Assembly: GCA_945831575.1 (NCBI GenBank)
Contig: CAMACX010000010.1
Location: forward strand, 1 to 64,000
DNA from: an uncultured Mediterranea sp.
Lineage (GTDB): Bacteria > Bacteroidota > Bacteroidia > Bacteroidales > Bacteroidaceae
Length of the DNA stretch: 64,000 bases
Direction of reading: 5' to 3'
Part shown: positions 1-64,000 of the stretch, in pieces
Numbering within the stretch: position 1 is the stretch's first letter
How the letters are laid out: each line of letters begins with the position of its first letter
The notes under the pieces: generated by a model
What the model was told of the DNA's origin: nothing
Databases searched by the model: none
What the model saw: the letters and a program-made list of their open reading frames with translations, nothing else
Position numbers and translations under genes: made by a program

Positions 1-422
1 TGGTGGAGGAGAAGACGGTGAAGGTGATGAAGACCTTCGAGAATGCCATCCGCGAACGGCTGGCCCCGTTTGTCGATTTCCCCATCATCTTTGCCTCGGC
101 GCTGACCAAGCAACGCATCCTCAAGGTGCTGGAGGAGGCCCGCGATGTCTATCGCAACCGCCATACCCGTATCTCGACGGCCCGGCTCAACGAGGAGATG
201 CTGCCGCTCATCGAGGCCTATCCACCCCCCTCGATCAAGGGAAAGTACATCAAGATCAAGTACATCACCCAGCTGCCCAATACGCAGGTGCCCTCGTTTG
301 TCTATTTCGCCAACCTGCCGCAGTACGTCAAGGAGCCATACCGCCGCTTCCTGGAGAACAAGATGCGCGAGAAGTGGAGCCTGACGGGTACACCAATCAA
401 TATCTATATCCGTCAGAAGTAG
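1..422 (+). CDS. der: GTPase Der (EngA), C-terminal part only
   Basis: This is the 3' end of a gene that begins before the window; the reading frame is open from base 3 and the GTG there is internal, not a start. The roughly 139 visible residues match the C-terminal KH-like domain of the double-GTPase Der, which follows the second G domain and helps dock the protein on the 50S ribosomal subunit during assembly. Visible hallmarks are the [10 protein letters not shown] stretch (the G5 region of GTPase domain 2), the [10 protein letters not shown] segment, the KIKYITQ strand and the ending [12 protein letters not shown]. Both GTPase domains lie mostly outside the window, so nucleotide-binding motifs cannot be checked. 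The gene converges on mlaF across 77 bp that hold only a weak 6-bp inverted repeat (436-441 with 452-457). Identification is secure from the conserved tail. Confidence 0.95.
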
Positions 423-499
423 CCGTATCGCACTGCATCTGACTCACCGTACAGATGAGAAGATATAGCTAAGGGGTCGAGAAGAAGTATGTCGCCTGA

Positions 500-1267
500 T
501 CAGCGCGATGACTTCATCTCGACCTCTTTGACTTTCCGGAAGAGGTCGGATGCAAAGATGAAGTTGTTGAGCCGCTCGTTGGTGGAGGTGATAATCTCCT
601 CCTTCGTCCCTTCCCACTCCTTGTGGCCCCCGTAGATGTAGATGATCTTTTCGCCGATGCCCATCACGGAATTCATGTCGTGGGTGTTGATCAACGTGGT
701 CATGTTGTACTCGCGGGTGATGTCCTGTACGAGCTGGTCGATGACGAGCGAGGTCTTGGGGTCGAGGCCCGAGTTGGGCTCGTCGCAGAAGAGGTACTGA
801 GGATTGAGCGCGATGGCGCGGGCTATGGCCACACGCTTCTGCATACCGCCACTGATCTCGCCGGGATACTTGTCCTTGGCCTCGGCCAGGTTGACACGGT
901 CCAGGCAGAACATGGCGCGGCGTGTGCGGTCGCGCAGGGTGTCGTTGCTGAACATGTTGAGCGGGAACATCACGTTGTCGAGCACCGTCAGCGAGTCAAA
1001 CAGGGCGGCGCTCTGGAATATCATGCCCATCTCGCGGCGCAGGGTCTTCTTCTCCCGCTTACCCATGGCCAGGAAGTTGCGGTTGTCGTAGAGCAGTTCG
1101 CCCCGCTCCGGCGTGAGCAGACCCACGATGCACTTCATCAGCACCGTCTTGCCCGAACCGCTCTGACCGATAATCAGGTTGGTCTTCCCATTCTCAAACG
1201 TGGCATTGATATCCGTCAATACCTCCTTGTCTTCGAACGACTTACTTAATCCTTTGAGTTCTATCAT
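500..1267 (-). CDS. mlaF: MlaF-like ABC transporter ATPase
   Basis: The 255-aa protein is the ATPase of an Mla-type ABC transporter, which moves phospholipids between the inner and outer membranes with the permease MlaE and a periplasmic MCE protein. The Walker A loop is GQSGSGKT at about residues 34-41, followed by the signature ISGGMQKR, the Walker B segment with CDEPNSGLD, and an H-loop NTHD. The length is normal for the family. Its ATG overlaps the stop codon of the upstream mlaE gene by four bases (ATGA), so the two are translationally coupled. No MCE-domain (mlaD) gene is next to it here; it may lie elsewhere. Other organic-solvent-tolerance ABC ATPases (Ttg2A) belong to the same family, so the substrate is inferred from the family. 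Confidence 0.92.
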   Translation of the reverse strand: MIELKGLSKSFEDKEVLTDINATFENGKTNLIIGQSGSGKTVLMKCIVGLLTPERGELLYDNRNFLAMGKREKKTLRREMGMIFQSAALFDSLTVLDNVMFPLNMFSNDTLRDRTRRAMFCLDRVNLAEAKDKYPGEISGGMQKRVAIARAIALNPQYLFCDEPNSGLDPKTSLVIDQLVQDITREYNMTTLINTHDMNSVMGIGEKIIYIYGGHKEWEGTKEEIITSTNERLNNFIFASDLFRKVKEVEMKSSR

Positions 1268-2010
1268 GCCATCAAGAGTTGAGTTAATACTAGGTCAGAG
1301 AAGAGAATCAGCACACTGCTGCAGACCACGGAGTTGGTCGAGGCCTTGCCCACCTCAATCGAACCGCCCTCCACGGTGTAGCCGAAGAAGGCCGAGACGC
1401 TGGAGATGATGAAGGCGAAGAAGAGCGACTTGATGATGCCGCTCCAGATGAACCACTCCACAAACATGTACTGCAAGCCGTACTCCAGATCGACAGCCGT
1501 CATCACCCCGCCAAACCAGCAGGTGCAGAAGGCACCGATGATGCCTGCAAAGATGCTGAACGTCACCATTAAGGGAATGGTCGTAACCATGGCCGCTATC
1601 TTGGGAAGGATGAGGTAGTTGGCCGAGTTGATACCCATGATCTCCAGTGCATCAATCTGCTGCGTGACGCGCATGGAGCCCAGCTCCGAGGCGATGTTGG
1701 ACCCCACCTTGCCGGCCAGAATCAGGCTCATGATGGAAGAGGAGAACTCCAGCAGCATAATCTCGCGCGTGACGTAGCCCACCGTCCACCGGGGCATGAA
1801 CGGACTCTGGATATTCAGCTTGATCTGTATCGTGATGACCGCTCCGATGAAGAAGGAGATGAGCAACACGATGCCGATGGAGTTAACGCCGAGCTTCTCA
1901 ATCTCCTCGTAATATTGCCGGAAGAACATACGCATCCGTTCGGGGCGCGAGAAGACACGTCCCATCAGAATCAGGTATCTTCCGAACGTTTTTAGTCCTT
2001 TTGTAAACAT
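1264..2010 (-). CDS. mlaE: MlaE-like ABC transporter permease
   Basis: A 248-aa inner-membrane permease of the MlaE (DUF140) family, partner of the adjacent MlaF ATPase in phospholipid trafficking to or from the outer membrane. The sequence begins with an amphipathic segment and then several hydrophobic helices (for example around GIVLLISFFIGAVITI and ILAGKVGSNIASELGSM). The family-typical E-G-S-R core is visible as SNIASELGSMRVTQQIDALE, followed by a C-terminal pair of helices. A -7 element in the minus direction (GCAAATGTA on the plus strand at 2030-2038) lies 20 bp upstream of the start, so the operon has its own promoter divergent from lptB. Identification is strong at family level. Confidence 0.92.
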   Translation of the reverse strand: MFTKGLKTFGRYLILMGRVFSRPERMRMFFRQYYEEIEKLGVNSIGIVLLISFFIGAVITIQIKLNIQSPFMPRWTVGYVTREIMLLEFSSSIMSLILAGKVGSNIASELGSMRVTQQIDALEIMGINSANYLILPKIAAMVTTIPLMVTFSIFAGIIGAFCTCWFGGVMTAVDLEYGLQYMFVEWFIWSGIIKSLFFAFIISSVSAFFGYTVEGGSIEVGKASTNSVVCSSVLILFSDLVLTQLLMA

Positions 2011-2029
2011 ATTCTTGAAGTATTTGCGT

Positions 2030-2038
2030 GCAAATGTA
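2030..2038 (-). promoter_or_regulatory. -7 promoter element for mlaE-mlaF
   Basis: On the minus strand this reads TACATTTGC, matching the Bacteroidota TAnnTTTG -7 consensus. It lies directly upstream of the mlaE ATG. No clear TTTG -33 element is present at the usual 19-21 bp spacing, so strength is uncertain. Confidence 0.5.
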
Positions 2039-2059
2039 CATCTTTTCAGCTTATTTTGC

Positions 2060-2068
2060 TACTTTTGC
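2060..2068 (+). promoter_or_regulatory. -7 promoter element for lptB
   Basis: TACTTTTGC matches the TAnnTTTG consensus about 60 bp before the lptB ATG and only 21 bp from the opposing mlaE element, so the two lipid-export operons share one compact divergent control region. The -33 element is not obvious. Confidence 0.5.
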
Positions 2069-2129
2069 AGCGATTAACTTGCACGAGGTTGCACAACATT
2101 AACAGAAAGCGTATTATAGAACATTCGTT

Positions 2130-2885
2130 ATGGAAGAACAGAATATGGTGCTCCGCACCGAGGACTTGGTGAAGCGTTATGGTAAACGCACCGTAGTGAG
2201 TCACGTCTCCTTTGACGTGAAACAGGGTGAGATTGTGGGACTGCTCGGCCCGAACGGAGCGGGGAAGACCACCTCGTTCTATATGACCGTAGGTCTTGTG
2301 ACGGCCAATGCCGGACACATCTTCCTGGGTGACCTGGAGATTACGGACTACCCGGTCTATAAGCGGGCGCAGAACGGTATCGCCTATCTGGCTCAGGAGG
2401 CCTCGGTCTTCAGGCAGATGAGCGTGGAGGACAACATCGCTTCGGTACTGGAGATGACGGGCAAGCCCCGTGAGTATCAGAAGGATAAACTGGAGAGCCT
2501 GATTGCCGAATTTCGCCTCCAGAAGGTGCGTAAGAACAAGGGAACCCAGCTGAGTGGCGGTGAGCGGAGGCGCACGGAGATAGCCCGCTGCCTGGCCATC
2601 GACCCCAAATTCATCATGCTCGACGAACCCTTCGCCGGGGTCGATCCCATCGCCGTGGAGGACATCCAGAAGATCGTATGGGACCTCAAGAAGAAGAACA
2701 TCGGCATCCTGATCACCGACCACAATGTGCAGGAGACGCTCAGCATCACCAACCGGGCCTATCTGCTCTTTGAAGGAAAGATCCTCTTCCAGGGGACCCC
2801 CGAGGAATTGGCAGAGAACCAAATCGTGCGCGAGAAGTATCTGGGAAGCAACTTCGTACTCCGCAGAAAGGACTTTATGAAGTAA
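2130..2885 (+). CDS. lptB: LPS export ABC transporter ATPase LptB
   Basis: A 251-aa cytoplasmic ATPase that powers the LptBFG complex, extracting lipopolysaccharide from the inner membrane toward the LptC-A-D bridge. Walker A is GPNGAGKTT (about residues 40-48), followed by the LptB-type Q-loop region [10 protein letters not shown], the signature LSGGERRR, Walker B with [13 protein letters not shown], and the H-loop ITDHNV. These are hallmarks of LptB rather than of the LivG amino-acid transporters it resembles. The ATG at 2130 is favoured; a second ATG at codon 6 is possible. It is transcribed alone, divergent from mlaEF. The long minus-strand ORF over the same bases is a shadow. Confidence 0.95.
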
Positions 2886-2911
2886 TAAAGAAGATTTAAG
2901 CCTCTATTTTT

Positions 2912-2942
2912 TTGATAATTGAAAGATTGGCACTATCTTTGC
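2912..2942 (+). promoter_or_regulatory. tig promoter
   Basis: TTG at 2912-2914 (within TTTG), a 19-bp spacer and TATCTTTGC at 2934-2942 give a near-consensus promoter for the Bacteroidota primary sigma factor. It lies about 57 bp upstream of the tig ATG. Confidence 0.8.
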
Positions 2943-2999
2943 ACGCTCATTTTGAGAAAATAGAAAATATAACATAAATAGATCATTAAATTTGTAGGA

Positions 3000-4355
3000 A
3001 TGAACGTTTCATTACAAAACATGGACAAGGTAAGCGCGCTGCTTACCGTGAAGATTGAGAAGGCCGACTACCAGGAGAAGGTAGAGAAGTCGCTGAAGAG
3101 CCTCCGTCAGAAAGCTCAAATGCCTGGTTTCCGTCCGGGTAAGGTGCCTGCCGGTCTGGTGAAGAAAATGTATGGCAAGCAGGTGCTGGCCGAAGAGGTG
3201 AACAAGATTCTCTCGGATGCAGTGTACAATTATATTAAGGATAATAAGGTCAACATGCTGGGCGAACCGCTGGTGAACGAGGAGAAGCAGGGTGAAATCG
3301 ACTTCGACACGATGGAGGAGTTTGAGTTCCTGTTTGACATCGCACTGGCTCCCGAGTTCCAGGTGGAGGTAGGGGCTGCCGACAAGGTGGACTACTACCA
3401 CATCGACGTGACCGACGAGATGGTGGAGAACCAGGTGAAGATGTACACGCAGCGTAACGGCAAGTACGAGAAGGCTGACAGCTATGAACCCAACGACATG
3501 ATGAAGGGTGTGCTGGCCGAGCTGGACGAGAACGGCAGTGTGAAGGAGGGTGGTATCCAGGTGGAGGATGCCGTGATGATGCCCGAGTACATGAAGAACG
3601 AGGACCAGAAGGCACGCTTCAACGGTGCCAAGGTCAACGATGTCATCGTATTCAACCCCGCTACCGCATGGGACAACAACCAGGCTGAACTGGCTTCGCT
3701 GCTCAAGATTGAGAAGGAGGCTGCTGCCGAGGTGAAGGCTGACTTCAGCTATCAGGTGACTGAGATTACCCGCTTTGTGGCCGGCGACCTGAACCAGGAA
3801 ATCTTTGACCAGGTGTTTGGCAAGGGTGTAGTCAACAGTGAAGAGGAGTTCCGCACAAAGGTGAAGGAGGGCATCCAGGCTCAGTTCGCACAGGACAGCG
3901 ACTTCAAGTTCCTCATCGACTTCCGCAAGGTGATGATGGAGAAGGTGGGCAAGCTGGAATTCCCCGAAGCCCTGCTGAAGCGCATCATGCTGCATAACAA
4001 TGCCGATAAGGGTGAGCAGTTTGTGGAGGAGAACTTCGCAAAGAGCCTCGAAGAGCTGACCTGGCACCTGATCAAGGAGCAGCTGGTAGAGCACTACGGC
4101 ATCAAGGTGGAGAACGAGGATGTCATGGAGATGGCCAAGGCTGCTACAAGAGCGCAGTTCGCTCAGTACGGCATGATGAGTGTGCCTGATGAACTGCTGG
4201 AAAACTACGCCAAGGAGATGCTCAAGAAGAAGGAGAGCGTAGATGGCCTGGTGAACCGTGCGGTTGAGACGAAGCTGGTTGCAGCTGTTAAGCCTCAAGT
4301 AACCCTGGAGGAAAAGACCGTTACGATGGATGAGTTTAACAAGATGTTTGAATAA
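3000..4355 (+). CDS. tig: Trigger factor
   Basis: A 451-aa ribosome-associated chaperone that shields nascent polypeptides at the exit tunnel. The ribosome-docking signature is visible as PGFRPGKVP at about residues 41-49, within the N-terminal domain. The central domain corresponds to the FKBP-like region but lacks an obvious active prolyl isomerase signature, as is common in this phylum. The C-terminal third is helical and charged, as in the substrate-cradling arms. The length is usual for Bacteroidota. A strong promoter lies upstream and a terminator follows at 4402-4443, so the gene is a separate unit ahead of clpP-clpX, a classic neighbourhood. The large antisense ORF of 428 aa is a leucine- and histidine-rich shadow. 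Confidence 0.96.
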   Translation: MNVSLQNMDKVSALLTVKIEKADYQEKVEKSLKSLRQKAQMPGFRPGKVPAGLVKKMYGKQVLAEEVNKILSDAVYNYIKDNKVNMLGEPLVNEEKQGEIDFDTMEEFEFLFDIALAPEFQVEVGAADKVDYYHIDVTDEMVENQVKMYTQRNGKYEKADSYEPNDMMKGVLAELDENGSVKEGGIQVEDAVMMPEYMKNEDQKARFNGAKVNDVIVFNPATAWDNNQAELASLLKIEKEAAAEVKADFSYQVTEITRFVAGDLNQEIFDQVFGKGVVNSEEEFRTKVKEGIQAQFAQDSDFKFLIDFRKVMMEKVGKLEFPEALLKRIMLHNNADKGEQFVEENFAKSLEELTWHLIKEQLVEHYGIKVENEDVMEMAKAATRAQFAQYGMMSVPDELLENYAKEMLKKKESVDGLVNRAVETKLVAAVKPQVTLEEKTVTMDEFNKMFE

Positions 4356-4401
4356 GAGCAGATTAGCGAGTTCTTATCGGACAGAAATAACGACTTTGTA
4401 G

Positions 4402-4443
4402 AAAACGCAGGGTTTTAGCTGACTAAAACTCTGCGTTTTTTTT
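4402..4443 (+). terminator. Rho-independent terminator after tig
   Basis: The arms AAAACGCAGGGTTTTAG and CTAAAACTCTGCGTTTT pair around a 4-nt loop with one mismatch, and the descending arm runs into a T-tract. It insulates tig from the clpP promoter that begins at the end of the T-run. Confidence 0.88.
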
Positions 4444-4473
4444 GTTATAAAGCGTTCTTTTTTGTTTCTTTGC
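4442..4473 (+). promoter_or_regulatory. clpP-clpX promoter
   Basis: TTG at 4442-4444, a 20-bp spacer and TTTCTTTGC at 4465-4473 form a slightly imperfect Bacteroidota-type promoter (TT instead of TA). It sits about 30 bp upstream of the clpP ATG and shares its -33 element with the terminator T-tract. Confidence 0.55.
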
Positions 4474-4503
4474 ACCGCGTAAACAATGAAATGAATGTAA
4501 TTA

Positions 4504-5190
4504 ATGAGGAAATTAATGAATAAACCTATGGACGATTTTAGAAAATATGCTACGAAGCACCTGGGTATCAACAGCCTGGTGCTGGATGATGTAATCAAGT
4601 CGCAAAACGGTTATCTGAATCCCTATATTCTGGAAGAGCGTCAGCTGAACGTGACCCAGCTGGACGTCTTCTCCCGACTGATGATGGACCGCATCATCTT
4701 CCTGGGTACACAGATTGATGACTATACAGCCAATACGCTGCAGGCGCAGCTGCTCTACCTGGATTCGGTCGATCCGGGTAAGGACATCTCTATCTACATC
4801 AACTCGCCCGGCGGCTCGGTCTATGCCGGCCTGGGTATCTATGATACCATGCAGTTCATTACCAGTGATGTGGCTACCATCTGCACGGGTATGGCTGCCA
4901 GCATGGCCGCCGTGCTGCTTGTGGCAGGAGCTGAAGGCAAGCGCTCGGCACTGACCCACTCGCGTGTGATGATTCACCAGCCGATGGGCGGTGCGCAGGG
5001 ACAGGCCTCAGACATTGAGATCACAGCCCGTGAAATCCAGAAATTGAAGAAAGAACTCTATACCATCATCGCCGACCATTCGCATACCCCCTTTGACAAG
5101 GTGTGGGCGGACTCTGACCGTGACTACTGGATGACGGCACAGGAGGCCAAAGAGTATGGTATGGTGGATGAAGTCTTGATGAAGAAATAA
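4504..5190 (+). CDS. clpP: ATP-dependent Clp protease proteolytic subunit
   Basis: A 228-aa serine peptidase that forms the tetradecameric proteolytic chamber used by ClpX. The catalytic triad can be placed at Ser133 in GMAASMA, His158 in MIHQP and Asp207 in SDRDYWM; the His-Asp spacing of 49 equals that of E. coli ClpP. The [14 protein letters not shown] segment forms the oxyanion and handle region. The start could also be the ATG at 4516 or 4528 (MDDFRKYA...), which would give the more usual N-terminus; the sequence between is short and A-rich. The gene is followed by clpX after 5 bp, so the two are co-expressed. Confidence 0.97.
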
Positions 5191-5195
5191 GCAGT

Positions 5196-6425
5196 ATGGC
5201 AACAAAAGATAAGTGTAGTTTCTGTGGACAGCCTTCCAGTCAGGTCGGGCTCATGCTGACCGGACTCTCGGGCTTCATCTGTGACTCCTGCGTACGCAGG
5301 GCCTATGAAATCATTCAGGAGAGTGAACAGACTAAGAAAGCGGCTGCGGCAAAGGTCAACCTCGAATCGCTGCCCAAACCCAAGGATATCAAGGAGTATC
5401 TGGACCAGTATGTGATCGGTCAGGACGATGCCAAGCGCTATCTGGCTGTGTCGGTCTATAACCACTACAAACGCATCGCTCAGGTGGATGAGAAGGATGG
5501 CGTGGAGATTGAGAAGAGCAACATCATCATGGTGGGTAGTACGGGTACAGGCAAGACCCTGCTAGCACGGACCATCGCGAAGCTGCTGAATGTGCCCTTC
5601 ACCATCGTGGATGCTACCGTCTTTACGGAGGCTGGCTACGTGGGTGAGGACATTGAGAGTATCCTCACCCGTCTGTTGCAAGTGTCTAACTACAACGTGC
5701 CTGAGGCGGAGCGCGGCATCGTCTTCATCGACGAGATTGACAAGATTGCCCGCAAGAGCGACAACCCCTCAATCACCCGCGACGTGAGCGGTGAGGGTGT
5801 GCAGCAGGGACTGCTCAAACTGCTGGAAGGCTCGATTGTCAATGTGCCACCCCAGGGGGGGCGCAAGCACCCCGACCAGAAGATGATTCAGGTAGATACC
5901 AAGAACATCCTCTTCATCTGCGGCGGGGCATTTGATGGCATTGAGAAGAAGATTGCCCAGCGAATGAATACCCATGTGGTGGGCTATCAGTCGGTGCAGA
6001 ACACGGCTAAGATTGACAAGGGCAACCTGATGCAGTACATCATGCCTCAGGACCTGAAGTCGTTTGGCCTGATTCCCGAGATCATCGGTCGTCTGCCGGT
6101 GCTGACCTACCTCAACCCGCTGGACCGCGACGCACTGCGCTCCATCCTGACTGAGCCTAAGAACTCCATCATCAAGCAATACGTCAAACTCTTCCAGATG
6201 GACGGGGTCAAGTTGACCTTTGATGAGGCGGTGTACGACTACGTGGTGGATAAGGCCATGGAGTACAAACTGGGTGCCCGCGGACTGCGTTCCATCGTGG
6301 AGGCCATCATGATTGATGTCATGTATGAAATCCCCTCTGGAACACGGAAAACGTACAAGGTAACGCTCGATTTTGCTAAAAAGCAGTTGGAGAAGGCAAA
6401 TTTAGGAAGATTGCAAAGTGCTTAA
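5196..6425 (+). CDS. clpX: ATP-dependent Clp protease ATP-binding subunit ClpX
   Basis: A 409-aa AAA+ unfoldase that recognises and threads substrates into ClpP. The N-terminal zinc-binding domain has Cys7, Cys10, Cys29 and Cys32 (CSFC and CDSC). Walker A is GSTGTGKT at about 114-121 and Walker B is VFIDEIDKI. The pore loop GYVGED, the sensor regions and an arginine-finger region near IGRLP are visible. An IGF-like loop for ClpP contact is expected near residue 260-270 and appears as a degenerate segment. Its ATG is 5 bp after clpP. About 170 bp separates it from recQ, which has its own -7-like element. Confidence 0.97.
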
Positions 6426-6516
6426 AATCAGATATAAATAGATTGTTCAACTCTTTTTTTGATTTTTTATAGGAAAAATGTCGGCCTTTTATGCTGATTA
6501 TTTGGGAACTTGTTTA

Positions 6517-6524
6517 TAACTTTG
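6517..6524 (+). promoter_or_regulatory. -7-like element upstream of recQ
   Basis: TAACTTTG matches TAnnTTTG about 75 bp before the recQ start. The nearest TTTG (6501-6504) is only 12 bp upstream, too close for the usual 19-21 bp spacing, so this is a tentative promoter. Confidence 0.4.
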
Positions 6525-6598
6525 TTAGAAATCTCAGAGAAAATAACGAAAAAGAGAGACACACTTGAACATAACTATAAACAACAACCTAACGAATC

Positions 6599-8782
6599 AT
6601 GGCAGGTAAGAAAATAAATCTGGTAGCCGAATTGAAGAAATATTTCGGTTTTGATACCTTTAAGGAGAAACAGGAGGCAGCGATTCAGAATCTATTGGAT
6701 GGCAAGGATACCTTCGTGTTGATGCCTACAGGTGGCGGCAAGTCGCTATGTTACCAACTGCCCTCCCTGCTGATGGAGGGTACGGCTATCGTCATATCTC
6801 CACTGATTGCTTTGATGAAGAATCAGGTGGATGCAATGCGTAATTACAGTGAAGAGGATGGAGTGGCCCACTTCATCAACTCTTCGCTCAACAAGAGTGC
6901 TATTGACCAGGTGAAGTCGGACATCCTCAGTGGCAAGACCAAGTTGCTCTATGTGGCACCCGAGTCGCTCACGAAGGAGGAGAACGTAGAGTTCCTTCGC
7001 TCGGTCAAGATCTCTTTCTATGCCATCGATGAAGCGCACTGTATCTCGGAGTGGGGACATGATTTCCGTCCTGAATACCGTCATATACGCCCCATCGTCA
7101 ATGAGATAGGGAGAGCCCCCATCATTGCGCTGACCGCCACGGCTACCAAGAAGGTGCAGGATGACATCCAGAAAAACCTGGGTATCATGGACGCTTCGGT
7201 GTTCCAGACCTCATTCAACCGCCCCAACCTCTATTATGAGGTGCGAGCTAAGAACAACGACATTGACAAGAATATCATTAAATTCATAAAGAATAACCCC
7301 GAAAAGTCGGGTATCATCTATTGCCTAAGCCGGAAGAAAGTGGAAGAACTGGCCGAAGTGCTGAAGACGAACGGTATCAATGCGCGGGCTTACCATGCCG
7401 GCATGGATGCCAATACACGTGCTCAGAATCAGGATGACTTCCTGATGGAGCGGGTGGATGTCATCGTGGCAACCATTGCCTTTGGTATGGGTATCGACAA
7501 ACCGGACGTGCGCTTCGTCATTCATTATGATATGCCCAAGAGCCTGGAGGGCTACTATCAGGAGACGGGTAGAGCGGGCCGTGACGGTGGTGAAGGTAAG
7601 TGTATTGCCTTCTATTCGCCCAAAGACCTGGAGAAGCTGGAGAAATTCCTTCAGGGAAAACCGCTGGCAGAACAGGACATCAGTCGCCACCTCCTGACGG
7701 AGACCAAGGCTTATGCAGAGACGTCGGTCTGCCGGCGCAGGGTGTTGCTTCACTATTTCGGAGAGGAGTATGGACAGGATAACTGTGGAAATTGTGACAA
7801 TTGCTTAAACCCCAAGAAACAAGTGGAAGCTCAGGAATTATTGTGTACGGTGATTGAGACCGTGCTGGCAGTAAAAGAGAATTTTAAGGCGGATTATATT
7901 ATTGATGTAATACAAGGAAGAGAGACCTCAGAGGTGCAGGCGCACCTGCACGATGAGCTGGAGGTGTTTGGCACTGGCATGGGCGAAGAGGATCGTACCT
8001 GGAATGCGGTTATCAACCAGGCTGCCATTGCTGGCTACCTGACCAAGGATGTGGATAACTACGGACTGCTGAAGGTGACCGAAGATGGCAAGAAATACCT
8101 GAAGCATCCCAAGCCTTTCAAGATTGTTGAAGACAATGACTTTGAGGATATTGAAGAGGAGGCTCCTGCCCGTGGTGGTGCGGCGTGTGCGGTCGATCCG
8201 GCACTCTACTCCATGCTCAAGGACCTCCGTAAGAAGCTCTCCAAGAAGCTGGAGGTGCCTCCTTACGTCATCTTCCAAGACCCGTCGCTGGAGGCTATGG
8301 CCACCATCTATCCAATCACCTTGGAGGAGTTGCAGAACATACCCGGTGTGGGTGCCGGCAAGGCCAAACGCTATGGAGAGGAGTTCTGCAAGCTGATCAA
8401 GCGGCACTGTGAAGAGAACGAAATAGAGCGACCGGAAGATTTGCGTGTTCGCACGGTGGCCAATAAGTCGAAGCTGAAGGTCTCTATCATCCAGGCCATT
8501 GACCGGAAGGTGGCCCTTGATGACATTGCCCTCTCCAAAGGTATCGAGTTTGAAGACCTGCTCGATGAGGTGGAGGCTATCGTCTATTCGGGTACGAAGC
8601 TCAATATCGACTATTTCCTGGAGGATATCATGGATGAAGATCATATGCTGGACATCTACGATTACTTCAAGGAATCTACCACGGATGATATTGATGATGC
8701 GCTGGATGAACTGGGTGACGACTTCACCGAAGAGGAGGTTCGCCTGGTACGCATCAAGTTCATCTCGGAGATGGCCAACTAA
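6599..8782 (+). CDS. recQ: ATP-dependent DNA helicase RecQ
   Basis: A 727-aa 3'-5' DNA helicase acting in recombination and fork repair. Motif I is TGGGKSLCYQLP, motif II is AIDEAHCISEWGHDF, the aromatic-rich loop is HDFRPEYR, and motifs V-VI are AFGMGIDKPDVRFV and YQETGRAGRDG. The zinc-binding RQC region follows with a C-x(n)-CGNCDNC pattern (about residues 380-402) and a winged-helix part. An HRDC domain (YPITLEELQNIPGVGAGKAKRYG) sits at about residues 540-605. A roughly 100-residue acidic C-terminal extension beyond HRDC is longer than in E. coli RecQ and is typical of this phylum. The gene ends before a strong hairpin that overlaps the guaB promoter. Confidence 0.95.
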   Translation: MAGKKINLVAELKKYFGFDTFKEKQEAAIQNLLDGKDTFVLMPTGGGKSLCYQLPSLLMEGTAIVISPLIALMKNQVDAMRNYSEEDGVAHFINSSLNKSAIDQVKSDILSGKTKLLYVAPESLTKEENVEFLRSVKISFYAIDEAHCISEWGHDFRPEYRHIRPIVNEIGRAPIIALTATATKKVQDDIQKNLGIMDASVFQTSFNRPNLYYEVRAKNNDIDKNIIKFIKNNPEKSGIIYCLSRKKVEELAEVLKTNGINARAYHAGMDANTRAQNQDDFLMERVDVIVATIAFGMGIDKPDVRFVIHYDMPKSLEGYYQETGRAGRDGGEGKCIAFYSPKDLEKLEKFLQGKPLAEQDISRHLLTETKAYAETSVCRRRVLLHYFGEEYGQDNCGNCDNCLNPKKQVEAQELLCTVIETVLAVKENFKADYIIDVIQGRETSEVQAHLHDELEVFGTGMGEEDRTWNAVINQAAIAGYLTKDVDNYGLLKVTEDGKKYLKHPKPFKIVEDNDFEDIEEEAPARGGAACAVDPALYSMLKDLRKKLSKKLEVPPYVIFQDPSLEAMATIYPITLEELQNIPGVGAGKAKRYGEEFCKLIKRHCEENEIERPEDLRVRTVANKSKLKVSIIQAIDRKVALDDIALSKGIEFEDLLDEVEAIVYSGTKLNIDYFLEDIMDEDHMLDIYDYFKESTTDDIDDALDELGDDFTEEEVRLVRIKFISEMAN

Positions 8783-8805
8783 TATCGCTAAAAAAATAGA
8801 AAATT

Positions 8806-8848
8806 ATACGGTTTTTATTCCTTGAATGGAGTAAAAACCGTATTTTTG
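8806..8848 (+). terminator. recQ terminator overlapping the guaB promoter
   Basis: A near-perfect 16-bp stem (ATACGGTTTTTATTCC with GGAGTAAAAACCGTAT, one G-T pair) closes on the 6-nt loop TTGAAT and is followed by a short T-run. The -7 element of guaB (TATTTTTGC, 8841-8849) begins inside the descending arm, and a TTG lies in the loop. Confidence 0.82.
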
Positions 8849-8849
8849 C
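8841..8849 (+). promoter_or_regulatory. -7 promoter element for guaB
   Basis: TATTTTTGC matches TAnnTTTG 30 bp upstream of the guaB ATG. The TTG in the terminator loop (8822-8824) is 16 bp upstream, shorter than the usual 19-21 bp, so the -33 assignment is uncertain. Confidence 0.6.
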
Positions 8850-8866
8850 ACGCAATATAAATCTAA

Positions 8867-10354
<1,488 letters not shown>

Positions 10355-10367
10355 GGGAACTTATTGA

Positions 10368-11711
10368 ATGAGAATTAAGATATTATTGTTAGGATGGTTG
10401 CTGCTTCACCCTGTGGTGAGGGCAGCAGCCATTTCTGTTGATAGCGTGTGGCTCGCTATGGACAGTCTGTCTATAGCCCGTCTGGCACGGGTTGCTGCTC
10501 AGCAATCCACGGACACGGTTACAGCCTTCAAGGAGGCTTGGGAAACCCAATGCAGGAGACGACTGGAACAAGGCCTGTCCCGGACCGTAGAAGGGGCCTC
10601 TACAGATTCCTGCGAAACACTTCGGGCAGCAGTGCGGAGTGTGTGGTGCTGTCATCTCTTCCATGCTATCCCCCAGTCGGCATCACGTAGCCGGTTGATG
10701 AAGGAACGTGAGAGGGTGTCTGCATGGAGGCAGTCGCTTGTGGTCAACAGCGATCCTTTGGGTGATGAGCGCCTTCACATCGACACCTGCTGGATGCTGC
10801 CTGGCCGTCAGCCGGAGGAGTTGGAACAGGCACTGGATACATTGCCTCTGGACGCATGGTCGGAACCCCTTGTCACTGCTATGGGTATCCATCTGCTGAA
10901 GGTGCTTGTCCGAGATTCCCTGTTTCTTCCTATTCCGCAACGCATGGCTGACAGTCGGCTTGAGCAGCTGAAGGCTAAGCACGATTATCAGCCGCAGCAG
11001 GAGATGATAGACCGCCTCCGTAAGGGAATGTTGTCTGAGGAGGGGGTGTTGTTCTATGTGGATCAGCATCCTTATACGCTTGCAACCTTCAGGCTCTTCG
11101 CGGCATCTCGTCGGAGCGCTCCACAGCATTGTTTTGATGCCTTTGTGAAGAAGTCGTTGCTGGATGCGGAAGCTCAGGCACTCTTCGCAGGTGAACGGTC
11201 CCAACGCGAACTCTTGGCAACGCGCGATAGCCTGATGATACATCATCTGCTGATGAAGGAGGTCTATCCCCGGTTGCATGATGAAGAAGCACTGGAGGCC
11301 TGGTATCAAGCACATGCCGCACAGTTTCGTCGCCCGACCTTCAGGGGGCTGGTGCTGCATTGCATGGATAAAGAGCAGGGGCGTGCGCTACGTAAGTTTC
11401 TCAAGCCGTTGCCGGAGTCGGAACGCCGGCGTGCCTTGGAGCAGGTATTTGCCAACCAACCTGCTGAGGCTCCTGAGGTGGAGGAGGGCGTCTTCTTTGA
11501 AGGCTCTAACCCTTACGTAGATGCGCTCTGTTTTCGTAAAGCAGCTGTCGAGCCTCACCCACAGCGACCATATATTCAGTTGGTCGGCAGAAAGACGAAA
11601 GGTCCGGAACACTATCAGGAGGTGCGTCAAGAGGTACTGAATGGCTATCAGCTCGAACTCATACATCGTCTTCTCCTCTCTGCAGACGAGGGTGGTAACG
11701 TGGAAAATTAA
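10368..11711 (+). CDS. Exported PpiC/SurA-like protein (foldase-like)
   Basis: A 447-aa protein with an N-terminal signal peptide (hydrophobic core LLLGWLLLHPVVRAAA). The rest is mostly charged helices. The arrangement of an N-terminal helical part, a segment resembling a parvulin-fold repeat (HIDTCWMLPGR... with VTAMGIHLLKV), then a long helical region and a second divergent segment (FRGLVLHCMDKEQGRALRKFL) resembles SurA/PpiD chaperones. I see no well-conserved rotamase signature, so isomerase activity is doubtful. It is the first of three consecutive foldase-like genes, 13 bp after guaB, and probably assists outer-membrane protein folding in the periplasm. Family call is by architecture and context; the exact name is uncertain. 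Confidence 0.6.
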   Translation: MRIKILLLGWLLLHPVVRAAAISVDSVWLAMDSLSIARLARVAAQQSTDTVTAFKEAWETQCRRRLEQGLSRTVEGASTDSCETLRAAVRSVWCCHLFHAIPQSASRSRLMKERERVSAWRQSLVVNSDPLGDERLHIDTCWMLPGRQPEELEQALDTLPLDAWSEPLVTAMGIHLLKVLVRDSLFLPIPQRMADSRLEQLKAKHDYQPQQEMIDRLRKGMLSEEGVLFYVDQHPYTLATFRLFAASRRSAPQHCFDAFVKKSLLDAEAQALFAGERSQRELLATRDSLMIHHLLMKEVYPRLHDEEALEAWYQAHAAQFRRPTFRGLVLHCMDKEQGRALRKFLKPLPESERRRALEQVFANQPAEAPEVEEGVFFEGSNPYVDALCFRKAAVEPHPQRPYIQLVGRKTKGPEHYQEVRQEVLNGYQLELIHRLLLSADEGGNVEN

Positions 11712-11786
11712 TCAAGAGGATATAAAAAATGTAAAGAATCAAAGAACCAAGCGATTAATCCCTTATCTTCGTACCCTCTTAAGAAG

Positions 11787-12662
11787 TTGTATATACAGAT
11801 GATTGACAAGATACGAACCTATTGCTTATTCCTCCTGGCACTATCGGGCATTGCTTCGTGCAGCCAAGAGCATGACCACCACGGTAAGACACCGCTGGTG
11901 GAGCTTGATGGTCAGTTTCTCTATAAGGAGGACCTGGAGGCTGTGCAACCATTGGGCCTCTCGGCGGATGACAGCGTACTCTTTGCTTCGCATTTCATCC
12001 GTAACTGGCTTGAAGACCTCTTGCTGTACGAGCAGGCCAAGCGCAACATTCCCGACAAGGAGGCCATAGACCTTCGGGTGTCCAATTACCGCAAGGCGCT
12101 GATTGTACACGACTACCAACAGGCGCTGATTGCCCAACAGCTGTCCGAGGAGATATCGGAAGAGGAAATTACGGCGTATTATAAAGCACACAGTGACCTG
12201 TTCAAAGTGGAGAAGCCATTGATTCGCGGGCTCTTCATCAAAGTGCCTCTCAAGGCGCCGGGCCTATCCAATGTGCGACGCTGGTACAAGGCCCGCACAC
12301 CGGAGGCCGTGGAGCAACTGGAGAAGTACAGCTTGAAGAGTGCTGTGAAGTATGACTACTTCTATGACCGTTGGCTGACCGTCTCGGAGGTCGCTGCCAT
12401 GATGCCGCTGCCGGTGGATGAGGCAGATGCTTACCTCAAGCGCCACAAGCAGATAGAACTGAAGGATACAGCCTATTGCTATTATCTTGATGTCAGTGAC
12501 TATCTTCCGGTGGGCGCTCAGGAGCCCGAGGAGTTGGCTCGGCCCGAGGCAAGAAGTATGTTGATTAATCTGAAGCAGGTGCAGTTCTTTCAACGGGTCA
12601 AAAATGACCTATACGAATCGGCTGTGCAGCATGGACGCATCGTTTATTCAGAGTCTCAATAA
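11787..12662 (+). CDS. PpiC-like lipoprotein (foldase-like)
   Basis: A 291-aa predicted lipoprotein. The hydrophobic leader ends in a lipobox-like LSGIASC, so the Cys would be acylated after export. The body is helical and charged (LFASHFIRNWLEDLLLYEQAK, EEISEEEITAYYKAHSDLFKVEKPLIRGLFIKV), the pattern of the SurA/PrsA N-terminal chaperone module, where the segment EEEITAYYKAH matches the parvulin-preceding helix. A parvulin domain is not recognisable downstream. The first ATG (11787) or the ATG at 11799 (MIDKIRTYC) may be used; both keep the lipobox. It lies between two other foldase-like genes, 12 bp ahead of the surA-like gene, and likely acts in the same periplasmic folding pathway. Confidence 0.65.
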   Translation: MYIQMIDKIRTYCLFLLALSGIASCSQEHDHHGKTPLVELDGQFLYKEDLEAVQPLGLSADDSVLFASHFIRNWLEDLLLYEQAKRNIPDKEAIDLRVSNYRKALIVHDYQQALIAQQLSEEISEEEITAYYKAHSDLFKVEKPLIRGLFIKVPLKAPGLSNVRRWYKARTPEAVEQLEKYSLKSAVKYDYFYDRWLTVSEVAAMMPLPVDEADAYLKRHKQIELKDTAYCYYLDVSDYLPVGAQEPEELARPEARSMLINLKQVQFFQRVKNDLYESAVQHGRIVYSESQ

Positions 12663-12674
12663 CCATAACACACC

Positions 12675-14060
12675 ATGAACTTTAATCCATTCATTCAAAG
12701 TATTATGAACGTAAAGTATCTATTAGTATTCATTTTTTGCTCTTTAGTAGGGCAGGTGGTCGCCCAGGACAATGTCATTGACGAAGTGGTCTGGGTTGTT
12801 GGTGATGAGGCCATCTTGAAGTCTGAGGTGGAAGAGGCGCGCATGAATGCCGTCTATGAAGGACGCCATTTCGACCGCGACCCCTATTGTGTCATTCCCG
12901 AGGAGATTGCTGTGCAGAAGCTTTTCCTCCACCAGGCCGAGCTCGACAGTATCGAGGTGCCAGAGAGTGAGGTCATCCAGCGCGTGGATTACATGACCAA
13001 CATGTACATCAATAACATAGGTTCGCGTGAAAAGATGGAGGAGTACTTCAACAAGACCTCTTCGCAGATTCGCGAGACACTGCGTGAGAATGCCCGTGAA
13101 GGACTCAAGGTGCAGAAGATGCAGCAGAAACTCGTGGGCGAGATTAAGGTGACACCAGCCGAGGTACGCCGCTATTTCAAGGATTTGCCTTCTGACAGTA
13201 TTCCTTACATCCCTACGCAGGTAGAGGTTCAGATTATTACCCAGCAACCCGTTGTCCCTGTGGAGGAGATTGAGGACGTCAAGCGCAGACTGCGTGAATA
13301 CACCGAACGCATCACCACGGGCGAAACCAGTTTCTCCACCTTGGCACGACTCTATTCTGAGGATCGCGAGTCGGCCTTGCATGGAGGTGAACTGCCTTTC
13401 TATGGAAAGGGACAGCTGAACCAGGCTTTTGCTAATGTAGCCTTTAACCTTCAGGATCCCAATAAAGTCTCCAAGATTGTGGAGTCGGAGTTTGGCTATC
13501 ACATCATCCAGCTCATCGAGAAGCGTGGTGAGCGCATCAAGGTACGTCACATCTTGATCAAGCCCCATATTCCCGATGATGCTATCTTGGCTGCCAATGC
13601 CCGTCTGGACTCCATAGCCGATGACATCCGCAACCAGAAGTTTTCCTTCGAGGCTGCAGCAGCGATGCTGTCGCACGACAAAGATACACGTAATAACCAT
13701 GGACTCCTGCCCAACCCCGCGACAAATACCTCGCGATTTGAGATGCAGGAACTTCCCCCCGAGATTGCCAAGGTGGTAGATGGTATGCAGGTGGGCGAGA
13801 TTTCCAAGGCATTCACCATGATTCCCCAGAAGACGGGTAAGGAGGAGTGTGTCATTGTGAAGCTGAAGAGCCGTATCAATGGTCATAAGGCTACCATTGC
13901 AGAGGATTATCAGAACCTGAAAGAGATTGTATTGGCCAAGCGTCGTGATGAGATGCTGGATAAGTGGATCCGCGAGAAGCAGCGCCACACCTATGTGCGC
14001 ATTAAGGAGGAGTGGCGTGGCCAGTGTGCATTCAAATATCCCGGTTGGATCCGTGAATAA
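12675..14060 (+). CDS. surA: Periplasmic peptidylprolyl isomerase, SurA-like
   Basis: A 461-aa periplasmic foldase. The likely start is the second Met (12705, MNVKYLLVFIFCSLVGQVVA), which begins a good signal peptide cut near VVAQ. A SurA N-terminal domain follows (NVIDEVVWVVGDEAILKSEVEE, a hallmark of the family). Two parvulin-type regions come next: one around residues 180-290 (FSTLARLYSEDRESALHGGELPF, then ESEFGYHIIQL) and one around 290-400 (KVRHILIKPH, SHDKDTRNNHGLLP). SurA binds unfolded outer-membrane proteins and delivers them to the BAM complex. Its position after two paralogue-like genes and before an OstA-like LPS-export protein fits an envelope-assembly operon. Confidence 0.85.
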   Translation: MNFNPFIQSIMNVKYLLVFIFCSLVGQVVAQDNVIDEVVWVVGDEAILKSEVEEARMNAVYEGRHFDRDPYCVIPEEIAVQKLFLHQAELDSIEVPESEVIQRVDYMTNMYINNIGSREKMEEYFNKTSSQIRETLRENAREGLKVQKMQQKLVGEIKVTPAEVRRYFKDLPSDSIPYIPTQVEVQIITQQPVVPVEEIEDVKRRLREYTERITTGETSFSTLARLYSEDRESALHGGELPFYGKGQLNQAFANVAFNLQDPNKVSKIVESEFGYHIIQLIEKRGERIKVRHILIKPHIPDDAILAANARLDSIADDIRNQKFSFEAAAAMLSHDKDTRNNHGLLPNPATNTSRFEMQELPPEIAKVVDGMQVGEISKAFTMIPQKTGKEECVIVKLKSRINGHKATIAEDYQNLKEIVLAKRRDEMLDKWIREKQRHTYVRIKEEWRGQCAFKYPGWIRE

Positions 14061-14085
14061 TCGCTCCTAAAAGTCGCTGTCAATC

Positions 14086-15750
14086 ATGAGTAAAAAAAGC
14101 GCTGTTTCTCCTACTAGTCGGTTGTGCGTGGCCTTGCCGTTGCTGCTGGTCATCTGTGCGCTCAGTGCGCAGGACCGGCCTAAGTCAACTGAACCTCAAC
14201 AGGCCAAGAAGACCCGGATAGACCTTCTTCATGCTGATGAGGCCCAGGCCGACAAGCAGGCACGTCCCGATGTACAGGTGTTGGTCGGCTCGGTGCAGTT
14301 GCGCCATGCAGGGATGCTGATGTTCTGCGATACAGCCTATCTCTTTGAAAAGACGAACTCCGTAGAGGCTTTCGGGAACGTGCGCATGGAGCAAGGAGAT
14401 ACCCTCTTCATCTACGGCGACCGTCTCTATTATAACGGGATGTCACAGCTGGCTGAGTTGCGCGAGCATGTGCGTATGATCAACCGGAACTCCGTGCTGA
14501 CCACCGACAGCCTGAATTACGACCGGGTGCTTGACCTGGGCTACTATTTCGAGGGGGGAACGTTGACCGATGAAGAGAATGTGCTCACCTCCATCTGGGG
14601 AGAATATTCGCCGACCACCAAGCTGGCCACCTTCAATCATGAGGTACGCCTGGTCAATCCCCGCTTTACCCTCACCTCTGATACGTTGAAGTACAGCACG
14701 GAGAGTAAGATTGCTACCATACTGGGCCCCTCGGATATCGTGAGTGACGAGAATCACATCTATTCAGAACGTGGCCTATATAATACGCAGACAGAACAGG
14801 CTGAATTACTTGACAGATCAGTGCTCACTAACCAGGGGAAGCGATTGACAGGCGATAGCCTCTTTTACGACCGTAAGCAGGGATTTGGCGAAGCATTCCG
14901 TCACGTGGTGATGAATGACACCGTCAACCGGAATATGCTTACAGGCGACTATTGCTTCTATAATGAGTTGACTGGGCATGCCGTCGCTACTGACCGTGCG
15001 GTAGCCGTTGACTATTCGCAGGGTGACAGCCTCTTCGTGCATGGGGATACCTTGCGGTTGCTCACCTACCATATGAACACCGATTCCGTCTATCGGGAGC
15101 TGCGTATTTATCATCATGTACGTGCTTATCGGAGTGATGTGCAGGCGGTGTGTGACTCGTTGGTGTATAATTCCAAGGATTCTTGCATGACGATGTACCG
15201 CGACCCCATTATCTGGTATGGTGCGCAGCAGCTCCTCGGTGAGGAGGTCAAGGTCTATACCAATGACAGCACCATCACTTGGGCTCATATCATCAATCAG
15301 GCGCTGGTGGTGGAACAGAAAGATACGGTACATTACAATCAGGTGAGTGGAAAGGAGATGAAAGCCTTCTTTGAGGAGGGAGAGATGCGTCAGGTAGATG
15401 TCAATGGCAATGTATTGGTGGTGTTTTATCCCATTGATGAGAAAGACAGCACCTTTATAGGGTTGAATCATGCAGAGGGAGGTTTCCTCAGAATGCTGCT
15501 CAAGGAGCGCCGTATGGATAAGGGGGCCTTTATAGGTAAAGCCGGTGGCACGCTCTATCCTATGTCGCAGATTCCCCCTGACCAGTATCGTCTATCCACC
15601 TTCGCTTGGTTCCCTGAGATTCGCCCAAGGAACAAGGGAGACATTTTTGAGTGGCGTGGCAAGCCGCAGGGACAAGAACTGAGGAAGAGTGACCGCAAGC
15701 CACAGAGTTCGCCTCGTGAGATGCATATCAAGCGAGCCAATAAGAAATAA
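14086..15750 (+). CDS. OstA-like (LptA/LptD N-domain family) protein
   Basis: A 554-aa exported protein with a signal sequence (LPLLLVICALSAQ) and a long run of short beta-strands typical of the OstA jellyroll fold: repeated xxYGDRLYYNG, TDSLNYDR, GDSLFYD, CDSLVYNSKD motifs. In Bacteroidota this family is the large periplasmic OstA-like partner that, like LptA, forms a hydrophobic groove for LPS transit. It lacks the C-terminal beta-barrel of LptD and is far longer than LptA. The C-terminal 50 residues are basic and low-complexity. It follows surA by 25 bp and precedes a small membrane protein and mutL, so co-transcription with the foldases is likely. LPS transport is the family's role, not directly shown here. 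Confidence 0.82.
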   Translation: MSKKSAVSPTSRLCVALPLLLVICALSAQDRPKSTEPQQAKKTRIDLLHADEAQADKQARPDVQVLVGSVQLRHAGMLMFCDTAYLFEKTNSVEAFGNVRMEQGDTLFIYGDRLYYNGMSQLAELREHVRMINRNSVLTTDSLNYDRVLDLGYYFEGGTLTDEENVLTSIWGEYSPTTKLATFNHEVRLVNPRFTLTSDTLKYSTESKIATILGPSDIVSDENHIYSERGLYNTQTEQAELLDRSVLTNQGKRLTGDSLFYDRKQGFGEAFRHVVMNDTVNRNMLTGDYCFYNELTGHAVATDRAVAVDYSQGDSLFVHGDTLRLLTYHMNTDSVYRELRIYHHVRAYRSDVQAVCDSLVYNSKDSCMTMYRDPIIWYGAQQLLGEEVKVYTNDSTITWAHIINQALVVEQKDTVHYNQVSGKEMKAFFEEGEMRQVDVNGNVLVVFYPIDEKDSTFIGLNHAEGGFLRMLLKERRMDKGAFIGKAGGTLYPMSQIPPDQYRLSTFAWFPEIRPRNKGDIFEWRGKPQGQELRKSDRKPQSSPREMHIKRANKK

Positions 15751-15792
15751 TATACATAGATATAATCAATTAGCCAACAGAATATTTACATT

Positions 15793-16083
15793 ATGGGAAT
15801 GTTTACCATGCGAAAGCCCCGGGGCTTTCATCACCCTTATATCTACGTGGATGAGCGTAAGGAACGTTTGGCCAAGATGACTGAGGATGCCAAGCGCGAA
15901 CTGGGTATGCTCCCTCCCAAAAAGTTTAAACCTGAAGATATCCGTGGTACGTTTATCGAGGGAACAACTCACTTGAAACGCCGCAAAGAGAGTGGCCGTA
16001 AACCGATGCACCTGGGTGTTCTGCTAGTCTTTATAGCCCTGCTCTGCTGGCTTTGGTATGCAATCTCCAGTGGTCTTATTTAA
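15793..16083 (+). CDS. Small conserved membrane protein
   Basis: A 96-aa protein with a highly charged N-terminal two thirds (many Arg and Lys, e.g. DERKERLAKMTEDAKREL) and a single hydrophobic C-terminal helix (MHLGVLLVFIALLCWLWYAI), so it is probably an inner-membrane protein with a cytoplasmic N-terminus. I do not recognise a named family. It sits between the OstA-like gene (42 bp upstream) and mutL (31 bp downstream) on the same strand. Any role in LPS transport is inference from position. ATG at 15793 follows an A-rich leader; the ATG at codon 5 is an alternative start. Confidence 0.7.
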   Translation: MGMFTMRKPRGFHHPYIYVDERKERLAKMTEDAKRELGMLPPKKFKPEDIRGTFIEGTTHLKRRKESGRKPMHLGVLLVFIALLCWLWYAISSGLI

Positions 16084-16114
16084 TAGTGGTCTTATCTAAT
16101 TATGTCATGCAGCT

Positions 16115-18049
16115 ATGAGTGATATCATCCGTTTGCTGCCCGATTCAGTGGCTAATCAGATTGCTGCCGGTGAGGTAATACAGCGTCCGGCTTCTGTGGT
16201 GAAGGAGTTGGTAGAGAATGCTGTGGACGCTGGAGCCACCGAAGTACACGTGCTGGTTACCGATGCAGGAAAGACCTGCGTGCAGGTGATTGACAACGGC
16301 CAAGGGATGTCCGAGACAGATGCCCGGCTTGCGTTCGAGCGTCATGCCACATCCAAGATCCGCCAGGCCACCGACCTTTTCGCTCTCCGCACGATGGGAT
16401 TTCGTGGCGAGGCATTGGCCTCCATTGCTGCTGTAGCTGAGGTCGATTTAAAGACCCGTCAACAGGGTGACGAACTGGGTACCCGCTTGATAATATCCGG
16501 TTCACGCGTGGAGAGCCAGGAGGTGGTGAGTTGTCCGTTGGGCAGTAACTTTAGTGTAAAGAATCTCTTCTTCAATGTTCCCGCACGTCGTAAGTTCCTT
16601 AAAGCCAATTCTACTGAATTGAGCAATGTCTTATTGGAATTCGAACGTATCGCATTGGTACATCCTGATGTCGCTTTCTATCTCTATAGTAATGACAGTG
16701 AGCTATTCAATCTGCCCGCATCCTCCTTGCGCCAACGGGTGCTGAGTGTTTTCGGCAAGAAGCTCAACCAACAGTTGCTTCCTGTGGAGGTAGAGACCTC
16801 GCTGATTACCATCAACGGCTTTGTAGCCAAACCTGAGACGGCACGCAAGAAGGGGTATCATCAATACTTCTTTGTCAACGGCCGGTACATGCGCCATCCC
16901 TATTTCCATAAGGCGGTGATGGAAGCCTATGACCGACTTATTCCGGCGGGGGAGCAGATCTCTTATTTCCTCTATTTTGATGTCGATCCAGCCAATATAG
17001 ATGTCAATATTCACCCGACGAAGACTGAAATCAAGTTTGAGAATGAGCAGTCAATCTGGCAGATTCTTGCTGCGGCTATCAAGGAGACCCTAGGACGCTT
17101 TAATGAAGTGCCGACCATCGACTTTGACACCGAAGACCGACCTGCCGAGATGCCAGCTTTTGGAGAGCAAGTTTTACCAATCAGACCTCCCGAGGTCCAC
17201 TACAACGCCAGCTACAATCCCTTCACGGGGTCAGCGGGTTCTATAGCAGGTAGAAAGGCCACGGGAACGGTTACTGACTCAATCCTGCCAGCCTCGAGCT
17301 CTTCGTCAGACGACTCCACTATGGCTTGGGGACTTGACAGATTGAATGCTCCCGACCCTTCCGATTCACGTGCTGCGGCATATGCCCCAGCATCCGACAG
17401 CCTGGAGGATGTATTGCCGGATAAAGACGGTGATGAGGGCCGTTTGCCATTGGGCGAGGAGCAAAAACGGGCAAGCCTGACAGGTGGTGACTATTTGCAG
17501 TTCAAGGGACGTTATATCCTTACCTCTGTCAGGTCGGGCTTGATGCTGATTGACCAACATCGCGCCCATGTACGTGTGCTATTCGACCGCTATATGGAGC
17601 AGATACGCCGGGGCAAAGGGCTCTCTCAGGGAGTGCTTTTCCCTGAAATCCTTCAACTGCCACCTTCCGAGGCTGCCATGCTGGATGCACTACAGGATGA
17701 CTTTGAGGCGGTGGGATTTGACCTCTCTTCCTTAGGTGGTGGTAGTTATGCCATTCAAGGAGTCCCGGCAGGGATTGAGGGTCTCCACCCTGTGGAGTTG
17801 GTGCGTAGCATGGTGAATAATGCCTTGGAGAAGGGAGGCGACATCAAGGAGGAGGTACAGGAGCTGTTGGCCCTTACACTGGCCCGTGCTTCTGCTATCG
17901 TCTATGGTCAAGTGCTTACCATGCAGGAAATGACCACGCTGATTGATGATCTGTTTGCCACGACAATGCCGACCTATACCCCTGATGGAAGGCCGGTGCT
18001 TACCACTATTCGTGAAGAAGAAATTGACAAATTATTTAATAAACCCTAA
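16115..18049 (+). CDS. mutL: DNA mismatch repair protein MutL
   Basis: A 644-aa GHL-type ATPase that couples MutS mismatch recognition to strand removal. The N-terminal ATPase has the family motifs: [29 protein letters not shown], the ATSKI lid segment and [10 protein letters not shown] variable Ser/Ala/Asp-rich linker spans about residues 350-450. The C-terminal dimerisation domain begins near [11 protein letters not shown]. In the region equivalent to the endonuclease motif DQHAxxERxxxE, the sequence reads [14 protein letters not shown], which lacks the second acidic residues; see findings. The 31-bp gap from the preceding small gene and 3-bp gap to the following gene indicate an operon. 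Confidence 0.95.
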
Positions 18050-18052
18050 GTT

Positions 18053-19570
18053 ATGCTGCGACGAGTTCGAATCCTTTTGGCAGTTGTATGCCTGCTGTTG
18101 ATTACCGGGCTGTTTCTCGACTTCACCGGTACGCTCCATTCCTGGTTTGGGTGGTTGCCCAAGCTTCAGTTCTGGCCTGCTGTGTTGGCCCTGAATGTTG
18201 GAGTGGTGCTTTTCTTGTTACTGCTTACATTGCTTTGCGGCCGTGTCTATTGCTCTGTGATTTGTCCGCTGGGTGTGATGCAGGATGTGGTCTCCCACCT
18301 TAGTGGCCTTCGTAAGAAGAAGAAATACCGCTTCGGTTACTCTCCTGCGCGTAATGTGCTGCGCTATAGTATGCTGGTATTGTTTCTGATTGCAACTTTG
18401 GCAGGCTTGGGCTCTTTGGCCGCATTGCTGGCCCCTTATAGTGCTTTTGGACGTATAGCCCATTCATTGTTGGCTCCGATTTATGGCTGGGGAAACAACC
18501 TGTTGGCTGGCTGGGCAGAGGCTCAGGGAAGCTTTGCTTTTTCTCGGCATGAGGTATGGCTACGCAGTCTGCCTACCTTGGTGATTGCCGTGATCACGCT
18601 GGTGGTACTCTTTGTTTTGGCCTGGCGCAATGGGCGTACCTATTGTAATACCGTTTGTCCGGTGGGAACCATACTCGGATTCTTCTCGCGTTTCTCGTTG
18701 CTGCGTCCAGTTATTGACGTGAATAAGTGTAACCGTTGTACGCTCTGTTCGCGTCAGTGCAAGGCCTCCTGCATTGACCCGGCTCATCATCGGATAGATT
18801 ACTCCCGCTGTGTGGCTTGCATGGATTGCATCGGTGCATGTAAGCATGGGGCTATCAGCTATCGGTTGCGTACCAAGGCTGCTTCTGCAGTGGAGAAGCC
18901 CATTGCTTCCTCAGACGTTAAGCTCGCTTTAGCCCCAACAGGTACGTCGCGCCGCAGTTTCCTTACCGGTGCCGGTTTAGCCCTTGGGGCAGTAGCAGTT
19001 GAAGCCCGGCGTAAGAAGGTGGATGGTGGCTTGGCCAAGGTCATTGACAAGCAGCAACCTGTGCGCCGCACGCCGATTGTCCCTCCTGGTGCAGAGGGGG
19101 TACGCCATTTCTATCAGCACTGCGTGGCTTGCCAGCTTTGTGTGTCGGTCTGCCCGAATAACGTGCTTCGTCCCTCCACTGACCTGATGCGGTTGATGCA
19201 GCCCGAGGCTTCGTATGAGCGTGGTTATTGCCGTCCGGAATGTACCAAATGTTCCGAAGTGTGTCCGACTGGTTCCATCCGTCTGTTGACTCGTGCAGAG
19301 AAGTCATCTGAGCAGATAGGTCATGCTGTGTGGATCAAGCAGAACTGTTTGCCTGCTGTCAATGGAACTTCTTGTGGCAATTGTGCTCGTCACTGCCCTG
19401 TTGGCGCCATTACTATGGTGCCGATGCATCCTGATGACGAGCAGTCGCCTCGGATACCTGTTGTAGATGAAAACCGTTGTATCGGTTGTGGAGCCTGCGA
19501 GCACCTCTGCCCTGTGCGTCCCTTCAGTGCCATCTATGTAGAGGGCCACAAACAGCATCATACCATCTAA
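18053..19570 (+). CDS. Membrane iron-sulfur protein, NapH-NapG-like fusion
   Basis: A 505-aa polytopic electron carrier. The N-terminal half has about four hydrophobic helices and NapH/CcoG-type motifs CGRVYCSVICPLG and GRTYCNTVCPVG, then a cytoplasmic 2x[4Fe-4S] ferredoxin domain (CNRCTLCSRQC, CVACMDCIGAC). Around residue 295-320 an internal twin-arginine-like segment SRRSFLTGAGLALGAVAVEA begins a second half with further cluster motifs (CVACQLCVSVCP, CRPECTKCSEVC, CGNCARHCP, CIGCGACEHLCP), as in NapG. The order suggests a fused membrane quinol-type module and a periplasmic ferredoxin module. It starts 3 bp after mutL and precedes a Tat-type oxidoreductase, its likely partner. The electron donor and acceptor are unknown. 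Confidence 0.82.
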   Translation: MLRRVRILLAVVCLLLITGLFLDFTGTLHSWFGWLPKLQFWPAVLALNVGVVLFLLLLTLLCGRVYCSVICPLGVMQDVVSHLSGLRKKKKYRFGYSPARNVLRYSMLVLFLIATLAGLGSLAALLAPYSAFGRIAHSLLAPIYGWGNNLLAGWAEAQGSFAFSRHEVWLRSLPTLVIAVITLVVLFVLAWRNGRTYCNTVCPVGTILGFFSRFSLLRPVIDVNKCNRCTLCSRQCKASCIDPAHHRIDYSRCVACMDCIGACKHGAISYRLRTKAASAVEKPIASSDVKLALAPTGTSRRSFLTGAGLALGAVAVEARRKKVDGGLAKVIDKQQPVRRTPIVPPGAEGVRHFYQHCVACQLCVSVCPNNVLRPSTDLMRLMQPEASYERGYCRPECTKCSEVCPTGSIRLLTRAEKSSEQIGHAVWIKQNCLPAVNGTSCGNCARHCPVGAITMVPMHPDDEQSPRIPVVDENRCIGCGACEHLCPVRPFSAIYVEGHKQHHTI

Positions 19571-19604
19571 TCCCTATTTATCAACTTCAAAAACGCGTAA
19601 TATA

Positions 19605-21026
19605 ATGAAGAATAATCATATTCCCCAACCGGCTGACATTGGGCGTCGTCAATTCCTTCAGGGACTTGGTGCGGGTGCTTTGGCTACGGCAGCGCTGATG
19701 AGTGGCTGCGCAGAGGACAGCAGTAAGGGCGCTGCAACCGGTACCCCCTCTCTGTCTGGTGAGATTCCAACGGACAAGATGACCTATCGTATCAACCCTA
19801 AGACGGGTGAGAAGGTCTCCCTTTTAGGTTATGGCTGCATGCGCTGGCCTACCCTTAAAGAAGAGGGCGAGCCAATAGATCAGGAGAGCGTCAACCGTCT
19901 CGTGGACTATGCCATTGCCCATGGAGTCAATTATTTCGATACCTCCCCGGCCTATTGCAAGGGGATGAGTGAGCGGGCTACAGGTATCGCTTTGAAGCGT
20001 CATCCACGCGATAAATACTTTATCGCTACCAAGCTCTCCAACTTTGCCCCTGAGACTTGGAGCCGTGAAGCATCCATCGAGATGTATCACAACTCGTTCA
20101 AGGAGCTTCAGGTGGACTACATCGATTACATGTTACTTCACGCCATAGGTATGGGCTCGGGAGATGACGGTATGCCTGCGTTGCATGCCCGCTATCTCGA
20201 CAATGGCCTGCTCGACTTCCTGCTTGAAGAGCGCGAGAAGGGTCACATCCGTAATCTCGGCTTTTCCTATCATGGTGATATCCGTGTGTTTGATTACCTG
20301 CTCTCGCAACACGACAAGTACCGCTGGGACTTTGTGCAGATTCAGCTTAATTACCTTGACTGGCAACATGCCCGTGAGATGAATCCGCGCAATACTGATG
20401 CTGAGTATCTCTATGGTGAGTTAGCTAAAAGGAATATCCCTGCTGTCATTATGGAGCCCTTGTTAGGCGGACGCTTAGCTAAGGTGAATCAGGGTATCGT
20501 ATCACGCTTGAAGCAACGTGAACCTGAGCGCAGTGTAGCCTCGTGGGCTTTCCGTTTTGCTGGAAGTTGGCCCGGTGTGCTTACAGTGCTGAGCGGTATG
20601 ACCTATATGGAGCATCTGGAGGACAACTTGCGTAGTTTTTGTCCCTTAAAACCGCTTACTGATGAAGAGAACAAATTTCTCTATGCCACGGCCAATCTGA
20701 TACTTCAGTTCCCTACAATCCCCTGCAATAACTGTAATTATTGTATGCCTTGTCCCTACGGCCTCAATATTCCTGCGGCATTGCTCTATTATAATAAATG
20801 TGTGAATGAGGGTAATATTCCCGAGAGTAGTCAGTCGGCAGACTACCGTCGTGCGCGCCGTGCTTTCCTTGTGGGCTATGACCGTGCATTGCCCGCCGTG
20901 CGTCAGGCAAGTCACTGCATCGGTTGTGGTGAATGTGTGACCCATTGTCCGCAGAATATTCAGATACCTAAGGAATTGCAACGCATTGACCGCTTGGTGG
21001 AACAATTGAAACAGGAGATCATTTGA
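19605..21026 (+). CDS. Tat-exported aldo/keto reductase with ferredoxin domain
   Basis: A 473-aa protein. The N-terminus carries a twin-arginine signal (GRRQFLQGLGAG) ending in LMSGC, so export in folded form and possibly lipidation are predicted. An aldo/keto reductase barrel follows (SLLGYGCMRWP, VNYFDTSPAYCKGMSE, ATKLS, DYIDYMLLHAIG, GFSYHGD), with the catalytic-type Asp-Tyr-Lys-His pattern. The C-terminus has a cysteine cluster CNNCNYCMPCPYG and a [4Fe-4S] motif CIGCGECVTHCPQNI. Such AKRs with ferredoxin tails are recurrent in Bacteroidota. The upstream NapH-NapG-like protein, 34 bp away, could deliver electrons across the membrane; this pairing is inference. Confidence 0.85.
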   Translation: MKNNHIPQPADIGRRQFLQGLGAGALATAALMSGCAEDSSKGAATGTPSLSGEIPTDKMTYRINPKTGEKVSLLGYGCMRWPTLKEEGEPIDQESVNRLVDYAIAHGVNYFDTSPAYCKGMSERATGIALKRHPRDKYFIATKLSNFAPETWSREASIEMYHNSFKELQVDYIDYMLLHAIGMGSGDDGMPALHARYLDNGLLDFLLEEREKGHIRNLGFSYHGDIRVFDYLLSQHDKYRWDFVQIQLNYLDWQHAREMNPRNTDAEYLYGELAKRNIPAVIMEPLLGGRLAKVNQGIVSRLKQREPERSVASWAFRFAGSWPGVLTVLSGMTYMEHLEDNLRSFCPLKPLTDEENKFLYATANLILQFPTIPCNNCNYCMPCPYGLNIPAALLYYNKCVNEGNIPESSQSADYRRARRAFLVGYDRALPAVRQASHCIGCGECVTHCPQNIQIPKELQRIDRLVEQLKQEII

Positions 21027-21030
21027 TGTT

Positions 21031-23337
21031 ATGAAGCTGTTGCTGCTCCTTTGGTTACTCCTTGCAGTATGCTTCCCTTCAGTCTCCTTCTCCTCGGCAA
21101 CACAGCGTGGTGTCATTGGGGAGAAGGAGACTGTTGACAGGGATGGGACGACCCCTGTAAAGAGAGATGACCGATGGAGAGTAGCAGTAGCAGAGGCTCT
21201 GCGCCGGAAGAGAGCGGTGGCGAGAGAGGCTGATTCCATTATGGAGCGGGTACGCTTCTTTGCGCCTTTCTATGATGGCCTGGTGGATGATTACCGGGCT
21301 CAGCTGTACATCAAGGGGGAAGTGGATGTACACAGAAAGAATTTTCTGATTCGTTTTCTCCCCTCGATGTTTCATCTGCGTAAGGGTGAGCGTCAATACC
21401 TCATAGAGAATTACAGCGAATTGCATTATTCATCTCCCGACCTGTATGATCAGAAGGTCAGTGCCTCTGTAGGTACTGTGGGTAAGTTATGGAATGTGGA
21501 CGGACTTCTCCCAGAATATTGCCAACTGCGTGTCTATGCTCCTACGCTATTTGATAACAAGCTGATATCCCCGCTTTCGGCTGATGGCCCCAAGTACTAC
21601 CGATATCTGATGGACTCTGTCATGGGACCGGAACATCATCGTGCCTACCGTATTCGCTTCATGCCTCGACAACGTAGCTACCAGCTAGTGGGTGGCTATG
21701 TGGTTGTGAGCGACAGGGTTTGGAGCCTGCGTGAGATGCGTTTCACAGTACGTTCGGAGTACTACAATTGCCATGTGTTGGTGAAGATGGGTGATGTGGG
21801 AGCGCAAGAAGAGTTTCTGCCTCAGCGCATCCATCTTGATGGGGAGTTCCATTTCTTCGGTAATCACATCACGAACCGCTATTTTGCCGACTTTGACTAT
21901 CGTGAAGTGACAACGCATGACCCAGGCCGTCAGCAAGCGTCCGTGCGGGAGGATCCTTATGACCTTACAGCCAACTATACCTTGCGTACAGATACCAATG
22001 CCTACCGACGTGACACTGCTTACATGGCACGTCTGCGTCCTGTATCCCTTACCTCCTCAGAGCAGGAGATTTATCGTCGTCATTACCTGCGTGTGGATAC
22101 TATGGATAAGCTAGGCATCCGGCATCAAAAGAAGCGACAAAGTGTGTCATGGCGTCAGGTGGGTGACGTCTTGGTCGAGTCGAACACCGTACAATTCAGT
22201 AAGCAGGGCAGTCTCCGCTTCTCGCCGTTGCTCAATCCTTTTATGCTGAGTTATAGTGCTTCAAAGGGGGTGTCGTATAGCCATAAATTGCGTTATCAGT
22301 CGTATCTTTCCCATGACCGTTTTCTCTACATCAGTCCCTATTTTGGTTACAACTTCAAGCAACGGGAATTCTATTGGCGCATCAACGGGCAGTTGGATTA
22401 CTTACCCGCCAAGCGGATGGGCATCAAGGTCGAGGTGGGCAATGGTAATCGCATATACAGTAGCCGCTTGTTGGATGAGCTGAAAGATATGCCTGATAAG
22501 GATTTTAATATCAGTGCATTGCAGCTTCATTACTATCGTGACCTCTATGGGAAGCTACGTCATACGTGGGAGGTCGTCAATGGACTGACCTTGGAGGCTA
22601 CACTCGCCGTTCATCGTCGTACGGAAGACCGTAAGGCTCGTATGCAGGCTATTCAAGATGCAGGTATAGCTATCGGTACACTACCTATGGAGATGCTGGG
22701 CCTGAATGATATCTATAATAGCTTTGCACCAGGAGTACGTGTGGAGTGGACGCCTGGGCAATATTACTATATGAATGGTCGCCGCAAGGTGAACCTCTAT
22801 TCACGCTTTCCTACCATGTCGGTGGAGTGGGAACGTGGTGTGAAGGGAGTAGTGCCCCATTCAGGCGACTACGAGCGTGTAGAGGTGGACCTGCAGCATC
22901 ATGTTACATTGCGTCCGTTGCATGACCTTTATTACCGTGTGGGGTGGGGAGCCTTTACTAAGCAGCAGACCATCTTCTTCGTGGATTTCAGTAATTTCCG
23001 TCGTTCCAATCTGCCTACGGGTTGGAACGATGATATCGGTGGCGTGTTTCAGCTACTCGAAGGCTATTGGTACAACTCTTCGCGCCAATATCTGCGTGGT
23101 AACTTGACTTATGAGGCACCTTTCTTGCTGATGCGCCGTGTGCATCGCTTCACGCAGCATGTGCTCAATGAGCGGCTCTACTTTGGGGCATTGACTGTAC
23201 CTCATCTCAAACCTTATCTGGAGGTAGGCTATGGCATCGGGACCCATATTTTTGATTTCGGTCTCTTTGCCAGCTTTGCCAACTGGAAATATCAGCGTTG
23301 TGGGGTGAAGTTTACTTTCGAACTTTTCAACCGCTGA
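21031..23337 (+). CDS. DUF5686-family outer-membrane protein
   Basis: A 768-aa exported protein (signal peptide LLLLLWLLLAVCFPSVSFSSA). The N-terminal part (IMERVRFFAPFYDGLVDDYRAQLYIKGEVDVHRKNF) and the long run of amphipathic beta-strands ending in aromatic-terminated VKFTFELFNR fit DUF5686, a Bacteroidota family of outer-membrane barrels usually fused to an N-terminal carboxypeptidase-regulatory-like domain. That domain is missing here, so this is a short version. The function is not established; some relatives affect outer-membrane properties. It starts 4 bp after the aldo/keto reductase stop, so translational coupling is likely. It ends before a bidirectional hairpin. Confidence 0.78.
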   Translation: MKLLLLLWLLLAVCFPSVSFSSATQRGVIGEKETVDRDGTTPVKRDDRWRVAVAEALRRKRAVAREADSIMERVRFFAPFYDGLVDDYRAQLYIKGEVDVHRKNFLIRFLPSMFHLRKGERQYLIENYSELHYSSPDLYDQKVSASVGTVGKLWNVDGLLPEYCQLRVYAPTLFDNKLISPLSADGPKYYRYLMDSVMGPEHHRAYRIRFMPRQRSYQLVGGYVVVSDRVWSLREMRFTVRSEYYNCHVLVKMGDVGAQEEFLPQRIHLDGEFHFFGNHITNRYFADFDYREVTTHDPGRQQASVREDPYDLTANYTLRTDTNAYRRDTAYMARLRPVSLTSSEQEIYRRHYLRVDTMDKLGIRHQKKRQSVSWRQVGDVLVESNTVQFSKQGSLRFSPLLNPFMLSYSASKGVSYSHKLRYQSYLSHDRFLYISPYFGYNFKQREFYWRINGQLDYLPAKRMGIKVEVGNGNRIYSSRLLDELKDMPDKDFNISALQLHYYRDLYGKLRHTWEVVNGLTLEATLAVHRRTEDRKARMQAIQDAGIAIGTLPMEMLGLNDIYNSFAPGVRVEWTPGQYYYMNGRRKVNLYSRFPTMSVEWERGVKGVVPHSGDYERVEVDLQHHVTLRPLHDLYYRVGWGAFTKQQTIFFVDFSNFRRSNLPTGWNDDIGGVFQLLEGYWYNSSRQYLRGNLTYEAPFLLMRRVHRFTQHVLNERLYFGALTVPHLKPYLEVGYGIGTHIFDFGLFASFANWKYQRCGVKFTFELFNR

Positions 23338-23352
23338 GTGGATGAAAACAAA

Positions 23353-23399
23353 GACACACGAATAACACAGATTGATTCAGTCCATGTTATCCGTGTGTC
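23353..23399. terminator. Hairpin between convergent DUF5686 and uxaB
   Basis: Arms GACACACGAATAACA and TGTTATCCGTGTGTC pair with a single mismatch and a 17-nt loop. There is no long T-run on the plus side, so it may be a bidirectional terminator or only a structure separating converging transcripts. Confidence 0.6.
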
Positions 23400-23435
23400 A
23401 TATCTCTGAAGAGTGGACTCTAGTCCTTTAGCAGC

Positions 23436-24914
23436 TTAGAGGATGCTCTTCACGGTCTCCAGCATACCTCTTTCTTGAATGCTGTTCAGGAAGCCAGTGA
23501 CCATATCTGTCAGTCCAGGGATGGTGTTGAGGTCGCCGTGCTCGCCCCATATCAACTCTTTGGCAGCCAGTACGCCTTCAGCTACGCGACGTGTGTCGCC
23601 TGTAGCCCAGAGGTTCTTGAGCAGTTGCATGATTTCGGGAGCATCATTGGGTACGATTTCTGCGCCATCGGCACGTACACCACCTTTGTAATAGGTGATG
23701 ATGGCGGCCAGTCCCAGTACGAGGCCCTTAGGCAGTTCGCCTTTGCGTTCCAGATAGGTCTTCAGTCCAGGCAGATCGCGTGTCTGGAATTTGGGGAATG
23801 AGTTGAGCATGATGCTCGTCACCTGATGATCTACATAGGGGTTGTTGAAGCGTTCCAGAACATCGGCAGCAAACTTCTTCAGCTCTTCCATTGGCAGATT
23901 GAGTGTTTGCATCAGTTCGTCGAACTGCACCTTGTGGATGTATTTACCCACTACCGGGTGGTTGCAGGCATCGCGTACAATGTTGATACCGCTCAGGTAT
24001 GCTACCGGCGAAAGTACGGTGTGAGGACCATTGAGTAGAGTCACCTTGCGTTCGTGGTAGGGAGCTTCGCTCTTTACAAAGAGCACATTCAGGCCAGCCT
24101 TGTCCGCAGGAAATTCCGCAGCTAGCTGGCGCAGTGTCATGTTTTCTGCGGCTTCGATTACCCACAGGTGGAAGATTTCAGCCTGTACCACCAGGTTGTC
24201 AGCATAGCAGATTTTCTTCTGAATGTCGGCAATCTCCTTGCGGGGGAATCCCGGTACGATACGGTCAACCAGTGTAGCGCAGACATAGCAGTACTTGGTG
24301 AACCAAGTCTTGAACTTCTCGTAGTCTGCGCCCAGGTCCTCTTTCCACAGCTCGATGTATTGGTAGATGCACTCCTTCAGGTGGTGTCCGTTGAGGAAGA
24401 TCAGTTCGCAAGGCATGATGATGAGGCCTTTGTCTTTGTCACCCTTGAAGGTCTTGAAGCGACGGTAGAGCAACTGAGTGAGCTTGCCAGGGTAGGATGA
24501 GGCCGGTGCATCGCTGAGCTTGCAACTGGGGTCGAAGCAGATACCTGCCTCAGTCGTGTTAGAGATGACAAAGCGGATTTCCGGTTGGTCAGCTAGAGCC
24601 ATGAATGCGGAATTCTGGCTGTAGGGATTCAGCGCACGGCTAATACAGTCGATGCGGGTCAGACTGTTGACTGCTTCACCGTTGAGACGTCCCTGCAGGT
24701 TGACGTGATAGAGGCAGTCCTGCCCGTTGAGCCATTCTGCCATACCGCGTTCGATGGGCTGAACGACCACTACACTACCGTTAAAGTCGGTCTTTTGGTT
24801 CATGTTATACACAATCCAGTCAACGAATGCACGCAGGAAGTTACCTTCGCCGAACTGGATGATTCTCTCGGGAGCTACCGATTTGGGAGCTGTCAGTTTG
24901 TTTAATGCTTTCAT
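23436..24914 (-). CDS. uxaB: Tagaturonate reductase (altronate oxidoreductase)
   Basis: A 492-aa NAD-dependent enzyme of the mannitol dehydrogenase/UxaB family that interconverts tagaturonate and altronate in D-galacturonate catabolism. The N-terminal nucleotide-binding segment reads RIIQFGEGNFLRAFVDWIV, where the F-G-x-G-x-x-x-R-A pattern is typical of UxaB. The catalytic-type K-x-x-x-x-N-x-x-H region appears in ...LLNGPHTVLSPVAYLSG. The length is usual. It lies 66 bp downstream of the LacI regulator with no visible promoter between, so lacI-uxaB is probably one transcript, divergent from uxaC. Together uxaC and uxaB cover the first two steps from galacturonate; altronate dehydratase and KDG kinase genes are not in the window. 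Confidence 0.93.
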   Translation of the reverse strand: MKALNKLTAPKSVAPERIIQFGEGNFLRAFVDWIVYNMNQKTDFNGSVVVVQPIERGMAEWLNGQDCLYHVNLQGRLNGEAVNSLTRIDCISRALNPYSQNSAFMALADQPEIRFVISNTTEAGICFDPSCKLSDAPASSYPGKLTQLLYRRFKTFKGDKDKGLIIMPCELIFLNGHHLKECIYQYIELWKEDLGADYEKFKTWFTKYCYVCATLVDRIVPGFPRKEIADIQKKICYADNLVVQAEIFHLWVIEAAENMTLRQLAAEFPADKAGLNVLFVKSEAPYHERKVTLLNGPHTVLSPVAYLSGINIVRDACNHPVVGKYIHKVQFDELMQTLNLPMEELKKFAADVLERFNNPYVDHQVTSIMLNSFPKFQTRDLPGLKTYLERKGELPKGLVLGLAAIITYYKGGVRADGAEIVPNDAPEIMQLLKNLWATGDTRRVAEGVLAAKELIWGEHGDLNTIPGLTDMVTGFLNSIQERGMLETVKSIL

Positions 24915-24921
24915 ACGAATG

Positions 24922-24968
24922 TAAGTTTTTAAGTTTTTAAGATTATGAGTTTTTAAGTTTATAAGATA
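24922..24968. repeat. A/T-rich AAGTTTTT repeats between uxaB and lacI
   Basis: The gap holds several direct copies of an octamer-like TAAGTTTTT/AAGTTTTT unit, two in tandem and one further on. It is in the untranslated segment between two co-oriented genes and may be a slippage product. Confidence 0.6.
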
Positions 24969-24980
24969 ATGGTTTGTTTT

Positions 24981-26048
24981 CTAATCCTCCTTTTCAAAAT
25001 AGTAATCGATGTTTTCCTTCATTAGCAGGTCGATGGGCATGTAGCTGATGGTTGGTACGGCCAACTTGAACACTACGTGGTTACAGAGCGTCATGATGCC
25101 GCAATAGCCTTGCAGGCCTGGACGTTGTCCGATGAGGTAATCCACGGTACTCTGCTTGAGACACTCCACATTTTCAGGCAGGAGGTCGTATCCCACAATA
25201 CCTCTCATCTTCACTTCTGGATGTTGCCTCAGGTAGTTACCAACGGCATAAACGCGCGAGTTGAACACTGCCCCTAGGTGTACATCGGGATGCTTGGTGA
25301 AGAAGTCATCAAGCGTGCGCTCATTGTAATGATGGTCCTCTTTGTCGAGGATGATGTCGTGCAGAATCAACCGATTGTGGTTTTCTGCCAGATAGGCGGT
25401 AAACCCTTCGAGGCGTCGTTGCATCTGGATTTCCGCGGGACTATCCTTGCTTCCCGTAAGGAAGAATGCTAATTCATCTCCCTCACGATACTCCTTCATC
25501 AGCAGCTTGGCAGCCAGATAACCGCTCTGTTTTGAATCTTGTCCGATGTAGCTGATGGGGTGAGCCTTCAGAATATTGAAGTCGATGAAGAGATAAGGCG
25601 TACCCTGCTCATCAAGGTAATTGGTCAGTGTCAGGGTTGTTTCTCGAAAGTTGGGCGCGATGAGTACGGCATCCACTCTTTCAGTCATCATCTGCCGGCA
25701 GGCCTTCTTATATGATTCTTCGTCAGCATGCTTAAAGGTGCAGCACTCCACGCTGACGTTGTAGTCGCGCACCTCGTGTGCGGCCCGCTCTATGCCTTGA
25801 TGTACAGAGCTCCAGTAGTCACCCTCTTTTCCTTGGGGGATGATACAGACCATGCGGTAGTTCTTCTTCCCAGCCAGGGCGATGGCAAACTTGTTGGGTT
25901 GGTAGTGGATTTCATCGAGTACCTTCTGTACCCGCTGTCTGCTCTTCTCCGATACATCGCCTCGTTGGTGCAGCACGCGATCTACCGTACCCGCTGATAC
26001 CCCTGCTAAGCGGGCGATATCTTTGATGGTGAATTTCTTGGTGTCCAT
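24981..26048 (-). CDS. LacI-family transcriptional regulator of hexuronate genes
   Basis: A protein of about 355 aa from the Met at 26048 (MDTKKFTIKDIARLAG); the ORF extends to 26081, but the extra 11 residues precede the expected start of the DNA-binding domain. The N-terminal helix-turn-helix reads FTIKDIARLAGVSAGTVDRVLHQRGDVSEKSR with a hinge-like NKFAIALAGKK, followed by a periplasmic-binding-protein-like sensor domain of the type seen in sugar regulators (MVCIIPQGKEGDYW...). Its position between uxaB and the divergent uxaC suggests that it controls both in response to a hexuronate or a derived intermediate; the ligand is inferred. A minus-strand promoter lies about 90 bp upstream (26139-26168). 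Confidence 0.88.
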   Translation of the reverse strand: MDTKKFTIKDIARLAGVSAGTVDRVLHQRGDVSEKSRQRVQKVLDEIHYQPNKFAIALAGKKNYRMVCIIPQGKEGDYWSSVHQGIERAAHEVRDYNVSVECCTFKHADEESYKKACRQMMTERVDAVLIAPNFRETTLTLTNYLDEQGTPYLFIDFNILKAHPISYIGQDSKQSGYLAAKLLMKEYREGDELAFFLTGSKDSPAEIQMQRRLEGFTAYLAENHNRLILHDIILDKEDHHYNERTLDDFFTKHPDVHLGAVFNSRVYAVGNYLRQHPEVKMRGIVGYDLLPENVECLKQSTVDYLIGQRPGLQGYCGIMTLCNHVVFKLAVPTISYMPIDLLMKENIDYYFEKED

Positions 26049-26138
26049 GATGTTATCTATCTTGTTTTCAGAGCTCCTCAAGGGGGCTTCCGGCCAGTTT
26101 TACTGTCTGTTTGCACTAAAATACTTTAAATTTTCGCT

Positions 26139-26168
26139 GCAAAGATACGAATTATTTTTTTATTCCAA
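26139..26168 (-). promoter_or_regulatory. lacI-uxaB promoter
   Basis: On the minus strand, TTG (26166-26168) is followed by an 18-bp spacer and TATCTTTGC (26139-26147), a good match to the Bacteroidota consensus. It overlaps the divergent uxaC control region. Confidence 0.75.
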
Positions 26169-26178
26169 GTAAAATATC

Positions 26179-26203
26179 TACTTTTGTGTTCGATAACGGG
26201 TTA
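26179..26203 (+). promoter_or_regulatory. uxaC -7 element and possible operator
   Basis: TACTTTTG at 26179-26186 is a consensus -7 element. Just downstream, at the expected transcription start, is TAACGGGTTA (26194-26203), an imperfect inverted repeat (TAAC and GTTA) of the kind LacI-family proteins bind. The operator role is a guess from position and symmetry. Confidence 0.45.
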
Positions 26204-26305
26204 ATAAAACTAAAACTAAAATTACTTCTATCTATTTTATACTCAGTATTATATATAATAATGTATGCAAAAGTAAAACAAATAAACACTTTAATAGATA
26301 ACAGA

Positions 26306-27712
26306 ATGAAAAACTTTATGGATGAAAACTTCCTGCTGCAGACGGAGACTGCACAGAAGTTGTATCATGAACATGCGGCCAAGATGCCGATTATTGACTA
26401 TCACTGTCACCTGATTCCTCAGATGGTGGCTGACGACTACCAGTTCCGCTCGCTTACTGAGATTTGGCTGGGTGGTGACCATTACAAATGGCGTGCAATG
26501 CGTACCAATGGTGTCGATGAGCGATACTGTACCGGTAAGGACACTACCGACTGGGAGAAGTTTGAGAAGTGGGCAGAGACTGTGCCTTACACATTCCGTA
26601 ATCCCCTCTACCATTGGACTCACCTGGAGCTGAAGACGGCCTTTGGTATCGACAAGATTCTGAATCCCAAGACAGCCCGCGAGATTTACGATGAATGCAA
26701 TGAGAAGCTGAAGCAGCCCGAGTATTCAGCTCGCGGTATGATGCGCCGTTATCATGTGGAGACTGTTTGCACCACGGATGATCCCGTAGATAGTCTTGAG
26801 TATCACATCAAGACTCGTGAGAGCGGTTTTGAGGTTAAGATGCTTCCCACGTGGCGTCCCGACAAGGCGATGGCTGTAGAGGTACCTGCTGAATTCCGCG
26901 CTTACATGGAGAAGCTGGCAGAGGTGAGTGGGGTGGCTATCAGTAGTTTTGATGACATGGTGACCGCTTTGCGCAAACGCCATGACTTCTTTGCTGCTCA
27001 GGGTTGCCGTCTCTCCGACCATGGCATTGAGGAATTCTATGCTGAGGACTATACCGATGCCGAGGTGAAGGCCATATTCAATAAGGTATATGGTGGAGCC
27101 ACGTTGAGCCAGGAGGAGATTCTTAAATTCAAGTCGGCTATGCTCGTACTTTTTGCCGAGATGGATTGGGAGAAAGGTTGGGCACAGCAGTACCACTACG
27201 GAGCCATCCGCAACAACAACAGCAAGATGTTCAAGCTGTTGGGTCCCGACACCGGTTTTGACTCCATCGGTGAGTTCAACACGGCCAAGAAGATGGCTAA
27301 GTTCCTTGACAAGATGAACAGCATGGGTAAGCTTACCAAGACTATCCTTTATAACCTTAACCCCTGTGCTAACGAAGTGATTGCTACCATGTTGGGTAAC
27401 TTCCAGGATGGCAGCATTGCTGGTAAGATACAGTTTGGTTCGGGCTGGTGGTTCCTTGACCAGAAGGATGGTATGGAGAAGCAGATGAATGCTCTCTCCG
27501 TGCTTGGCCTGTTGAGCCGCTTCGTAGGTATGCTGACTGATAGTCGTTCTTTCCTGAGCTATCCGCGTCATGAATACTTCCGTCGCACCCTCTGCAATCT
27601 GGTGGGTCGTGATGTGGAGAACGGCGAGATTCCCTATAGCGAGATTGACCGCGTCAATCAGATGATTGAGGATATCTGCTACAACAACGCCAAGAATTAC
27701 TTCCAGTTCTGA
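26306..27712 (+). CDS. uxaC: Uronate isomerase (glucuronate isomerase)
   Basis: A 468-aa enzyme from the ATG at 26306 (MKNFMDENFLLQ); the ORF runs upstream to 26186, but the extra 40 residues are low-complexity and lie over the promoter. UxaC converts D-glucuronate to fructuronate and D-galacturonate to tagaturonate. It belongs to the amidohydrolase superfamily: the metal-binding HxH motif is DYHCHL near residue 29, and further hallmarks are WRAMRTNGV, CTTDDPVDSLEYH, and GPDTGFDSIGE near the active site. The length is standard. It is divergent from lacI-uxaB, and a strong terminator follows 20 bp after the stop codon. Confidence 0.95.
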   Translation: MKNFMDENFLLQTETAQKLYHEHAAKMPIIDYHCHLIPQMVADDYQFRSLTEIWLGGDHYKWRAMRTNGVDERYCTGKDTTDWEKFEKWAETVPYTFRNPLYHWTHLELKTAFGIDKILNPKTAREIYDECNEKLKQPEYSARGMMRRYHVETVCTTDDPVDSLEYHIKTRESGFEVKMLPTWRPDKAMAVEVPAEFRAYMEKLAEVSGVAISSFDDMVTALRKRHDFFAAQGCRLSDHGIEEFYAEDYTDAEVKAIFNKVYGGATLSQEEILKFKSAMLVLFAEMDWEKGWAQQYHYGAIRNNNSKMFKLLGPDTGFDSIGEFNTAKKMAKFLDKMNSMGKLTKTILYNLNPCANEVIATMLGNFQDGSIAGKIQFGSGWWFLDQKDGMEKQMNALSVLGLLSRFVGMLTDSRSFLSYPRHEYFRRTLCNLVGRDVENGEIPYSEIDRVNQMIEDICYNNAKNYFQF

Positions 27713-27727
27713 TTTTTGTGCAGCTGA

Positions 27728-27848
27728 AAAAGAAAAGGGTGTATCAAACGCTTTTTGATACACCCTTTTAGCTTTTTGAGGCGATACTGTCTATCTGTCG
27801 CAGACGGCGCAATATCTGTTAACCTTAAATCTAATACTATGAAAAACA
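27728..27848 (-). ncRNA. Candidate small RNA with own promoter and terminator
   Basis: On the minus strand, TTTG (27881-27884), a 19-bp spacer and TATCTTTGC (27853-27861) form a near-perfect Bacteroidota promoter. No coding gene lies downstream on that strand before a strong hairpin (27733-27769) followed by a pyrimidine/T-rich stretch. Transcription would start near 27848 and give an RNA of about 115-120 nt, with a short internal stem-loop in the middle (TCTG-TCG-CAGA) and no convincing open reading frame. It is antisense to the tail of the uxaC transcript and shares its terminator hairpin. Boundaries are estimates. It could be a stand-alone regulator or an antisense RNA for uxaC; the same hairpin serves both directions. 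Confidence 0.55.
27733..27769. terminator. Bidirectional terminator after uxaC
   Basis: Perfect 16-bp arms AAAAGGGTGTATCAAA and TTTGATACACCCTTTT around a 5-nt loop, with A-rich sequence before and T-rich sequence after. It can end uxaC on the plus strand and the candidate small RNA on the minus strand. Confidence 0.9.
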
Positions 27849-27852
27849 CGTA

Positions 27853-27884
27853 GCAAAGATAGGATGATATTTCCAGTAATCAAA
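27853..27884 (-). promoter_or_regulatory. Promoter of the candidate small RNA
   Basis: TTTG, 19-bp spacer, TATCTTTGC on the minus strand: the best-spaced consensus promoter in the window that does not precede a coding gene. Confidence 0.7.
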
Positions 27885-27920
27885 AGCCTATGCGTGTTTT
27901 TCGTTATTTTATATACAAAT

Positions 27921-28670
27921 TTAATATTCTGTATGACTCTCTAACCATTTTTCGGCCATTTGCAGGGTCTCTATCTTGCCTACATCAAAGAAATTCATCT
28001 GTTCCGGTTGATAGGCCTGGATTTGGGCTTCGTGACAGGTCGATATGTAGAAAGGGGTTATGGAGAACTTTCCTGTCCAAGGCTCTTGTCCCATCCAGCG
28101 GTAGAGGGTAGGGGAGATGACATGTATGCCGTTGAAGGCCAGTGGTGTATAGTGATGGGTGTCGAGGCTCAGGCCGGCAGGGAGTACCTCACCTGTGCTC
28201 TGATTGATCCATCCTTGTAGGCGGTTCGCTTTATCGAAGAGCAGGTAGCGTGAGGTCGTGCGCTGACTGACCAGAAGTGTGGCATCCGCTTTGCTTTTCA
28301 AGTGGTGACGATAGAGTGCGGCGAGGTCTATGTCTGCAATGATGTCCGCGTTGTGCACCAAGAAGGGCTCTTCGCCGTCCAGGAGCGGCTTGGCCTTAAG
28401 GATGCCTCCCCCCGTGTCGAGCAGTTGGTCACGCTCATCGCTGATGTGGATGCGGAGACCAAAGGAGTGCTTGGCTTGCAGGAAGTCAATAATCTGCTGT
28501 CCAAAGTGGTGGATATTGACAGTAATCTCATCAAAGCCGGCCTTCTTGAGTCGCAGGATGACCCGCTCCAGCATGGGTATGCCACCTACAGGCACCAGTG
28601 CTTTCGGCTGCTGGTCGGTCAATGGACGGAGCCGTGTACCCAATCCGGCTGCAAATACCAATGCTTTCAT
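27921..28670 (-). CDS. MurU-like sugar-1-phosphate nucleotidyltransferase
   Basis: A 249-aa nucleotidyltransferase with the N-terminal NTP-binding signature AAGLGTRLRPLT followed by PKALVPVGG, and the Asp-containing VHNADIIADID. Length and pattern fit MurU-type (N-acetylmuramate 1-phosphate uridylyltransferase) enzymes, though GlmU-N or RmlA-like sugar nucleotidyltransferases share these motifs. Its ATG directly abuts the TAG stop of the kinase gene upstream (TAGATG), so the two are translationally coupled. The neighbour resembles AmgK, the anomeric MurNAc/GlcNAc kinase that makes the substrate for MurU in Pseudomonas peptidoglycan recycling, so UDP-MurNAc salvage is the leading hypothesis. 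Confidence 0.8.
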   Translation of the reverse strand: MKALVFAAGLGTRLRPLTDQQPKALVPVGGIPMLERVILRLKKAGFDEITVNIHHFGQQIIDFLQAKHSFGLRIHISDERDQLLDTGGGILKAKPLLDGEEPFLVHNADIIADIDLAALYRHHLKSKADATLLVSQRTTSRYLLFDKANRLQGWINQSTGEVLPAGLSLDTHHYTPLAFNGIHVISPTLYRWMGQEPWTGKFSITPFYISTCHEAQIQAYQPEQMNFFDVGKIETLQMAEKWLESHTEY

Positions 28671-30101
28671 CTAATTTCTGGCTTTAAAGGTCTGTTCGAT
28701 GTTCTGCTCGCGGTGCGTCAGGTTCACTTGTACGCCAAACGCTTTGTTAAGGTGCTCAGCGAGATGCTGGGCGCAATAGACGCTGCGGTGCTGCCCGCCC
28801 GTACATCCGAAGCATACTGACAGGTTGGTGAAGCCTCGCTCCATGTAGCGCTTCACACTGGCATCCACCAGCGCATAGACATGCTCAAGGAAAGTGGTGA
28901 TTTCTCCATCATCCTCCAGAAACTTGATGACCGGCTCGTCCAGTCCTGTGAAAGGTTTGTAGCGTTCATACTTTCCCGGATTGTTCACTGCGCGGCAGTC
29001 GAATACGAATCCTCCACCGTTGCCGCTCGGGTCATCGGGAATGCCTTTCTTATAGGCAAAGCTCATTACCTTCACTACCAACCGCCGCTTCTGCAGTTCA
29101 TCGGTGAATTGCTTCATCTCCGTGAGTTCTCTCAACACTTGGCAGAGGTAAGGGTACTCCGGATAAGGATTCTGGAGTAGCTGGCGCAGGTTCTCGATAG
29201 CGAAGGGTACGCTCTGTATGAAGTGAGGTTTCTTCTCGAAGTAGCCCCGGAATCCGTAGGCACCCAGCACCTGCATGGTGCGGAAGAGTACGAAGTGGCG
29301 CAGTTGGGCATAGAAGTAAGCCTCATCTACGGGTTGGTATTTGCGCAATGCATTGATATACTCCTTCAGCAACTCCTCGCGCAAGCTCTGCGGGTAGTTG
29401 GCCTTCGCTTGCCAGAGAAAGGAGGCCACGTCGTAATAGACCGGTCCCTTGCGTCCGCCCTGAAAGTCGATGAGCCAAGGTTCGCCCTCCTTGATCATCA
29501 CGTTGCGGCTCTGGAAGTCGCGGTACATGAAGGTGGCCGATGAACTACGCAGCAGTACGTCAGCCATCTTCTGGAAGTCGTCCTCCAGCCGGTCCTCTTG
29601 GAATGGAAGCCCGGTTGCTTTCAGGAAGCAATACTTAAAGTAGTTCAAGTCCCAGAGGATGCTCCGGCTGTTGAACTCCGCTTGTGGGAAGCAGACTCCG
29701 AAGTCCATGCCGTCAGCCCCGGCAAACTGTATGGCGGGCAACAGGCGCATTGTCTTGCGCAGTAGCTGCTTTTCCTCCTCATCGAATACACTCGTCTTGC
29801 GTCCTTTCTCGATGGCATTGAAGAGGAGCGTGTCACCCAGGTCCTCTTGTAGATAATAGAGGTCGTTGTCCGACTGGATGAGCACTTCGGGTACTGGAAG
29901 CTGCTTGCTTCGAAAGTGGTGCGCCATATAGAGGAAGGCGCGGTTCTCCTCCACTGACTCACCGCTCACGCCAATCAGTGTCGGCTGGCCGTGCAGGCGG
30001 AAGTAGCGTCGGTTAGATCCCGATGCAGGCATCTCATCAATTGATTCCGGTTCGTGTCCGGTAAAGGTTATGTATAGTTTCCTCAGTTCTTCAGTAATCA
30101 T
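28671..30101 (-). CDS. AmgK-like sugar kinase fused to a RapZ C-terminal domain
   Basis: A 476-aa two-domain protein. The first about 330 residues are an aminoglycoside-phosphotransferase-like kinase: a nucleotide-binding N-lobe, the catalytic loop MYRDFQSRNVM (the H/R-x-D-x(4)-N variant, here R-D) near residue 195, and the metal-binding LIDFQGG. This is the fold of AmgK, which phosphorylates the anomeric carbon of MurNAc and GlcNAc. The last about 135 residues match the C-terminal domain of RapZ/YvcJ (SFAYKKGIP, VFDCRAVNNPG, CFGCTGGQHRSV), which in E. coli binds glucosamine-6-phosphate. The N-terminal P-loop ATPase of RapZ is absent. The gene overlaps the upstream nuclease gene by 4 bp and abuts murU-like downstream. 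Kinase substrate is inferred. Confidence 0.85.
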   Translation of the reverse strand: MITEELRKLYITFTGHEPESIDEMPASGSNRRYFRLHGQPTLIGVSGESVEENRAFLYMAHHFRSKQLPVPEVLIQSDNDLYYLQEDLGDTLLFNAIEKGRKTSVFDEEEKQLLRKTMRLLPAIQFAGADGMDFGVCFPQAEFNSRSILWDLNYFKYCFLKATGLPFQEDRLEDDFQKMADVLLRSSSATFMYRDFQSRNVMIKEGEPWLIDFQGGRKGPVYYDVASFLWQAKANYPQSLREELLKEYINALRKYQPVDEAYFYAQLRHFVLFRTMQVLGAYGFRGYFEKKPHFIQSVPFAIENLRQLLQNPYPEYPYLCQVLRELTEMKQFTDELQKRRLVVKVMSFAYKKGIPDDPSGNGGGFVFDCRAVNNPGKYERYKPFTGLDEPVIKFLEDDGEITTFLEHVYALVDASVKRYMERGFTNLSVCFGCTGGQHRSVYCAQHLAEHLNKAFGVQVNLTHREQNIEQTFKARN

Positions 30102-31030
30102 AATTCTTCGATTTCTTGAGTAGATAGTCCTGTAATTTGAGCGATAAGGTTAAGTTCAATCCCTGCAGTTCTCATCTTGCGTGCATTCTCCTTCTTCTCT
30201 TCGGCTCTTCCTTCGGCTCTTCCTTCGGCTCTTCCTTCAGCACGTCCTTCAGCACGTCCTTCAGCACGTCCTTCTTCCCGTCCTTCGGCTCTTCCTTCAG
30301 CACGTTCTGTGTTGATGTTGTCGCGCAGAATGACCACATTATCCAGATGGCGGTAGTAAGCATCCAGCTCAGCCTTGGTCAAGCGGTCTAATTTGAGTCG
30401 TTCACGAGCCTCGGGTAATCCAGGTGCATTGGCCTCATCAGGTATTTCGCCGGTATTGAGGAAGTAGATCCATTGGTCGATGGGAACTATCGACCACTTA
30501 TTGAAGTCGTTCACGCGCAGGATGAAGTATTCCGGATAGAGCTGGCTGACGGTATTCACGTTGAAGGTCTGTCTCTGGAACGGTGTAAGATTGAGCAACT
30601 CGTTGTTGTGGAGTCCGCGAAACTCGGTTTTGCCGTGATAGACATAGTCGCTACCGCTGCCTAGGGCAAAATATACAATATTTATACTATATACTTTGCG
30701 CACCTTCTCGTAGCCCTCACCACGATTGATGTACTCCGTCACCAGTTTCGAGGTGCCGAACAGCATGCGCTGGAAGTAGGCGTACTCGTTGTTGTTCTGT
30801 ATCTCAAACAGGATGAGCCGGCCTTGGCTGTCCTCTGCCAGCAGATCTACCCGGTTGTACTTATCATACTCGCTCTCCTGGTTGCTTTCGCTTTCGAGCA
30901 GTTTCACGATGGTAATCGGTTCATTGAGCAGCGTGGTCATCAGACCTTCAAGCACAGCAAAGTTGGCCTTGTTGCGGAGTAGCCGCTTCATGGCCCAGTC
31001 AAAACGGATATATTTGTTACTCACTTCCAT
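30098..31030 (-). CDS. Rpn-type PD-(D/E)XK nuclease family protein
   Basis: A 310-aa protein of the PD-(D/E)XK nuclease/transposase family (Rpn, recombination-promoting nuclease). The start MEVSNKYIRFDWAMKRLLRNKANFAVLEGLM is typical, and the catalytic core is visible as YNRVDLLAED followed by RLILFEIQN (D...E-x-Q). The C-terminal part contains a run of about nine EGRA tetrapeptides, encoded by a 12-bp DNA repeat, followed by a short helix (LIAQITGLSTQEIEEL) that ends many family members. A promoter (TATTTTTGC, TTG 20 bp further) lies 31 bp upstream. Its ATGA overlap with the kinase gene suggests co-transcription. Rpn proteins are often strain-variable; whether this copy is active or domesticated is unknown. 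Confidence 0.85.
   Translation of the reverse strand: MEVSNKYIRFDWAMKRLLRNKANFAVLEGLMTTLLNEPITIVKLLESESNQESEYDKYNRVDLLAEDSQGRLILFEIQNNNEYAYFQRMLFGTSKLVTEYINRGEGYEKVRKVYSINIVYFALGSGSDYVYHGKTEFRGLHNNELLNLTPFQRQTFNVNTVSQLYPEYFILRVNDFNKWSIVPIDQWIYFLNTGEIPDEANAPGLPEARERLKLDRLTKAELDAYYRHLDNVVILRDNINTERAEGRAEGREEGRAEGRAEGRAEGRAEGRAEGRAEEKKENARKMRTAGIELNLIAQITGLSTQEIEEL
30198..30306. repeat. 12-bp coding minisatellite in the Rpn-type gene
   Basis: About nine tandem 12-bp units in two subtypes (minus-strand GAAGGAAGAGCC and GAAGGACGTGCT), each encoding EGRA. Because units are multiples of three, copy-number change keeps the reading frame. Confidence 0.9.
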
Positions 31031-31060
31031 GGCTTCATTCTATTCTGTTGATTTATGGAG

Positions 31061-31092
31061 GCAAAAATAGCATTATCTTATGAGATGCACAA
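31061..31092 (-). promoter_or_regulatory. Promoter of the Rpn-kinase-nucleotidyltransferase unit
   Basis: Minus strand TTG (31090-31092), a 20-bp spacer and TATTTTTGC (31061-31069), ending 31 bp before the Rpn-type ATG. Given the overlaps of the three genes, it may drive all of them. Confidence 0.75.
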
Positions 31093-31259
31093 GGAATCTC
31101 GGGATTTTCTGTAATTTTTGCGGACACTTATCATTTTATTGTTATCACTTGAAACCTCCTTTTACTGCGGTTTGCCGGCCGAAATCAGGCCTCTTGACCT
31201 TGGAAATGGGGCATTAATGAGAAATAACAGTCTATGATTCTTCTTTTTTTTGAAAAAAG

Positions 31260-31292
31260 TTTGGATGATTAAAACAAAACAGTATATCTTTG
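31260..31292 (+). promoter_or_regulatory. Promoter of the fimbrillin-like lipoprotein gene
   Basis: TTTG (31260-31263), 21-bp spacer, TATCTTTG (31285-31292). The ATG follows 23 bp after, with an A-rich leader. Confidence 0.8.
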
Positions 31293-31315
31293 TGGAAATC
31301 TTTAATCTTTAAAAA

Positions 31316-32254
31316 ATGAAAATACTTAATTCCAAAACCGTTGCCTTACTGGCAACACTACTTGTTTCGTTCTCCTTCTTCTCGTGTGTCAACCAGATCC
31401 AAGATGATAGTGGGACAGACGCAGACGAAAAAGTGACTGTCAACATTTCATTCTCTGGCTTCAATTTCTCCTATGATGAAGATGATGTGACCACCCGTGC
31501 TGACCAGACAGCTGCTGATGCCCAAGTTAACCGCATTGCCCTCGCTGTGCTGGATAAGGATGGGACGATTGTCTTTAGTTCGAAAAAGAATGCAACGGTT
31601 GACACCGAAGATTTCGACAAGATTTCCTGTGAGCTGCTCCTTGGTGACTACACCTTTGTGGCTGTAGCTCACAAGGCCAGTGCGGACACCGAAGAGGCTG
31701 CTGACATCACCTCTTCCACAGTAGCCACCATCACCAGTTCCAAGGTGCTCAAGACTTTTGCAGCCGTGCAGCCTGTCACCATTGTGCGGGGAAACAATAC
31801 GGTCAACCTGGCTTTCGGTAAGCGCATCACTTCCACCTTCCAGCTTTATACTACCGATGAAACCCCGGCCGAGGTTGCCTCGTGTGAGATTACCCTGAAG
31901 CCAGCCGGGTCAACGACCACGACTGCGGCCTATAAGTTTGACCCTTCCACGGGACTTACGTCCGATTCTTATCAGAACAAGGTAGAGTTCCTGCGCAGCA
32001 ACTCTGAGACGGGTACTTTCCAGAACATGGCTCTCAATGTACATTGCTTCCTCAAAGAGAATCCACAGACGATTACAGTTGCAGTTGTTATGAAGGATGC
32101 TTCAGGCAATGAGGTGAAGAGTTACACGTTCAATGATGTATCCATGGCTCCTCACCGCACCACGCGTGCGGCGGGTAAGTTCTTTCACGCCTCAGCTGGT
32201 GGCTCCTTTACTTTTGACAACTCAGATGACACCACGCTCGATGTCCCTTTCTGA
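31316..32254 (+). CDS. Mfa2/FimB-like fimbrial lipoprotein
   Basis: A 312-aa predicted surface lipoprotein. The leader ends in the lipobox FSFFSC. The body is beta-rich and resembles the FimB/Mfa2 and fimbrillin-like families of Bacteroidales: an N-terminal beta-sheet domain (VTVNISFSGFNFSYDEDD), a central aromatic strand pattern and, near the end, VSMAPHRTTRAAGKFF, similar to the conserved segment (basic-x-R-T-x-x-x-G) near the end of the first domain in these proteins. Mfa2/FimB subunits anchor and limit pilus rods at the surface. No fimbrillin rod gene is adjacent, so it may be an orphan surface lipoprotein. It is preceded by a consensus promoter and followed by a terminator, so it is monocistronic. 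Confidence 0.6.
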   Translation: MKILNSKTVALLATLLVSFSFFSCVNQIQDDSGTDADEKVTVNISFSGFNFSYDEDDVTTRADQTAADAQVNRIALAVLDKDGTIVFSSKKNATVDTEDFDKISCELLLGDYTFVAVAHKASADTEEAADITSSTVATITSSKVLKTFAAVQPVTIVRGNNTVNLAFGKRITSTFQLYTTDETPAEVASCEITLKPAGSTTTTAAYKFDPSTGLTSDSYQNKVEFLRSNSETGTFQNMALNVHCFLKENPQTITVAVVMKDASGNEVKSYTFNDVSMAPHRTTRAAGKFFHASAGGSFTFDNSDDTTLDVPF

Positions 32255-32268
32255 TTAACTGATTAAGG

Positions 32269-32315
32269 TCCTCCCTCCCTCTCCTTCTAACAGCAGGGTG
32301 AGGGAGGATTTTTTT
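32269..32315 (+). terminator. Terminator after the fimbrillin-like gene
   Basis: Arms TCCTCCCTC and GAGGGAGGA pair perfectly and are followed by seven T residues. Typical intrinsic terminator. Confidence 0.88.
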
Positions 32316-32416
32316 GTTCTTTCCGTAGTGGTCTATGTTCTTTCCTTGGGGCACCACCCTGTCTGTAGACCAACGTTCATTATTCTATGGTTTATGCGCA
32401 TGGTTTCCTTCTCAAC

Positions 32417-32586
32417 TCATTTTAGATGTAGCGTTTTCCATCCATCTGCCCATGTTATTGCGAAGAAACCGTCGGTGTCTGGCTCTTTCCGTTGCTCACC
32501 ACGGACTCTTTAGCAACATTATCTATAATATAATTGCCGAGTTCGCCCAATATAGTCGATATACTTGCGATAATGTGAGGCGTAAA
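32417..32586 (-). pseudogene. Decayed C-terminal fragment of a second caspase-family gene
   Basis: Reading the minus strand gives GELGNYIIDNV, then VSNGKSQTPTVSS, and after a one-base frame loss ITWADGWKTLHLK and a stop. These align with the end of the adjacent intact gene (DELSSYVITNV, VVNGKSQTPTLSTS, ISLTDGWKELKLK). At the DNA level GTGTCTGGCTCTTTCCGTTG is shared exactly. The frameshift and an in-frame stop upstream mean that it cannot encode a full protein. It is about 57 codons long, lies on the same strand just downstream of the intact copy, and is probably the remnant of a tandem duplication. The rest of the 425-bp gap holds only the terminator above and a weak hairpin near 32650. Confidence 0.8.
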
Positions 32587-32678
32587 CTACCAAAGTAGGC
32601 ATCCCGATAATACTATTAGCGTAGTTAGCGCCTACACATGGTTTAAAGAAACGTTTGCTCATTATAAAAGCAAGTATG

Positions 32679-35012
32679 CTATTTTAATTTTAATTCTTTC
32701 CAACCATCAGTTAATGAGATAGATGTAGATAGTGTTGGTGTCTGGCTCTTTCCGTTGACTACGATTGATTGTTGTTTTACATTTGTAATTACATAGCTAC
32801 TAAGTTCATCTAGGTTCATATTACCCTTTGACTCTTTCAGCTTCTTCAACATGAAATAGGTGAACATTCCATGGCTTTTTGTTTTATATGGGTAGGCTGT
32901 TTCCTGTCCAGAAGCTGCACAGAAGACTACCATGTTGCCTTGTGGTTCGTCAGCTTTTGATTTGATGGCCACTCCGCGTGCAGATGCCAACATGCCATTT
33001 CCACGCAATGCACCGCTGAAGCAGGCATCAAGGAATACAAATACCTTGTTGGCTGGTGTGTTACCCAAAGACTTGTATAAAGTATTAAGGGATATTCCCG
33101 TTGAAACATCAGAACTTATTGCATCCACGGGGAGCAGATAGGCTTCCTTTGAATACTCGTCAGGTACTCCATGTCCAGCAAAATAGAAGATAACTTTAGC
33201 CTCATTGTTATAAGCTTCAGCCACTTGCTTAATCCAATTCAGTTCGTACTTGATGTTATTATAAGTGGCATCAGCCTTATAATGTATGTTTTTGGCAGGG
33301 ATACCTAAAGTCTTTTGACAATACTCCTTGAATATCCATCCGTCATTGCTGGCGAAATCCACCTTTTTTTCGTTTTGATAGTTCTCATTAGAAATGATGA
33401 TAGCAAAAGTCTTATCGTTAATTTCAGCATTAACAGGAATGTCAACGTCAACATCCGACTTGCCCACATTCAGTGAGATGGTTGAAATTGTCTGTTTGCC
33501 TTGATTGTCATTCGATGCAACAGGATTGATGCTGATAGGATCAAAGTTGTATTCAACCTGCGCAATACTGTAGTTAAGCGAAGCTTGGTTGTTGAATGTA
33601 TATGCTTCATTCTGAGATAACCTAAATTCACATTTAGCCAATCCTATACCGTCATTTTGAATAAAGTAGGATGGTTGCTTGGTACACTCAGCAAATTTGT
33701 TTTTGAAGTTCTCAGCCTTTGCAATGGGTACTGGAACGAGTAATTTACCTCCAATTGTACTTTCGATTAAGAATGTTTCATGGTCTGGGTCATACCTTCC
33801 GATAGTAAAATCATTCTGAATATTATTGGCATATAAACCAAGATAGGCTGTTTGTGCTTTCTTGGTAAGTTCTATGACTTTCTGTTGGCGGGTTTGTTCA
33901 TTCACCCTCGTCTGCCATACGGTAGTCTTCTCAAATTCGCCTTTCTTTTGCCACTCATTTATAAATTGTTCGACATAGCTTTGGGCAAAAGTACTAAAAG
34001 ACTGTTTCTTTTTGATGGCAAAAGACACATCTGCAAACATACAGGGAAGCACTTCATTGCCATCAGTATTATAGATGCCGTATAGTTTTCCGTCCTTTGT
34101 CACCTTGAGAAGACCATTGTCTGTTTCTCTAATCTCTTTATACTCATTTTTTAGAATAACATCTCCTGCTTTATTCACAGCTCCATATTTCCCATTGATA
34201 CAATATGTTTGACATGTTCCATTTAGAAATGTATATGATGTTTCAATTTTCTCCTTATATGTGCATGTAACAATGTTCTTTAAGTTCTTGTTTGCCAAAC
34301 CATATAATCCATTCTTTTTTACGGAGCAGAGTATTAAGTTGTCATTTCTTAGTGCATCGTAATCTATTTCCTGATAAGGTTGTGGTTGTGTGAATGTATA
34401 TTGGACCCATTTATAGCCGTCACTTCTCTGTCTTGGTTCAACGCGAAGAACAGGTTGTTCAATCCCTTGTTTCAACAAGATCGCCTCGGCTTGTGAGTAA
34501 AACTCATCAATAATGTAAACAGAATACCAAGCATAAGGATTATTCTTATTCTTTTGCTTTTGCTTTTCTTCTGCCTCCTCCTTCAAATTTTTAGCAATAA
34601 TGTATCTCTTATTCATATATTCTACAAATAAATTATCATAAACTTCTTTCTCCTTTTCCCATTCGTCGTGTTTTTTCTTCCATTCATTATATTCTTCCTT
34701 TAATGCAGGGTCTGGCATATAGAATTCGATAAAGGCATCGTATGCTTTGTATTTTATACCACCAAAAGCTATTACCTTACCTAACTTATTGCAGAATCCA
34801 TATTGTGTTTCTGTTCCAACTTGTTTTCCGATGAGATACCATCCACCACTGTTTTTATTGTATTCTACAATGACATACTTTGTCTTCAACTGATTGGCAA
34901 CAGCAACATTCTGAGCTTGAATGTTGATAGACATACATACTATGAACAAAATGAATGATTCTCTTATTCTTCCCATACCTTGCTTATTTTGTTTGGTTAC
35001 TATGTTACTCAT
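32679..35012 (-). CDS. Exported caspase-family protein with WG-type repeats
   Basis: A 777-aa ORF; the likely start is Met13 (34976), which begins a hydrophobic leader (ESFILFIVCMSINIQAQ) cut near QAQ, so export is predicted. A helical, lysine-rich segment (about residues 95-165) is followed by WG-like beta repeats with KNGLYGLANKNLKNIV, INGKYGAVNKAGDVIL and DGKLYGIYNTDGNEVL. The last about 220 residues are a peptidase C14 (caspase-like) domain with catalytic His614 in YFAGHGV and Cys664 in FLDACFSG (ORF numbering). Such proteins are common in Bacteroidota; their targets are unknown. A minus-strand -7 element (35086-35094) and an inverted repeat (35020-35039) lie upstream. A decayed second copy of its C-terminus lies downstream. 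Confidence 0.85.
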   Translation of the reverse strand: MSNIVTKQNKQGMGRIRESFILFIVCMSINIQAQNVAVANQLKTKYVIVEYNKNSGGWYLIGKQVGTETQYGFCNKLGKVIAFGGIKYKAYDAFIEFYMPDPALKEEYNEWKKKHDEWEKEKEVYDNLFVEYMNKRYIIAKNLKEEAEEKQKQKNKNNPYAWYSVYIIDEFYSQAEAILLKQGIEQPVLRVEPRQRSDGYKWVQYTFTQPQPYQEIDYDALRNDNLILCSVKKNGLYGLANKNLKNIVTCTYKEKIETSYTFLNGTCQTYCINGKYGAVNKAGDVILKNEYKEIRETDNGLLKVTKDGKLYGIYNTDGNEVLPCMFADVSFAIKKKQSFSTFAQSYVEQFINEWQKKGEFEKTTVWQTRVNEQTRQQKVIELTKKAQTAYLGLYANNIQNDFTIGRYDPDHETFLIESTIGGKLLVPVPIAKAENFKNKFAECTKQPSYFIQNDGIGLAKCEFRLSQNEAYTFNNQASLNYSIAQVEYNFDPISINPVASNDNQGKQTISTISLNVGKSDVDVDIPVNAEINDKTFAIIISNENYQNEKKVDFASNDGWIFKEYCQKTLGIPAKNIHYKADATYNNIKYELNWIKQVAEAYNNEAKVIFYFAGHGVPDEYSKEAYLLPVDAISSDVSTGISLNTLYKSLGNTPANKVFVFLDACFSGALRGNGMLASARGVAIKSKADEPQGNMVVFCAASGQETAYPYKTKSHGMFTYFMLKKLKESKGNMNLDELSSYVITNVKQQSIVVNGKSQTPTLSTSISLTDGWKELKLK

Positions 35013-35019
35013 AAATCGA

Positions 35020-35039
35020 ACAATAATATATTTTATTGT
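35020..35039. promoter_or_regulatory. Inverted repeat upstream of the caspase-family gene
   Basis: ACAATAA and TTATTGT separated by 6 bp, in the leader region between the -7 element and the start. It could be an operator or just A/T-rich symmetry. Confidence 0.3.
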
Positions 35040-35085
35040 AATATTCGGATTGCATTAGTTTTACTTGCAGCTGATTGCTGCGGGT

Positions 35086-35094
35086 GCAAAATTA
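35086..35094 (-). promoter_or_regulatory. -7 element for the caspase-family gene
   Basis: TAATTTTGC on the minus strand matches TAnnTTTG about 110 bp upstream of Met13. No well-spaced -33 element is evident. Confidence 0.45.
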
Positions 35095-35135
35095 CTAAGT
35101 TTTTTCAATAATGTGCTTGTGGTTGGCAATATTTT

Positions 35136-35609
35136 TCATGACCCTTTAAAAGTACTGGATTCAATCTTGGAAATAGCATTTCCTTCATCTACCTCACCAA
35201 ACCATTCTTTCAGTTTGTTCATGGCCTGAGCTTTGATTTCGGGGGTGATGTTGCTCCCTACGGTGTTGAGAACCCAGAGGAGCGCAGTGAGGTCATCGGA
35301 GTAGCCGGCTACCGGGATGAAGTCGGGTATGAGGTCCACGGGAAGGATGAAGTAGCCCAAGACTCCGATTATTTTGGCTTTTTCAGCGGTACTGACTTGT
35401 GGTGACTGCAAGACATAATAGAGTGTCAGGGCGGCGTAGATGACTTTCATGCCGGCCTGCTTGGCTACGCTCTTTATCTTGTTCCATAGCTTGCTCTCGT
35501 CGTAGTGTGAGCTGTAGCTCTCCACGTTGGTGGGGACTTTCGTACTCATATCATTCTTCTTGTTTTCCATTGTCAGGCGCATGTTTTTACTCTCTGATAT
35601 TTGCTGCAA
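35136..35609 (-). CDS. DUF1232 (YkvA-family) membrane protein
   Basis: A 157-aa ORF; Met14 (35570, MENKKND) or Met21 are also plausible starts. The DUF1232 core is clear: KAKIIGVLGYFILPVDLIPDFIPVAGYSDDLTAL, a hydrophobic hairpin with the family signature P-x-D-L-I-P-D. The region before has an amphipathic helix (VIYAALTLYYVLQSP). Members of this family are small membrane proteins of unknown function. The length and charge are normal. It stands alone on the minus strand, with a repeat-rich gene-free stretch upstream. Confidence 0.85.
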   Translation of the reverse strand: MQQISESKNMRLTMENKKNDMSTKVPTNVESYSSHYDESKLWNKIKSVAKQAGMKVIYAALTLYYVLQSPQVSTAEKAKIIGVLGYFILPVDLIPDFIPVAGYSDDLTALLWVLNTVGSNITPEIKAQAMNKLKEWFGEVDEGNAISKIESSTFKGS

Positions 35610-35704
35610 AAATCGGAAGAAGTGTTGAAAAGACCAAGTGATTTCCTCTGTTTTATAGCATATAGCGGCTATTTCCTTGTCTTTTGATGCCTGCTTCTGG
35701 GCAG

Positions 35705-35760
35705 TTAACTGTTCGCGGCTGGATATTTAACTGTTCGCTGCTAAGGAGTTAAACATCCAG
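35705..35760. repeat. Direct and inverted repeats upstream of DUF1232
   Basis: TTAACTGTTCGCGGCT (35705-35720) is repeated as TTAACTGTTCGCTGCT (35727-35742), 22 bp apart. Overlapping it, CTGGATATTTAACT (35719-35732) and AGTTAAACATCCAG (35747-35760) form a 14-bp inverted repeat with one mismatch. Confidence 0.75.
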
Positions 35761-35799
35761 TTCTGACAGCTTAACTCTTCAGATGCAGGGCTGCTGTTA

Positions 35800-35872
35800 G
35801 TGCGCAACATCGTTTCACATCCTACACTTTTGTCGATTTTTTTTTCTTAATTCACAAAATGTATCATTGTGT
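35800..35872 (+). repeat. 73-bp direct repeat, copy A
   Basis: Starts GTGCGCAACATCG and ends ATTGTGTT. It is about 80 percent identical to copy B at 36640-36712, in the same orientation. Confidence 0.8.
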
Positions 35873-35909
35873 TTTGGTGTGAGGTGAGTCAGCCGTAGGA
35901 CTGCCGTTC

Positions 35910-35964
35910 CTCTAATCGGACTCTAATCGGACTCTAATCTTTCTCTAATCAATCTCTAATCCGG
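35910..35964 (+). repeat. Five tandem 11-bp units (CTCTAATCnnn)
   Basis: Units begin at 35910, 35921, 35932, 35943 and 35954 and share CTCTAATC with three variable bases (GGA, GGA, TTT, AAT, CGG). An inverted half-site AATTAGAG follows at 35965-35972. Confidence 0.9.
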
Positions 35965-35983
35965 AATTAGAGTTGGATTAGTG

Positions 35984-36016
35984 TTACTACGGAGTAACTA
36001 CGGAGTAGCTTCGGAG
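35984..36016 (+). repeat. Three tandem 11-bp units (TWRCTnCGGAG)
   Basis: TTACTACGGAG, TAACTACGGAG and TAGCTTCGGAG follow each other exactly, and TTACCTTAGAC continues the period in decayed form. It has the same 11-bp period as the preceding array but an unrelated sequence. Confidence 0.85.
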
Positions 36017-36238
36017 TTACCTTAGACCTACGGCATTGTCACCGGTCAGCTATCTGACCTTTTTACGTTACACAGATACGCTCCCTCGGTGGGGTGGTGA
36101 GGCGCAGCGTGCGGAGTGATGCGATTCGTACGATAGGAGGTGCGATTCCTTTTTGTTGTACATCGCCGCATACATTCCACCCGCGACACATCCGGATGTA
36201 AGAGCATGCAAAAGTGCACGACAAGAACAGTGAATGAT

Positions 36239-36472
36239 ATGGTTCAAAAATACATGGATAAGGATATATTGGAATTTGTCACGTATGCTATAGGCAGTGT
36301 TGCAGAAAGAGTGCACAAGAGTCCCGCTGAGATATACAAGTTATTCATGAAGTTGAATATCATAGCCGGGTATTTGATTCCTGCATACGATGTATTACAT
36401 ACTTTCGGTCGCCAATATTTGGTGGACGATTTATTAGAGTTTATGCAAGAGAAAGGAGTAAAGCTATGTTGA
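36239..36472 (+). CDS. DUF3791 family protein
   Basis: A 77-aa protein from the Met at 36239 (MVQKYMDKDILEFVTYAIG). The ORF opens at 36140, but its first 33 residues look like untranslated leader. The sequence ends in NIIAGYLIPAYDVLHTFGRQYLVDDLLEFMQEKGVKL, matching DUF3791: a helix, then Y-x-x-x-Y-x-x-L-H-T-x-G and a conserved aspartate-rich helix. DUF3791 genes are usually paired with a DUF3990 gene, in a toxin-antitoxin-like arrangement. The partner here begins in an overlapping frame and is cut short after 15 codons. No promoter is clear. Confidence in the family is moderate to good; the role is unproven. Confidence 0.65.
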   Translation: MVQKYMDKDILEFVTYAIGSVAERVHKSPAEIYKLFMKLNIIAGYLIPAYDVLHTFGRQYLVDDLLEFMQEKGVKLC

Positions 36473-36513
36473 TCTATCATGCTTCAGACACAATAGTCAA
36501 TCAGGTCCCATGA
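36466..36513 (+). pseudogene. Truncated 5' end of a DUF3990-like partner gene
   Basis: ATG at 36466 overlaps the DUF3791 stop by 7 nt, as in coupled pairs. It encodes MLIYHASDTIVNQVP and then a stop. The opening (aliphatic-Y-H-A/G-S) is typical of DUF3990 proteins that accompany DUF3791. All the rest of the expected roughly 150 residues is missing. Assignment rests on position and the first 15 residues. Confidence 0.4.
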
Positions 36514-36594
36514 AGCTTCCAGTATCTCATCTTCTCGGTTTTGCTGCTTCTTGCTGCTTTCGTCTTGCTTCTTGTCCCGCTCGTTCTTCTTCAT
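36484..36594 (-). CDS. Possible 36-aa charged peptide
   Basis: A short minus-strand ORF with an ATG at 36594 encodes a very charged peptide (MKKNERDKKQDESSKKQQN...) that ends EILEASWDLIDYCV. A minus-strand -7 element (TATCTTTGC, 36623-36631) lies 28 bp upstream, which is the best argument that it is expressed. It is antisense to the DUF3990 remnant. It may instead be the surviving part of a larger lost gene. No family is recognised. Confidence 0.3.
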   Translation of the reverse strand: MKKNERDKKQDESSKKQQNREDEILEASWDLIDYCV

Positions 36595-36639
36595 ATATCG
36601 TACTATTTTTGAGTTTTCGGGCGCAAAGATAGAGGTCGG

Positions 36640-36712
36640 GTGCGCAACATCGCTTCACAGCCTATACTTTTGTCTATCTTTTTTTATTATTCACAAACTG
36701 TATAATTGTGTT
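36640..36712 (+). repeat. 73-bp direct repeat, copy B
   Basis: GTGCGCAACATCGCTTCACAG... to ATTGTGTT, the partner of copy A at 35800-35872. The copies are about 770 bp apart and enclose the phased arrays and the DUF3791 remnants. It contains a TACTTTTG -7-like element that copy A has lost or never had. Confidence 0.8.
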
Positions 36713-36892
36713 AAATTTAGAACCAAACCATTGATAATCTGACTACTGTAGATGAAAATGTAAAGTTATACTTTTGTATTTCATGAAATATTAAAGTTCG
36801 GCACTATGGCTTGTTGTAATTTTTCTCCTGCTGATGAGGCTTAACTAATAGAAATAATGTTAATGCTTGCTGTGCGTTTCGGGGAAAAAGCT

Positions 36893-36900
36893 TACTTTTG
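36893..36900 (+). promoter_or_regulatory. -7 element for the FAH-family gene
   Basis: TACTTTTG matches the consensus, 38 bp upstream of the ATG at 36939. A TTG is 23 bp upstream, slightly far. Confidence 0.5.
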
Positions 36901-36938
36901 TGTTCTATTTGATTGTAAAAGTGAAACTGATTGTAAAT

Positions 36939-37556
36939 ATGAAGATAATAGCTGTAGGAATGAACTATGCGCTCCACAAGGTGGAGCTTGGACATACGGA
37001 GGAGATCACCGAACCGGTCATCTTTCTCAAACCGGATTCGGCCATCCTGCGCGATGGGAAGCCTTTCTTCCTGCCTGACTTCTCGCAGGAGATTCACTAC
37101 GAGACGGAGGTGGTGGTGCGCATCAGCCGTCTAGGTAAGTGTATCTCGCCACGCTTCGCTCACCGCTACTACGATGCGGTGACGGTGGGTATCGACTTTA
37201 CGGCACGCGACCTGCAGCGGCGCTTCCGCTCCCAGGGACATCCTTGGGAGCTGAGCAAGGGCTTTGATAACTCGGCGGCCATCGGTACCTTCGTGCCTCT
37301 GGAGGAGCTGGGAGGCGATGTACAGCAGCTGGACTTTCACCTCGACATCGACGGGCAGTGCGTGCAGCGCGGATGTACGGCCGACATGCTCTTCAGCGTG
37401 GATCAGATTATTGCCTATGTGAGCCGCTTCATGACGCTCAAGATGGGCGACCTGATCTATACGGGTACGCCTGTCGGAGTGGGGCCTGTGGCTATCGGGC
37501 AGCACCTGGAGGGCTATATCGGTGAACGCAAATTGCTGGATCTGCATATCAGATAG
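36939..37556 (+). CDS. Fumarylacetoacetate hydrolase-family protein
   Basis: A 205-aa protein from Met at 36939 (MKIIAVGMNYALH); the ORF opens earlier at 36867 but that part covers the promoter. The FAH fold is indicated by GMNYALH, PVIFLKPDSAIL, the metal-binding E-x-E in HYETEVVVRI with a further acidic residue in VTVGIDFTARDLQ, and the closing TGTPVGVGPV with G-x-I-x-x-x-x-L. Small members of this family act as acylpyruvate hydrolases, oxaloacetate decarboxylases or isomerases; the substrate cannot be told here. It lies 37 bp upstream of ispF on the same strand, so they are probably co-transcribed. Confidence 0.88.
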   Translation: MKIIAVGMNYALHKVELGHTEEITEPVIFLKPDSAILRDGKPFFLPDFSQEIHYETEVVVRISRLGKCISPRFAHRYYDAVTVGIDFTARDLQRRFRSQGHPWELSKGFDNSAAIGTFVPLEELGGDVQQLDFHLDIDGQCVQRGCTADMLFSVDQIIAYVSRFMTLKMGDLIYTGTPVGVGPVAIGQHLEGYIGERKLLDLHIR

Positions 37557-37593
37557 AATTATCTATAGAACAACCTAGAAAGAGAGTATAACA

Positions 37594-38070
37594 ATGAAGA
37601 TAAGAGTAGGATTTGGTTACGATGTCCACCGGCTGGTGGAGGGACGGGAATTGTGGTTGGGCGGTATCCGCATTGACCACACGATGGGCTTGCTGGGTCA
37701 CAGCGATGCCGATGTATTGATTCATGCTGTGTGTGATGCCCTGCTGGGGGCGGCTCACCTGCGCGACATCGGCTATCACTTCCCTGATACAGACAGTGAA
37801 TACAAGAATATCGACAGCAAGGTGTTGCTGCGCAAGACGGTGGCCCTGCTGGCTACCAAGGGTTATACGGTAGGCAATGTCGATGCTACAATCTGTGCAG
37901 AGCGGCCCAAGCTAAAGGCGTACATCCCTGAGATGCAACGGGTGATGGCGGGCGTGATGTGCATTGACGAGGAGGATGTGTCGGTCAAGGCCACCACGAC
38001 CGAGAAGCTGGGCTTCACAGGACGTGAGGAGGGCATTGCGGCCTATGCTACCGTGCTGATTCACTCTTGA
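37594..38070 (+). CDS. ispF: 2-C-methyl-D-erythritol 2,4-cyclodiphosphate synthase
   Basis: A 158-aa enzyme of the MEP isoprenoid pathway. It cyclises CDP-methylerythritol 2-phosphate to ME-cPP. The zinc ligands are visible as Asp10 and His12 (GYDVHR) and His44 (DVLIHAVCDAL), with HSDAD just before and the characteristic C-terminal ATTTEKLGFTGR that binds the substrate. The length is normal. It ends in a 10-bp convergent overlap with the stop of gldH on the other strand. No other MEP gene is next to it. Confidence 0.97.
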   Translation: MKIRVGFGYDVHRLVEGRELWLGGIRIDHTMGLLGHSDADVLIHAVCDALLGAAHLRDIGYHFPDTDSEYKNIDSKVLLRKTVALLATKGYTVGNVDATICAERPKLKAYIPEMQRVMAGVMCIDEEDVSVKATTTEKLGFTGREEGIAAYATVLIHS

Positions 38071-38615
38071 CGCTTCCTGTCTCCGGCCTGAGTGGCAGGC
38101 ATCCACTTCGAGTCGCCTTCGCTTGCCGGCACCGTCTCTATCCTGATGCCTACGTTGAAGATACCCGGCAGGGTGTCACGCCGCATGATGTGGTTGAGGC
38201 AGAGTGTGTAGCTGCCGCTGTGAGGGATGGTGAAGGTGTGGCCTGGGTGTGTGCTGACAAAGAGGTTGCCCCAGCCTTGGCCTAGCCATACGCCCTGTTC
38301 GTTGCTGAGCTGGCAGTGCAGGGTGTCGCTGTAGATGGTGGAATCGTCAGCGGAATTTACGTTGAAGGCCACAGCCAACTGACTGTAGGGATAGCTGTTG
38401 TCGTGGCGCACTTCTACGGTGTAGCGATAGTGGACCAGTGAGTCGCTCAGCGTGGTGATAAAGTGGATGGTATCGCCCCACACCCACCCGCAGGAGGGTA
38501 TGGAGCGATAGCTATGGAATTGCTTGTCGGCAGGGAGACAGCCGGCGATGAGTAGTAGTACCGCCGTCAGCATGGCCCCTGTTACAGCCAAGGGGCGTTG
38601 GTTATGCTTCCTCAT
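38061..38615 (-). CDS. gldH: GldH-like lipoprotein
   Basis: A 184-aa lipoprotein from the Met at 38615 (MRKHNQRPLAV). The ORF opens earlier (38786), but that part is the out-of-frame copy of the PSP1 tail. The lipobox is LLLIAGC. The body fits GldH: RSIPSCGWVWGDTIHFITTLSDS and HYRYTVEVRHDNSYPYSQLAVAFNV, then a beta-rich remainder to GIFNVGIRIE. GldH was defined as a gliding-motility lipoprotein in Flavobacterium, but homologues occur throughout non-gliding Bacteroidales, where the role is unknown. The start lies inside the last codons of the PSP1 gene (14-bp overlap), so translation is coupled. Its 3' end overlaps ispF. Confidence 0.85.
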   Translation of the reverse strand: MRKHNQRPLAVTGAMLTAVLLLIAGCLPADKQFHSYRSIPSCGWVWGDTIHFITTLSDSLVHYRYTVEVRHDNSYPYSQLAVAFNVNSADDSTIYSDTLHCQLSNEQGVWLGQGWGNLFVSTHPGHTFTIPHSGSYTLCLNHIMRRDTLPGIFNVGIRIETVPASEGDSKWMPATQAGDRKRQE

Positions 38616-40125
38616 CTTTCCTGGGCTGCTCGTTGTTACGCGGCTTCTTGCCTTGTGGCTGGCCACCCTTGGGTTGTTGCGGTTTGCCTTGTCCGCCCTC
38701 TTTGGGCTGTTGCGGCTTACCTCCTTGTCGCTGTGGCTGTTGGGGCTTTTCACCTTGTTGCTGCTGTTGGGGCTTGCCCTGTCCATTACCCTTGCCCTGT
38801 TGCGGCTGTTTGCCTTTCGGTTGACGTTGGCCCTGCTGTTGCCTGCCCTGCTGCGGAGCAGATGGTGAAGTCTGTTTTGCAGCTTGAGTGGGTTGTCCGT
38901 CAGTTTGCTGTCCCTGTTGTCTTTCAGCTTTTCCTTGCTGTCCTTCAGCTTTCCCTTGCTGTCCTTCAGCTTTCACCTGCTGTCCTCCTTCTGCTTGTTG
39001 CTTTGGTTGTCCTTCTGCTTTCTTTTTCTTCTTGTTCTTGCCGCTCTTCTTGCTTCGGTCGAAGCGGGTCAGGCTCTCCTGTTCGAGCAGGTCGGACGAC
39101 TTCTTCTCCTCCTGCTTGTTCTCCTCCTCAAGCAGGCTTTCCGGTTTAATCCCCTTGCGGTTGAGGCCGATGACCTCAAAGGCACGGCGACCGCTGATGG
39201 TGACCAGATTGGCCGGTATCTGTTTGTCGGTGGAGTAGGTAATCAGGTTGGCCAGGATATCCGCCTTGAAGTAGAAGTAGGTGTTGTCGAGCGTCTCCAG
39301 CTGAATCTCGCGTGAGGGGAGGCGCTTCTGGGCCTCTACGTAGCAGTCTATCTCGTAGTTGAGGCAGCACTTCAGCTTGGCACACTGGCCTGCGAGTTTC
39401 TGGGGATTCAATGAGATGTCCTGGAAGCGTGCTGCGCTGGTCGATACGGAGACGAAGCTCTTCATCCAGGTGGCACAGCAGAGTTCACGGCCGCAGGGAC
39501 CGATGCCGCCGATGCGGCCAGCCTCCTGACGCGCACCGATCTGCTTCATCTCGATGCGCACGCGGAATACCTCGGCCAGCACCTTGATGAGCTGACGGAA
39601 GTCCACGCGCTCATCGGCGATGTAGTAGAAGATGGCCTTGTTGCCATCGCCTTGGTACTCCACGTCGCCTATCTTCATCTGCAGCTTCAGGTCGAGGGCA
39701 ATCTGGCGGGCACGGATCATTGTGCTGTGTTCACGGGCCTTGGCCTCTTCATATTTCTCCATATCCACAGGCTTGGCCTTGCGGTAGATGCGCTTGATGT
39801 CGGCTTCTGACTTGAGGTTGGCCTTCTTCAGCTGCAGCTGCACCAGGCTGCCCGTGAGGGTTACGACACCGATGTCGTGACCTGGCGAAGCCTCCACGGC
39901 CACAATGTCACCCTTCTGTAGCGGCAGGTGGTTGCTGTTGTGGTAGTACCCCTTGCGGGTGTTCTTAAACTGCACCTCCACCAGGTCGGTCACCTGGTCG
40001 TTGCCGGGGATGTCGGCCAGCCAGTCGTAGGTGTTCAGCTGATGGTCCTGTCGGCCACAGCTACGGCAGCAGAGGCCACCGCTTCCGTTGTGTAACTTAT
40101 ATTCTGTCATACTGTTATCGTCCAT
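38602..40125 (-). CDS. PSP1-domain protein (RicT-like) with Q/G/K-rich tail
   Basis: A 507-aa protein. The first about 310 residues are the PSP1/RicT core: LVEVQFKNTRKGYYHN, then GRIGGIGPCGRELCCATW and AGQCAKLKCCLNYE, cysteines that in the B. subtilis RicT (YaaT) complex hold iron-sulfur clusters. An N-terminal CC..C pattern (GGLCCRSCGRQ) adds another possible metal site. The C-terminal about 150 residues are a low-complexity Gln/Gly/Lys/Pro tail (KAEGQQGKAEGQQ, GGKPQQPKEGGQG) that looks disordered and is absent in RicT. Met6 is an alternative start. Neighbours holB and gldH in the same order are familiar in the phylum. RicT partners in RNA maturation are not visible here. Confidence 0.85.
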   Translation of the reverse strand: MDDNSMTEYKLHNGSGGLCCRSCGRQDHQLNTYDWLADIPGNDQVTDLVEVQFKNTRKGYYHNSNHLPLQKGDIVAVEASPGHDIGVVTLTGSLVQLQLKKANLKSEADIKRIYRKAKPVDMEKYEEAKAREHSTMIRARQIALDLKLQMKIGDVEYQGDGNKAIFYYIADERVDFRQLIKVLAEVFRVRIEMKQIGARQEAGRIGGIGPCGRELCCATWMKSFVSVSTSAARFQDISLNPQKLAGQCAKLKCCLNYEIDCYVEAQKRLPSREIQLETLDNTYFYFKADILANLITYSTDKQIPANLVTISGRRAFEVIGLNRKGIKPESLLEEENKQEEKKSSDLLEQESLTRFDRSKKSGKNKKKKKAEGQPKQQAEGGQQVKAEGQQGKAEGQQGKAERQQGQQTDGQPTQAAKQTSPSAPQQGRQQQGQRQPKGKQPQQGKGNGQGKPQQQQQGEKPQQPQRQGGKPQQPKEGGQGKPQQPKGGQPQGKKPRNNEQPRKDEEA

Positions 40126-40172
40126 ACATTCTAACTATATAGGTGTGTTTCTTTGGTGGTTATTTCGTTATT

Positions 40173-41300
40173 CTAATGCTTTAGTAGCATGATCATCTTC
40201 AGCGCGAAGTCGAAGAATACCATGCGGGGGTTGACGTTCTGCTCGATGTGAATCTGAGCCTGGCTCAGCTCCTCCATCATGCCGATGACGTTGAGCTCGT
40301 TGATGAAGGGGGCAAACTTTAGGGCAAACTGCTGTTCGGTGGTCGTCATGTAGTTCATCTGCGGGCGGTGTAGGTTGAAGATGAAGTTCTCGCGCACCAG
40401 TCGCTGGCAGTAGCTGAGAAACTCCTTCTGCCGTTCACGCCCCATGCCGGCCAGCTCCTCGCTCCACAGCTTCATGTCGCGTATCTTACGCTGGTAGGCC
40501 AGGCGCATCAAGCTGACGAAGAGGTTGAAGAAGAGGGCGGTGTCCTGGTTGAGCTGGATGGCAGTCAGGGCCTGTATCATGCTGCCGTTGGCGATGTGGG
40601 CCAGGTTACGGCTCTCCTCGGGCAGCACACCGAAGCGGCTCTGCAGGGTCTGGGCAATCACCTCCTCCTCCAGACGGGGCAGGTTGAAGCGTTGCGTACG
40701 GCTCAGGATAGTGGCCAGCAGCTGCTCGGGCGCCTCGCTCACGAGCAGGAAGACGGTCTGCTGCGGCGGCTCTTCGAGCAGCTTGAGCAGCTTGTTGGCA
40801 CATACCTCGTTCATCTTCTCTGGTAGCCACATCAGCACAATCTTGTAGCCGCCCTGGTTGGATTTGAGGCTCAGTTTGCGCAGTATCTCATCGCTCTCCT
40901 TGGCATAGATGATGGCTTGGCTGTTCTCAGCATCCATCTCTTCAAGCCATTGGCTGAGGGTAAAGTAGCTTCCCGCACTGAGCAGCTTGCGCCAGGCGGG
41001 CAGGTAGTCATCGCACACCTCCTTCTTCTGCGCCTTCTTCGCCACGATGGGGAAGGCAAAGTGTACGTCGGGGTGGATGAGCTTTTCCCATTTTACGCAC
41101 GAGGGGCAGCAGCCGCAGGCATCGGTGGGTGTGGGATGCTCACAGCAGAGGTAGCGGGCATAGGCTAGGGCCATGGGGAGCTTGCCCGACCCCTCAGGGC
41201 CGGTAAAGAGCATGGCGTGGGCGATGCGCCCCTCGCTGACCTCCTGAAGCAACCGCTTCTTGGCCTCCTCTTGTCCGATGATGTCGCTGAAACTGAACAT
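40173..41300 (-). CDS. holB: DNA polymerase III delta' subunit
   Basis: A 375-aa clamp-loader subunit. The AAA+ fold has a Walker A-like GPEGSGK near residue 34, a zinc-binding Cys cluster (CCEH...CGCCPSC, about residues 52-68) and the SRC-type arginine region in ILSRTQRFNLP (the delta' sensor segment). In delta' the ATPase motifs are usually incomplete; here the P-loop lacks the final Thr/Ser (GSGKL). The C-terminal part is the helical collar domain. It is 47 bp upstream of the PSP1 gene on the same strand. Distinguishing it from DnaX: it is much shorter and lacks the tau tail. Confidence 0.9.
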   Translation of the reverse strand: MFSFSDIIGQEEAKKRLLQEVSEGRIAHAMLFTGPEGSGKLPMALAYARYLCCEHPTPTDACGCCPSCVKWEKLIHPDVHFAFPIVAKKAQKKEVCDDYLPAWRKLLSAGSYFTLSQWLEEMDAENSQAIIYAKESDEILRKLSLKSNQGGYKIVLMWLPEKMNEVCANKLLKLLEEPPQQTVFLLVSEAPEQLLATILSRTQRFNLPRLEEEVIAQTLQSRFGVLPEESRNLAHIANGSMIQALTAIQLNQDTALFFNLFVSLMRLAYQRKIRDMKLWSEELAGMGRERQKEFLSYCQRLVRENFIFNLHRPQMNYMTTTEQQFALKFAPFINELNVIGMMEELSQAQIHIEQNVNPRMVFFDFALKMIMLLKH

Positions 41301-41350
41301 GTCTTCGTGCTATCTATATTATATATAATAGGTATAAACGAATAAAATGG

Positions 41351-42304
41351 TTAATAGATGACCTTGGCCACCTCGCGGATGCTTTCCACGGCCCCCACGC
41401 TGTAGAAGTGGATGCTCGGCACGCCATGGGCTATCAGCTCCTTGCACTGCTGGATGCACCATTCGATACCCACCTGCTTCAGCTGCTCGTCGGTGGTACA
41501 CTTCAACACCTCGTCGGTCAGCTCCTTGGGCAGATCCACCTTGAAGGTCTTGGGGATGACGGTGAGTTGCGACAGCTTCTTGAAGGGCTTGATACCGGGG
41601 ATGATGGGCACGTAGATGCCTGCCGCGCGCGCCTTCTCCACAAACTCGAAGTACTTGCGGTTGTCGTAGAAGAGCTGGGTCACGGCATACTCCGCACCGG
41701 CCTCCACCTTCTTCTTGAGCCAGTAGAGGTCGCTCTCCATGTTGGGTGCCTCATCGTGCTTCTCGGGGTAGCAGGCCACGCCGTAGGTGAAGGGGGTCTT
41801 GGAAATCTTCATCTCCGATCCATCCACGAAGATGCCGCGGTTGAAGCGGTTGATTTGCTCCTCCAGCTCGATGGCATGGGTGTAGCCGCCGGGTTCGGGG
41901 GTGAAGATGTTCTCATGCTTGGCCTTGTCGCCGCGCAGCACGAGCAGGTCGGTGATGCCCAGGAATTGCAGGTCGAGCAGTACGTACTCCGTATCTTCGC
42001 GGTTGAACCCACTGCAGAGGATGTGGGGCACGGTGGTGATGCCGTAGCGGTTCTGGATGGCAGCGGCTACTGCCACGGTGCCCGGGCGGCGGCGCTGGCG
42101 GCTGCGCTGGAAGAGCCCGTTGCCCAGGTCCTTATAGACAAACTCGCTGCGGTGGGTGGTGATGTTGATGTATTTGGGGTCAAATTCGCGCAGTGTATCG
42201 ATGTCTTGATACACTTTCTCGATGCCCGTTCCCTTGATGGGGGGCAGTATCTCAAACGAGAAGGCGGTCTTCTCGGCGCTGTTAATCAGGTCTGTTACTC
42301 TCAT
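41351..42304 (-). CDS. metF: Methylenetetrahydrofolate reductase
   Basis: A 317-aa flavoprotein that reduces 5,10-methylene-THF to 5-methyl-THF for methionine synthesis. It is a TIM barrel: the substrate/FAD glutamate lies in FSFEILPPIKG, followed by ITTHRSEFVY, PHILCSGFNREDTEYVL, DLLVLRGDK (FAD loop) and GAEYAVTQLFYDN with the conserved Gln. The length is normal. A minus-strand -7 element (TATATTTGC, 42332-42340) lies 28 bp upstream. It is followed by holB but separated from it by 50 bp with no clear terminator. Confidence 0.95.
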   Translation of the reverse strand: MRVTDLINSAEKTAFSFEILPPIKGTGIEKVYQDIDTLREFDPKYINITTHRSEFVYKDLGNGLFQRSRQRRRPGTVAVAAAIQNRYGITTVPHILCSGFNREDTEYVLLDLQFLGITDLLVLRGDKAKHENIFTPEPGGYTHAIELEEQINRFNRGIFVDGSEMKISKTPFTYGVACYPEKHDEAPNMESDLYWLKKKVEAGAEYAVTQLFYDNRKYFEFVEKARAAGIYVPIIPGIKPFKKLSQLTVIPKTFKVDLPKELTDEVLKCTTDEQLKQVGIEWCIQQCKELIAHGVPSIHFYSVGAVESIREVAKVIY

Positions 42305-42331
42305 TTTCTTGAGTTCTTGATGATAAATTGG

Positions 42332-42340
42332 GCAAATATA
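42332..42340 (-). promoter_or_regulatory. -7 element for metF
   Basis: TATATTTGC on the minus strand, a consensus TAnnTTTG, 28 bp before the metF ATG. No SAM riboswitch is visible in the short leader. Confidence 0.6.
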
Positions 42341-42397
42341 CGAAAGTTTCTTGATTATCTCCGCTTTTTTTCCGCTCTTTCTGCTAAAAAATGTACG

Positions 42398-43243
42398 TCA
42401 GGGACGCGTGAAGCGCAGGGCGGCCCAGCGGTTGTTCTCGCGGTGATGCACATAGTGCAGGCCCAGTCGTTCGGCCTCGGCACGCAGCACGGGGATGTCC
42501 TCTACGTAGAATCCACTCATCAGCAGGGTGCCACCCGTGTTCATGCGGGCCACGTAGCTTGCCATGTCGGCCAGGAGGATATTGCGGTTGATGTTGGCTA
42601 TCACGTAGTCGAAGGGTCCCTTGTCAGCCAGGATGGAGGCATCGCCGTGATAGACGCTGATCTGGTCCATGCCGTTGAGGGCGATGTTGTCCAGCGAGTT
42701 ACGCACACACCAGTCGTCGATGTCGATGGCGGTGCAGGGGGCGGCTCCACGCATCCGGCCCAGGATGGCCAGAATGGCCGTGCCGCAACCCATGTCGAGC
42801 AGGGAGCGTCCCTGAAGGTCGCTGTCGAGCAGTTCGCCGAGGATCAGTCCCGTGGTCTCGTGGTGTCCCGTGCCGAATGCCATCTGCGGATTGATGATGA
42901 TGTCATACTCCACGCGCGGCGTGTCTTTGTGGAAGGTGCTGTGGATGCAGCAGCGGTCGCCGATGACGATGGGCTGGAAGAAGTGCTTTTCCCACTCCTC
43001 GTTCCAGTCGCGCTCTTCAGCCAGCTGGTGGGTGAAGGAGAGGCTCACGTCGGGCATGGGGAAATCTGCCAGAATGGCACGGACAGCATCCTCGTCGTGC
43101 TGCGAAGCCTGTACGTAGGCCTTGAGTTGTTGGCCTTCCACCACAAAGCTCTCAAAGCCCACTTCGCCCAGCAGGGCGCTCAGCAGGTCGGTGGCCGTCT
43201 CACTGAAAGGGGTGGCCTGGAGGGTATATTCGATGTATTGCAT
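42398..43243 (-). CDS. prmA: Ribosomal protein L11 methyltransferase
   Basis: A 281-aa SAM-dependent methyltransferase that modifies ribosomal protein L11. The N-terminal substrate domain (WNEEWEKHFFQPIVIGDR, INPQMAFGTGHHETT) is characteristic of PrmA, and the class I SAM site is LDMGCGTAILAILGRMRG with the acidic AIDIDDW and motif IV-like FDYVIANIN. The length is usual. It ends 93 bp upstream of metF's start, on the same strand. A -7-like element (TACTTTTG, minus, 43279-43286) lies 36 bp upstream. Confidence 0.95.
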   Translation of the reverse strand: MQYIEYTLQATPFSETATDLLSALLGEVGFESFVVEGQQLKAYVQASQHDEDAVRAILADFPMPDVSLSFTHQLAEERDWNEEWEKHFFQPIVIGDRCCIHSTFHKDTPRVEYDIIINPQMAFGTGHHETTGLILGELLDSDLQGRSLLDMGCGTAILAILGRMRGAAPCTAIDIDDWCVRNSLDNIALNGMDQISVYHGDASILADKGPFDYVIANINRNILLADMASYVARMNTGGTLLMSGFYVEDIPVLRAEAERLGLHYVHHRENNRWAALRFTRP

Positions 43244-43278
43244 AAGCTAAAAAATGGATAAAATAGGGTTTCCGCCCA

Positions 43279-43286
43279 CAAAAGTA
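43279..43286 (-). promoter_or_regulatory. -7 element for prmA
   Basis: TACTTTTG on the minus strand, 36 bp from the prmA ATG, in the divergent region shared with the gene at 43409. Confidence 0.5.
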
Positions 43287-43292
43287 GTCGTT

Positions 43293-43324
43293 TTTAGGGA
43301 AATCCCTACTAATATTTAGGGAAA
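43293..43324. promoter_or_regulatory. Spaced direct repeat and palindrome in a divergent promoter region
   Basis: TTTAGGGAAA occurs at 43293-43302 and 43315-43324, 22 bp (two helical turns) apart, and the first is part of the palindrome AGGGAAATCCCT (43296-43307). It lies between the prmA -7 element and the TATCTTTG at 43353. Possible regulator-binding site. Confidence 0.35.
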
Positions 43325-43352
43325 ATCTCTCGTCAGTATGAAGAATTGGCCT

Positions 43353-43360
43353 TATCTTTG
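43353..43360 (+). promoter_or_regulatory. -7 element for the gene at 43409
   Basis: TATCTTTG, consensus, 48 bp upstream of the ATG. No TTTG at the usual spacing. Confidence 0.5.
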
Positions 43361-43408
43361 TCGTGCGAAAGATAGCATAACCATAGAAATAACTAAAAAA
43401 CAAACGAT

Positions 43409-44869
43409 ATGAAGAAGCTTTTAATGACTCTTTTGGCCGCATGTGCCTTGCCGATGATGCTGATGGCTCAGACGGCAGACGATGACCTCTACTACATTCC
43501 CTCCAAGAAGAAGGTAGAGAAGAAGGAAAGCCCTGTGCGCGTGGAGACTTCAGCTCCGGTGCGCGTGGAGACTTCGGGGCCTGTGCGCGTGGAGACTCCC
43601 ACAACGGTGGTCACCTCGACGCAGTCTCCGGCAGTGGTGGTGCGCGACAAGAAGAAGCGTACGCGCGATGTGGATGCCTACAACCGGCGCTACGACTCCA
43701 GCGACTACACCTTCTCCAGTGACAACGACACGCTCTACATTGATGAGCGTTCCGACAACGACCTCCGTGGTGAGTGGGTGAACGGATTTGACGGCTCGGT
43801 CGATGACTACGAGTATGCCACGCGCATCATCCGCTTCCGCAACCCGCGTTACGCCATCTCGGTGAGCAGCCCGATGTACTTCGACGTCGTCTATGGACTC
43901 AACTCCTGGGAGTGGAACGTCTATACGGACGGACTCTATGCCTACGCTTTCCCCACCTTCTCCAACCGGCTCTGGTGGGACTGGCGCTTCAACTCCTACG
44001 GTTGGGGATGGTATTCGCCTTACTACAGCTGGGGCTGGCACGACCCCTTCTTCAGCTGGAGCTGGCACTCGGGCTGGTACGGCTATGACTACTGGCATGG
44101 CTGGTATGGTCCGCACTACGCTTACCATCATCACCATCACTATCCGCATCCGGGCTGGGGACCGGCATGGGCTCCTGCACGCCCGTGGGGTGGTGCCTAT
44201 ACAGCCCGTCCTTCGGTAGGCTCGCGCTTCTCGGCCTCCTCGCGTGCCAATGGCTACCGTCCCGGTATGGCTGCCCGCCGCTCCGTGACCCGCACCGCTG
44301 GTACACAGACCACGCGCCGCGTGACGACCGGCTCGTCCACCCGTCAGACCAGCACGAGCACCCGCTCGCAGGGCAGCTCCTCTACGCGCCGTGTCGTGGG
44401 TACCCGTCAGGTGGAGTCGTCCAACCGCAACGGGGTCACCACCCGCACGGGCAACGCCTCTTCCAGTCGCCGTCAGACCTACACTCGTCCGAGCAGTACC
44501 CGCGTCACGGGAGCTACCGAGACCCAGCAGAGCGGATCGGTACGTCGCTCCTCGGCAGCAGGTTCTTCAACTCGCGCTACGGGCAGTACGGTAAGAAGTG
44601 GTGCCACTGGCAGCTCCACGCGGAGCTCAGCCACAGGCAGTCAGTCGCGTGCCACCTACAACCGTGGTTCAAGCACCTCTCCCCAGCGCCGTGAGCAGGG
44701 CACGGCAGCCACACGCTCTTCGCAGAGCAGCACGTCGAGCCGTAGCTACAACAGTGGTAGCTCCACGCGCAGCAGTGGCAGCAGCTTCAGCTCAGGCAGT
44801 TCCACTCGCAGCAGTGGTGGGGGTGCGGTCCGTTCATCAGGTGGCGGTGGTGGCAGCCGCAGACGGTGA
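43409..44869 (+). CDS. Exported W/Y/H-rich protein with Ser/Arg/Thr-rich tail
   Basis: A 486-aa exported protein (signal peptide [18 protein letters not shown]). Near the N-terminus an 8-residue unit PVRVETS(A/G) is repeated three times. A middle domain contains [25 protein letters not shown] and then a region extraordinarily rich in Trp, Tyr, Gly and His ([17 protein letters not shown], then [12 protein letters not shown]). The final about 200 residues are low-complexity Ser/Arg/Thr ([16 protein letters not shown]), presumably disordered and basic. I recognise the type as a Bacteroidales envelope protein but know no function. Start choice is clear from the signal peptide. Confidence 0.75.
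43532..43603 (+). repeat. Three tandem 24-bp coding units
   Basis: Each unit contains GTGCGCGTGGAGACT and encodes PVRVETSx; units start at 43532, 43556 and 43580, with a few base changes. Confidence 0.85.
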
Positions 44870-44872
44870 TAA

Positions 44873-44911
44873 TTAGTGATTAGAGATTAGGGTTTAGTGA
44901 TTAGTGATTAG
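44873..44911 (+). repeat. TTAGTGA heptamer array 1
   Basis: Five and a half 7-bp units (TTAGTGA, TTAGAGA, TTAGGGT, TTAGTGA, TTAGTGA, TTAG) directly after a stop codon and 21 bp before the outer-membrane protein gene's start. It places stop codons in all plus-strand frames. Confidence 0.85.
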
Positions 44912-44931
44912 AACTAAAAACAATGTATGAT

Positions 44932-46494
44932 ATGAAGAAATTAATTTTTGCTCTGACGCTTTCCCTCGGTGTGATTGGGGCTGGAGCACAAACGGTATAT
45001 GATGCCATGAGCATCGCACAGAAGGACTTGAATGGTACGGCCCGCTTCGTGGGTATGGGTGGTGCTATGGGTGCCCTGGGTGGGGATATCACCACCATGG
45101 GAACCAACCCAGCCGGTATCGGTATCTATCGCAGTAACGATGTCTCCTTCACCATCGGTTACAACATGTACGGCACGCAGAGCAACTTCGATGGCAACAG
45201 CTTCGACAGCAACAAGTGCCGCTGGACGTTTGATCATGCCGGAATTGTCTATGCCATGAAGATTGGCAATCAGACCCCCCTGCGCTACGTCAACTTCGGC
45301 TTCGGCTACACCAAGAGTAAGTCGCTCTACCGCAATTTCACCATGAATGGCCTGATGGGTGCGCTGAACAATGACACCTATATCTCTCAGGTGCGCACCA
45401 TGGCGCAGCAGGCTCAGGAGAACGATGCCTATATCCGTACCGATTTTGATTCACCCCGTATCTGGGAGGACTATAATGCCGGTTGGCTGGGCGTGATGGG
45501 TGTGAAGGGTGCGCTGCTCGACGGTGACCTCAATGCCGTGGTGCCCGATGAGGTGGATGCCTTCTTCCAGAGCCGCGAACGCGGTGGCGTCGATCAATAC
45601 AACTTCAATATGGCATTCAACTTCAATGACCGCTTCTATCTTGGTGCGGCCATTGGAGCTTACGATGTGGATTACAAGAAGTACGCGCTTTACGATGAGG
45701 ATTATGGCAACGGTGAAGGCTACACGCTGGAGAGTTTCAACCGGATCTATGGCTCTGGTTTCGACGTGAAGCTGGGTATGATTGCCCGTCCTTTCGAGGA
45801 TTCACCTCTACGCATCGGATTGGCGGTACATACCCCTACCTGGTATCAACTGACCTACGAGACGGGTGCTGAACTCACCTCGGATGTATTCCTGGACAAT
45901 AATTCTGATGCTTCACGTCTCTCAGCCAGTACTTTCAGTGATTTGGGCGGTCCGATGGTGCGTGACTTCAAGCTGCAGACCCCTTGGGTGTTCAATGCTT
46001 CGCTGGGATATACCGTAGGCTCCATGTTGGCGTTGGGTGCCGAGTATGAGTATGAGGATTACTCTTCGATGAAGTTTAAGTACCCCGAAGGGGACGAGAT
46101 GGCTTGGGAAACGGGTGAGGCTGACCTCTGCCTGAAGGCTACACACACCCTGCGTCTCGGTATGGAGATGAAGCCCACCTCGCAATTTGCCCTGCGCGCT
46201 GGTTACAACTTCACCTCAGCGGCCTTCAACGACGATGCTGTCAAGGCACTTCCTGTCAACAGCATCAACACCGATACCGAGTTCAACAACACCAAGCAGC
46301 TCCAGACGGCTACCATCGGCCTGGGTTACCGCAGTAACATGTTCTATGCCGACTTGGCTTTCAAGTACAGCTGGCAGAAGTCCGACTTCTATCCTTTCTA
46401 CAACGAAGTAGGTAACGAGATAGTCACCTCCATGCCCACCAAGGTCGATAACAGCCGCACTCAGGTGCTCTTCACTCTGGGTATGAGATTCTGA
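44932..46494 (+). CDS. OMPP1/FadL-family-like outer-membrane protein
   Basis: About 520 aa from Met at 44932 (MKKLIFALTLSLGVIGAGAQ), the fourth codon of the ORF; the signal peptide is cut near GAQ. The mature start TVYDAMSIAQKDLNGTARFVGMGGAMGALGGDITTMGTNPAGIGIY matches Bacteroidales outer-membrane transport-type proteins (OMPP1/FadL/TodX-like, PorV-like N-terminus). Amphipathic strands continue to RTQVLFTLGMRF, a barrel-type end with terminal Phe. Long-chain hydrophobic compound uptake is the family role; the substrate is unknown. It follows the Ser/Arg-rich gene by about 60 bp containing the heptamer array. A terminator lies after it. Confidence 0.8.
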   Translation: MKKLIFALTLSLGVIGAGAQTVYDAMSIAQKDLNGTARFVGMGGAMGALGGDITTMGTNPAGIGIYRSNDVSFTIGYNMYGTQSNFDGNSFDSNKCRWTFDHAGIVYAMKIGNQTPLRYVNFGFGYTKSKSLYRNFTMNGLMGALNNDTYISQVRTMAQQAQENDAYIRTDFDSPRIWEDYNAGWLGVMGVKGALLDGDLNAVVPDEVDAFFQSRERGGVDQYNFNMAFNFNDRFYLGAAIGAYDVDYKKYALYDEDYGNGEGYTLESFNRIYGSGFDVKLGMIARPFEDSPLRIGLAVHTPTWYQLTYETGAELTSDVFLDNNSDASRLSASTFSDLGGPMVRDFKLQTPWVFNASLGYTVGSMLALGAEYEYEDYSSMKFKYPEGDEMAWETGEADLCLKATHTLRLGMEMKPTSQFALRAGYNFTSAAFNDDAVKALPVNSINTDTEFNNTKQLQTATIGLGYRSNMFYADLAFKYSWQKSDFYPFYNEVGNEIVTSMPTKVDNSRTQVLFTLGMRF

Positions 46495-46517
46495 TAGAGA
46501 CTTATTCATAGATACAT

Positions 46518-46564
46518 AGAGACTGCATCGCATAGATTACTTCTATGGTGCAGTCTCTTTTTTT
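46518..46564 (+). terminator. Terminator after the OMPP1-like gene
   Basis: AGAGACTGCA and TGCAGTCTCT arms with a 21-nt loop, followed by seven T residues. Confidence 0.88.
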
Positions 46565-46580
46565 GTTGAGCAAGTAGGCT

Positions 46581-47129
46581 CTAATAGAGCAGCAATCCTG
46601 CTACGCCGCAGGCCAGAATCATGCCGATGGGGTTGAGCTTGAAGCGACGGGTACCTACGAAGGTGACGAGGAAGAGCAGGCAACTTACAGTGAAGGTGTA
46701 GAGGTCGTCAGTGGGTGAACCAAAGTTCTCCTTGTTCATCAGCACCAGGGCGGCTGAGGCCAGCAGTCCCACTACGGCAGGGCGCAGTCCCTTGAAGACC
46801 GCCTCAACCAGCGGGTGCTTCTGGTACTTGAGGAAGAATTTGCTGATGGTGAGCATCAGAATGAAGGAGGGAAGCACGACGGCAAAGGTGCCCACGATGG
46901 AACCCCACACGCTGCCTGTGGCTGTGAAGCCCACATAGGTGGCTGAGTTGATGCCGATAGGGCCAGGCGTCATCTGGCTGACCGCCACAATGTCCGTAAA
47001 TTCCTGTGGCGTGAGCCACCCGTAGCGGGTCACCACCTCGCCCTGTATCATCGAAAGCATGGCGTAGCCACCGCCAAAACCAAACAATCCAATCTTGAAA
47101 AACGTATAGAATAACTGGAGGTAAAGCAT
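46581..47129 (-). CDS. Chromate transporter-family protein, chain 2
   Basis: A 182-aa inner-membrane protein with the conserved N-terminal CHR segment LFYTFFKIGLFGFGGGYAMLSMIQGEVV and VAVSQMTPGPIGINSATYVGF. It is one of two short-chain CHR proteins in tandem (each about 180 aa, half of a long-chain ChrA); such pairs usually work together. Five or six helices are predicted. Chromate or sulfate-like anion transport is the family's experimentally known substrate class, but here it is unproven. The upstream partner is 93 bp away across a heptamer array. Confidence 0.9.
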   Translation of the reverse strand: MLYLQLFYTFFKIGLFGFGGGYAMLSMIQGEVVTRYGWLTPQEFTDIVAVSQMTPGPIGINSATYVGFTATGSVWGSIVGTFAVVLPSFILMLTISKFFLKYQKHPLVEAVFKGLRPAVVGLLASAALVLMNKENFGSPTDDLYTFTVSCLLFLVTFVGTRRFKLNPIGMILACGVAGLLLY

Positions 47130-47135
47130 TTTTTT

Positions 47136-47168
47136 TTAGTGATTAGTGATTAGTGATTAGTGATTAGG
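47136..47168 (+). repeat. TTAGTGA heptamer array 2
   Basis: Four TTAGTGA units plus TTAGG, in the gap between the two CHR genes. It has the same unit as the array at 44873-44911, 2.2 kb away. Confidence 0.9.
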
Positions 47169-47222
47169 TTCCGCTCCTATACCTTGCAGCCCTGCTATTA
47201 CTTGTAGCTTGTAGCTATAAAA

Positions 47223-47774
47223 TTAATTTTTCGTTTTTAGTTTACCGTAGATGAACCCTCCTAGGCCGGCGGCTATGATAATCCAGATGGGGGAGAAGCC
47301 GAGCAACCAGATGAGCAAAGCGGAAATTACGGGAATCCATACCGTGGTACGGGTAATCTTGGCCGACTTGGCCATGCTGAATGTGGGGGCTGCAATCAAG
47401 GCCACTACGCCGGGACGGATGCCCTTGAAGATGCGCTCCACCACGGTATTGTCCTTGAACGTGTGGAAGAAGAGGGCGATGGAGAGGATGATCAGGAAGG
47501 AGGGGAGGATGGTACCGAAAGCGGTGACCAGACTGCCCCGCCAGCCGCGTAGGCGGTAGCCGATGAAGATGGAAATGTTCACGGCCAGGATGCCGGGCGA
47601 CGACTGCGCGATGGCCAGCAGATCGATAAAGTCCTCCTTAGCCAGCCAGTGGCGCTTAGTGACGATCTCGTTCTCTATCAAGGGAACCATGGCGTAGCCC
47701 CCTCCGAGAGTAAAGGCCCCCAATTTGAAGAAGATGGCAAACGATTGCCAGTAGATGTTATGTGTCAAGTTCAT
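47223..47774 (-). CDS. Chromate transporter-family protein, chain 1
   Basis: A 183-aa CHR-family inner-membrane protein: FFKLGAFTLGGGYAMVPLIENEIVT and LAIAQSSPGILAVNISIFIGY are the two conserved motifs. Its ATG overlaps the stop of the hybrid two-component gene by 4 bp (ATGA), so its translation depends on that gene. The two CHR chains are not equal: this one has LGGGYAMVPLIE, the other FGGGYAMLSMIQ, the usual asymmetric pair. See the finding on the sensor-transporter coupling. Confidence 0.9.
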   Translation of the reverse strand: MNLTHNIYWQSFAIFFKLGAFTLGGGYAMVPLIENEIVTKRHWLAKEDFIDLLAIAQSSPGILAVNISIFIGYRLRGWRGSLVTAFGTILPSFLIILSIALFFHTFKDNTVVERIFKGIRPGVVALIAAPTFSMAKSAKITRTTVWIPVISALLIWLLGFSPIWIIIAAGLGGFIYGKLKTKN

Positions 47775-50700
47775 TGCTTTTCTTGCGTTTTCGTTTCGTT
47801 GTTGATATGGGTTTGGGCATAGTGCGATGGGCTGCTGTGGTAGTAGCGCTTAAAGACTTCACGGAAGTATTTGGCATCGTTGAATCCTGTCAGTTCGGCT
47901 ATCTCGGTGATGGTGTGGCGTTGCTCCCGCAGCAGGCGGGCAGCCTCCTGGAGCCGGATGAGGCGCACATAGTCGGCTGGCGATTCGCCTGTCAAGGCCT
48001 TCAGTTTGTTATAGACGCTGGTGCGGCTCATGCAGAGCAGGGAGCAGAGGCGGTCGGTATTGAAGTCGGCATCGGCCATGTGCTCTACGGTGTAGCTTCT
48101 CACGGTCGTGATAAACTTCTCATCGAGCGGACTGGGAGCATTCGTGGGCGGCTTGTCGGTTTGGGATGGTACGCTACGCTCCTCACTGGTGTACCACTGC
48201 TTGAGTCGTTCGCGGTTGGCCAGTACGCTTGCTATCTTAGCCTTGAGTACGCCGAGGTGGAAGGGCTTGGTCAGGTAGTCATCGGCACCGCAGGCCAGCC
48301 CGCTAATCATCTCCTGTTCGTCGGCTAGGGCAGTCAGGAGGATGATGGGGATGTGTGATATGTTGAGGTCGTTCTTGATTCGCCGGCAGAGCGCATCACC
48401 GCGCAGCTCAGGCATCATGATGTCCGAGATGATGAGCTGTGGCAGCTTCTCCTTTATCTGCTGCAGCGCCTCGTTGCCGTCGGCACAGGAGGTGATGCGG
48501 TAGCTTTTTCCCAGTGTCTCGGTCAGGTAGTTGCGCAGTTCGTCATTGTCTTCTGCTATCAGCAGCAGGGGAATCTCTTCCTGATCGTGGTGCATGGAGT
48601 GCGGTGTATCTTGCAGGTGGCTTCCTGTTGCTATGGGAGTTGACTGTTGTATCTCAGAGCTGTCTGTCACTGTGCCTGTTGTAGTGGTCTGGATGGCTTT
48701 GCCGTAGGCCTGCTTTGACAAGGGGAAGGTGAGTTGCACGGTGGTGCCCTCTCCCTCCCTGCTGTTGAGTTGCAGCTTGCCTTTATGCAGCTTCACCAGT
48801 TTCTTCACCATGAGCAGGCCGATGCCGCTGCCCGTCACTTTGGCGTTGATGGCGTTGCTGGCCCGGAAGTGGGTACGGAAGAGCTTCCGTTGCTCGGCTG
48901 CGGGGATGCCGATGCCCGTGTCCGTTATGGTAACCATCCACTGCTTCTCCGTGGCGGTACACACTACCTCGATGCGTCCTCCTTCGGGGGTATATTTCAA
49001 GGCGTTTGAGAGGAGATTCTTCAGGATGGAGTCCATCTTCTCTTTATCTATCCATACGTTGCACTGCGCTGTTGGACAATCCAGCGTCAGGTGTTGATGG
49101 TGGCTTTCGGCGAAGGGACGGAATATCTCCAGTGTATCGGTGAGGTAGTTGCAGAGCGGGTAGCTGCTTACGCGCAGCTTTTCGCTGTAGGCATCCACGC
49201 GCTCAAAGCGAATCAGGTTGGTGGCGAGGTGGAGCAGGGCATTGACGTTGCGCAGGGCGGTCTGCATCCGGCGTTGGCCTGCTTCGCTGAGCGGCTCCTC
49301 TGCTTGCAGCTCTTCCAGCGGTGCCTTGATGAGGGTGAGCGGTGTACGGATGTCGTGGGCCGTGTTGATAAAGAACTGTATCTTCTCCCGGGAAATCTTC
49401 CTCTGCTTGCGCAGGTAGGCGTAGCGTAGGACCAGGCCGATGAGGGTCATGCCGAGCAGCAGGTAGAGCGCATAGGCCCATGGGGTGAGCCAGAAAGGTG
49501 GTTCGAGGATAATCTCCAGGCTACGTTCTTCGAGCACGACGCTGCGGTCCTCGTTGGAGATAGCCCGGATGCGGAGGGTGTAGCGCCCCGGAATGAGGTT
49601 GGTGATGCGGATGCGTCCGTTGCCATCGGGCTGTGTCCACTGGTTATAGAACCCCTCCAGCCGCCAGGAGTAGAGTACTTGCGAGGGGGCATCGTAGTTG
49701 ATGGAGGAGACCTTGAGGGAGAAAAAGTTCTGGTCGTGCTTGAGGCGCAGGGTGGGGGTGAGGTCCAGCTCATGGGTCAGCGGGGAATTGGCCTCGCCGC
49801 CGTTGACGTGCTGATAGAAGATTTCCAGGTCGCTGATGACCAGTTTGGAGGGTGAGGAGGGGGGCAGGGAGCGCTTGTGGTCGAACAGCAGCAATCCTTC
49901 GGTACCGCCCAGGACATAAGTGCCGTCACGGGTCAGGATGCCCGATGAGGCGTTGAAGTGGTCGGTGCTGAGACCCTGTTCGCGGGTCCAGTTGGTGAAC
50001 CGTCGGGTGGATGGGTCAAAGAGGGTGACTGCCCCTTCGGTGGCGAGCAGGAGCTGTTGGCCGTCATTGCAGATGAGGGTGTAGATGCTGTTGGAGATCA
50101 GGGCGCAGTTGTCGGTGTGGTAGTGGACCATCTCGCCGGTGGAGGGGGTGTAAATCAGCAGGCCGGCGCAGTTGGTGCCGATAAAGAGCTGCCCATCAGG
50201 ACTCTGGCAGAGGGAGTAGATGGAGCAAGAGGCCACAGGCAGTTTGATCTCCTGGATCTGATGGCTCCGCTTGTTGAGCAGGTAGAGGCCATGCGTCGTG
50301 CCCACCCAGAGCGACTCCTCATCGTGTTCAATCAGGATGGTGATACCGCTCAGCTCAGGGTAGAGTTGGATGGAGTGATGTTCCCTATCTACTGCCTTGA
50401 GGTTGTAGAGCCCACCCGACCAGATGATTCCCTCACGGTCCTTCAGGATGGTGCGGATGTATTTGTCGGGGCGTATGTCCAGTCCGCTGAAGCTGGAGGG
50501 GGTGAAGTTGCTTACCTCTCCCGTCTGCTTATGGATTTCAAAGAGTCCAGAACTGTAGCCTCCTACCCATACCACTCCAGGAGTCACTTCGCAGAGGGAG
50601 AGGAAGGTATGGCTGTTGACACCAGGTTGTGCCTTCTCTGCCCCTTCGCTGAGAAAGGTCCGCCAGGTTTGCCGTTTGCGGTTGTAGAGGCTTATCCCGT

Positions 50701-51790
50701 TGTTGGTTGCCATCCAGAGGTCGCCGTCACTGTCTTCGATGAGGCTGTTCACCTGGTCGTTGGTCAGTGACTGGTCGTTGCCGATGGCGTGTCTCAGCCA
50801 GGTGAACGGGGCCTGACGCAGGTCGCAGATGGTCACACCGATGGGGTAGTTGGCCAGCCAGAGCCGTTGCGATTCGTCGATGTAGAGGTCGAGGATGTTG
50901 TTGCCGTTCATGGCGTTGGGACTCTGGTAGTCGGCCTTCAGGAAGGGGGTACACCGGTTGTCACGGGTATCCAGCCGATAGACTCCGACACCGTCGGTGG
51001 CGATGAAGAGGGTGTGGTCATCCCAGGCGCGGATGCGGTTGATGCTGATATCCACCAGCTCCTTCTCGATGTGGCTCCACTGCCGGTTGTTCAGGTCATA
51101 GCAGTAGAGCCCCCTTTGATAGGTGCCAATGTAGAGCTTGTCGGCGGGTTGGTGGTAATAGAGCTCGTTGACCTGCAGCAGGGTGGGAGGTTCTGCCTCT
51201 ATAGAGACCTTCAGCAGTTGTTCTCCCTGCCACCGCAGCAGCTTCACGCCGCTCTCTGTGCCGGCAAAGAAGGTGGAGTCGGTGTAGGCAGCAAGGTGGG
51301 TGATCTCCTCCTGAAGCGGATTGACGTAGGATGTAACCCGACTGGTGGCGATATCGAAGCGGAAGATGGTGGAGCGGCTGCAGAGCCAGATGCGGTTGTT
51401 GGCATCGAAGCATCCGCAAGTGATGGGCGACACATTGCCCAGGGAGAACATCAGCTTGAAGCGGTCGCTGTCGGGGCAGTAGCGGAAGAGCGTGCCTCGT
51501 TGGCTCACTTCCCAGATGCCTCCCTGATTGTCGCGCTCCAGCCGGCTCATCTCCATGGTGTTGCTCACGATGTGCTGGCCGTCGTAGAGCTGGTAGTGCT
51601 TCACCTCCTTACCGTCGTAGCGGTCGATGCCGTCGTGGGTAAGCAGCCAGATGTATCCCTTGGTGTCCTTCTGTATGGAGAATACACGCCGGCTGCTCAG
51701 TCCCTCCTCTACGCTGAGGTAGCGGAAGGTCTGTGCCTGCCCTGTTAGGGCGAGGAACAGCAGGAGTAGGCTGGTCAGTATCTTCTTCAT
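47771..51790 (-). CDS. Hybrid two-component system sensor-regulator (HTCS)
   Basis: About 1,339 aa from Met at 51790 (MKKILTSLLLLFLALTGQAQ, signal peptide); the ORF opens 11 codons earlier. Architecture in order: periplasmic two-component-regulator propeller repeats (RYLSVEEGLSSRRVFSIQKDTKGYIW... and about a dozen D-x-x-G-x-l-W repeats), a Y_Y_Y domain (SINYDAPSQVLYSWRLEGF), one membrane helix (WAYALYLLLGMTLIGLVL), histidine kinase with the phospho-acceptor in AHDIRTPLTL (about residue 812), ATP-binding boxes NLLSNALKYT, DTGIGIP and GSGIGL, a receiver with phospho-Asp in ISDIMMPE (about 1123), and an AraC-type helix-turn-helix tail. HTCS proteins generally detect sugars and switch on polysaccharide loci, but no such locus is adjacent. 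The gene overlaps the transporter chain downstream by 4 bp. Confidence 0.95.
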   Translation of the reverse strand: MKKILTSLLLLFLALTGQAQTFRYLSVEEGLSSRRVFSIQKDTKGYIWLLTHDGIDRYDGKEVKHYQLYDGQHIVSNTMEMSRLERDNQGGIWEVSQRGTLFRYCPDSDRFKLMFSLGNVSPITCGCFDANNRIWLCSRSTIFRFDIATSRVTSYVNPLQEEITHLAAYTDSTFFAGTESGVKLLRWQGEQLLKVSIEAEPPTLLQVNELYYHQPADKLYIGTYQRGLYCYDLNNRQWSHIEKELVDISINRIRAWDDHTLFIATDGVGVYRLDTRDNRCTPFLKADYQSPNAMNGNNILDLYIDESQRLWLANYPIGVTICDLRQAPFTWLRHAIGNDQSLTNDQVNSLIEDSDGDLWMATNNGISLYNRKRQTWRTFLSEGAEKAQPGVNSHTFLSLCEVTPGVVWVGGYSSGLFEIHKQTGEVSNFTPSSFSGLDIRPDKYIRTILKDREGIIWSGGLYNLKAVDREHHSIQLYPELSGITILIEHDEESLWVGTTHGLYLLNKRSHQIQEIKLPVASCSIYSLCQSPDGQLFIGTNCAGLLIYTPSTGEMVHYHTDNCALISNSIYTLICNDGQQLLLATEGAVTLFDPSTRRFTNWTREQGLSTDHFNASSGILTRDGTYVLGGTEGLLLFDHKRSLPPSSPSKLVISDLEIFYQHVNGGEANSPLTHELDLTPTLRLKHDQNFFSLKVSSINYDAPSQVLYSWRLEGFYNQWTQPDGNGRIRITNLIPGRYTLRIRAISNEDRSVVLEERSLEIILEPPFWLTPWAYALYLLLGMTLIGLVLRYAYLRKQRKISREKIQFFINTAHDIRTPLTLIKAPLEELQAEEPLSEAGQRRMQTALRNVNALLHLATNLIRFERVDAYSEKLRVSSYPLCNYLTDTLEIFRPFAESHHQHLTLDCPTAQCNVWIDKEKMDSILKNLLSNALKYTPEGGRIEVVCTATEKQWMVTITDTGIGIPAAEQRKLFRTHFRASNAINAKVTGSGIGLLMVKKLVKLHKGKLQLNSREGEGTTVQLTFPLSKQAYGKAIQTTTTGTVTDSSEIQQSTPIATGSHLQDTPHSMHHDQEEIPLLLIAEDNDELRNYLTETLGKSYRITSCADGNEALQQIKEKLPQLIISDIMMPELRGDALCRRIKNDLNISHIPIILLTALADEQEMISGLACGADDYLTKPFHLGVLKAKIASVLANRERLKQWYTSEERSVPSQTDKPPTNAPSPLDEKFITTVRSYTVEHMADADFNTDRLCSLLCMSRTSVYNKLKALTGESPADYVRLIRLQEAARLLREQRHTITEIAELTGFNDAKYFREVFKRYYHSSPSHYAQTHINNETKTQEKQ

Positions 51791-51809
51791 ATGCATAAAT
51801 TTGACAACA

Positions 51810-51856
51810 GGGAGCAGCCGCAAGGGGCCCGCGTGTGGCCTCTGTCAGCTGCTCCC
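51810..51856 (-). terminator. Hairpin between purL and the HTCS gene
   Basis: GGGAGCAGC and GCTGCTCCC form a perfect 9-bp GC-rich stem with a long loop. It lies 28 bp after the purL stop on that strand and upstream of the HTCS start. No T-run follows, and I see no separate HTCS promoter, so it may be a leaky terminator or an RNA element of read-through transcripts. Confidence 0.5.
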
Positions 51857-51884
51857 TTGTGGAGTCCTATCTGATGGTTGAAGC

Positions 51885-54800
51885 TTACTTCTTGTGTGCT
51901 TCAACCCACTTGCGGGCGTTGACAAAGGCCTCAATCCAGGGAGTCACCTCATCGGCCTTGCGTTCGTCGGGGTAGTACCCGCATTGCCAGGGGAAGATGG
52001 TGCGCTCGGGGTGAGGCATGATGGCCAGGTGGCGTCCGTCCTTGCTGGCGATGGCGGCTACGCTGTAGCTTGAGCCGTTGGGATTGGCGGGGTATTCATC
52101 GTACGAGAATTTGGCTACGACGTTGTACTCCTCCTCAGGCAGGGGCAGGTTAAACTTGCCTTCGCCGTGGGCTACCCAGGTGCCGATCTTGAAGCCGCTC
52201 AGCGAACCGAACATCACACTGCGGTTGGTCGTTACGGTCAGTGAGACGAAGTTGCACTCAAACTTGTGGCTGTCGTTGTGCTCCATGCGGGCACGCTTGT
52301 CGGCGGGATGCTCGGGGTTGATGAGTCCCAGCTCTACCATCAGCTGGCAGCCGTTGCAGACACCGAGCGAGAGGGTATCTTCACGGGCATAGAACTTGTC
52401 GAGGGCCTCCTTGGCCTTGGGGTTATAAAGGAAGGCACCTGCCCATCCCTTGGCCGAACCGAGTACGTCGCTGTTGGAGAATCCGCCGCAGAAGGCGATG
52501 ACGTTGACATCCTCCAACGTCTCGCGGCCACTGATCAGGTCGGTCATGGTGACATCCTTCACGTCAAATCCAGCCAGCCAGAAGGCATAGGCCATCTCGC
52601 GCTCGGAGTTGGTACCCTTCTCGCGGATGACGGCAGCCTGCAGTCCGCTCGCTGTGCGGCGGTCGGGGTCGAGTCCCCACTGCTTCAGCCGGCCCGTGAA
52701 CGAAGGACCGAAGGCCAGCTCCAGCGGCTGCTGCTTGTAGTTCTCAAAGCGCTCCTTGGCCTTGCCGTGGAAGCTCTGCTTGCGGTCGAGCAGGTAGGAG
52801 CTCGAGTACCATACGTCGCGCAGGTAGTCGATACCAAACTGGTAGTCGGAGCCCTCCATGCTCACCATGATGTGACGCTCGTCGGTCGGTACACCCAGCT
52901 TGATGTAACCCACGCCGGCATCGTCGAGAATCTTCTTCACGCGCGGTGCATCGTGGTCGCTCACCTGGATGACTACACCGGGATTCTCGGAGAAGAGTGC
53001 CTTCACGATGTCGGTGCCCACCAGCTTGTTCAGGCAGATCTCCATACCGCCCTCTACATTGGCGAAGCACATCTCCAGCAGGGTGGTGATCAGACCGCCG
53101 GCAGAGATGTCGTGACCGGCCATCACCAGCCCCTCGTTGATGAGCTGCTGCACGGCCAGGAAGGCATCGCGGAAGTATTCAGGATTCTTCACGGTAGGCA
53201 CGTCGCTGCCCACCTTACCCTGCGACTGGGCGAAGGCAGAGCCGCCCAGCTGCAGCGTGTCGAAGGAGAAGTCGATGTGGTAGAAGCGGCTCTTCTTGAC
53301 GTTCTTCATCACGGGAGAGACGATCTTGCGGATGTCGCTCACCTCGCCGCCGGCCGATACGATGACCGTACCCGGGGCAATCACCTTGCTGCCGTCGGGG
53401 TACTTCTGCGTCATCGAGAGGCTGTCCTTACCTGTCGGTACGTTGATCTGCAGGGCGCAGCAGAAGTCGCTCAGCGCCTTGACTGCGGTGTAGAGGCGGG
53501 CATCCTCACCCTCCTGCGAGCGGCAGGGCCACATCCAGTTGGCTGAGAGCGATACGCTGTCCAGCCCGTCGGCCAGCGGAGCCCATACCAGGTTGGTCAG
53601 TGCTTCGCTCACGCTGAGCACGGATCCTGCGGCGGGGTTGGCCAGGGCCGCCTGCGGGGCGTGACCCAGCGAGGTGGCGATACCCTTGCGGCCACGGTAG
53701 TCGAGGGCCACGGCACCGCAGTCGCTCAGCGGCAACTGCAGTTCGCCCTGACATTGCTGCCGGGCCACACGGCCCGTCACGCAGCGATCCACCTTGTTGG
53801 TCAGCCAGTCCTTGCAGGCCACGGCTTCGAGCTGCAGCACGTTGGCCACATATTCATCGAGACGGGTCACGTCATAGGTCACCACGTCGTATTTGCGTTC
53901 CACGGTCTTATCCACCATGTAGGTCTTGGGTGAAGAGCCAAACATCTGCTCCACGGCCAGGTCGAAGGGACGCACGCCGTCGGCCTGCTGGAAGGCGAAG
54001 CGGTGGTCGCCGGTGGTCTCACCCACCACGTACATCGGGGCGCGTTCGCGCTCAGCAATCTTCTGCACATGCTCGATGGCCTGCTCCTCGATGAGCAGGC
54101 CCATGCGCTCCTGGCTCTCATTGGCAATAATCTCCTTGGCTGAGAGGGTCTTGTCGCCGATGGGCAGCTTGCTCATGTCAATCAGTCCGCCACACTCCTC
54201 CACCAGTTCGCTCAGGCAGTTGACGTGGCCGGCCGAGCCGTGGTCGTGGATGGAGACTACGGGGTTGCTCTCCTCCTCGCAGAGGGCACGTACCACGTTG
54301 TAGGCACGCTTCTGCATCTCGGCGTTGGCGCGTTGCACCGCGTTCAGCTCGATGCCGCTGCTGTAGCGGCCCGTGTCAACCGATGATACCGAGCCACCGC
54401 CCAGGCCGATGCGGTAGTTGTCACCGCCGATGACCACCACCTTCTCGCCGGCTTCAGGCTTGCCCTTCAGGCAGTCGCGGCGTGTGCCGTAGCCTACGCC
54501 ACCGGCCAGCATGATGACCTTGTCGTAGCCATAGAGCGTATCTTCAGCGTTCTCCTTGTGCTCGAAGGTGAGCACTGAGCCGCAGATCAGCGGTTGGCCA
54601 AACTTGTTGCCGAAGTCGCTGGCACCGTTGGAGGCCTTAATAAGGATCTGCTCCGGTGTCTGGTAGAGCCACTTGCGCACGGGCAGCAGCTCCTCCCATT
54701 CGCGTCCTTCGTCGGTGCGGGGGTAGGAGGTCATATAGACGGCCGTTCCGGCGATGGGCCAGGAACCCTTACCGCCACCCATACGGTCGCGGATCTCACC

Positions 54801-55598
54801 ACCCGTACCGGTTGAGGCGCCGTTGAAGGGCTCCACCGTGGTGGGGAAGTTATGCGTTTCAGCCTTGAGCGAGATGACGCTCTCGATCTCCTTTACCTGG
54901 AAGTAGTCGGGCTTGGAGTGGTCGGCGGGGGCAAACTGCTCCACTACCGGGCCTGCGGCAAAGGCCACGTTGTCCTTGTAGGCCGAGATAATCTTGTTGG
55001 GGTTCTCCTGGGTGGTCTTCTTGATCATCTGGAAGAGGGATGACTCCTTCTCCTCGCCGTCGATGATGAAGGTGCCGCCGAATATCTTGTGGCGGCAGTG
55101 CTCGGAGTTGATCTGGGCAAAGCCGAACACTTCGCTGTCGGTCAGCGGGCGGCCGAGGTCCTGCTCCACCTTCTTCAGGTAGTCCATCTCCTCGCGTGAG
55201 AGGGCCAGGCCCTCCTGCTCGTTGTAGGCCTCCAGATCGTCGATGTGGACGATGGGCTCAGGTTGACGGTGGGTCGTGAAGAGCTCCTGGTTGAGTCCCT
55301 TGTACATGCGTTGCAGCATGGGGTCGTGGTCGGCGTTCTCATCGGCTACGGGGAAGTACTCCTCGATGCGGCTGATGCCGCCGAGGCCCATGTTCTGGGT
55401 GATTTCCACGGCGTTGGTGCTCCACGGCGTAATCATCTCGCGGCGTGGGCCAACGAAGTGGCCGCTTAGATGTTCTTCACTTTCGGGGGTAGCGTTGCCG
55501 AAGAGCCAGCAGAGCTTCTCGCAGTCGGCTTGCAGAAGGGCGTGATCGCTCTCTACGGCGATGACGCTCTGTTGTGGGGTTCTGAAAAATAGAATCAT
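51885..55598 (-). CDS. purL: Phosphoribosylformylglycinamidine synthase (FGAM synthase)
   Basis: About 1,237 aa, the large single-chain form, from Met at 55598 (MILFFRTPQQSVIAVE); the ORF extends 13 codons further, but the promoter lies there. It converts FGAR to FGAM with ATP and glutamine in purine synthesis. Visible parts: the PurS-like N-terminal domain, the central ATP-grasp-like PurM halves (EVFGFAQINSEHCRHKIF, ETHNFPT..., HDISAGGLITTLLEM) and the C-terminal glutaminase with catalytic Cys in LGVCNGCQLM and HPERTIFP. Many antisense ORFs here are shadows. The -7 element at 55634-55642 sets transcription start about 30 nt before this ATG. Confidence 0.97.
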   Translation of the reverse strand: MILFFRTPQQSVIAVESDHALLQADCEKLCWLFGNATPESEEHLSGHFVGPRREMITPWSTNAVEITQNMGLGGISRIEEYFPVADENADHDPMLQRMYKGLNQELFTTHRQPEPIVHIDDLEAYNEQEGLALSREEMDYLKKVEQDLGRPLTDSEVFGFAQINSEHCRHKIFGGTFIIDGEEKESSLFQMIKKTTQENPNKIISAYKDNVAFAAGPVVEQFAPADHSKPDYFQVKEIESVISLKAETHNFPTTVEPFNGASTGTGGEIRDRMGGGKGSWPIAGTAVYMTSYPRTDEGREWEELLPVRKWLYQTPEQILIKASNGASDFGNKFGQPLICGSVLTFEHKENAEDTLYGYDKVIMLAGGVGYGTRRDCLKGKPEAGEKVVVIGGDNYRIGLGGGSVSSVDTGRYSSGIELNAVQRANAEMQKRAYNVVRALCEEESNPVVSIHDHGSAGHVNCLSELVEECGGLIDMSKLPIGDKTLSAKEIIANESQERMGLLIEEQAIEHVQKIAERERAPMYVVGETTGDHRFAFQQADGVRPFDLAVEQMFGSSPKTYMVDKTVERKYDVVTYDVTRLDEYVANVLQLEAVACKDWLTNKVDRCVTGRVARQQCQGELQLPLSDCGAVALDYRGRKGIATSLGHAPQAALANPAAGSVLSVSEALTNLVWAPLADGLDSVSLSANWMWPCRSQEGEDARLYTAVKALSDFCCALQINVPTGKDSLSMTQKYPDGSKVIAPGTVIVSAGGEVSDIRKIVSPVMKNVKKSRFYHIDFSFDTLQLGGSAFAQSQGKVGSDVPTVKNPEYFRDAFLAVQQLINEGLVMAGHDISAGGLITTLLEMCFANVEGGMEICLNKLVGTDIVKALFSENPGVVIQVSDHDAPRVKKILDDAGVGYIKLGVPTDERHIMVSMEGSDYQFGIDYLRDVWYSSSYLLDRKQSFHGKAKERFENYKQQPLELAFGPSFTGRLKQWGLDPDRRTASGLQAAVIREKGTNSEREMAYAFWLAGFDVKDVTMTDLISGRETLEDVNVIAFCGGFSNSDVLGSAKGWAGAFLYNPKAKEALDKFYAREDTLSLGVCNGCQLMVELGLINPEHPADKRARMEHNDSHKFECNFVSLTVTTNRSVMFGSLSGFKIGTWVAHGEGKFNLPLPEEEYNVVAKFSYDEYPANPNGSSYSVAAIASKDGRHLAIMPHPERTIFPWQCGYYPDERKADEVTPWIEAFVNARKWVEAHKK

Positions 55599-55633
55599 AT
55601 CTTGTCTTTTTCGCACATGTTTCTTTTCGTGCT

Positions 55634-55642
55634 GCAAAGATA
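55634..55642 (-). promoter_or_regulatory. -7 element for purL
   Basis: TATCTTTGC on the minus strand, a perfect match, placing transcription start near 55627 and supporting the internal ATG at 55598 as the true start. A PUR-box or riboswitch is not evident. Confidence 0.7.
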
Positions 55643-56049
55643 CTCATTTTTTGCGAGACTGCCATACGTTTCGTGGAAAAAATCAGCGGAGGCATGGTTC
55701 TTCCTTGTCAAAGGGCTGTTTTGGGGGTGGCTTGTGGCTCATCGGATTGCGATGCGATGGCAATCGGATTGCGATGGTCTCTTTATTATCCCGCGGGCAT
55801 AAATTTAAGACTAAGACTAAGACATAGACGTCGTCATTAGATTAGGGCAGAAAAAGAAATATGACGATAATATTGGTTTTATGTTTGCCGACGGTGAGGC
55901 TGCTTGGTCGCTAATGGGTAGGCTGTTTCGGGAGGCTGAATGGCCTATTTAGGTGGTGCAGACAGGCTGTTTGCGTAGCGTAAAAGGCATACTTAGCGAG
56001 GGGCTTTCTGCAAATTTGTGCGCTGGAGAGAAAATAACCGGCACTTTGC
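55643..56049. other. Gene-free stretch upstream of purL and mltC-like
   Basis: I see no credible gene. It contains the duplicated ATCGGATTGCGATG at 55741 and 55763. ORFs in the track are short and unlike known families. Confidence 0.6.
55741..55776 (+). repeat. Direct repeat ATCGGATTGCGATG, 22 bp apart
   Basis: Identical 14-mers at 55741-55754 and 55763-55776. A spacing of two helical turns would allow binding of a dimeric regulator to one DNA face. It lies upstream of purL; a role is speculative. Confidence 0.6.
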
Positions 56050-56080
56050 TTGCCTATGTCGCAAATTTGTTGTAATTTTG
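56050..56080 (+). promoter_or_regulatory. Promoter adjoining the mltC-like ATG
   Basis: TTG (56050-56052), 20-bp spacer, TAATTTTG (56073-56080). Only 5 bp separate the -7 element from the ATG at 56086, so the transcript would be leaderless or nearly so. Confidence 0.65.
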
Positions 56081-56085
56081 CCGCT

Positions 56086-57663
56086 ATGAAAACACGATTA
56101 GTCTTGTCAACCTGTCTTTTGGTCCTTGCTGTAAACTGCTTTTCGCAGCAGCGGGTTACCCGGGAAAGCTTGGATTCCCTGCGCGCCAGTTTCTTTGTCG
56201 ATGCCGACGAGATGGTGAGTGGGTTTGAGGCGTATGCCCAGGAGGCGGAGCAGGCGTATCGGCGTGATGCGGCTCGGCTGGAGGAGGAGTACCGGCGCTT
56301 TGTGCGCCAGGTCGGCCGTGTCTGGGGTACCGATTCTCTGGGACAGGTGATGAGCGATACGAAGCATGAATGGGTGGAGTATGGCAAGCATTACAAGTCG
56401 CGCTCACGGGTCAACTTCGAGACCGGCCGTGTGGTGGTGGAGGTGGCGCTCGACCCGAAGGAGGCAAAGGATTCGCTCAAGCAGACGCAGCGCTTGGCTG
56501 AGGCCGTGCAGCAGCTCCTGGAGAGCCGCGGTTCTCTGACGCCCTACGATGCGTCCGGGGAGCGTGGCGAGGCACTCGCCACCCAGCCCATCCTGCAAGG
56601 TCTGCTGGACCTCTCTCCCTATCAGGGTCTCGATGAATCCCTTATCAACGGATCAGACAGCACGGAGCCGACTCTGGCCAACAGCCGGCCGGCACCTCCT
56701 CAGCCTACGGTGCGTGGCGGGGAGCTGGCCCTTCAGCCCCGTGATGATGCCTCCCGGACAGCGGAGGACACTGCGCTCACTTCCGGTGATGGACAGCCGG
56801 TTGACAGCACATCCCGTGACAACGCTGGCTCCCGAGGCAGCATGGCCTCCCGCCGCAGCCAGCAATTGCGCTCTCGCGAGGCAGCACGCGAAGAGGCCGC
56901 CCGTCGCGCCTCCGAAAGGGCGGCGGCACGTCATCATGCGGCAAAGGCCACACCCCAGGTGGCTACCTCTCCCTCATCGGCTGCCGGCTCCAAGAAGGGG
57001 AGTGGCAAGACGCTGGCTTCGCGTATCATTGCCGAGCAGAGCGTCAAGCAGCTGAGCCGTGTGGAGGGGAGTGGCGGCGAGGTGCGTCAGGTGGTGGCCA
57101 TCGAGATGAAGCTCGTCGCCGACAACCTCTCCAAGAATGCCGCCCTCTACAAAGACCTGGTGGCTGAATTTTCCAATCGCTATCAGGTGGAGCAACCGCT
57201 CATCTTTGCGGTCATCGAGCAGGAGTCCGCCTTCAATCCCCAAGCTACCAGCTGGGTGCCGGCCTACGGACTGATGCAGCTCGTACCCACCTCGGGTGGT
57301 CGCCACGCCTACCGCTACGTCTATGGCAAGGAGTGGTGCCCCACGCAAGCCTACCTCTACAATCCACGCAACAACATCGAGCTGGGCACGGCCTACCTGC
57401 GCGTGCTGCTCAACCAGTTTGCCGCCGTGGGCAATCCCGACTGCCGCCGTCTCTGTGCCATAGCCAGCTACAACACCGGAGCCGGCAACGTGAGCCGCTC
57501 TTTCACGGGAGGTACCAGCGTGGTACAGGCCACGCCGCTCATCAACCAGATGGATTATGCTACCCTCTATAATCACCTCACGACCAGACTGTCGCACAGC
57601 GAAGCCCGGGGCTACGTGGCAGGCGTGACCCGCCGCATGACCAAGTACGTGAAGCAGGAGTAG
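56086..57663 (+). CDS. MltC-like membrane-bound lytic murein transglycosylase
   Basis: About 525 aa from Met at 56086 (MKTRLVLSTCLLVLAVNCFSQ, signal peptide); the ORF opens at 56050. The N-terminal part (RRDAARLEEEYRRFVRQVGRVWG, RVNFETGRVVVEVAL) resembles the MltC N-terminal domain, and the C-terminal SLT domain has the catalytic Glu in FAVIEQESAFNP, then GLMQLVP and CAIASYNTGAGN. Between them is a long Ala/Ser/Arg-rich spacer (about residues 210-330). It cleaves glycan strands of peptidoglycan to 1,6-anhydro products. No lipobox is obvious. The gene precedes the zinc-ribbon run by 46 bp on the same strand. Confidence 0.85.
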   Translation: MKTRLVLSTCLLVLAVNCFSQQRVTRESLDSLRASFFVDADEMVSGFEAYAQEAEQAYRRDAARLEEEYRRFVRQVGRVWGTDSLGQVMSDTKHEWVEYGKHYKSRSRVNFETGRVVVEVALDPKEAKDSLKQTQRLAEAVQQLLESRGSLTPYDASGERGEALATQPILQGLLDLSPYQGLDESLINGSDSTEPTLANSRPAPPQPTVRGGELALQPRDDASRTAEDTALTSGDGQPVDSTSRDNAGSRGSMASRRSQQLRSREAAREEAARRASERAAARHHAAKATPQVATSPSSAAGSKKGSGKTLASRIIAEQSVKQLSRVEGSGGEVRQVVAIEMKLVADNLSKNAALYKDLVAEFSNRYQVEQPLIFAVIEQESAFNPQATSWVPAYGLMQLVPTSGGRHAYRYVYGKEWCPTQAYLYNPRNNIELGTAYLRVLLNQFAAVGNPDCRRLCAIASYNTGAGNVSRSFTGGTSVVQATPLINQMDYATLYNHLTTRLSHSEARGYVAGVTRRMTKYVKQE

Positions 57664-57709
57664 CGAATGGTGATAGTTAACGCAAGATATGAACCGCTAA
57701 AAGAGAAAA

Positions 57710-59563
57710 GTGACTATGTATTGTCCTGAATGTGGAACGAAAATCGAGGAAACAGGGGCGCGCTTCTGCCCTGAATGCGGCACGCGGCTCGACGAGCCTG
57801 AGGAGTCACAGCAACCTGCTGCGGCATCTGCTGCGCCGTCTGCCGCGCAACTTGCTGCAGGGGAAGCGGCCTGTGGTAAGGAGAACCCGATGGAGTGGGG
57901 ACTTATCCTCACCAACTGTCGCCTGCTCTCTGCCAAGCTGGGAGGCAGCGTGGAGGAGGCCAACCAACTGATGGCCAGCTACATCGAAGCACGTCGTGCC
58001 TCGGGAGTAGATTATGAACTGATTGACGTGGATGACTACACCTACCGCAAGCGCAGTTTCCTGAGCCGTACACGCCATGTGAGCCTACAGCCCGACTCCC
58101 CTTGGGGTGACTACCTTGACCTGCTGGCCGATGCTGTCGAGGCACGCACCGGCAAGCGCGCCAAGGGGCAGCCCCTCTATCTCTTCATCCTGGGTAGCAA
58201 CGACATCATCCCCATGCCTTGCGTGCCCCATCCCGTGAAGGAGGTGAGCGACAACGACATCGACACCGACCTGCTCTGGGCCTATCCCTACGGTCATCGT
58301 ATGGTGGATGAACTGCAGAGCCTGAACATCTTCCACTACGACCAGCAGCTCATGGTGGGTCGCCTTCCCGTGGGCGAGGACACGACGTGGAGCCAGTTTG
58401 CGGATTACCTGCAGCGGAGCGTCAACAGCAGTCTGGGCATACCCGGGGGCGTGGTCTATGGCCAGTGCGATCCCCATTGGAAGCGCGTCTCCTCCACGGT
58501 GGCCGGCGGTCTGACCCCCAACTTGCGCAACCTGGCTGCTCAGCCCTCCAGCGGCTACTACCGGGGATTGATTCTCTCGCCCTCCTATACCGCTGACAAT
58601 CTCAGTCAGGTCTTCACCCCTGAGGCTTATCTTTACTACTTCAACCTGCACGGCAGCAACGCCCCTGAGGCCTCCGGCTACTACGGCACCACCCTGGAGG
58701 AGCGCCCCAAATGCTATACGGTGATGCATCCCGTCTTCATGCAGGCCTGCCGGCAGCCCAATGTGGTGACCTGCGAAGCCTGCTACGGTGCCCGTCACCG
58801 GGGTATGGACAGCGCACACAGCACCCTGCTTGCCGCTCTCTATGCACAGACCCTGCTCTTTGTAGGCTCCTCGCGGATAGCGTGGGGCGATGTAGATGCC
58901 ATCGATGGTTCTGCTCCCACCCCCATGCTGGCCGACACCCTGGCCGCTACCTTCATGAACGCCCTCCAGGCTGGCTATCCCGCCGGACTGGCCCTCTTCC
59001 TGGCCAAGTCGGCTGTGATGCAGCAGGACAAGCAGGGCCGTCCGCACACCGCAGCCACGCTGCTGGAGTTTAACCTCTTCGGCGACCCCTCGCTCTACCT
59101 CGCTTTGTGGGATGAGGAGGCGACCGATGACAAGCGTGAGTCCCATAAGGAGCCTCGCCCCAACACGGCCCTTCCCCAGTCGGCTACCCAGCCCACCGCA
59201 CAGAGCTACGTCTGCCAGACGGAGCTGCTAGGAGGCGAGGCCGGAGCCGCATCCGCCACATCATCCGGAGCCGCATCTAGAGCTCCCTCTGCCGCATCGC
59301 CCACCGCCTCCCTGCTGCAGCAGGTCAGGTCGCAGGTCAACGCTAACGTCCTCCATATCCATGACCAGATGGCCCGTCACCTCTACAGCCGTTATGGCAT
59401 CCCGCCGAGGCCGGCCGCTGCCATCTTCCGCTTGCGTTATGCCGATGGCAGCGAAGAGCTCCGGTTCGACTACACCGTAGCGAGCGAAGGCGAGGTGAAG
59501 CAGACCCTGACCGTCACCTCGGATGCCCAAGGTAACATCAGACAGGTAATTGGAACTAAATAA
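57710..59563 (+). CDS. Double-zinc-ribbon protein with C25-like (gingipain-type) peptidase domain
   Basis: A 617-aa protein with no signal peptide. Residues 4-24 are a double zinc ribbon (YCPECG, then FCPECG). A C25-like domain follows: LFILGSNDIIPMP, DTDLLWAYPYG, MVGRLPVGED, catalytic-type His314 in YYFNLHGSN, and Cys358 in TCEACYGARHRG, then FVGSSRIAWG and FNLFGDPSLYL. These parallel the ordered motifs of clan-CD C25 peptidases such as gingipains, which have His and Cys in H-G-x-x and x-x-x-C-x-x-G. A charged Ala/Ser/Pro-rich spacer (about residues 485-560) leads to a small C-terminal domain. Cytoplasmic location is inferred from the lack of a leader. It starts the zinc-ribbon gene run. Confidence 0.7.
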   Translation: MTMYCPECGTKIEETGARFCPECGTRLDEPEESQQPAAASAAPSAAQLAAGEAACGKENPMEWGLILTNCRLLSAKLGGSVEEANQLMASYIEARRASGVDYELIDVDDYTYRKRSFLSRTRHVSLQPDSPWGDYLDLLADAVEARTGKRAKGQPLYLFILGSNDIIPMPCVPHPVKEVSDNDIDTDLLWAYPYGHRMVDELQSLNIFHYDQQLMVGRLPVGEDTTWSQFADYLQRSVNSSLGIPGGVVYGQCDPHWKRVSSTVAGGLTPNLRNLAAQPSSGYYRGLILSPSYTADNLSQVFTPEAYLYYFNLHGSNAPEASGYYGTTLEERPKCYTVMHPVFMQACRQPNVVTCEACYGARHRGMDSAHSTLLAALYAQTLLFVGSSRIAWGDVDAIDGSAPTPMLADTLAATFMNALQAGYPAGLALFLAKSAVMQQDKQGRPHTAATLLEFNLFGDPSLYLALWDEEATDDKRESHKEPRPNTALPQSATQPTAQSYVCQTELLGGEAGAASATSSGAASRAPSAASPTASLLQQVRSQVNANVLHIHDQMARHLYSRYGIPPRPAAAIFRLRYADGSEELRFDYTVASEGEVKQTLTVTSDAQGNIRQVIGTK

Positions 59564-59576
59564 AATACAAAAGAAT

Positions 59577-61976
59577 ATGAAATGTCCTAAGTGTAACGCA
59601 GAGCTCCGCGAAGGTGCCAAGTTTTGTACCAAGTGTGGAGAGAAGATTGTTCAGCAGGCTGGACAGCAGGCTGAGCAGCAACCTGTATGTGCTCAGTGTG
59701 GGGCACCGCTGAAGCCGGGTGCCAAGTTCTGTACGAAGTGTGGTACCAAGGTGCAGGCCATTGCGCCTGTGCAGGAGGAGCCGAAAGTCCCGCAGCCACA
59801 GTCAGCAGACGATATGCAGGCCGCTGCCGGACGCATCATCTGGAATATACAGCCCGGACTGGTGGCCCGTGTCATTAGTGAGGCGGAGTTTGAGACCTAC
59901 CGCAAGGTGCAGGGAGTCATCATTCCCGAAGGGACTACCGCCTACATCCGCTGCAACGGACGCACCATCGCCTCCATCAGCGGAGGCACCTACGACTTCC
60001 GTGAGGAGCAGGAAGGCAACATCCTGACCCGTGCCGGTGAGTCGTTGGGGCAGTCACTCAAGCGTGGATGGCAGCTCATTGCCTCCCTCTTCAGCCGCAA
60101 GAAGCCCGAGCCCAAGGCCGAGCCTACGGCACAGGAGCTCTACGAACAGCAGCAGCGGCTCATCCTGGAGAATGCCCGCCGTGGAGCCGCTTTCTCCGTC
60201 ATCATCCTGCTAGATAAGGCGTTCCCCCTGTTGATTGGGGCCAAGCAGCCCAATCTGGACGACTACGCCCGCTTCAAGCCCATGAAGATTCAGACGGCGC
60301 ACCTCGAACTGGAGATGGGGGTCAACGCCTACTTCCGCATCGTCAACTACGAGCAGTTTATCCTCCACTACCTTACCGACAAGACATTGCTCAACACGGC
60401 GGCCATCGTCGATGAGATTGCCGACTCCGTGCGCGTGGTGCTGCAGGAAGCCCTCTATGATACCGACCTGCCCGACGGAAGGGTCAGCCCCGCCATGCAC
60501 GCCCTGCTCAAGGAGCGCGTCAATAGTATCGCCGACCAGGCCTTCTTTGGTCTCTCCGTGGTGCGTATTGTCGAGATCTCGGCAACCAACGATGACCTCA
60601 GCCGCTTTGCTACCCTGAGCCGTGAACTTTACCTCTCTGAGCAGGAGCTTGACTACCTGCGCCGCACCAACGACTTCAAGAACCGCCTGGCCGATGTCAA
60701 CAACGCCCAGCAGCTGCACGAGGCCACTACCGACCTCGAACTGAGGCGGCAGCTCCATGCCATCAACCGCAACAGCCGCCAGGAGGAGCTGCTCAACGAA
60801 GACGAACTGGCTAAGTTTGAACTGCTGCTGCGCAACGAGCGCATCCTGCGTGAGGCACGCTCGGACGAGGAGCGCGAAGCGGCCCTCCATGAGATCCGCA
60901 AGAGCGGACTGATCCGGGAGGAGGAGTTGCAGGTGATGAAGGACAATATCCAGGTCAATGCCTACAAGCGCGGCACCGCCCTGGCCATGATGCAGCTCAA
61001 GGATAGCATCGACTTCGAACGCGCCCGCCTGGAAGGCGAGGGTGAACGGGCTGAGCTCATCGTCCGCAAGGAGCTGGAGCTGATGGGGCTGAAGGATGCC
61101 TACGCCGACAGCCGCTTCGACAAGCAGCTCGATCAGCAACGCCGTCTGGCCGACTCGCAGCTCGATGTGGAGCAGCGCCGCCGCGACATGGACTATAACG
61201 ACACCAAGCGCCTGCACGACATGCAGCGTGAGGATGATGAGGCGCAGTTCCAGCAGTTTCTGGCCATGCAGCAGGCCGAGGAGCAGCAGCGCGAGAACCA
61301 GCGTCGCCACGAGGCCGAGATGCAGCAACAGCAGTTGCGCAACGCCCAGGAGATGGAGCGCCTGAAGTGGGAGGGCGCACGCGACCTCTCCGACGAGAAG
61401 GTGTGGGCCATGCAGGGTGGCGAAGCTGCCGTGGCCTACGCGCAAAGCAAATACAGTGCCGACAACGAACGACGCACGCGCGAACTGCTCGATGCCCAGC
61501 GCCGAGAGCAGGAGGCCCGTCTGGACCAGGAGCGTCAGCGCCGTGAAGAGGCCGATCGAGCCAACCAGGAGCGGATGTACGAGATGATGAACAACATGAT
61601 GCAGATGACGGGAGCTATCGCCGGTGTGCGCAGCGAGGAGCGCGAACAGCGTAACCAGGAGCGGCTGGCCGACCGCGACCGCGAATTGCGCGAACGCGAA
61701 GCACGCCTGCAGCGTCAGGAGGGCCGCATGGACACCGCCTACGACCGTGCCCTGGACTACACCACCCGCAATAACGTGCAGCCCCCCATGCCGCAAGGTT
61801 ACCAGCAACCCACACCGTCCCAGAGCTACCAGCAACCCACGCCGTCGCCAGCAGCGCCTCTTCAGCAGCCCGCTGCTCCTGCCGCAAAGGATATCCCTGC
61901 GGTATGTCCCGATTGTGGTGCTCCGGTAGAACCCGGTGCCTTGTTCTGCGAAGACTGTGGAGCCAAACTGGGATAA
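59577..61976 (+). CDS. SPFH/coiled-coil protein with zinc ribbons at both ends
   Basis: About 799 aa from Met at 59577 (MKCPKCNAELREGAKFCTKCG); the ORF opens 9 codons earlier. Order: two zinc ribbons (CPKCN/CTKCG and CAQCG/CTKCG, about residues 1-55), an SPFH/band-7-like domain (about 85-390; VQGVIIPEGTTAYIRCNGRTIASISGGTYDF, with MGVNAYFRIVN), a very long charged coiled coil (about 410-730; many QRREQEARLDQE segments), a Pro/Gln linker, and a last zinc ribbon (CPDCG...CEDCG). No transmembrane segment is seen. It resembles the Bacillus YdjI-type SPFH proteins, which have a C-terminal zinc ribbon and act in membrane stress. The length is much greater here. It lies 13 bp after the peptidase gene, so the two are very likely co-expressed. 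Confidence 0.7.
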   Translation: MKCPKCNAELREGAKFCTKCGEKIVQQAGQQAEQQPVCAQCGAPLKPGAKFCTKCGTKVQAIAPVQEEPKVPQPQSADDMQAAAGRIIWNIQPGLVARVISEAEFETYRKVQGVIIPEGTTAYIRCNGRTIASISGGTYDFREEQEGNILTRAGESLGQSLKRGWQLIASLFSRKKPEPKAEPTAQELYEQQQRLILENARRGAAFSVIILLDKAFPLLIGAKQPNLDDYARFKPMKIQTAHLELEMGVNAYFRIVNYEQFILHYLTDKTLLNTAAIVDEIADSVRVVLQEALYDTDLPDGRVSPAMHALLKERVNSIADQAFFGLSVVRIVEISATNDDLSRFATLSRELYLSEQELDYLRRTNDFKNRLADVNNAQQLHEATTDLELRRQLHAINRNSRQEELLNEDELAKFELLLRNERILREARSDEEREAALHEIRKSGLIREEELQVMKDNIQVNAYKRGTALAMMQLKDSIDFERARLEGEGERAELIVRKELELMGLKDAYADSRFDKQLDQQRRLADSQLDVEQRRRDMDYNDTKRLHDMQREDDEAQFQQFLAMQQAEEQQRENQRRHEAEMQQQQLRNAQEMERLKWEGARDLSDEKVWAMQGGEAAVAYAQSKYSADNERRTRELLDAQRREQEARLDQERQRREEADRANQERMYEMMNNMMQMTGAIAGVRSEEREQRNQERLADRDRELREREARLQRQEGRMDTAYDRALDYTTRNNVQPPMPQGYQQPTPSQSYQQPTPSPAAPLQQPAAPAAKDIPAVCPDCGAPVEPGALFCEDCGAKLG

Positions 61977-62014
61977 ACGGCATACGGTGAACCCAGAAAC
62001 AGAGGAACTTGAAA

Positions 62015-62073
62015 TAGAATGAGATAACCCTCAAGACAGTATCAGATAACCTCAGAAACAGTATCAGATAACC
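62015..62073 (+). repeat. 22-bp-period repeats upstream of the small gene
   Basis: The core (CAGTATCAGATAACC) occurs at 62037-62051 and 62059-62073, with an imperfect third copy at 62015-62029. Steps are exactly 22 bp. The set lies between the coiled-coil gene and the small ORF, where no promoter is recognised. Confidence 0.85.
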
Positions 62074-62090
62074 CTTAAAGAAGACAGTGT

Positions 62091-62336
62091 ATGGCAACCA
62101 TAGAATGTACAGGCACCCTGCAGATCAGGACGAGCAATGAAGGCTCGAAGTCGGAAGGTCGTTATGCCATCCTCCTTACGGACGAGGGTAGCGAATACAC
62201 CCTCTACCGGGCTGGCTCCATGCCGATGGACGATCCTTACTTCGATCCCTACGACGGTGCCAAGGTCACCCTCACCGGTGAGGAGGAGGCGAACAGCTAC
62301 CTTAGGGTAACGAGTGAGCCAATTATAAATAGGTAA
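62091..62336 (+). CDS. Small beta-rich protein
   Basis: An 81-aa protein with short alternating polar/hydrophobic segments (ECTGTLQIRTSNEG, GRYAILLTDEGSEYTLYRAG, GAKVTLTGEEEANSYLRVTSEPI), suggesting a compact beta-barrel of OB-like size. No family is recognised and it lacks a leader, zinc ligands or helices. It is 21 bp upstream of the next zinc-ribbon gene and 114 bp after the coiled-coil gene, with a 22-bp repeat array in that gap. Coding status is supported by codon pattern, ATG choice and operon position. Confidence 0.65.
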   Translation: MATIECTGTLQIRTSNEGSKSEGRYAILLTDEGSEYTLYRAGSMPMDDPYFDPYDGAKVTLTGEEEANSYLRVTSEPIINR

Positions 62337-62357
62337 AATTAAAACGATAGATAGATT

Positions 62358-63659
62358 ATGGGAGAACCAAGATTCTGTCCCGATTGTGGGACCAAGGTGG
62401 CAGACGACGAACGCTTCTGCCCCAATTGTGGAGTGGAGGTCCCTGCGCAGGCCGTTGCGCCTGCTGCCTCCGTACCTACTGCCCAAGCGGCGGCTGATGC
62501 ACCAGCGCTGTCGCAGGAGGAACCGATGATAGGTGCCGGTGCACGGGTCAACGCCACGGGTGGCATTCACCGCACCTCACACCAGCATGTGAATGTCAGC
62601 AACCAACAGGTGGATAACTCAAGCAACATCAGCAATACCACCAACAACACCACCATCGTGATGAACGGTACGGGGGAAGCCAAGTATTGTGAAGTGTGCG
62701 GCAATCCCCTGGAGGAGAAGCATCCACGTTGCCCCAAGTGCGGCAAGCAGATCTGCTTCGACTGTAAGGTGAAGGGGAAAAATCGCTGTGTGGAGTGTGA
62801 GAAGAAGGCGCGTGAGGAGTATCGCATCGCCTTCCAGCAACTGCTGCTCACGACCAACGGCAACCTCGGGGCCGCCGGTCGTCAGATGATGAACAACAAG
62901 GCACGCGAACTCGATGTGGAGGATGTCAAGGCTGACCTGGAGAAGGAGCTACTGGCCCTTTTCCGTCCCGCCAAGCCGGAACAACCTGCTGTCGCTGCGG
63001 CTGCCACTGCTGCTACAACAGCAGCTGCCGCTGCTGCCGTGGCTCAAAGAGCGGGCTCCCAGGCCCCCGCAGCAGGTACCAAGGGAACACCCAAGGGACT
63101 CGGCGCATTGAGTGGCGGCGAAGGCATCCGTCCACAACCCAAGGGCAATGAGGGAGGCGGCAACCGTACACTCTGGTTTCTCCTGGGTGGTGTAGCGGCT
63201 GTGGCCGTCATAGCCTTCCTGGCCTTTGGCGGCAAGGGAGAGAAGACGGAGTCAGCACCGGCTGAGCCACAGGCTGTGGAGCAAACCGCAGAACCGTCCG
63301 CAGCGGCACCCAAGTCGGGGACTCCCACCACACAGCCGGCCACTCCGCAGCAATCTGCTGTCGCCACACAGCCTACGCAGTCTGCACAACCTGCTCAGCA
63401 GACGCAAGCTGCGCCCGCGAAGTCAGCCACGCCTGCTACGGATGCCAGTTATGAGGCCGGCATGAAGGCTTACAAGGCTGGCGAGGGACTGGAGGCCATC
63501 GAGTGCTTCAAGAAGTCGGGCAGTGCCCAGGCCAACTACATGCTCGGCATCATCTACGAGAGCGGTTGCGGCAACGTAGGTTCCAATGCCATGATGGCCC
63601 GCAAGTACTTCAAGAAGGCTGCCCAACAAGGCTCAGCTGAAGCCAAGGCCAAGCTGTAG
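62358..63659 (+). CDS. Zinc-ribbon membrane protein with Sel1-like tail
   Basis: A 433-aa protein. Residues 7-25 form a zinc ribbon (FCPDCG...FCPNCG). A Asn/Thr-rich strand region (HQHVNVSNQQVDNSSNIS) precedes a second Cys-rich module (CEVC, CPKC, CFDC, CVEC; about residues 110-150). Ala/Pro/Gln-rich linkers flank one hydrophobic helix at about 272-290 (LWFLLGGVAAVAVIAFLAFGG). The C-terminal about 70 residues are Sel1-type TPR-like helices (EAIECFKKSGSAQANYMLGIIYESG, ARKYFKKAAQQGSAEAKAKL). The topology with N-terminal zinc modules in the cytoplasm and the tail outside is inferred. It likely belongs with the peptidase and SPFH genes. Confidence 0.7.
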   Translation: MGEPRFCPDCGTKVADDERFCPNCGVEVPAQAVAPAASVPTAQAAADAPALSQEEPMIGAGARVNATGGIHRTSHQHVNVSNQQVDNSSNISNTTNNTTIVMNGTGEAKYCEVCGNPLEEKHPRCPKCGKQICFDCKVKGKNRCVECEKKAREEYRIAFQQLLLTTNGNLGAAGRQMMNNKARELDVEDVKADLEKELLALFRPAKPEQPAVAAAATAATTAAAAAAVAQRAGSQAPAAGTKGTPKGLGALSGGEGIRPQPKGNEGGGNRTLWFLLGGVAAVAVIAFLAFGGKGEKTESAPAEPQAVEQTAEPSAAAPKSGTPTTQPATPQQSAVATQPTQSAQPAQQTQAAPAKSATPATDASYEAGMKAYKAGEGLEAIECFKKSGSAQANYMLGIIYESGCGNVGSNAMMARKYFKKAAQQGSAEAKAKL

Positions 63660-63730
63660 GATGTAATTTATCACAGTATGTCATATTGTATTTAATCACA
63701 TAATTTGTAAACCCTAATATAAGAAATAGC

Positions 63731-64000
63731 ATGAAAAGAATCATTATGTTTTCAGTCTGCTGCCTTCTGATGGCAGCTACCCTTTTTGCACAGGAAGAGT
63801 ATCGTAAACCTACCGTCCTCGTAGCAGGATTCAAGCATGCAGGCAATATCTCATCCAGTGAGGCAGAGACGTTGCGCAACTCCATCATCTCTTCCCTGTC
63901 GCATCAACACCGCATTCGCTTGATTGACCTCAATACCGAAACCACCCTCTCTGAGGAGCAGAAACGCCGTCTCAACGAGGCCACCATGGATGATCTCATG
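63731..64000 (+). CDS. Exported protein, 5' part (runs off the window)
   Basis: The first 90 codons, too close to the window edge to appear in the ORF track. A signal peptide (MKRIIMFSVCCLLMAATLFAQ) is followed by RKPTVLVAGFKHAGNIS and a helical segment (SEAETLRNSIISSLSHQ). The pattern of an edge strand with a small Gly-containing turn, then an amphipathic helix and HRIRLIDL, recalls the alpha/beta domain of curli-CsgG/TolB-amino-terminal-like proteins, but the visible part is too short to decide. It is 71 bp after the Sel1-like gene on the same strand and may belong to the same unit. Confidence 0.6.
   Translation, partial: MKRIIMFSVCCLLMAATLFAQEEYRKPTVLVAGFKHAGNISSSEAETLRNSIISSLSHQHRIRLIDLNTETTLSEEQKRRLNEATMDDLM

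Follow-up and report, generated by a model that had tools for sequence, protein, structure and literature searches.

A conserved operon pairing a predicted caspase-fold peptidase with an SPFH protein, zinc ribbons and envelope genes in gut Bacteroidales

Gene content of the operon

The window (the whole stretch of DNA that was analysed, 64,000 nucleotides) closes within a nine-gene plus-strand operon that holds the four genes of an original prediction and extends past the window end. The operon's first gene encodes an MltC-type lytic transglycosylase with a signal peptide (56086..57663, ORF open from 56050; Pfam SLT 1e-25, Mltc_N 1.3e-8) and had been overlooked, as had three genes past the fifth. 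It is followed, in the order and on the strand originally described, by the genes for a C25-like (clan CD) peptidase of 617 aa with an N-terminal zinc ribbon (57710..59563; recognised by Pfam, alignment and model), an SPFH protein of 799 aa from its ATG (59577..61976, ORF open from 59550; Pfam ribbons and AlphaFold2/Foldseek), a small beta protein of 81 aa (62091..62336) and a 433-aa zinc-ribbon (ZnR) protein with a transmembrane (TM) segment and a Sel1 repeat (62358..63659; Pfam and hydropathy scan), henceforth the ZnR-TM protein. The gene that had been noticed starting at the window edge (63731..64000, running to contig position 64648) encodes an exported LpoB/TolB-like protein, and beyond the window the same strand carries genes for a DUF6175 protein (contig 64667-65962), an LPP20 protein (contig 65959-67305) and, last in the operon, an LPP20-type lipoprotein with a lipobox (contig 67388-67936).

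The gaps within the operon measure 46 bp between the MltC-type and peptidase genes, 13 bp between the peptidase and SPFH genes, 114 bp between the SPFH and 81-aa genes, 21 bp between the 81-aa and ZnR-TM genes (the values of 13 and 21 bp having been given correctly before) and 71 bp between the ZnR-TM and LpoB-like genes; an 18-bp gap then separates the LpoB-like and DUF6175 genes, followed by a 4-bp overlap and by about 80 bp between the LPP20-type genes. No tRNA gene lies in the operon stretch, and terminator-like sites in it are not above chance level. Elsewhere in the window, the GC content falls to 0.40 at positions 32001-36000 from about 0.52 around, and this segment was perhaps acquired.

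The peptidase gene begins with GTG (an alternative ATG lies at 57716), and residues 5-24 of its product form a CPECG-n-CPECG zinc ribbon (57722..57781; Zn_Ribbon_1 E 1.6e-7). The catalytic His314 in an LHG motif (58649..58651) and Cys358 in an ACYG motif (58781..58783) make up the His-Cys pair expected of the peptidase homologues, and H314-G315 and C358 are indeed invariant in 26/26 sequences from several phyla as well as in SPFH-less alphaproteobacterial relatives. Pfam Peptidase_C25 (PF01364) scores the window protein at 21.5 bits, against a curated cut-off of 23, and a relative (L081) at 43.1 bits; the Pfam C25 search of the source genome returned no match, which is a matter of threshold, and alignments were used instead. 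A 26-sequence peptidase profile matches gingipain R, in an alignment too weak to place the S1-pocket residue. The AlphaFold2 model (pLDDT 83.6) has the caspase-haemoglobinase fold of clan CD, with gingipain K as best PDB match (E 1.1e-9) and further matches to SAVED-CHAT, separase, Csx29/TPR-CHAT (Craspase) and caspases. We detected no signal peptide or hydrophobic segment in the peptidase, whose N-terminus is the ribbon itself. On the strength of the invariant dyad, the fold model and the missing signal peptide, the peptidase is predicted to be an intracellular clan-CD enzyme of the C25 type, a family whose known members cleave after Arg or Lys (PMC4357240, PMC12445089).

The SPFH protein carries two N-terminal zinc ribbons and one C-terminal one (Pfam Zn_Ribbon_1 E 3.5e-22), the latter common among SPFH members, and a long coiled coil. 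Pfam makes no SPFH call in the window protein; it finds Band_7 in a relative from Treponema (L079) and Band_7_1 in another (L072). The window protein's AlphaFold2 model (pLDDT 74.6, with the low pTM expected for a long coiled coil) shows an SPFH fold followed by a coiled coil, as in the SPFH superfamily, and matches HflK/C, prohibitin, flotillin and stomatin in Foldseek. By hydropathy scan most SPFH members have no clear TM segment, and a weak hydrophobic stretch at residue 212 of the window protein is absent from most relatives.

The ZnR-TM protein joins a ribbon (Zn_Ribbon_1 E 1.2e-9) to a TM segment at residues ~272-290 (about 63171-63227), called like all TM segments here by a simple hydropathy scan, and to a Sel1 repeat at residues 390-426 (63525-63635; E 2.8e-5, under the curated cut-off). 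Zinc ribbons had been assigned to three of the four original genes, and Pfam Zn_Ribbon_1 hits exactly those three, which are also the only ORFs of at least 100 aa in the 64-kb window with a C..CG-n-C..CG pattern. The small protein is marked by a SKSEG motif (residues 19-23; 62145..62159) that is kept across its family.

Conservation of the peptidase-SPFH pair and its partners

A four-sequence alignment of peptidases served to scan GTDB species genomes and yielded 69 loci, or 70 with that of the window; the seeds of the scan were Bacteroidales peptidases, and distant forms will escape it. Most of the 69 loci belong to gut Bacteroidales, with single loci in Flavobacterium, Neomarinimicrobiota, Verrucomicrobia, Treponema and another spirochaete (Spirochaetales). 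In 68 of the 70 loci (kinship among loci ignored) one and the same strand carries both the peptidase and the SPFH gene, mostly within 135 bp of each other, and 63 loci have them in the window's order; the two exceptions to strand sharing are a contig that ends early and a locus (L029) that has lost the SPFH gene and kept the remaining genes. A phylum-wide search with a full-length profile drew mostly bare zinc ribbons, and we therefore built ribbon-free core profiles (A5 and A6), with A5 covering the SPFH core (59832..60866). The separate peptidase and SPFH profiles match the identical 3 of 247 Bacteroidales genomes and no others, so the module is tightly linked but rare, with a patchy spread over about 1% of Bacteroidales genomes. 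Both surveys bear out the original view of the four genes as a module. The genomes G007, G170 and G137 share the gene set at about 25-59% identity and with one reordering; no copy of the 81-aa gene was detected in G170. Where the order of all nine genes is retained, identities are 29-59%.

Divergent versions occur in L078, L080 and L082, where ribbon-less peptidases of 825-1091 aa lie ~3 kb behind the SPFH gene, with small secreted proteins encoded in between in L082. In the Treponema locus (L079 210-15219), several proteins with ribbons, Sel1 repeats or BspA-type leucine-rich repeats are encoded around the SPFH-C25 pair, which gives the impression of a multiplied third component.

The ribbon on the peptidase goes with the presence of the SPFH gene: it is present on 61 of 65 complete SPFH-linked copies versus 0 of 6 SPFH-less copies (Fisher p about 1e-6, kinship ignored), the four SPFH-linked peptidases without it being distant ones. 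This distribution fits the earlier idea that ribbons serve as assembly parts. In the ZnR protein the C-terminal part varies (Sel1, TPR, LRR_5, WG, beta-helix, Fib_succ), and its TM segment goes with the envelope genes. It is found in 52 loci that have these genes, three exceptions being cut or split genes; both the envelope genes and a TM segment in the ZnR protein are missing from the five non-Bacteroidales loci. The charges flanking the TM segment are of the positive-inside type and predict an N-in/C-out topology, nearly always with the ribbons on the inner side, in keeping with the location at the inner face of the membrane that had been proposed. As judged from these gene sequences, the tracking of envelope genes by the TM segment is the main support for a putative bridge between cytosol and periplasm.

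The LpoB-like (a weak resemblance, E 0.1), DUF6175 and LPP20 genes lie beside the core in most Bacteroidales loci and accompany it, despite reordering, in 57 of the 70 loci. The gene order past the ZnR-TM gene is also conserved in L012, L013 and L014, and in G007, G170 and a large number of other Bacteroidales loci a lytic transglycosylase gene lies directly upstream of the peptidase gene. The presence of transglycosylase and lipoprotein genes in the operon strengthens the envelope coupling of the original prediction. DUF6175 is found in 58 of the 247 Bacteroidales genomes, and all five neighbourhoods inspected (L131-L135) have an LpoB-like/DUF6175 operon with neither peptidase nor SPFH gene. 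Because the envelope operon occurs so widely without the core, its tie to the core is, on gene content, best described as an apparent recruitment and is no proof of joint function; the link of the envelope sub-operon may be one of co-transcription only. The free-standing operons of L131-L135 are themselves from Bacteroidales, and some include LPP20-type genes.

The small-protein family was found in 51 of the 70 loci. Its members have [ST][KR]S[EQD] without exception (51/51), with G next in 50, and a PDB search with the family profile gave no useful match. It is absent from 19 loci, some of them on cut contigs, and we found no fused or hidden version in these loci. Small-protein genes also stand behind C25 genes that have no SPFH neighbour. 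In six such loci, from Rhizobium, Bradyrhizobium and Novosphingobium plasmids and from the genome G701, the small-protein gene directly follows the peptidase gene in 6/6 cases (within 58 bp or overlapping), and the motif reads GSKSE or GTKSE in every pair. Since the pair also occurs without SPFH, the peptidase and the small protein seem to be the more fundamental unit, of which the ribbon/SPFH platform would be an elaboration. The conserved Lys/Arg-Ser, beside a peptidase from a family of basic-P1 proteases, suggests that the basic loop may be substrate-like, making the small protein a candidate inhibitor or first substrate of the peptidase; the 19 loci without it make an obligatory-inhibitor role hard to uphold. 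The order of a ribbon-less cytosolic C25-type peptidase followed by an SKSE small protein is seen in the Rhizobium, Bradyrhizobium and Novosphingobium plasmid loci L137, L141 and L138-L140; in L137 and L141, genes for a chitosanase, an L,D-transpeptidase and caspase-family proteins lie near the pair.

Relation to known SPFH-protease systems

SPFH proteins that work with proteases are an established theme, as in FtsH-HflK/C and NfeD-stomatin (PMC2636767, PMC12048511). The operon resembles HflK/C-FtsH and prohibitin/m-AAA in combining a protease with a probable SPFH ring or cage, the window SPFH model matching both HflK/C and prohibitin, but it differs in that the partner is a clan-CD cysteine peptidase with no AAA ATPase and in that the SPFH protein has zinc ribbons and lacks a clear TM anchor. 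With stomatin-NfeD it has in common that SPFH and protease genes are co-transcribed (PMC2636767); NfeD1b, however, has a ClpP-type serine protease domain, unlike the peptidase here. Pfam finds no FtsH, NfeD or ClpP homologue in the nine-gene operon.

The likeness to Bacillus YdjI put forward in the original prediction stands in part. YdjI is a soluble SPFH protein recruited by TM proteins of its own operon (PMC8581546), and ydjGHI also encodes a membrane protein of the ZnR type (PMC9239133); the window SPFH protein likewise lacks a clear TM segment and bears a zinc ribbon at its C-terminus. The parallel to PspA-YdjGH does not extend to pspA, as PspA models find no match among the nine encoded proteins, and the operon differs further in having a peptidase and a repeat-bearing ZnR-TM protein. 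From the gingipains (C25), with which it shares the fold, the HG...C dyad and a GDP motif, the peptidase is set apart by its N-terminal zinc ribbon, its helix-plus-beta tail and the lack of a signal peptide, whereas gingipains are secreted virulence proteases. SAVED-CHAT and Craspase (TPR-CHAT) are regulated intracellular clan-CD proteases of similar structure, but the operon has no CRISPR or CBASS parts and its regulator appears to be of the SPFH/ZnR kind. Our literature search, with most subscription journals outside its coverage, found SPFH paired with FtsH-type or ClpP/NfeD-type proteases and no published C25-SPFH coupling.

A proposed envelope-linked peptidase and its alternatives

We propose, with an even chance of being right, that the operon encodes a caspase-like peptidase that is assembled through ribbons and caged by the SPFH protein on the inner membrane, and that in Bacteroidales is connected to a periplasmic module of envelope proteins. 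The SPFH protein would form an oligomeric ring or cage abutting the membrane, and the common CPxCG ribbons would join the peptidase, the SPFH cage and the ZnR-TM protein. The Sel1 or other repeat domain of the latter would face the periplasm, where it may meet the LpoB-like, DUF6175 and LPP20 proteins and the lytic transglycosylase, such that an envelope disturbance could be relayed to the caged peptidase and lead to cleavage of cytosolic or membrane proteins. The small protein would be the peptidase's direct partner, its basic loop most probably docking in the active site as inhibitor or as first substrate, which is the least certain step of the scheme. The full chain, a trans-envelope proteolytic switch in which lipoproteins and the lytic transglycosylase act through the ZnR-TM-repeat protein on an SPFH cage with its caspase-like peptidase, held in check by the widespread small partner with its basic SKSE loop in the active site, is a tentative reading that we consider doubtful.

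Alternatively, the operon could serve general membrane proteolysis in the manner of HflK/C-FtsH or stomatin-NfeD, with an SPFH-scaffolded cysteine peptidase for quality control or processing and no dedicated envelope signal. SPFH-protease pairing is classical, and the Flavobacterium, Neomarinimicrobiota, Verrucomicrobia, Treponema and Spirochaetales loci have the core without an envelope module or TM protein. Against this, Pfam finds no ATPase or unfoldase in the operon, known C25 and other clan-CD peptidases are P1-selective, site-specific endopeptidases (PMC4357240, PMC12445089), and the spread over about 1% of Bacteroidales genomes is patchy, so that we rate this explanation as rather unlikely. 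Still less probable, and in our judgement distinctly unlikely, is that two independent modules, a peptidase-SPFH one in the cytosol and one of outer-membrane lipoproteins, have been joined by chance or for expression only. That each half also stands alone (the envelope genes in L131-L135, the core outside Bacteroidales) and that the order of the halves varies (L050, L052, L054, L061) would fit such a joining; what speaks against it is that the halves stay together in 57 of 70 loci even where genes are reordered, and that the ZnR-protein TM segment tracks the envelope genes.

An anti-phage or self-killing device, with the peptidase as abortive-infection effector and the SPFH and ZnR proteins as sensor, appears very unlikely. 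The fold relatives of the peptidase do include the defence proteases SAVED-CHAT and Craspase/TPR-CHAT, the distribution is patchy, and the repeats of the third component vary (Sel1, TPR, LRR, WG, beta-helix); one locus has a TPR-S domain (L077) and another BrxL beside it (L083). PADLOC, however, matches neither the peptidase, the SPFH protein nor the small protein and gives only a weak match in the linker of the ZnR-TM protein; in the sampled flanks housekeeping genes predominate and PADLOC matches are single and scattered, and we found no relatives in the viral contigs or phage genomes searched. The role in phage attack that had been suggested is thus not borne out, and we rejected both a defence island, on the flank scans, and phage or plasmid carriage, the plasmid matches being distant SPFH-less alphaproteobacterial relatives. 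The BrxL locus is the single exception to the absent defence setting. This Paludibacteraceae MAG (L083 2602-11602) has genes for a protein kinase and a BrxL-like Lon protease directly upstream of the SPFH-C25 pair, whose peptidase has no ribbon. In the window as in G170, a genome from a different family of the same order, purL and cstA enclose the operon (window 51885-55637; L001 17452-18903; L013), and these common surroundings speak for inheritance rather than mobility.

A conserved link between SPFH proteins and a caspase-fold enzyme would add a new type to the SPFH-protease partnerships and would give gingipain-like enzymes an intracellular role, with gut commensals as tractable hosts in which to study it. 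The peptidase and small-protein pair spans Bacteroidales to Rhizobium, and two purified proteins suffice for a direct test; should the switch reading hold, the two would constitute a new protease-inhibitor or protease-first substrate family across phyla.
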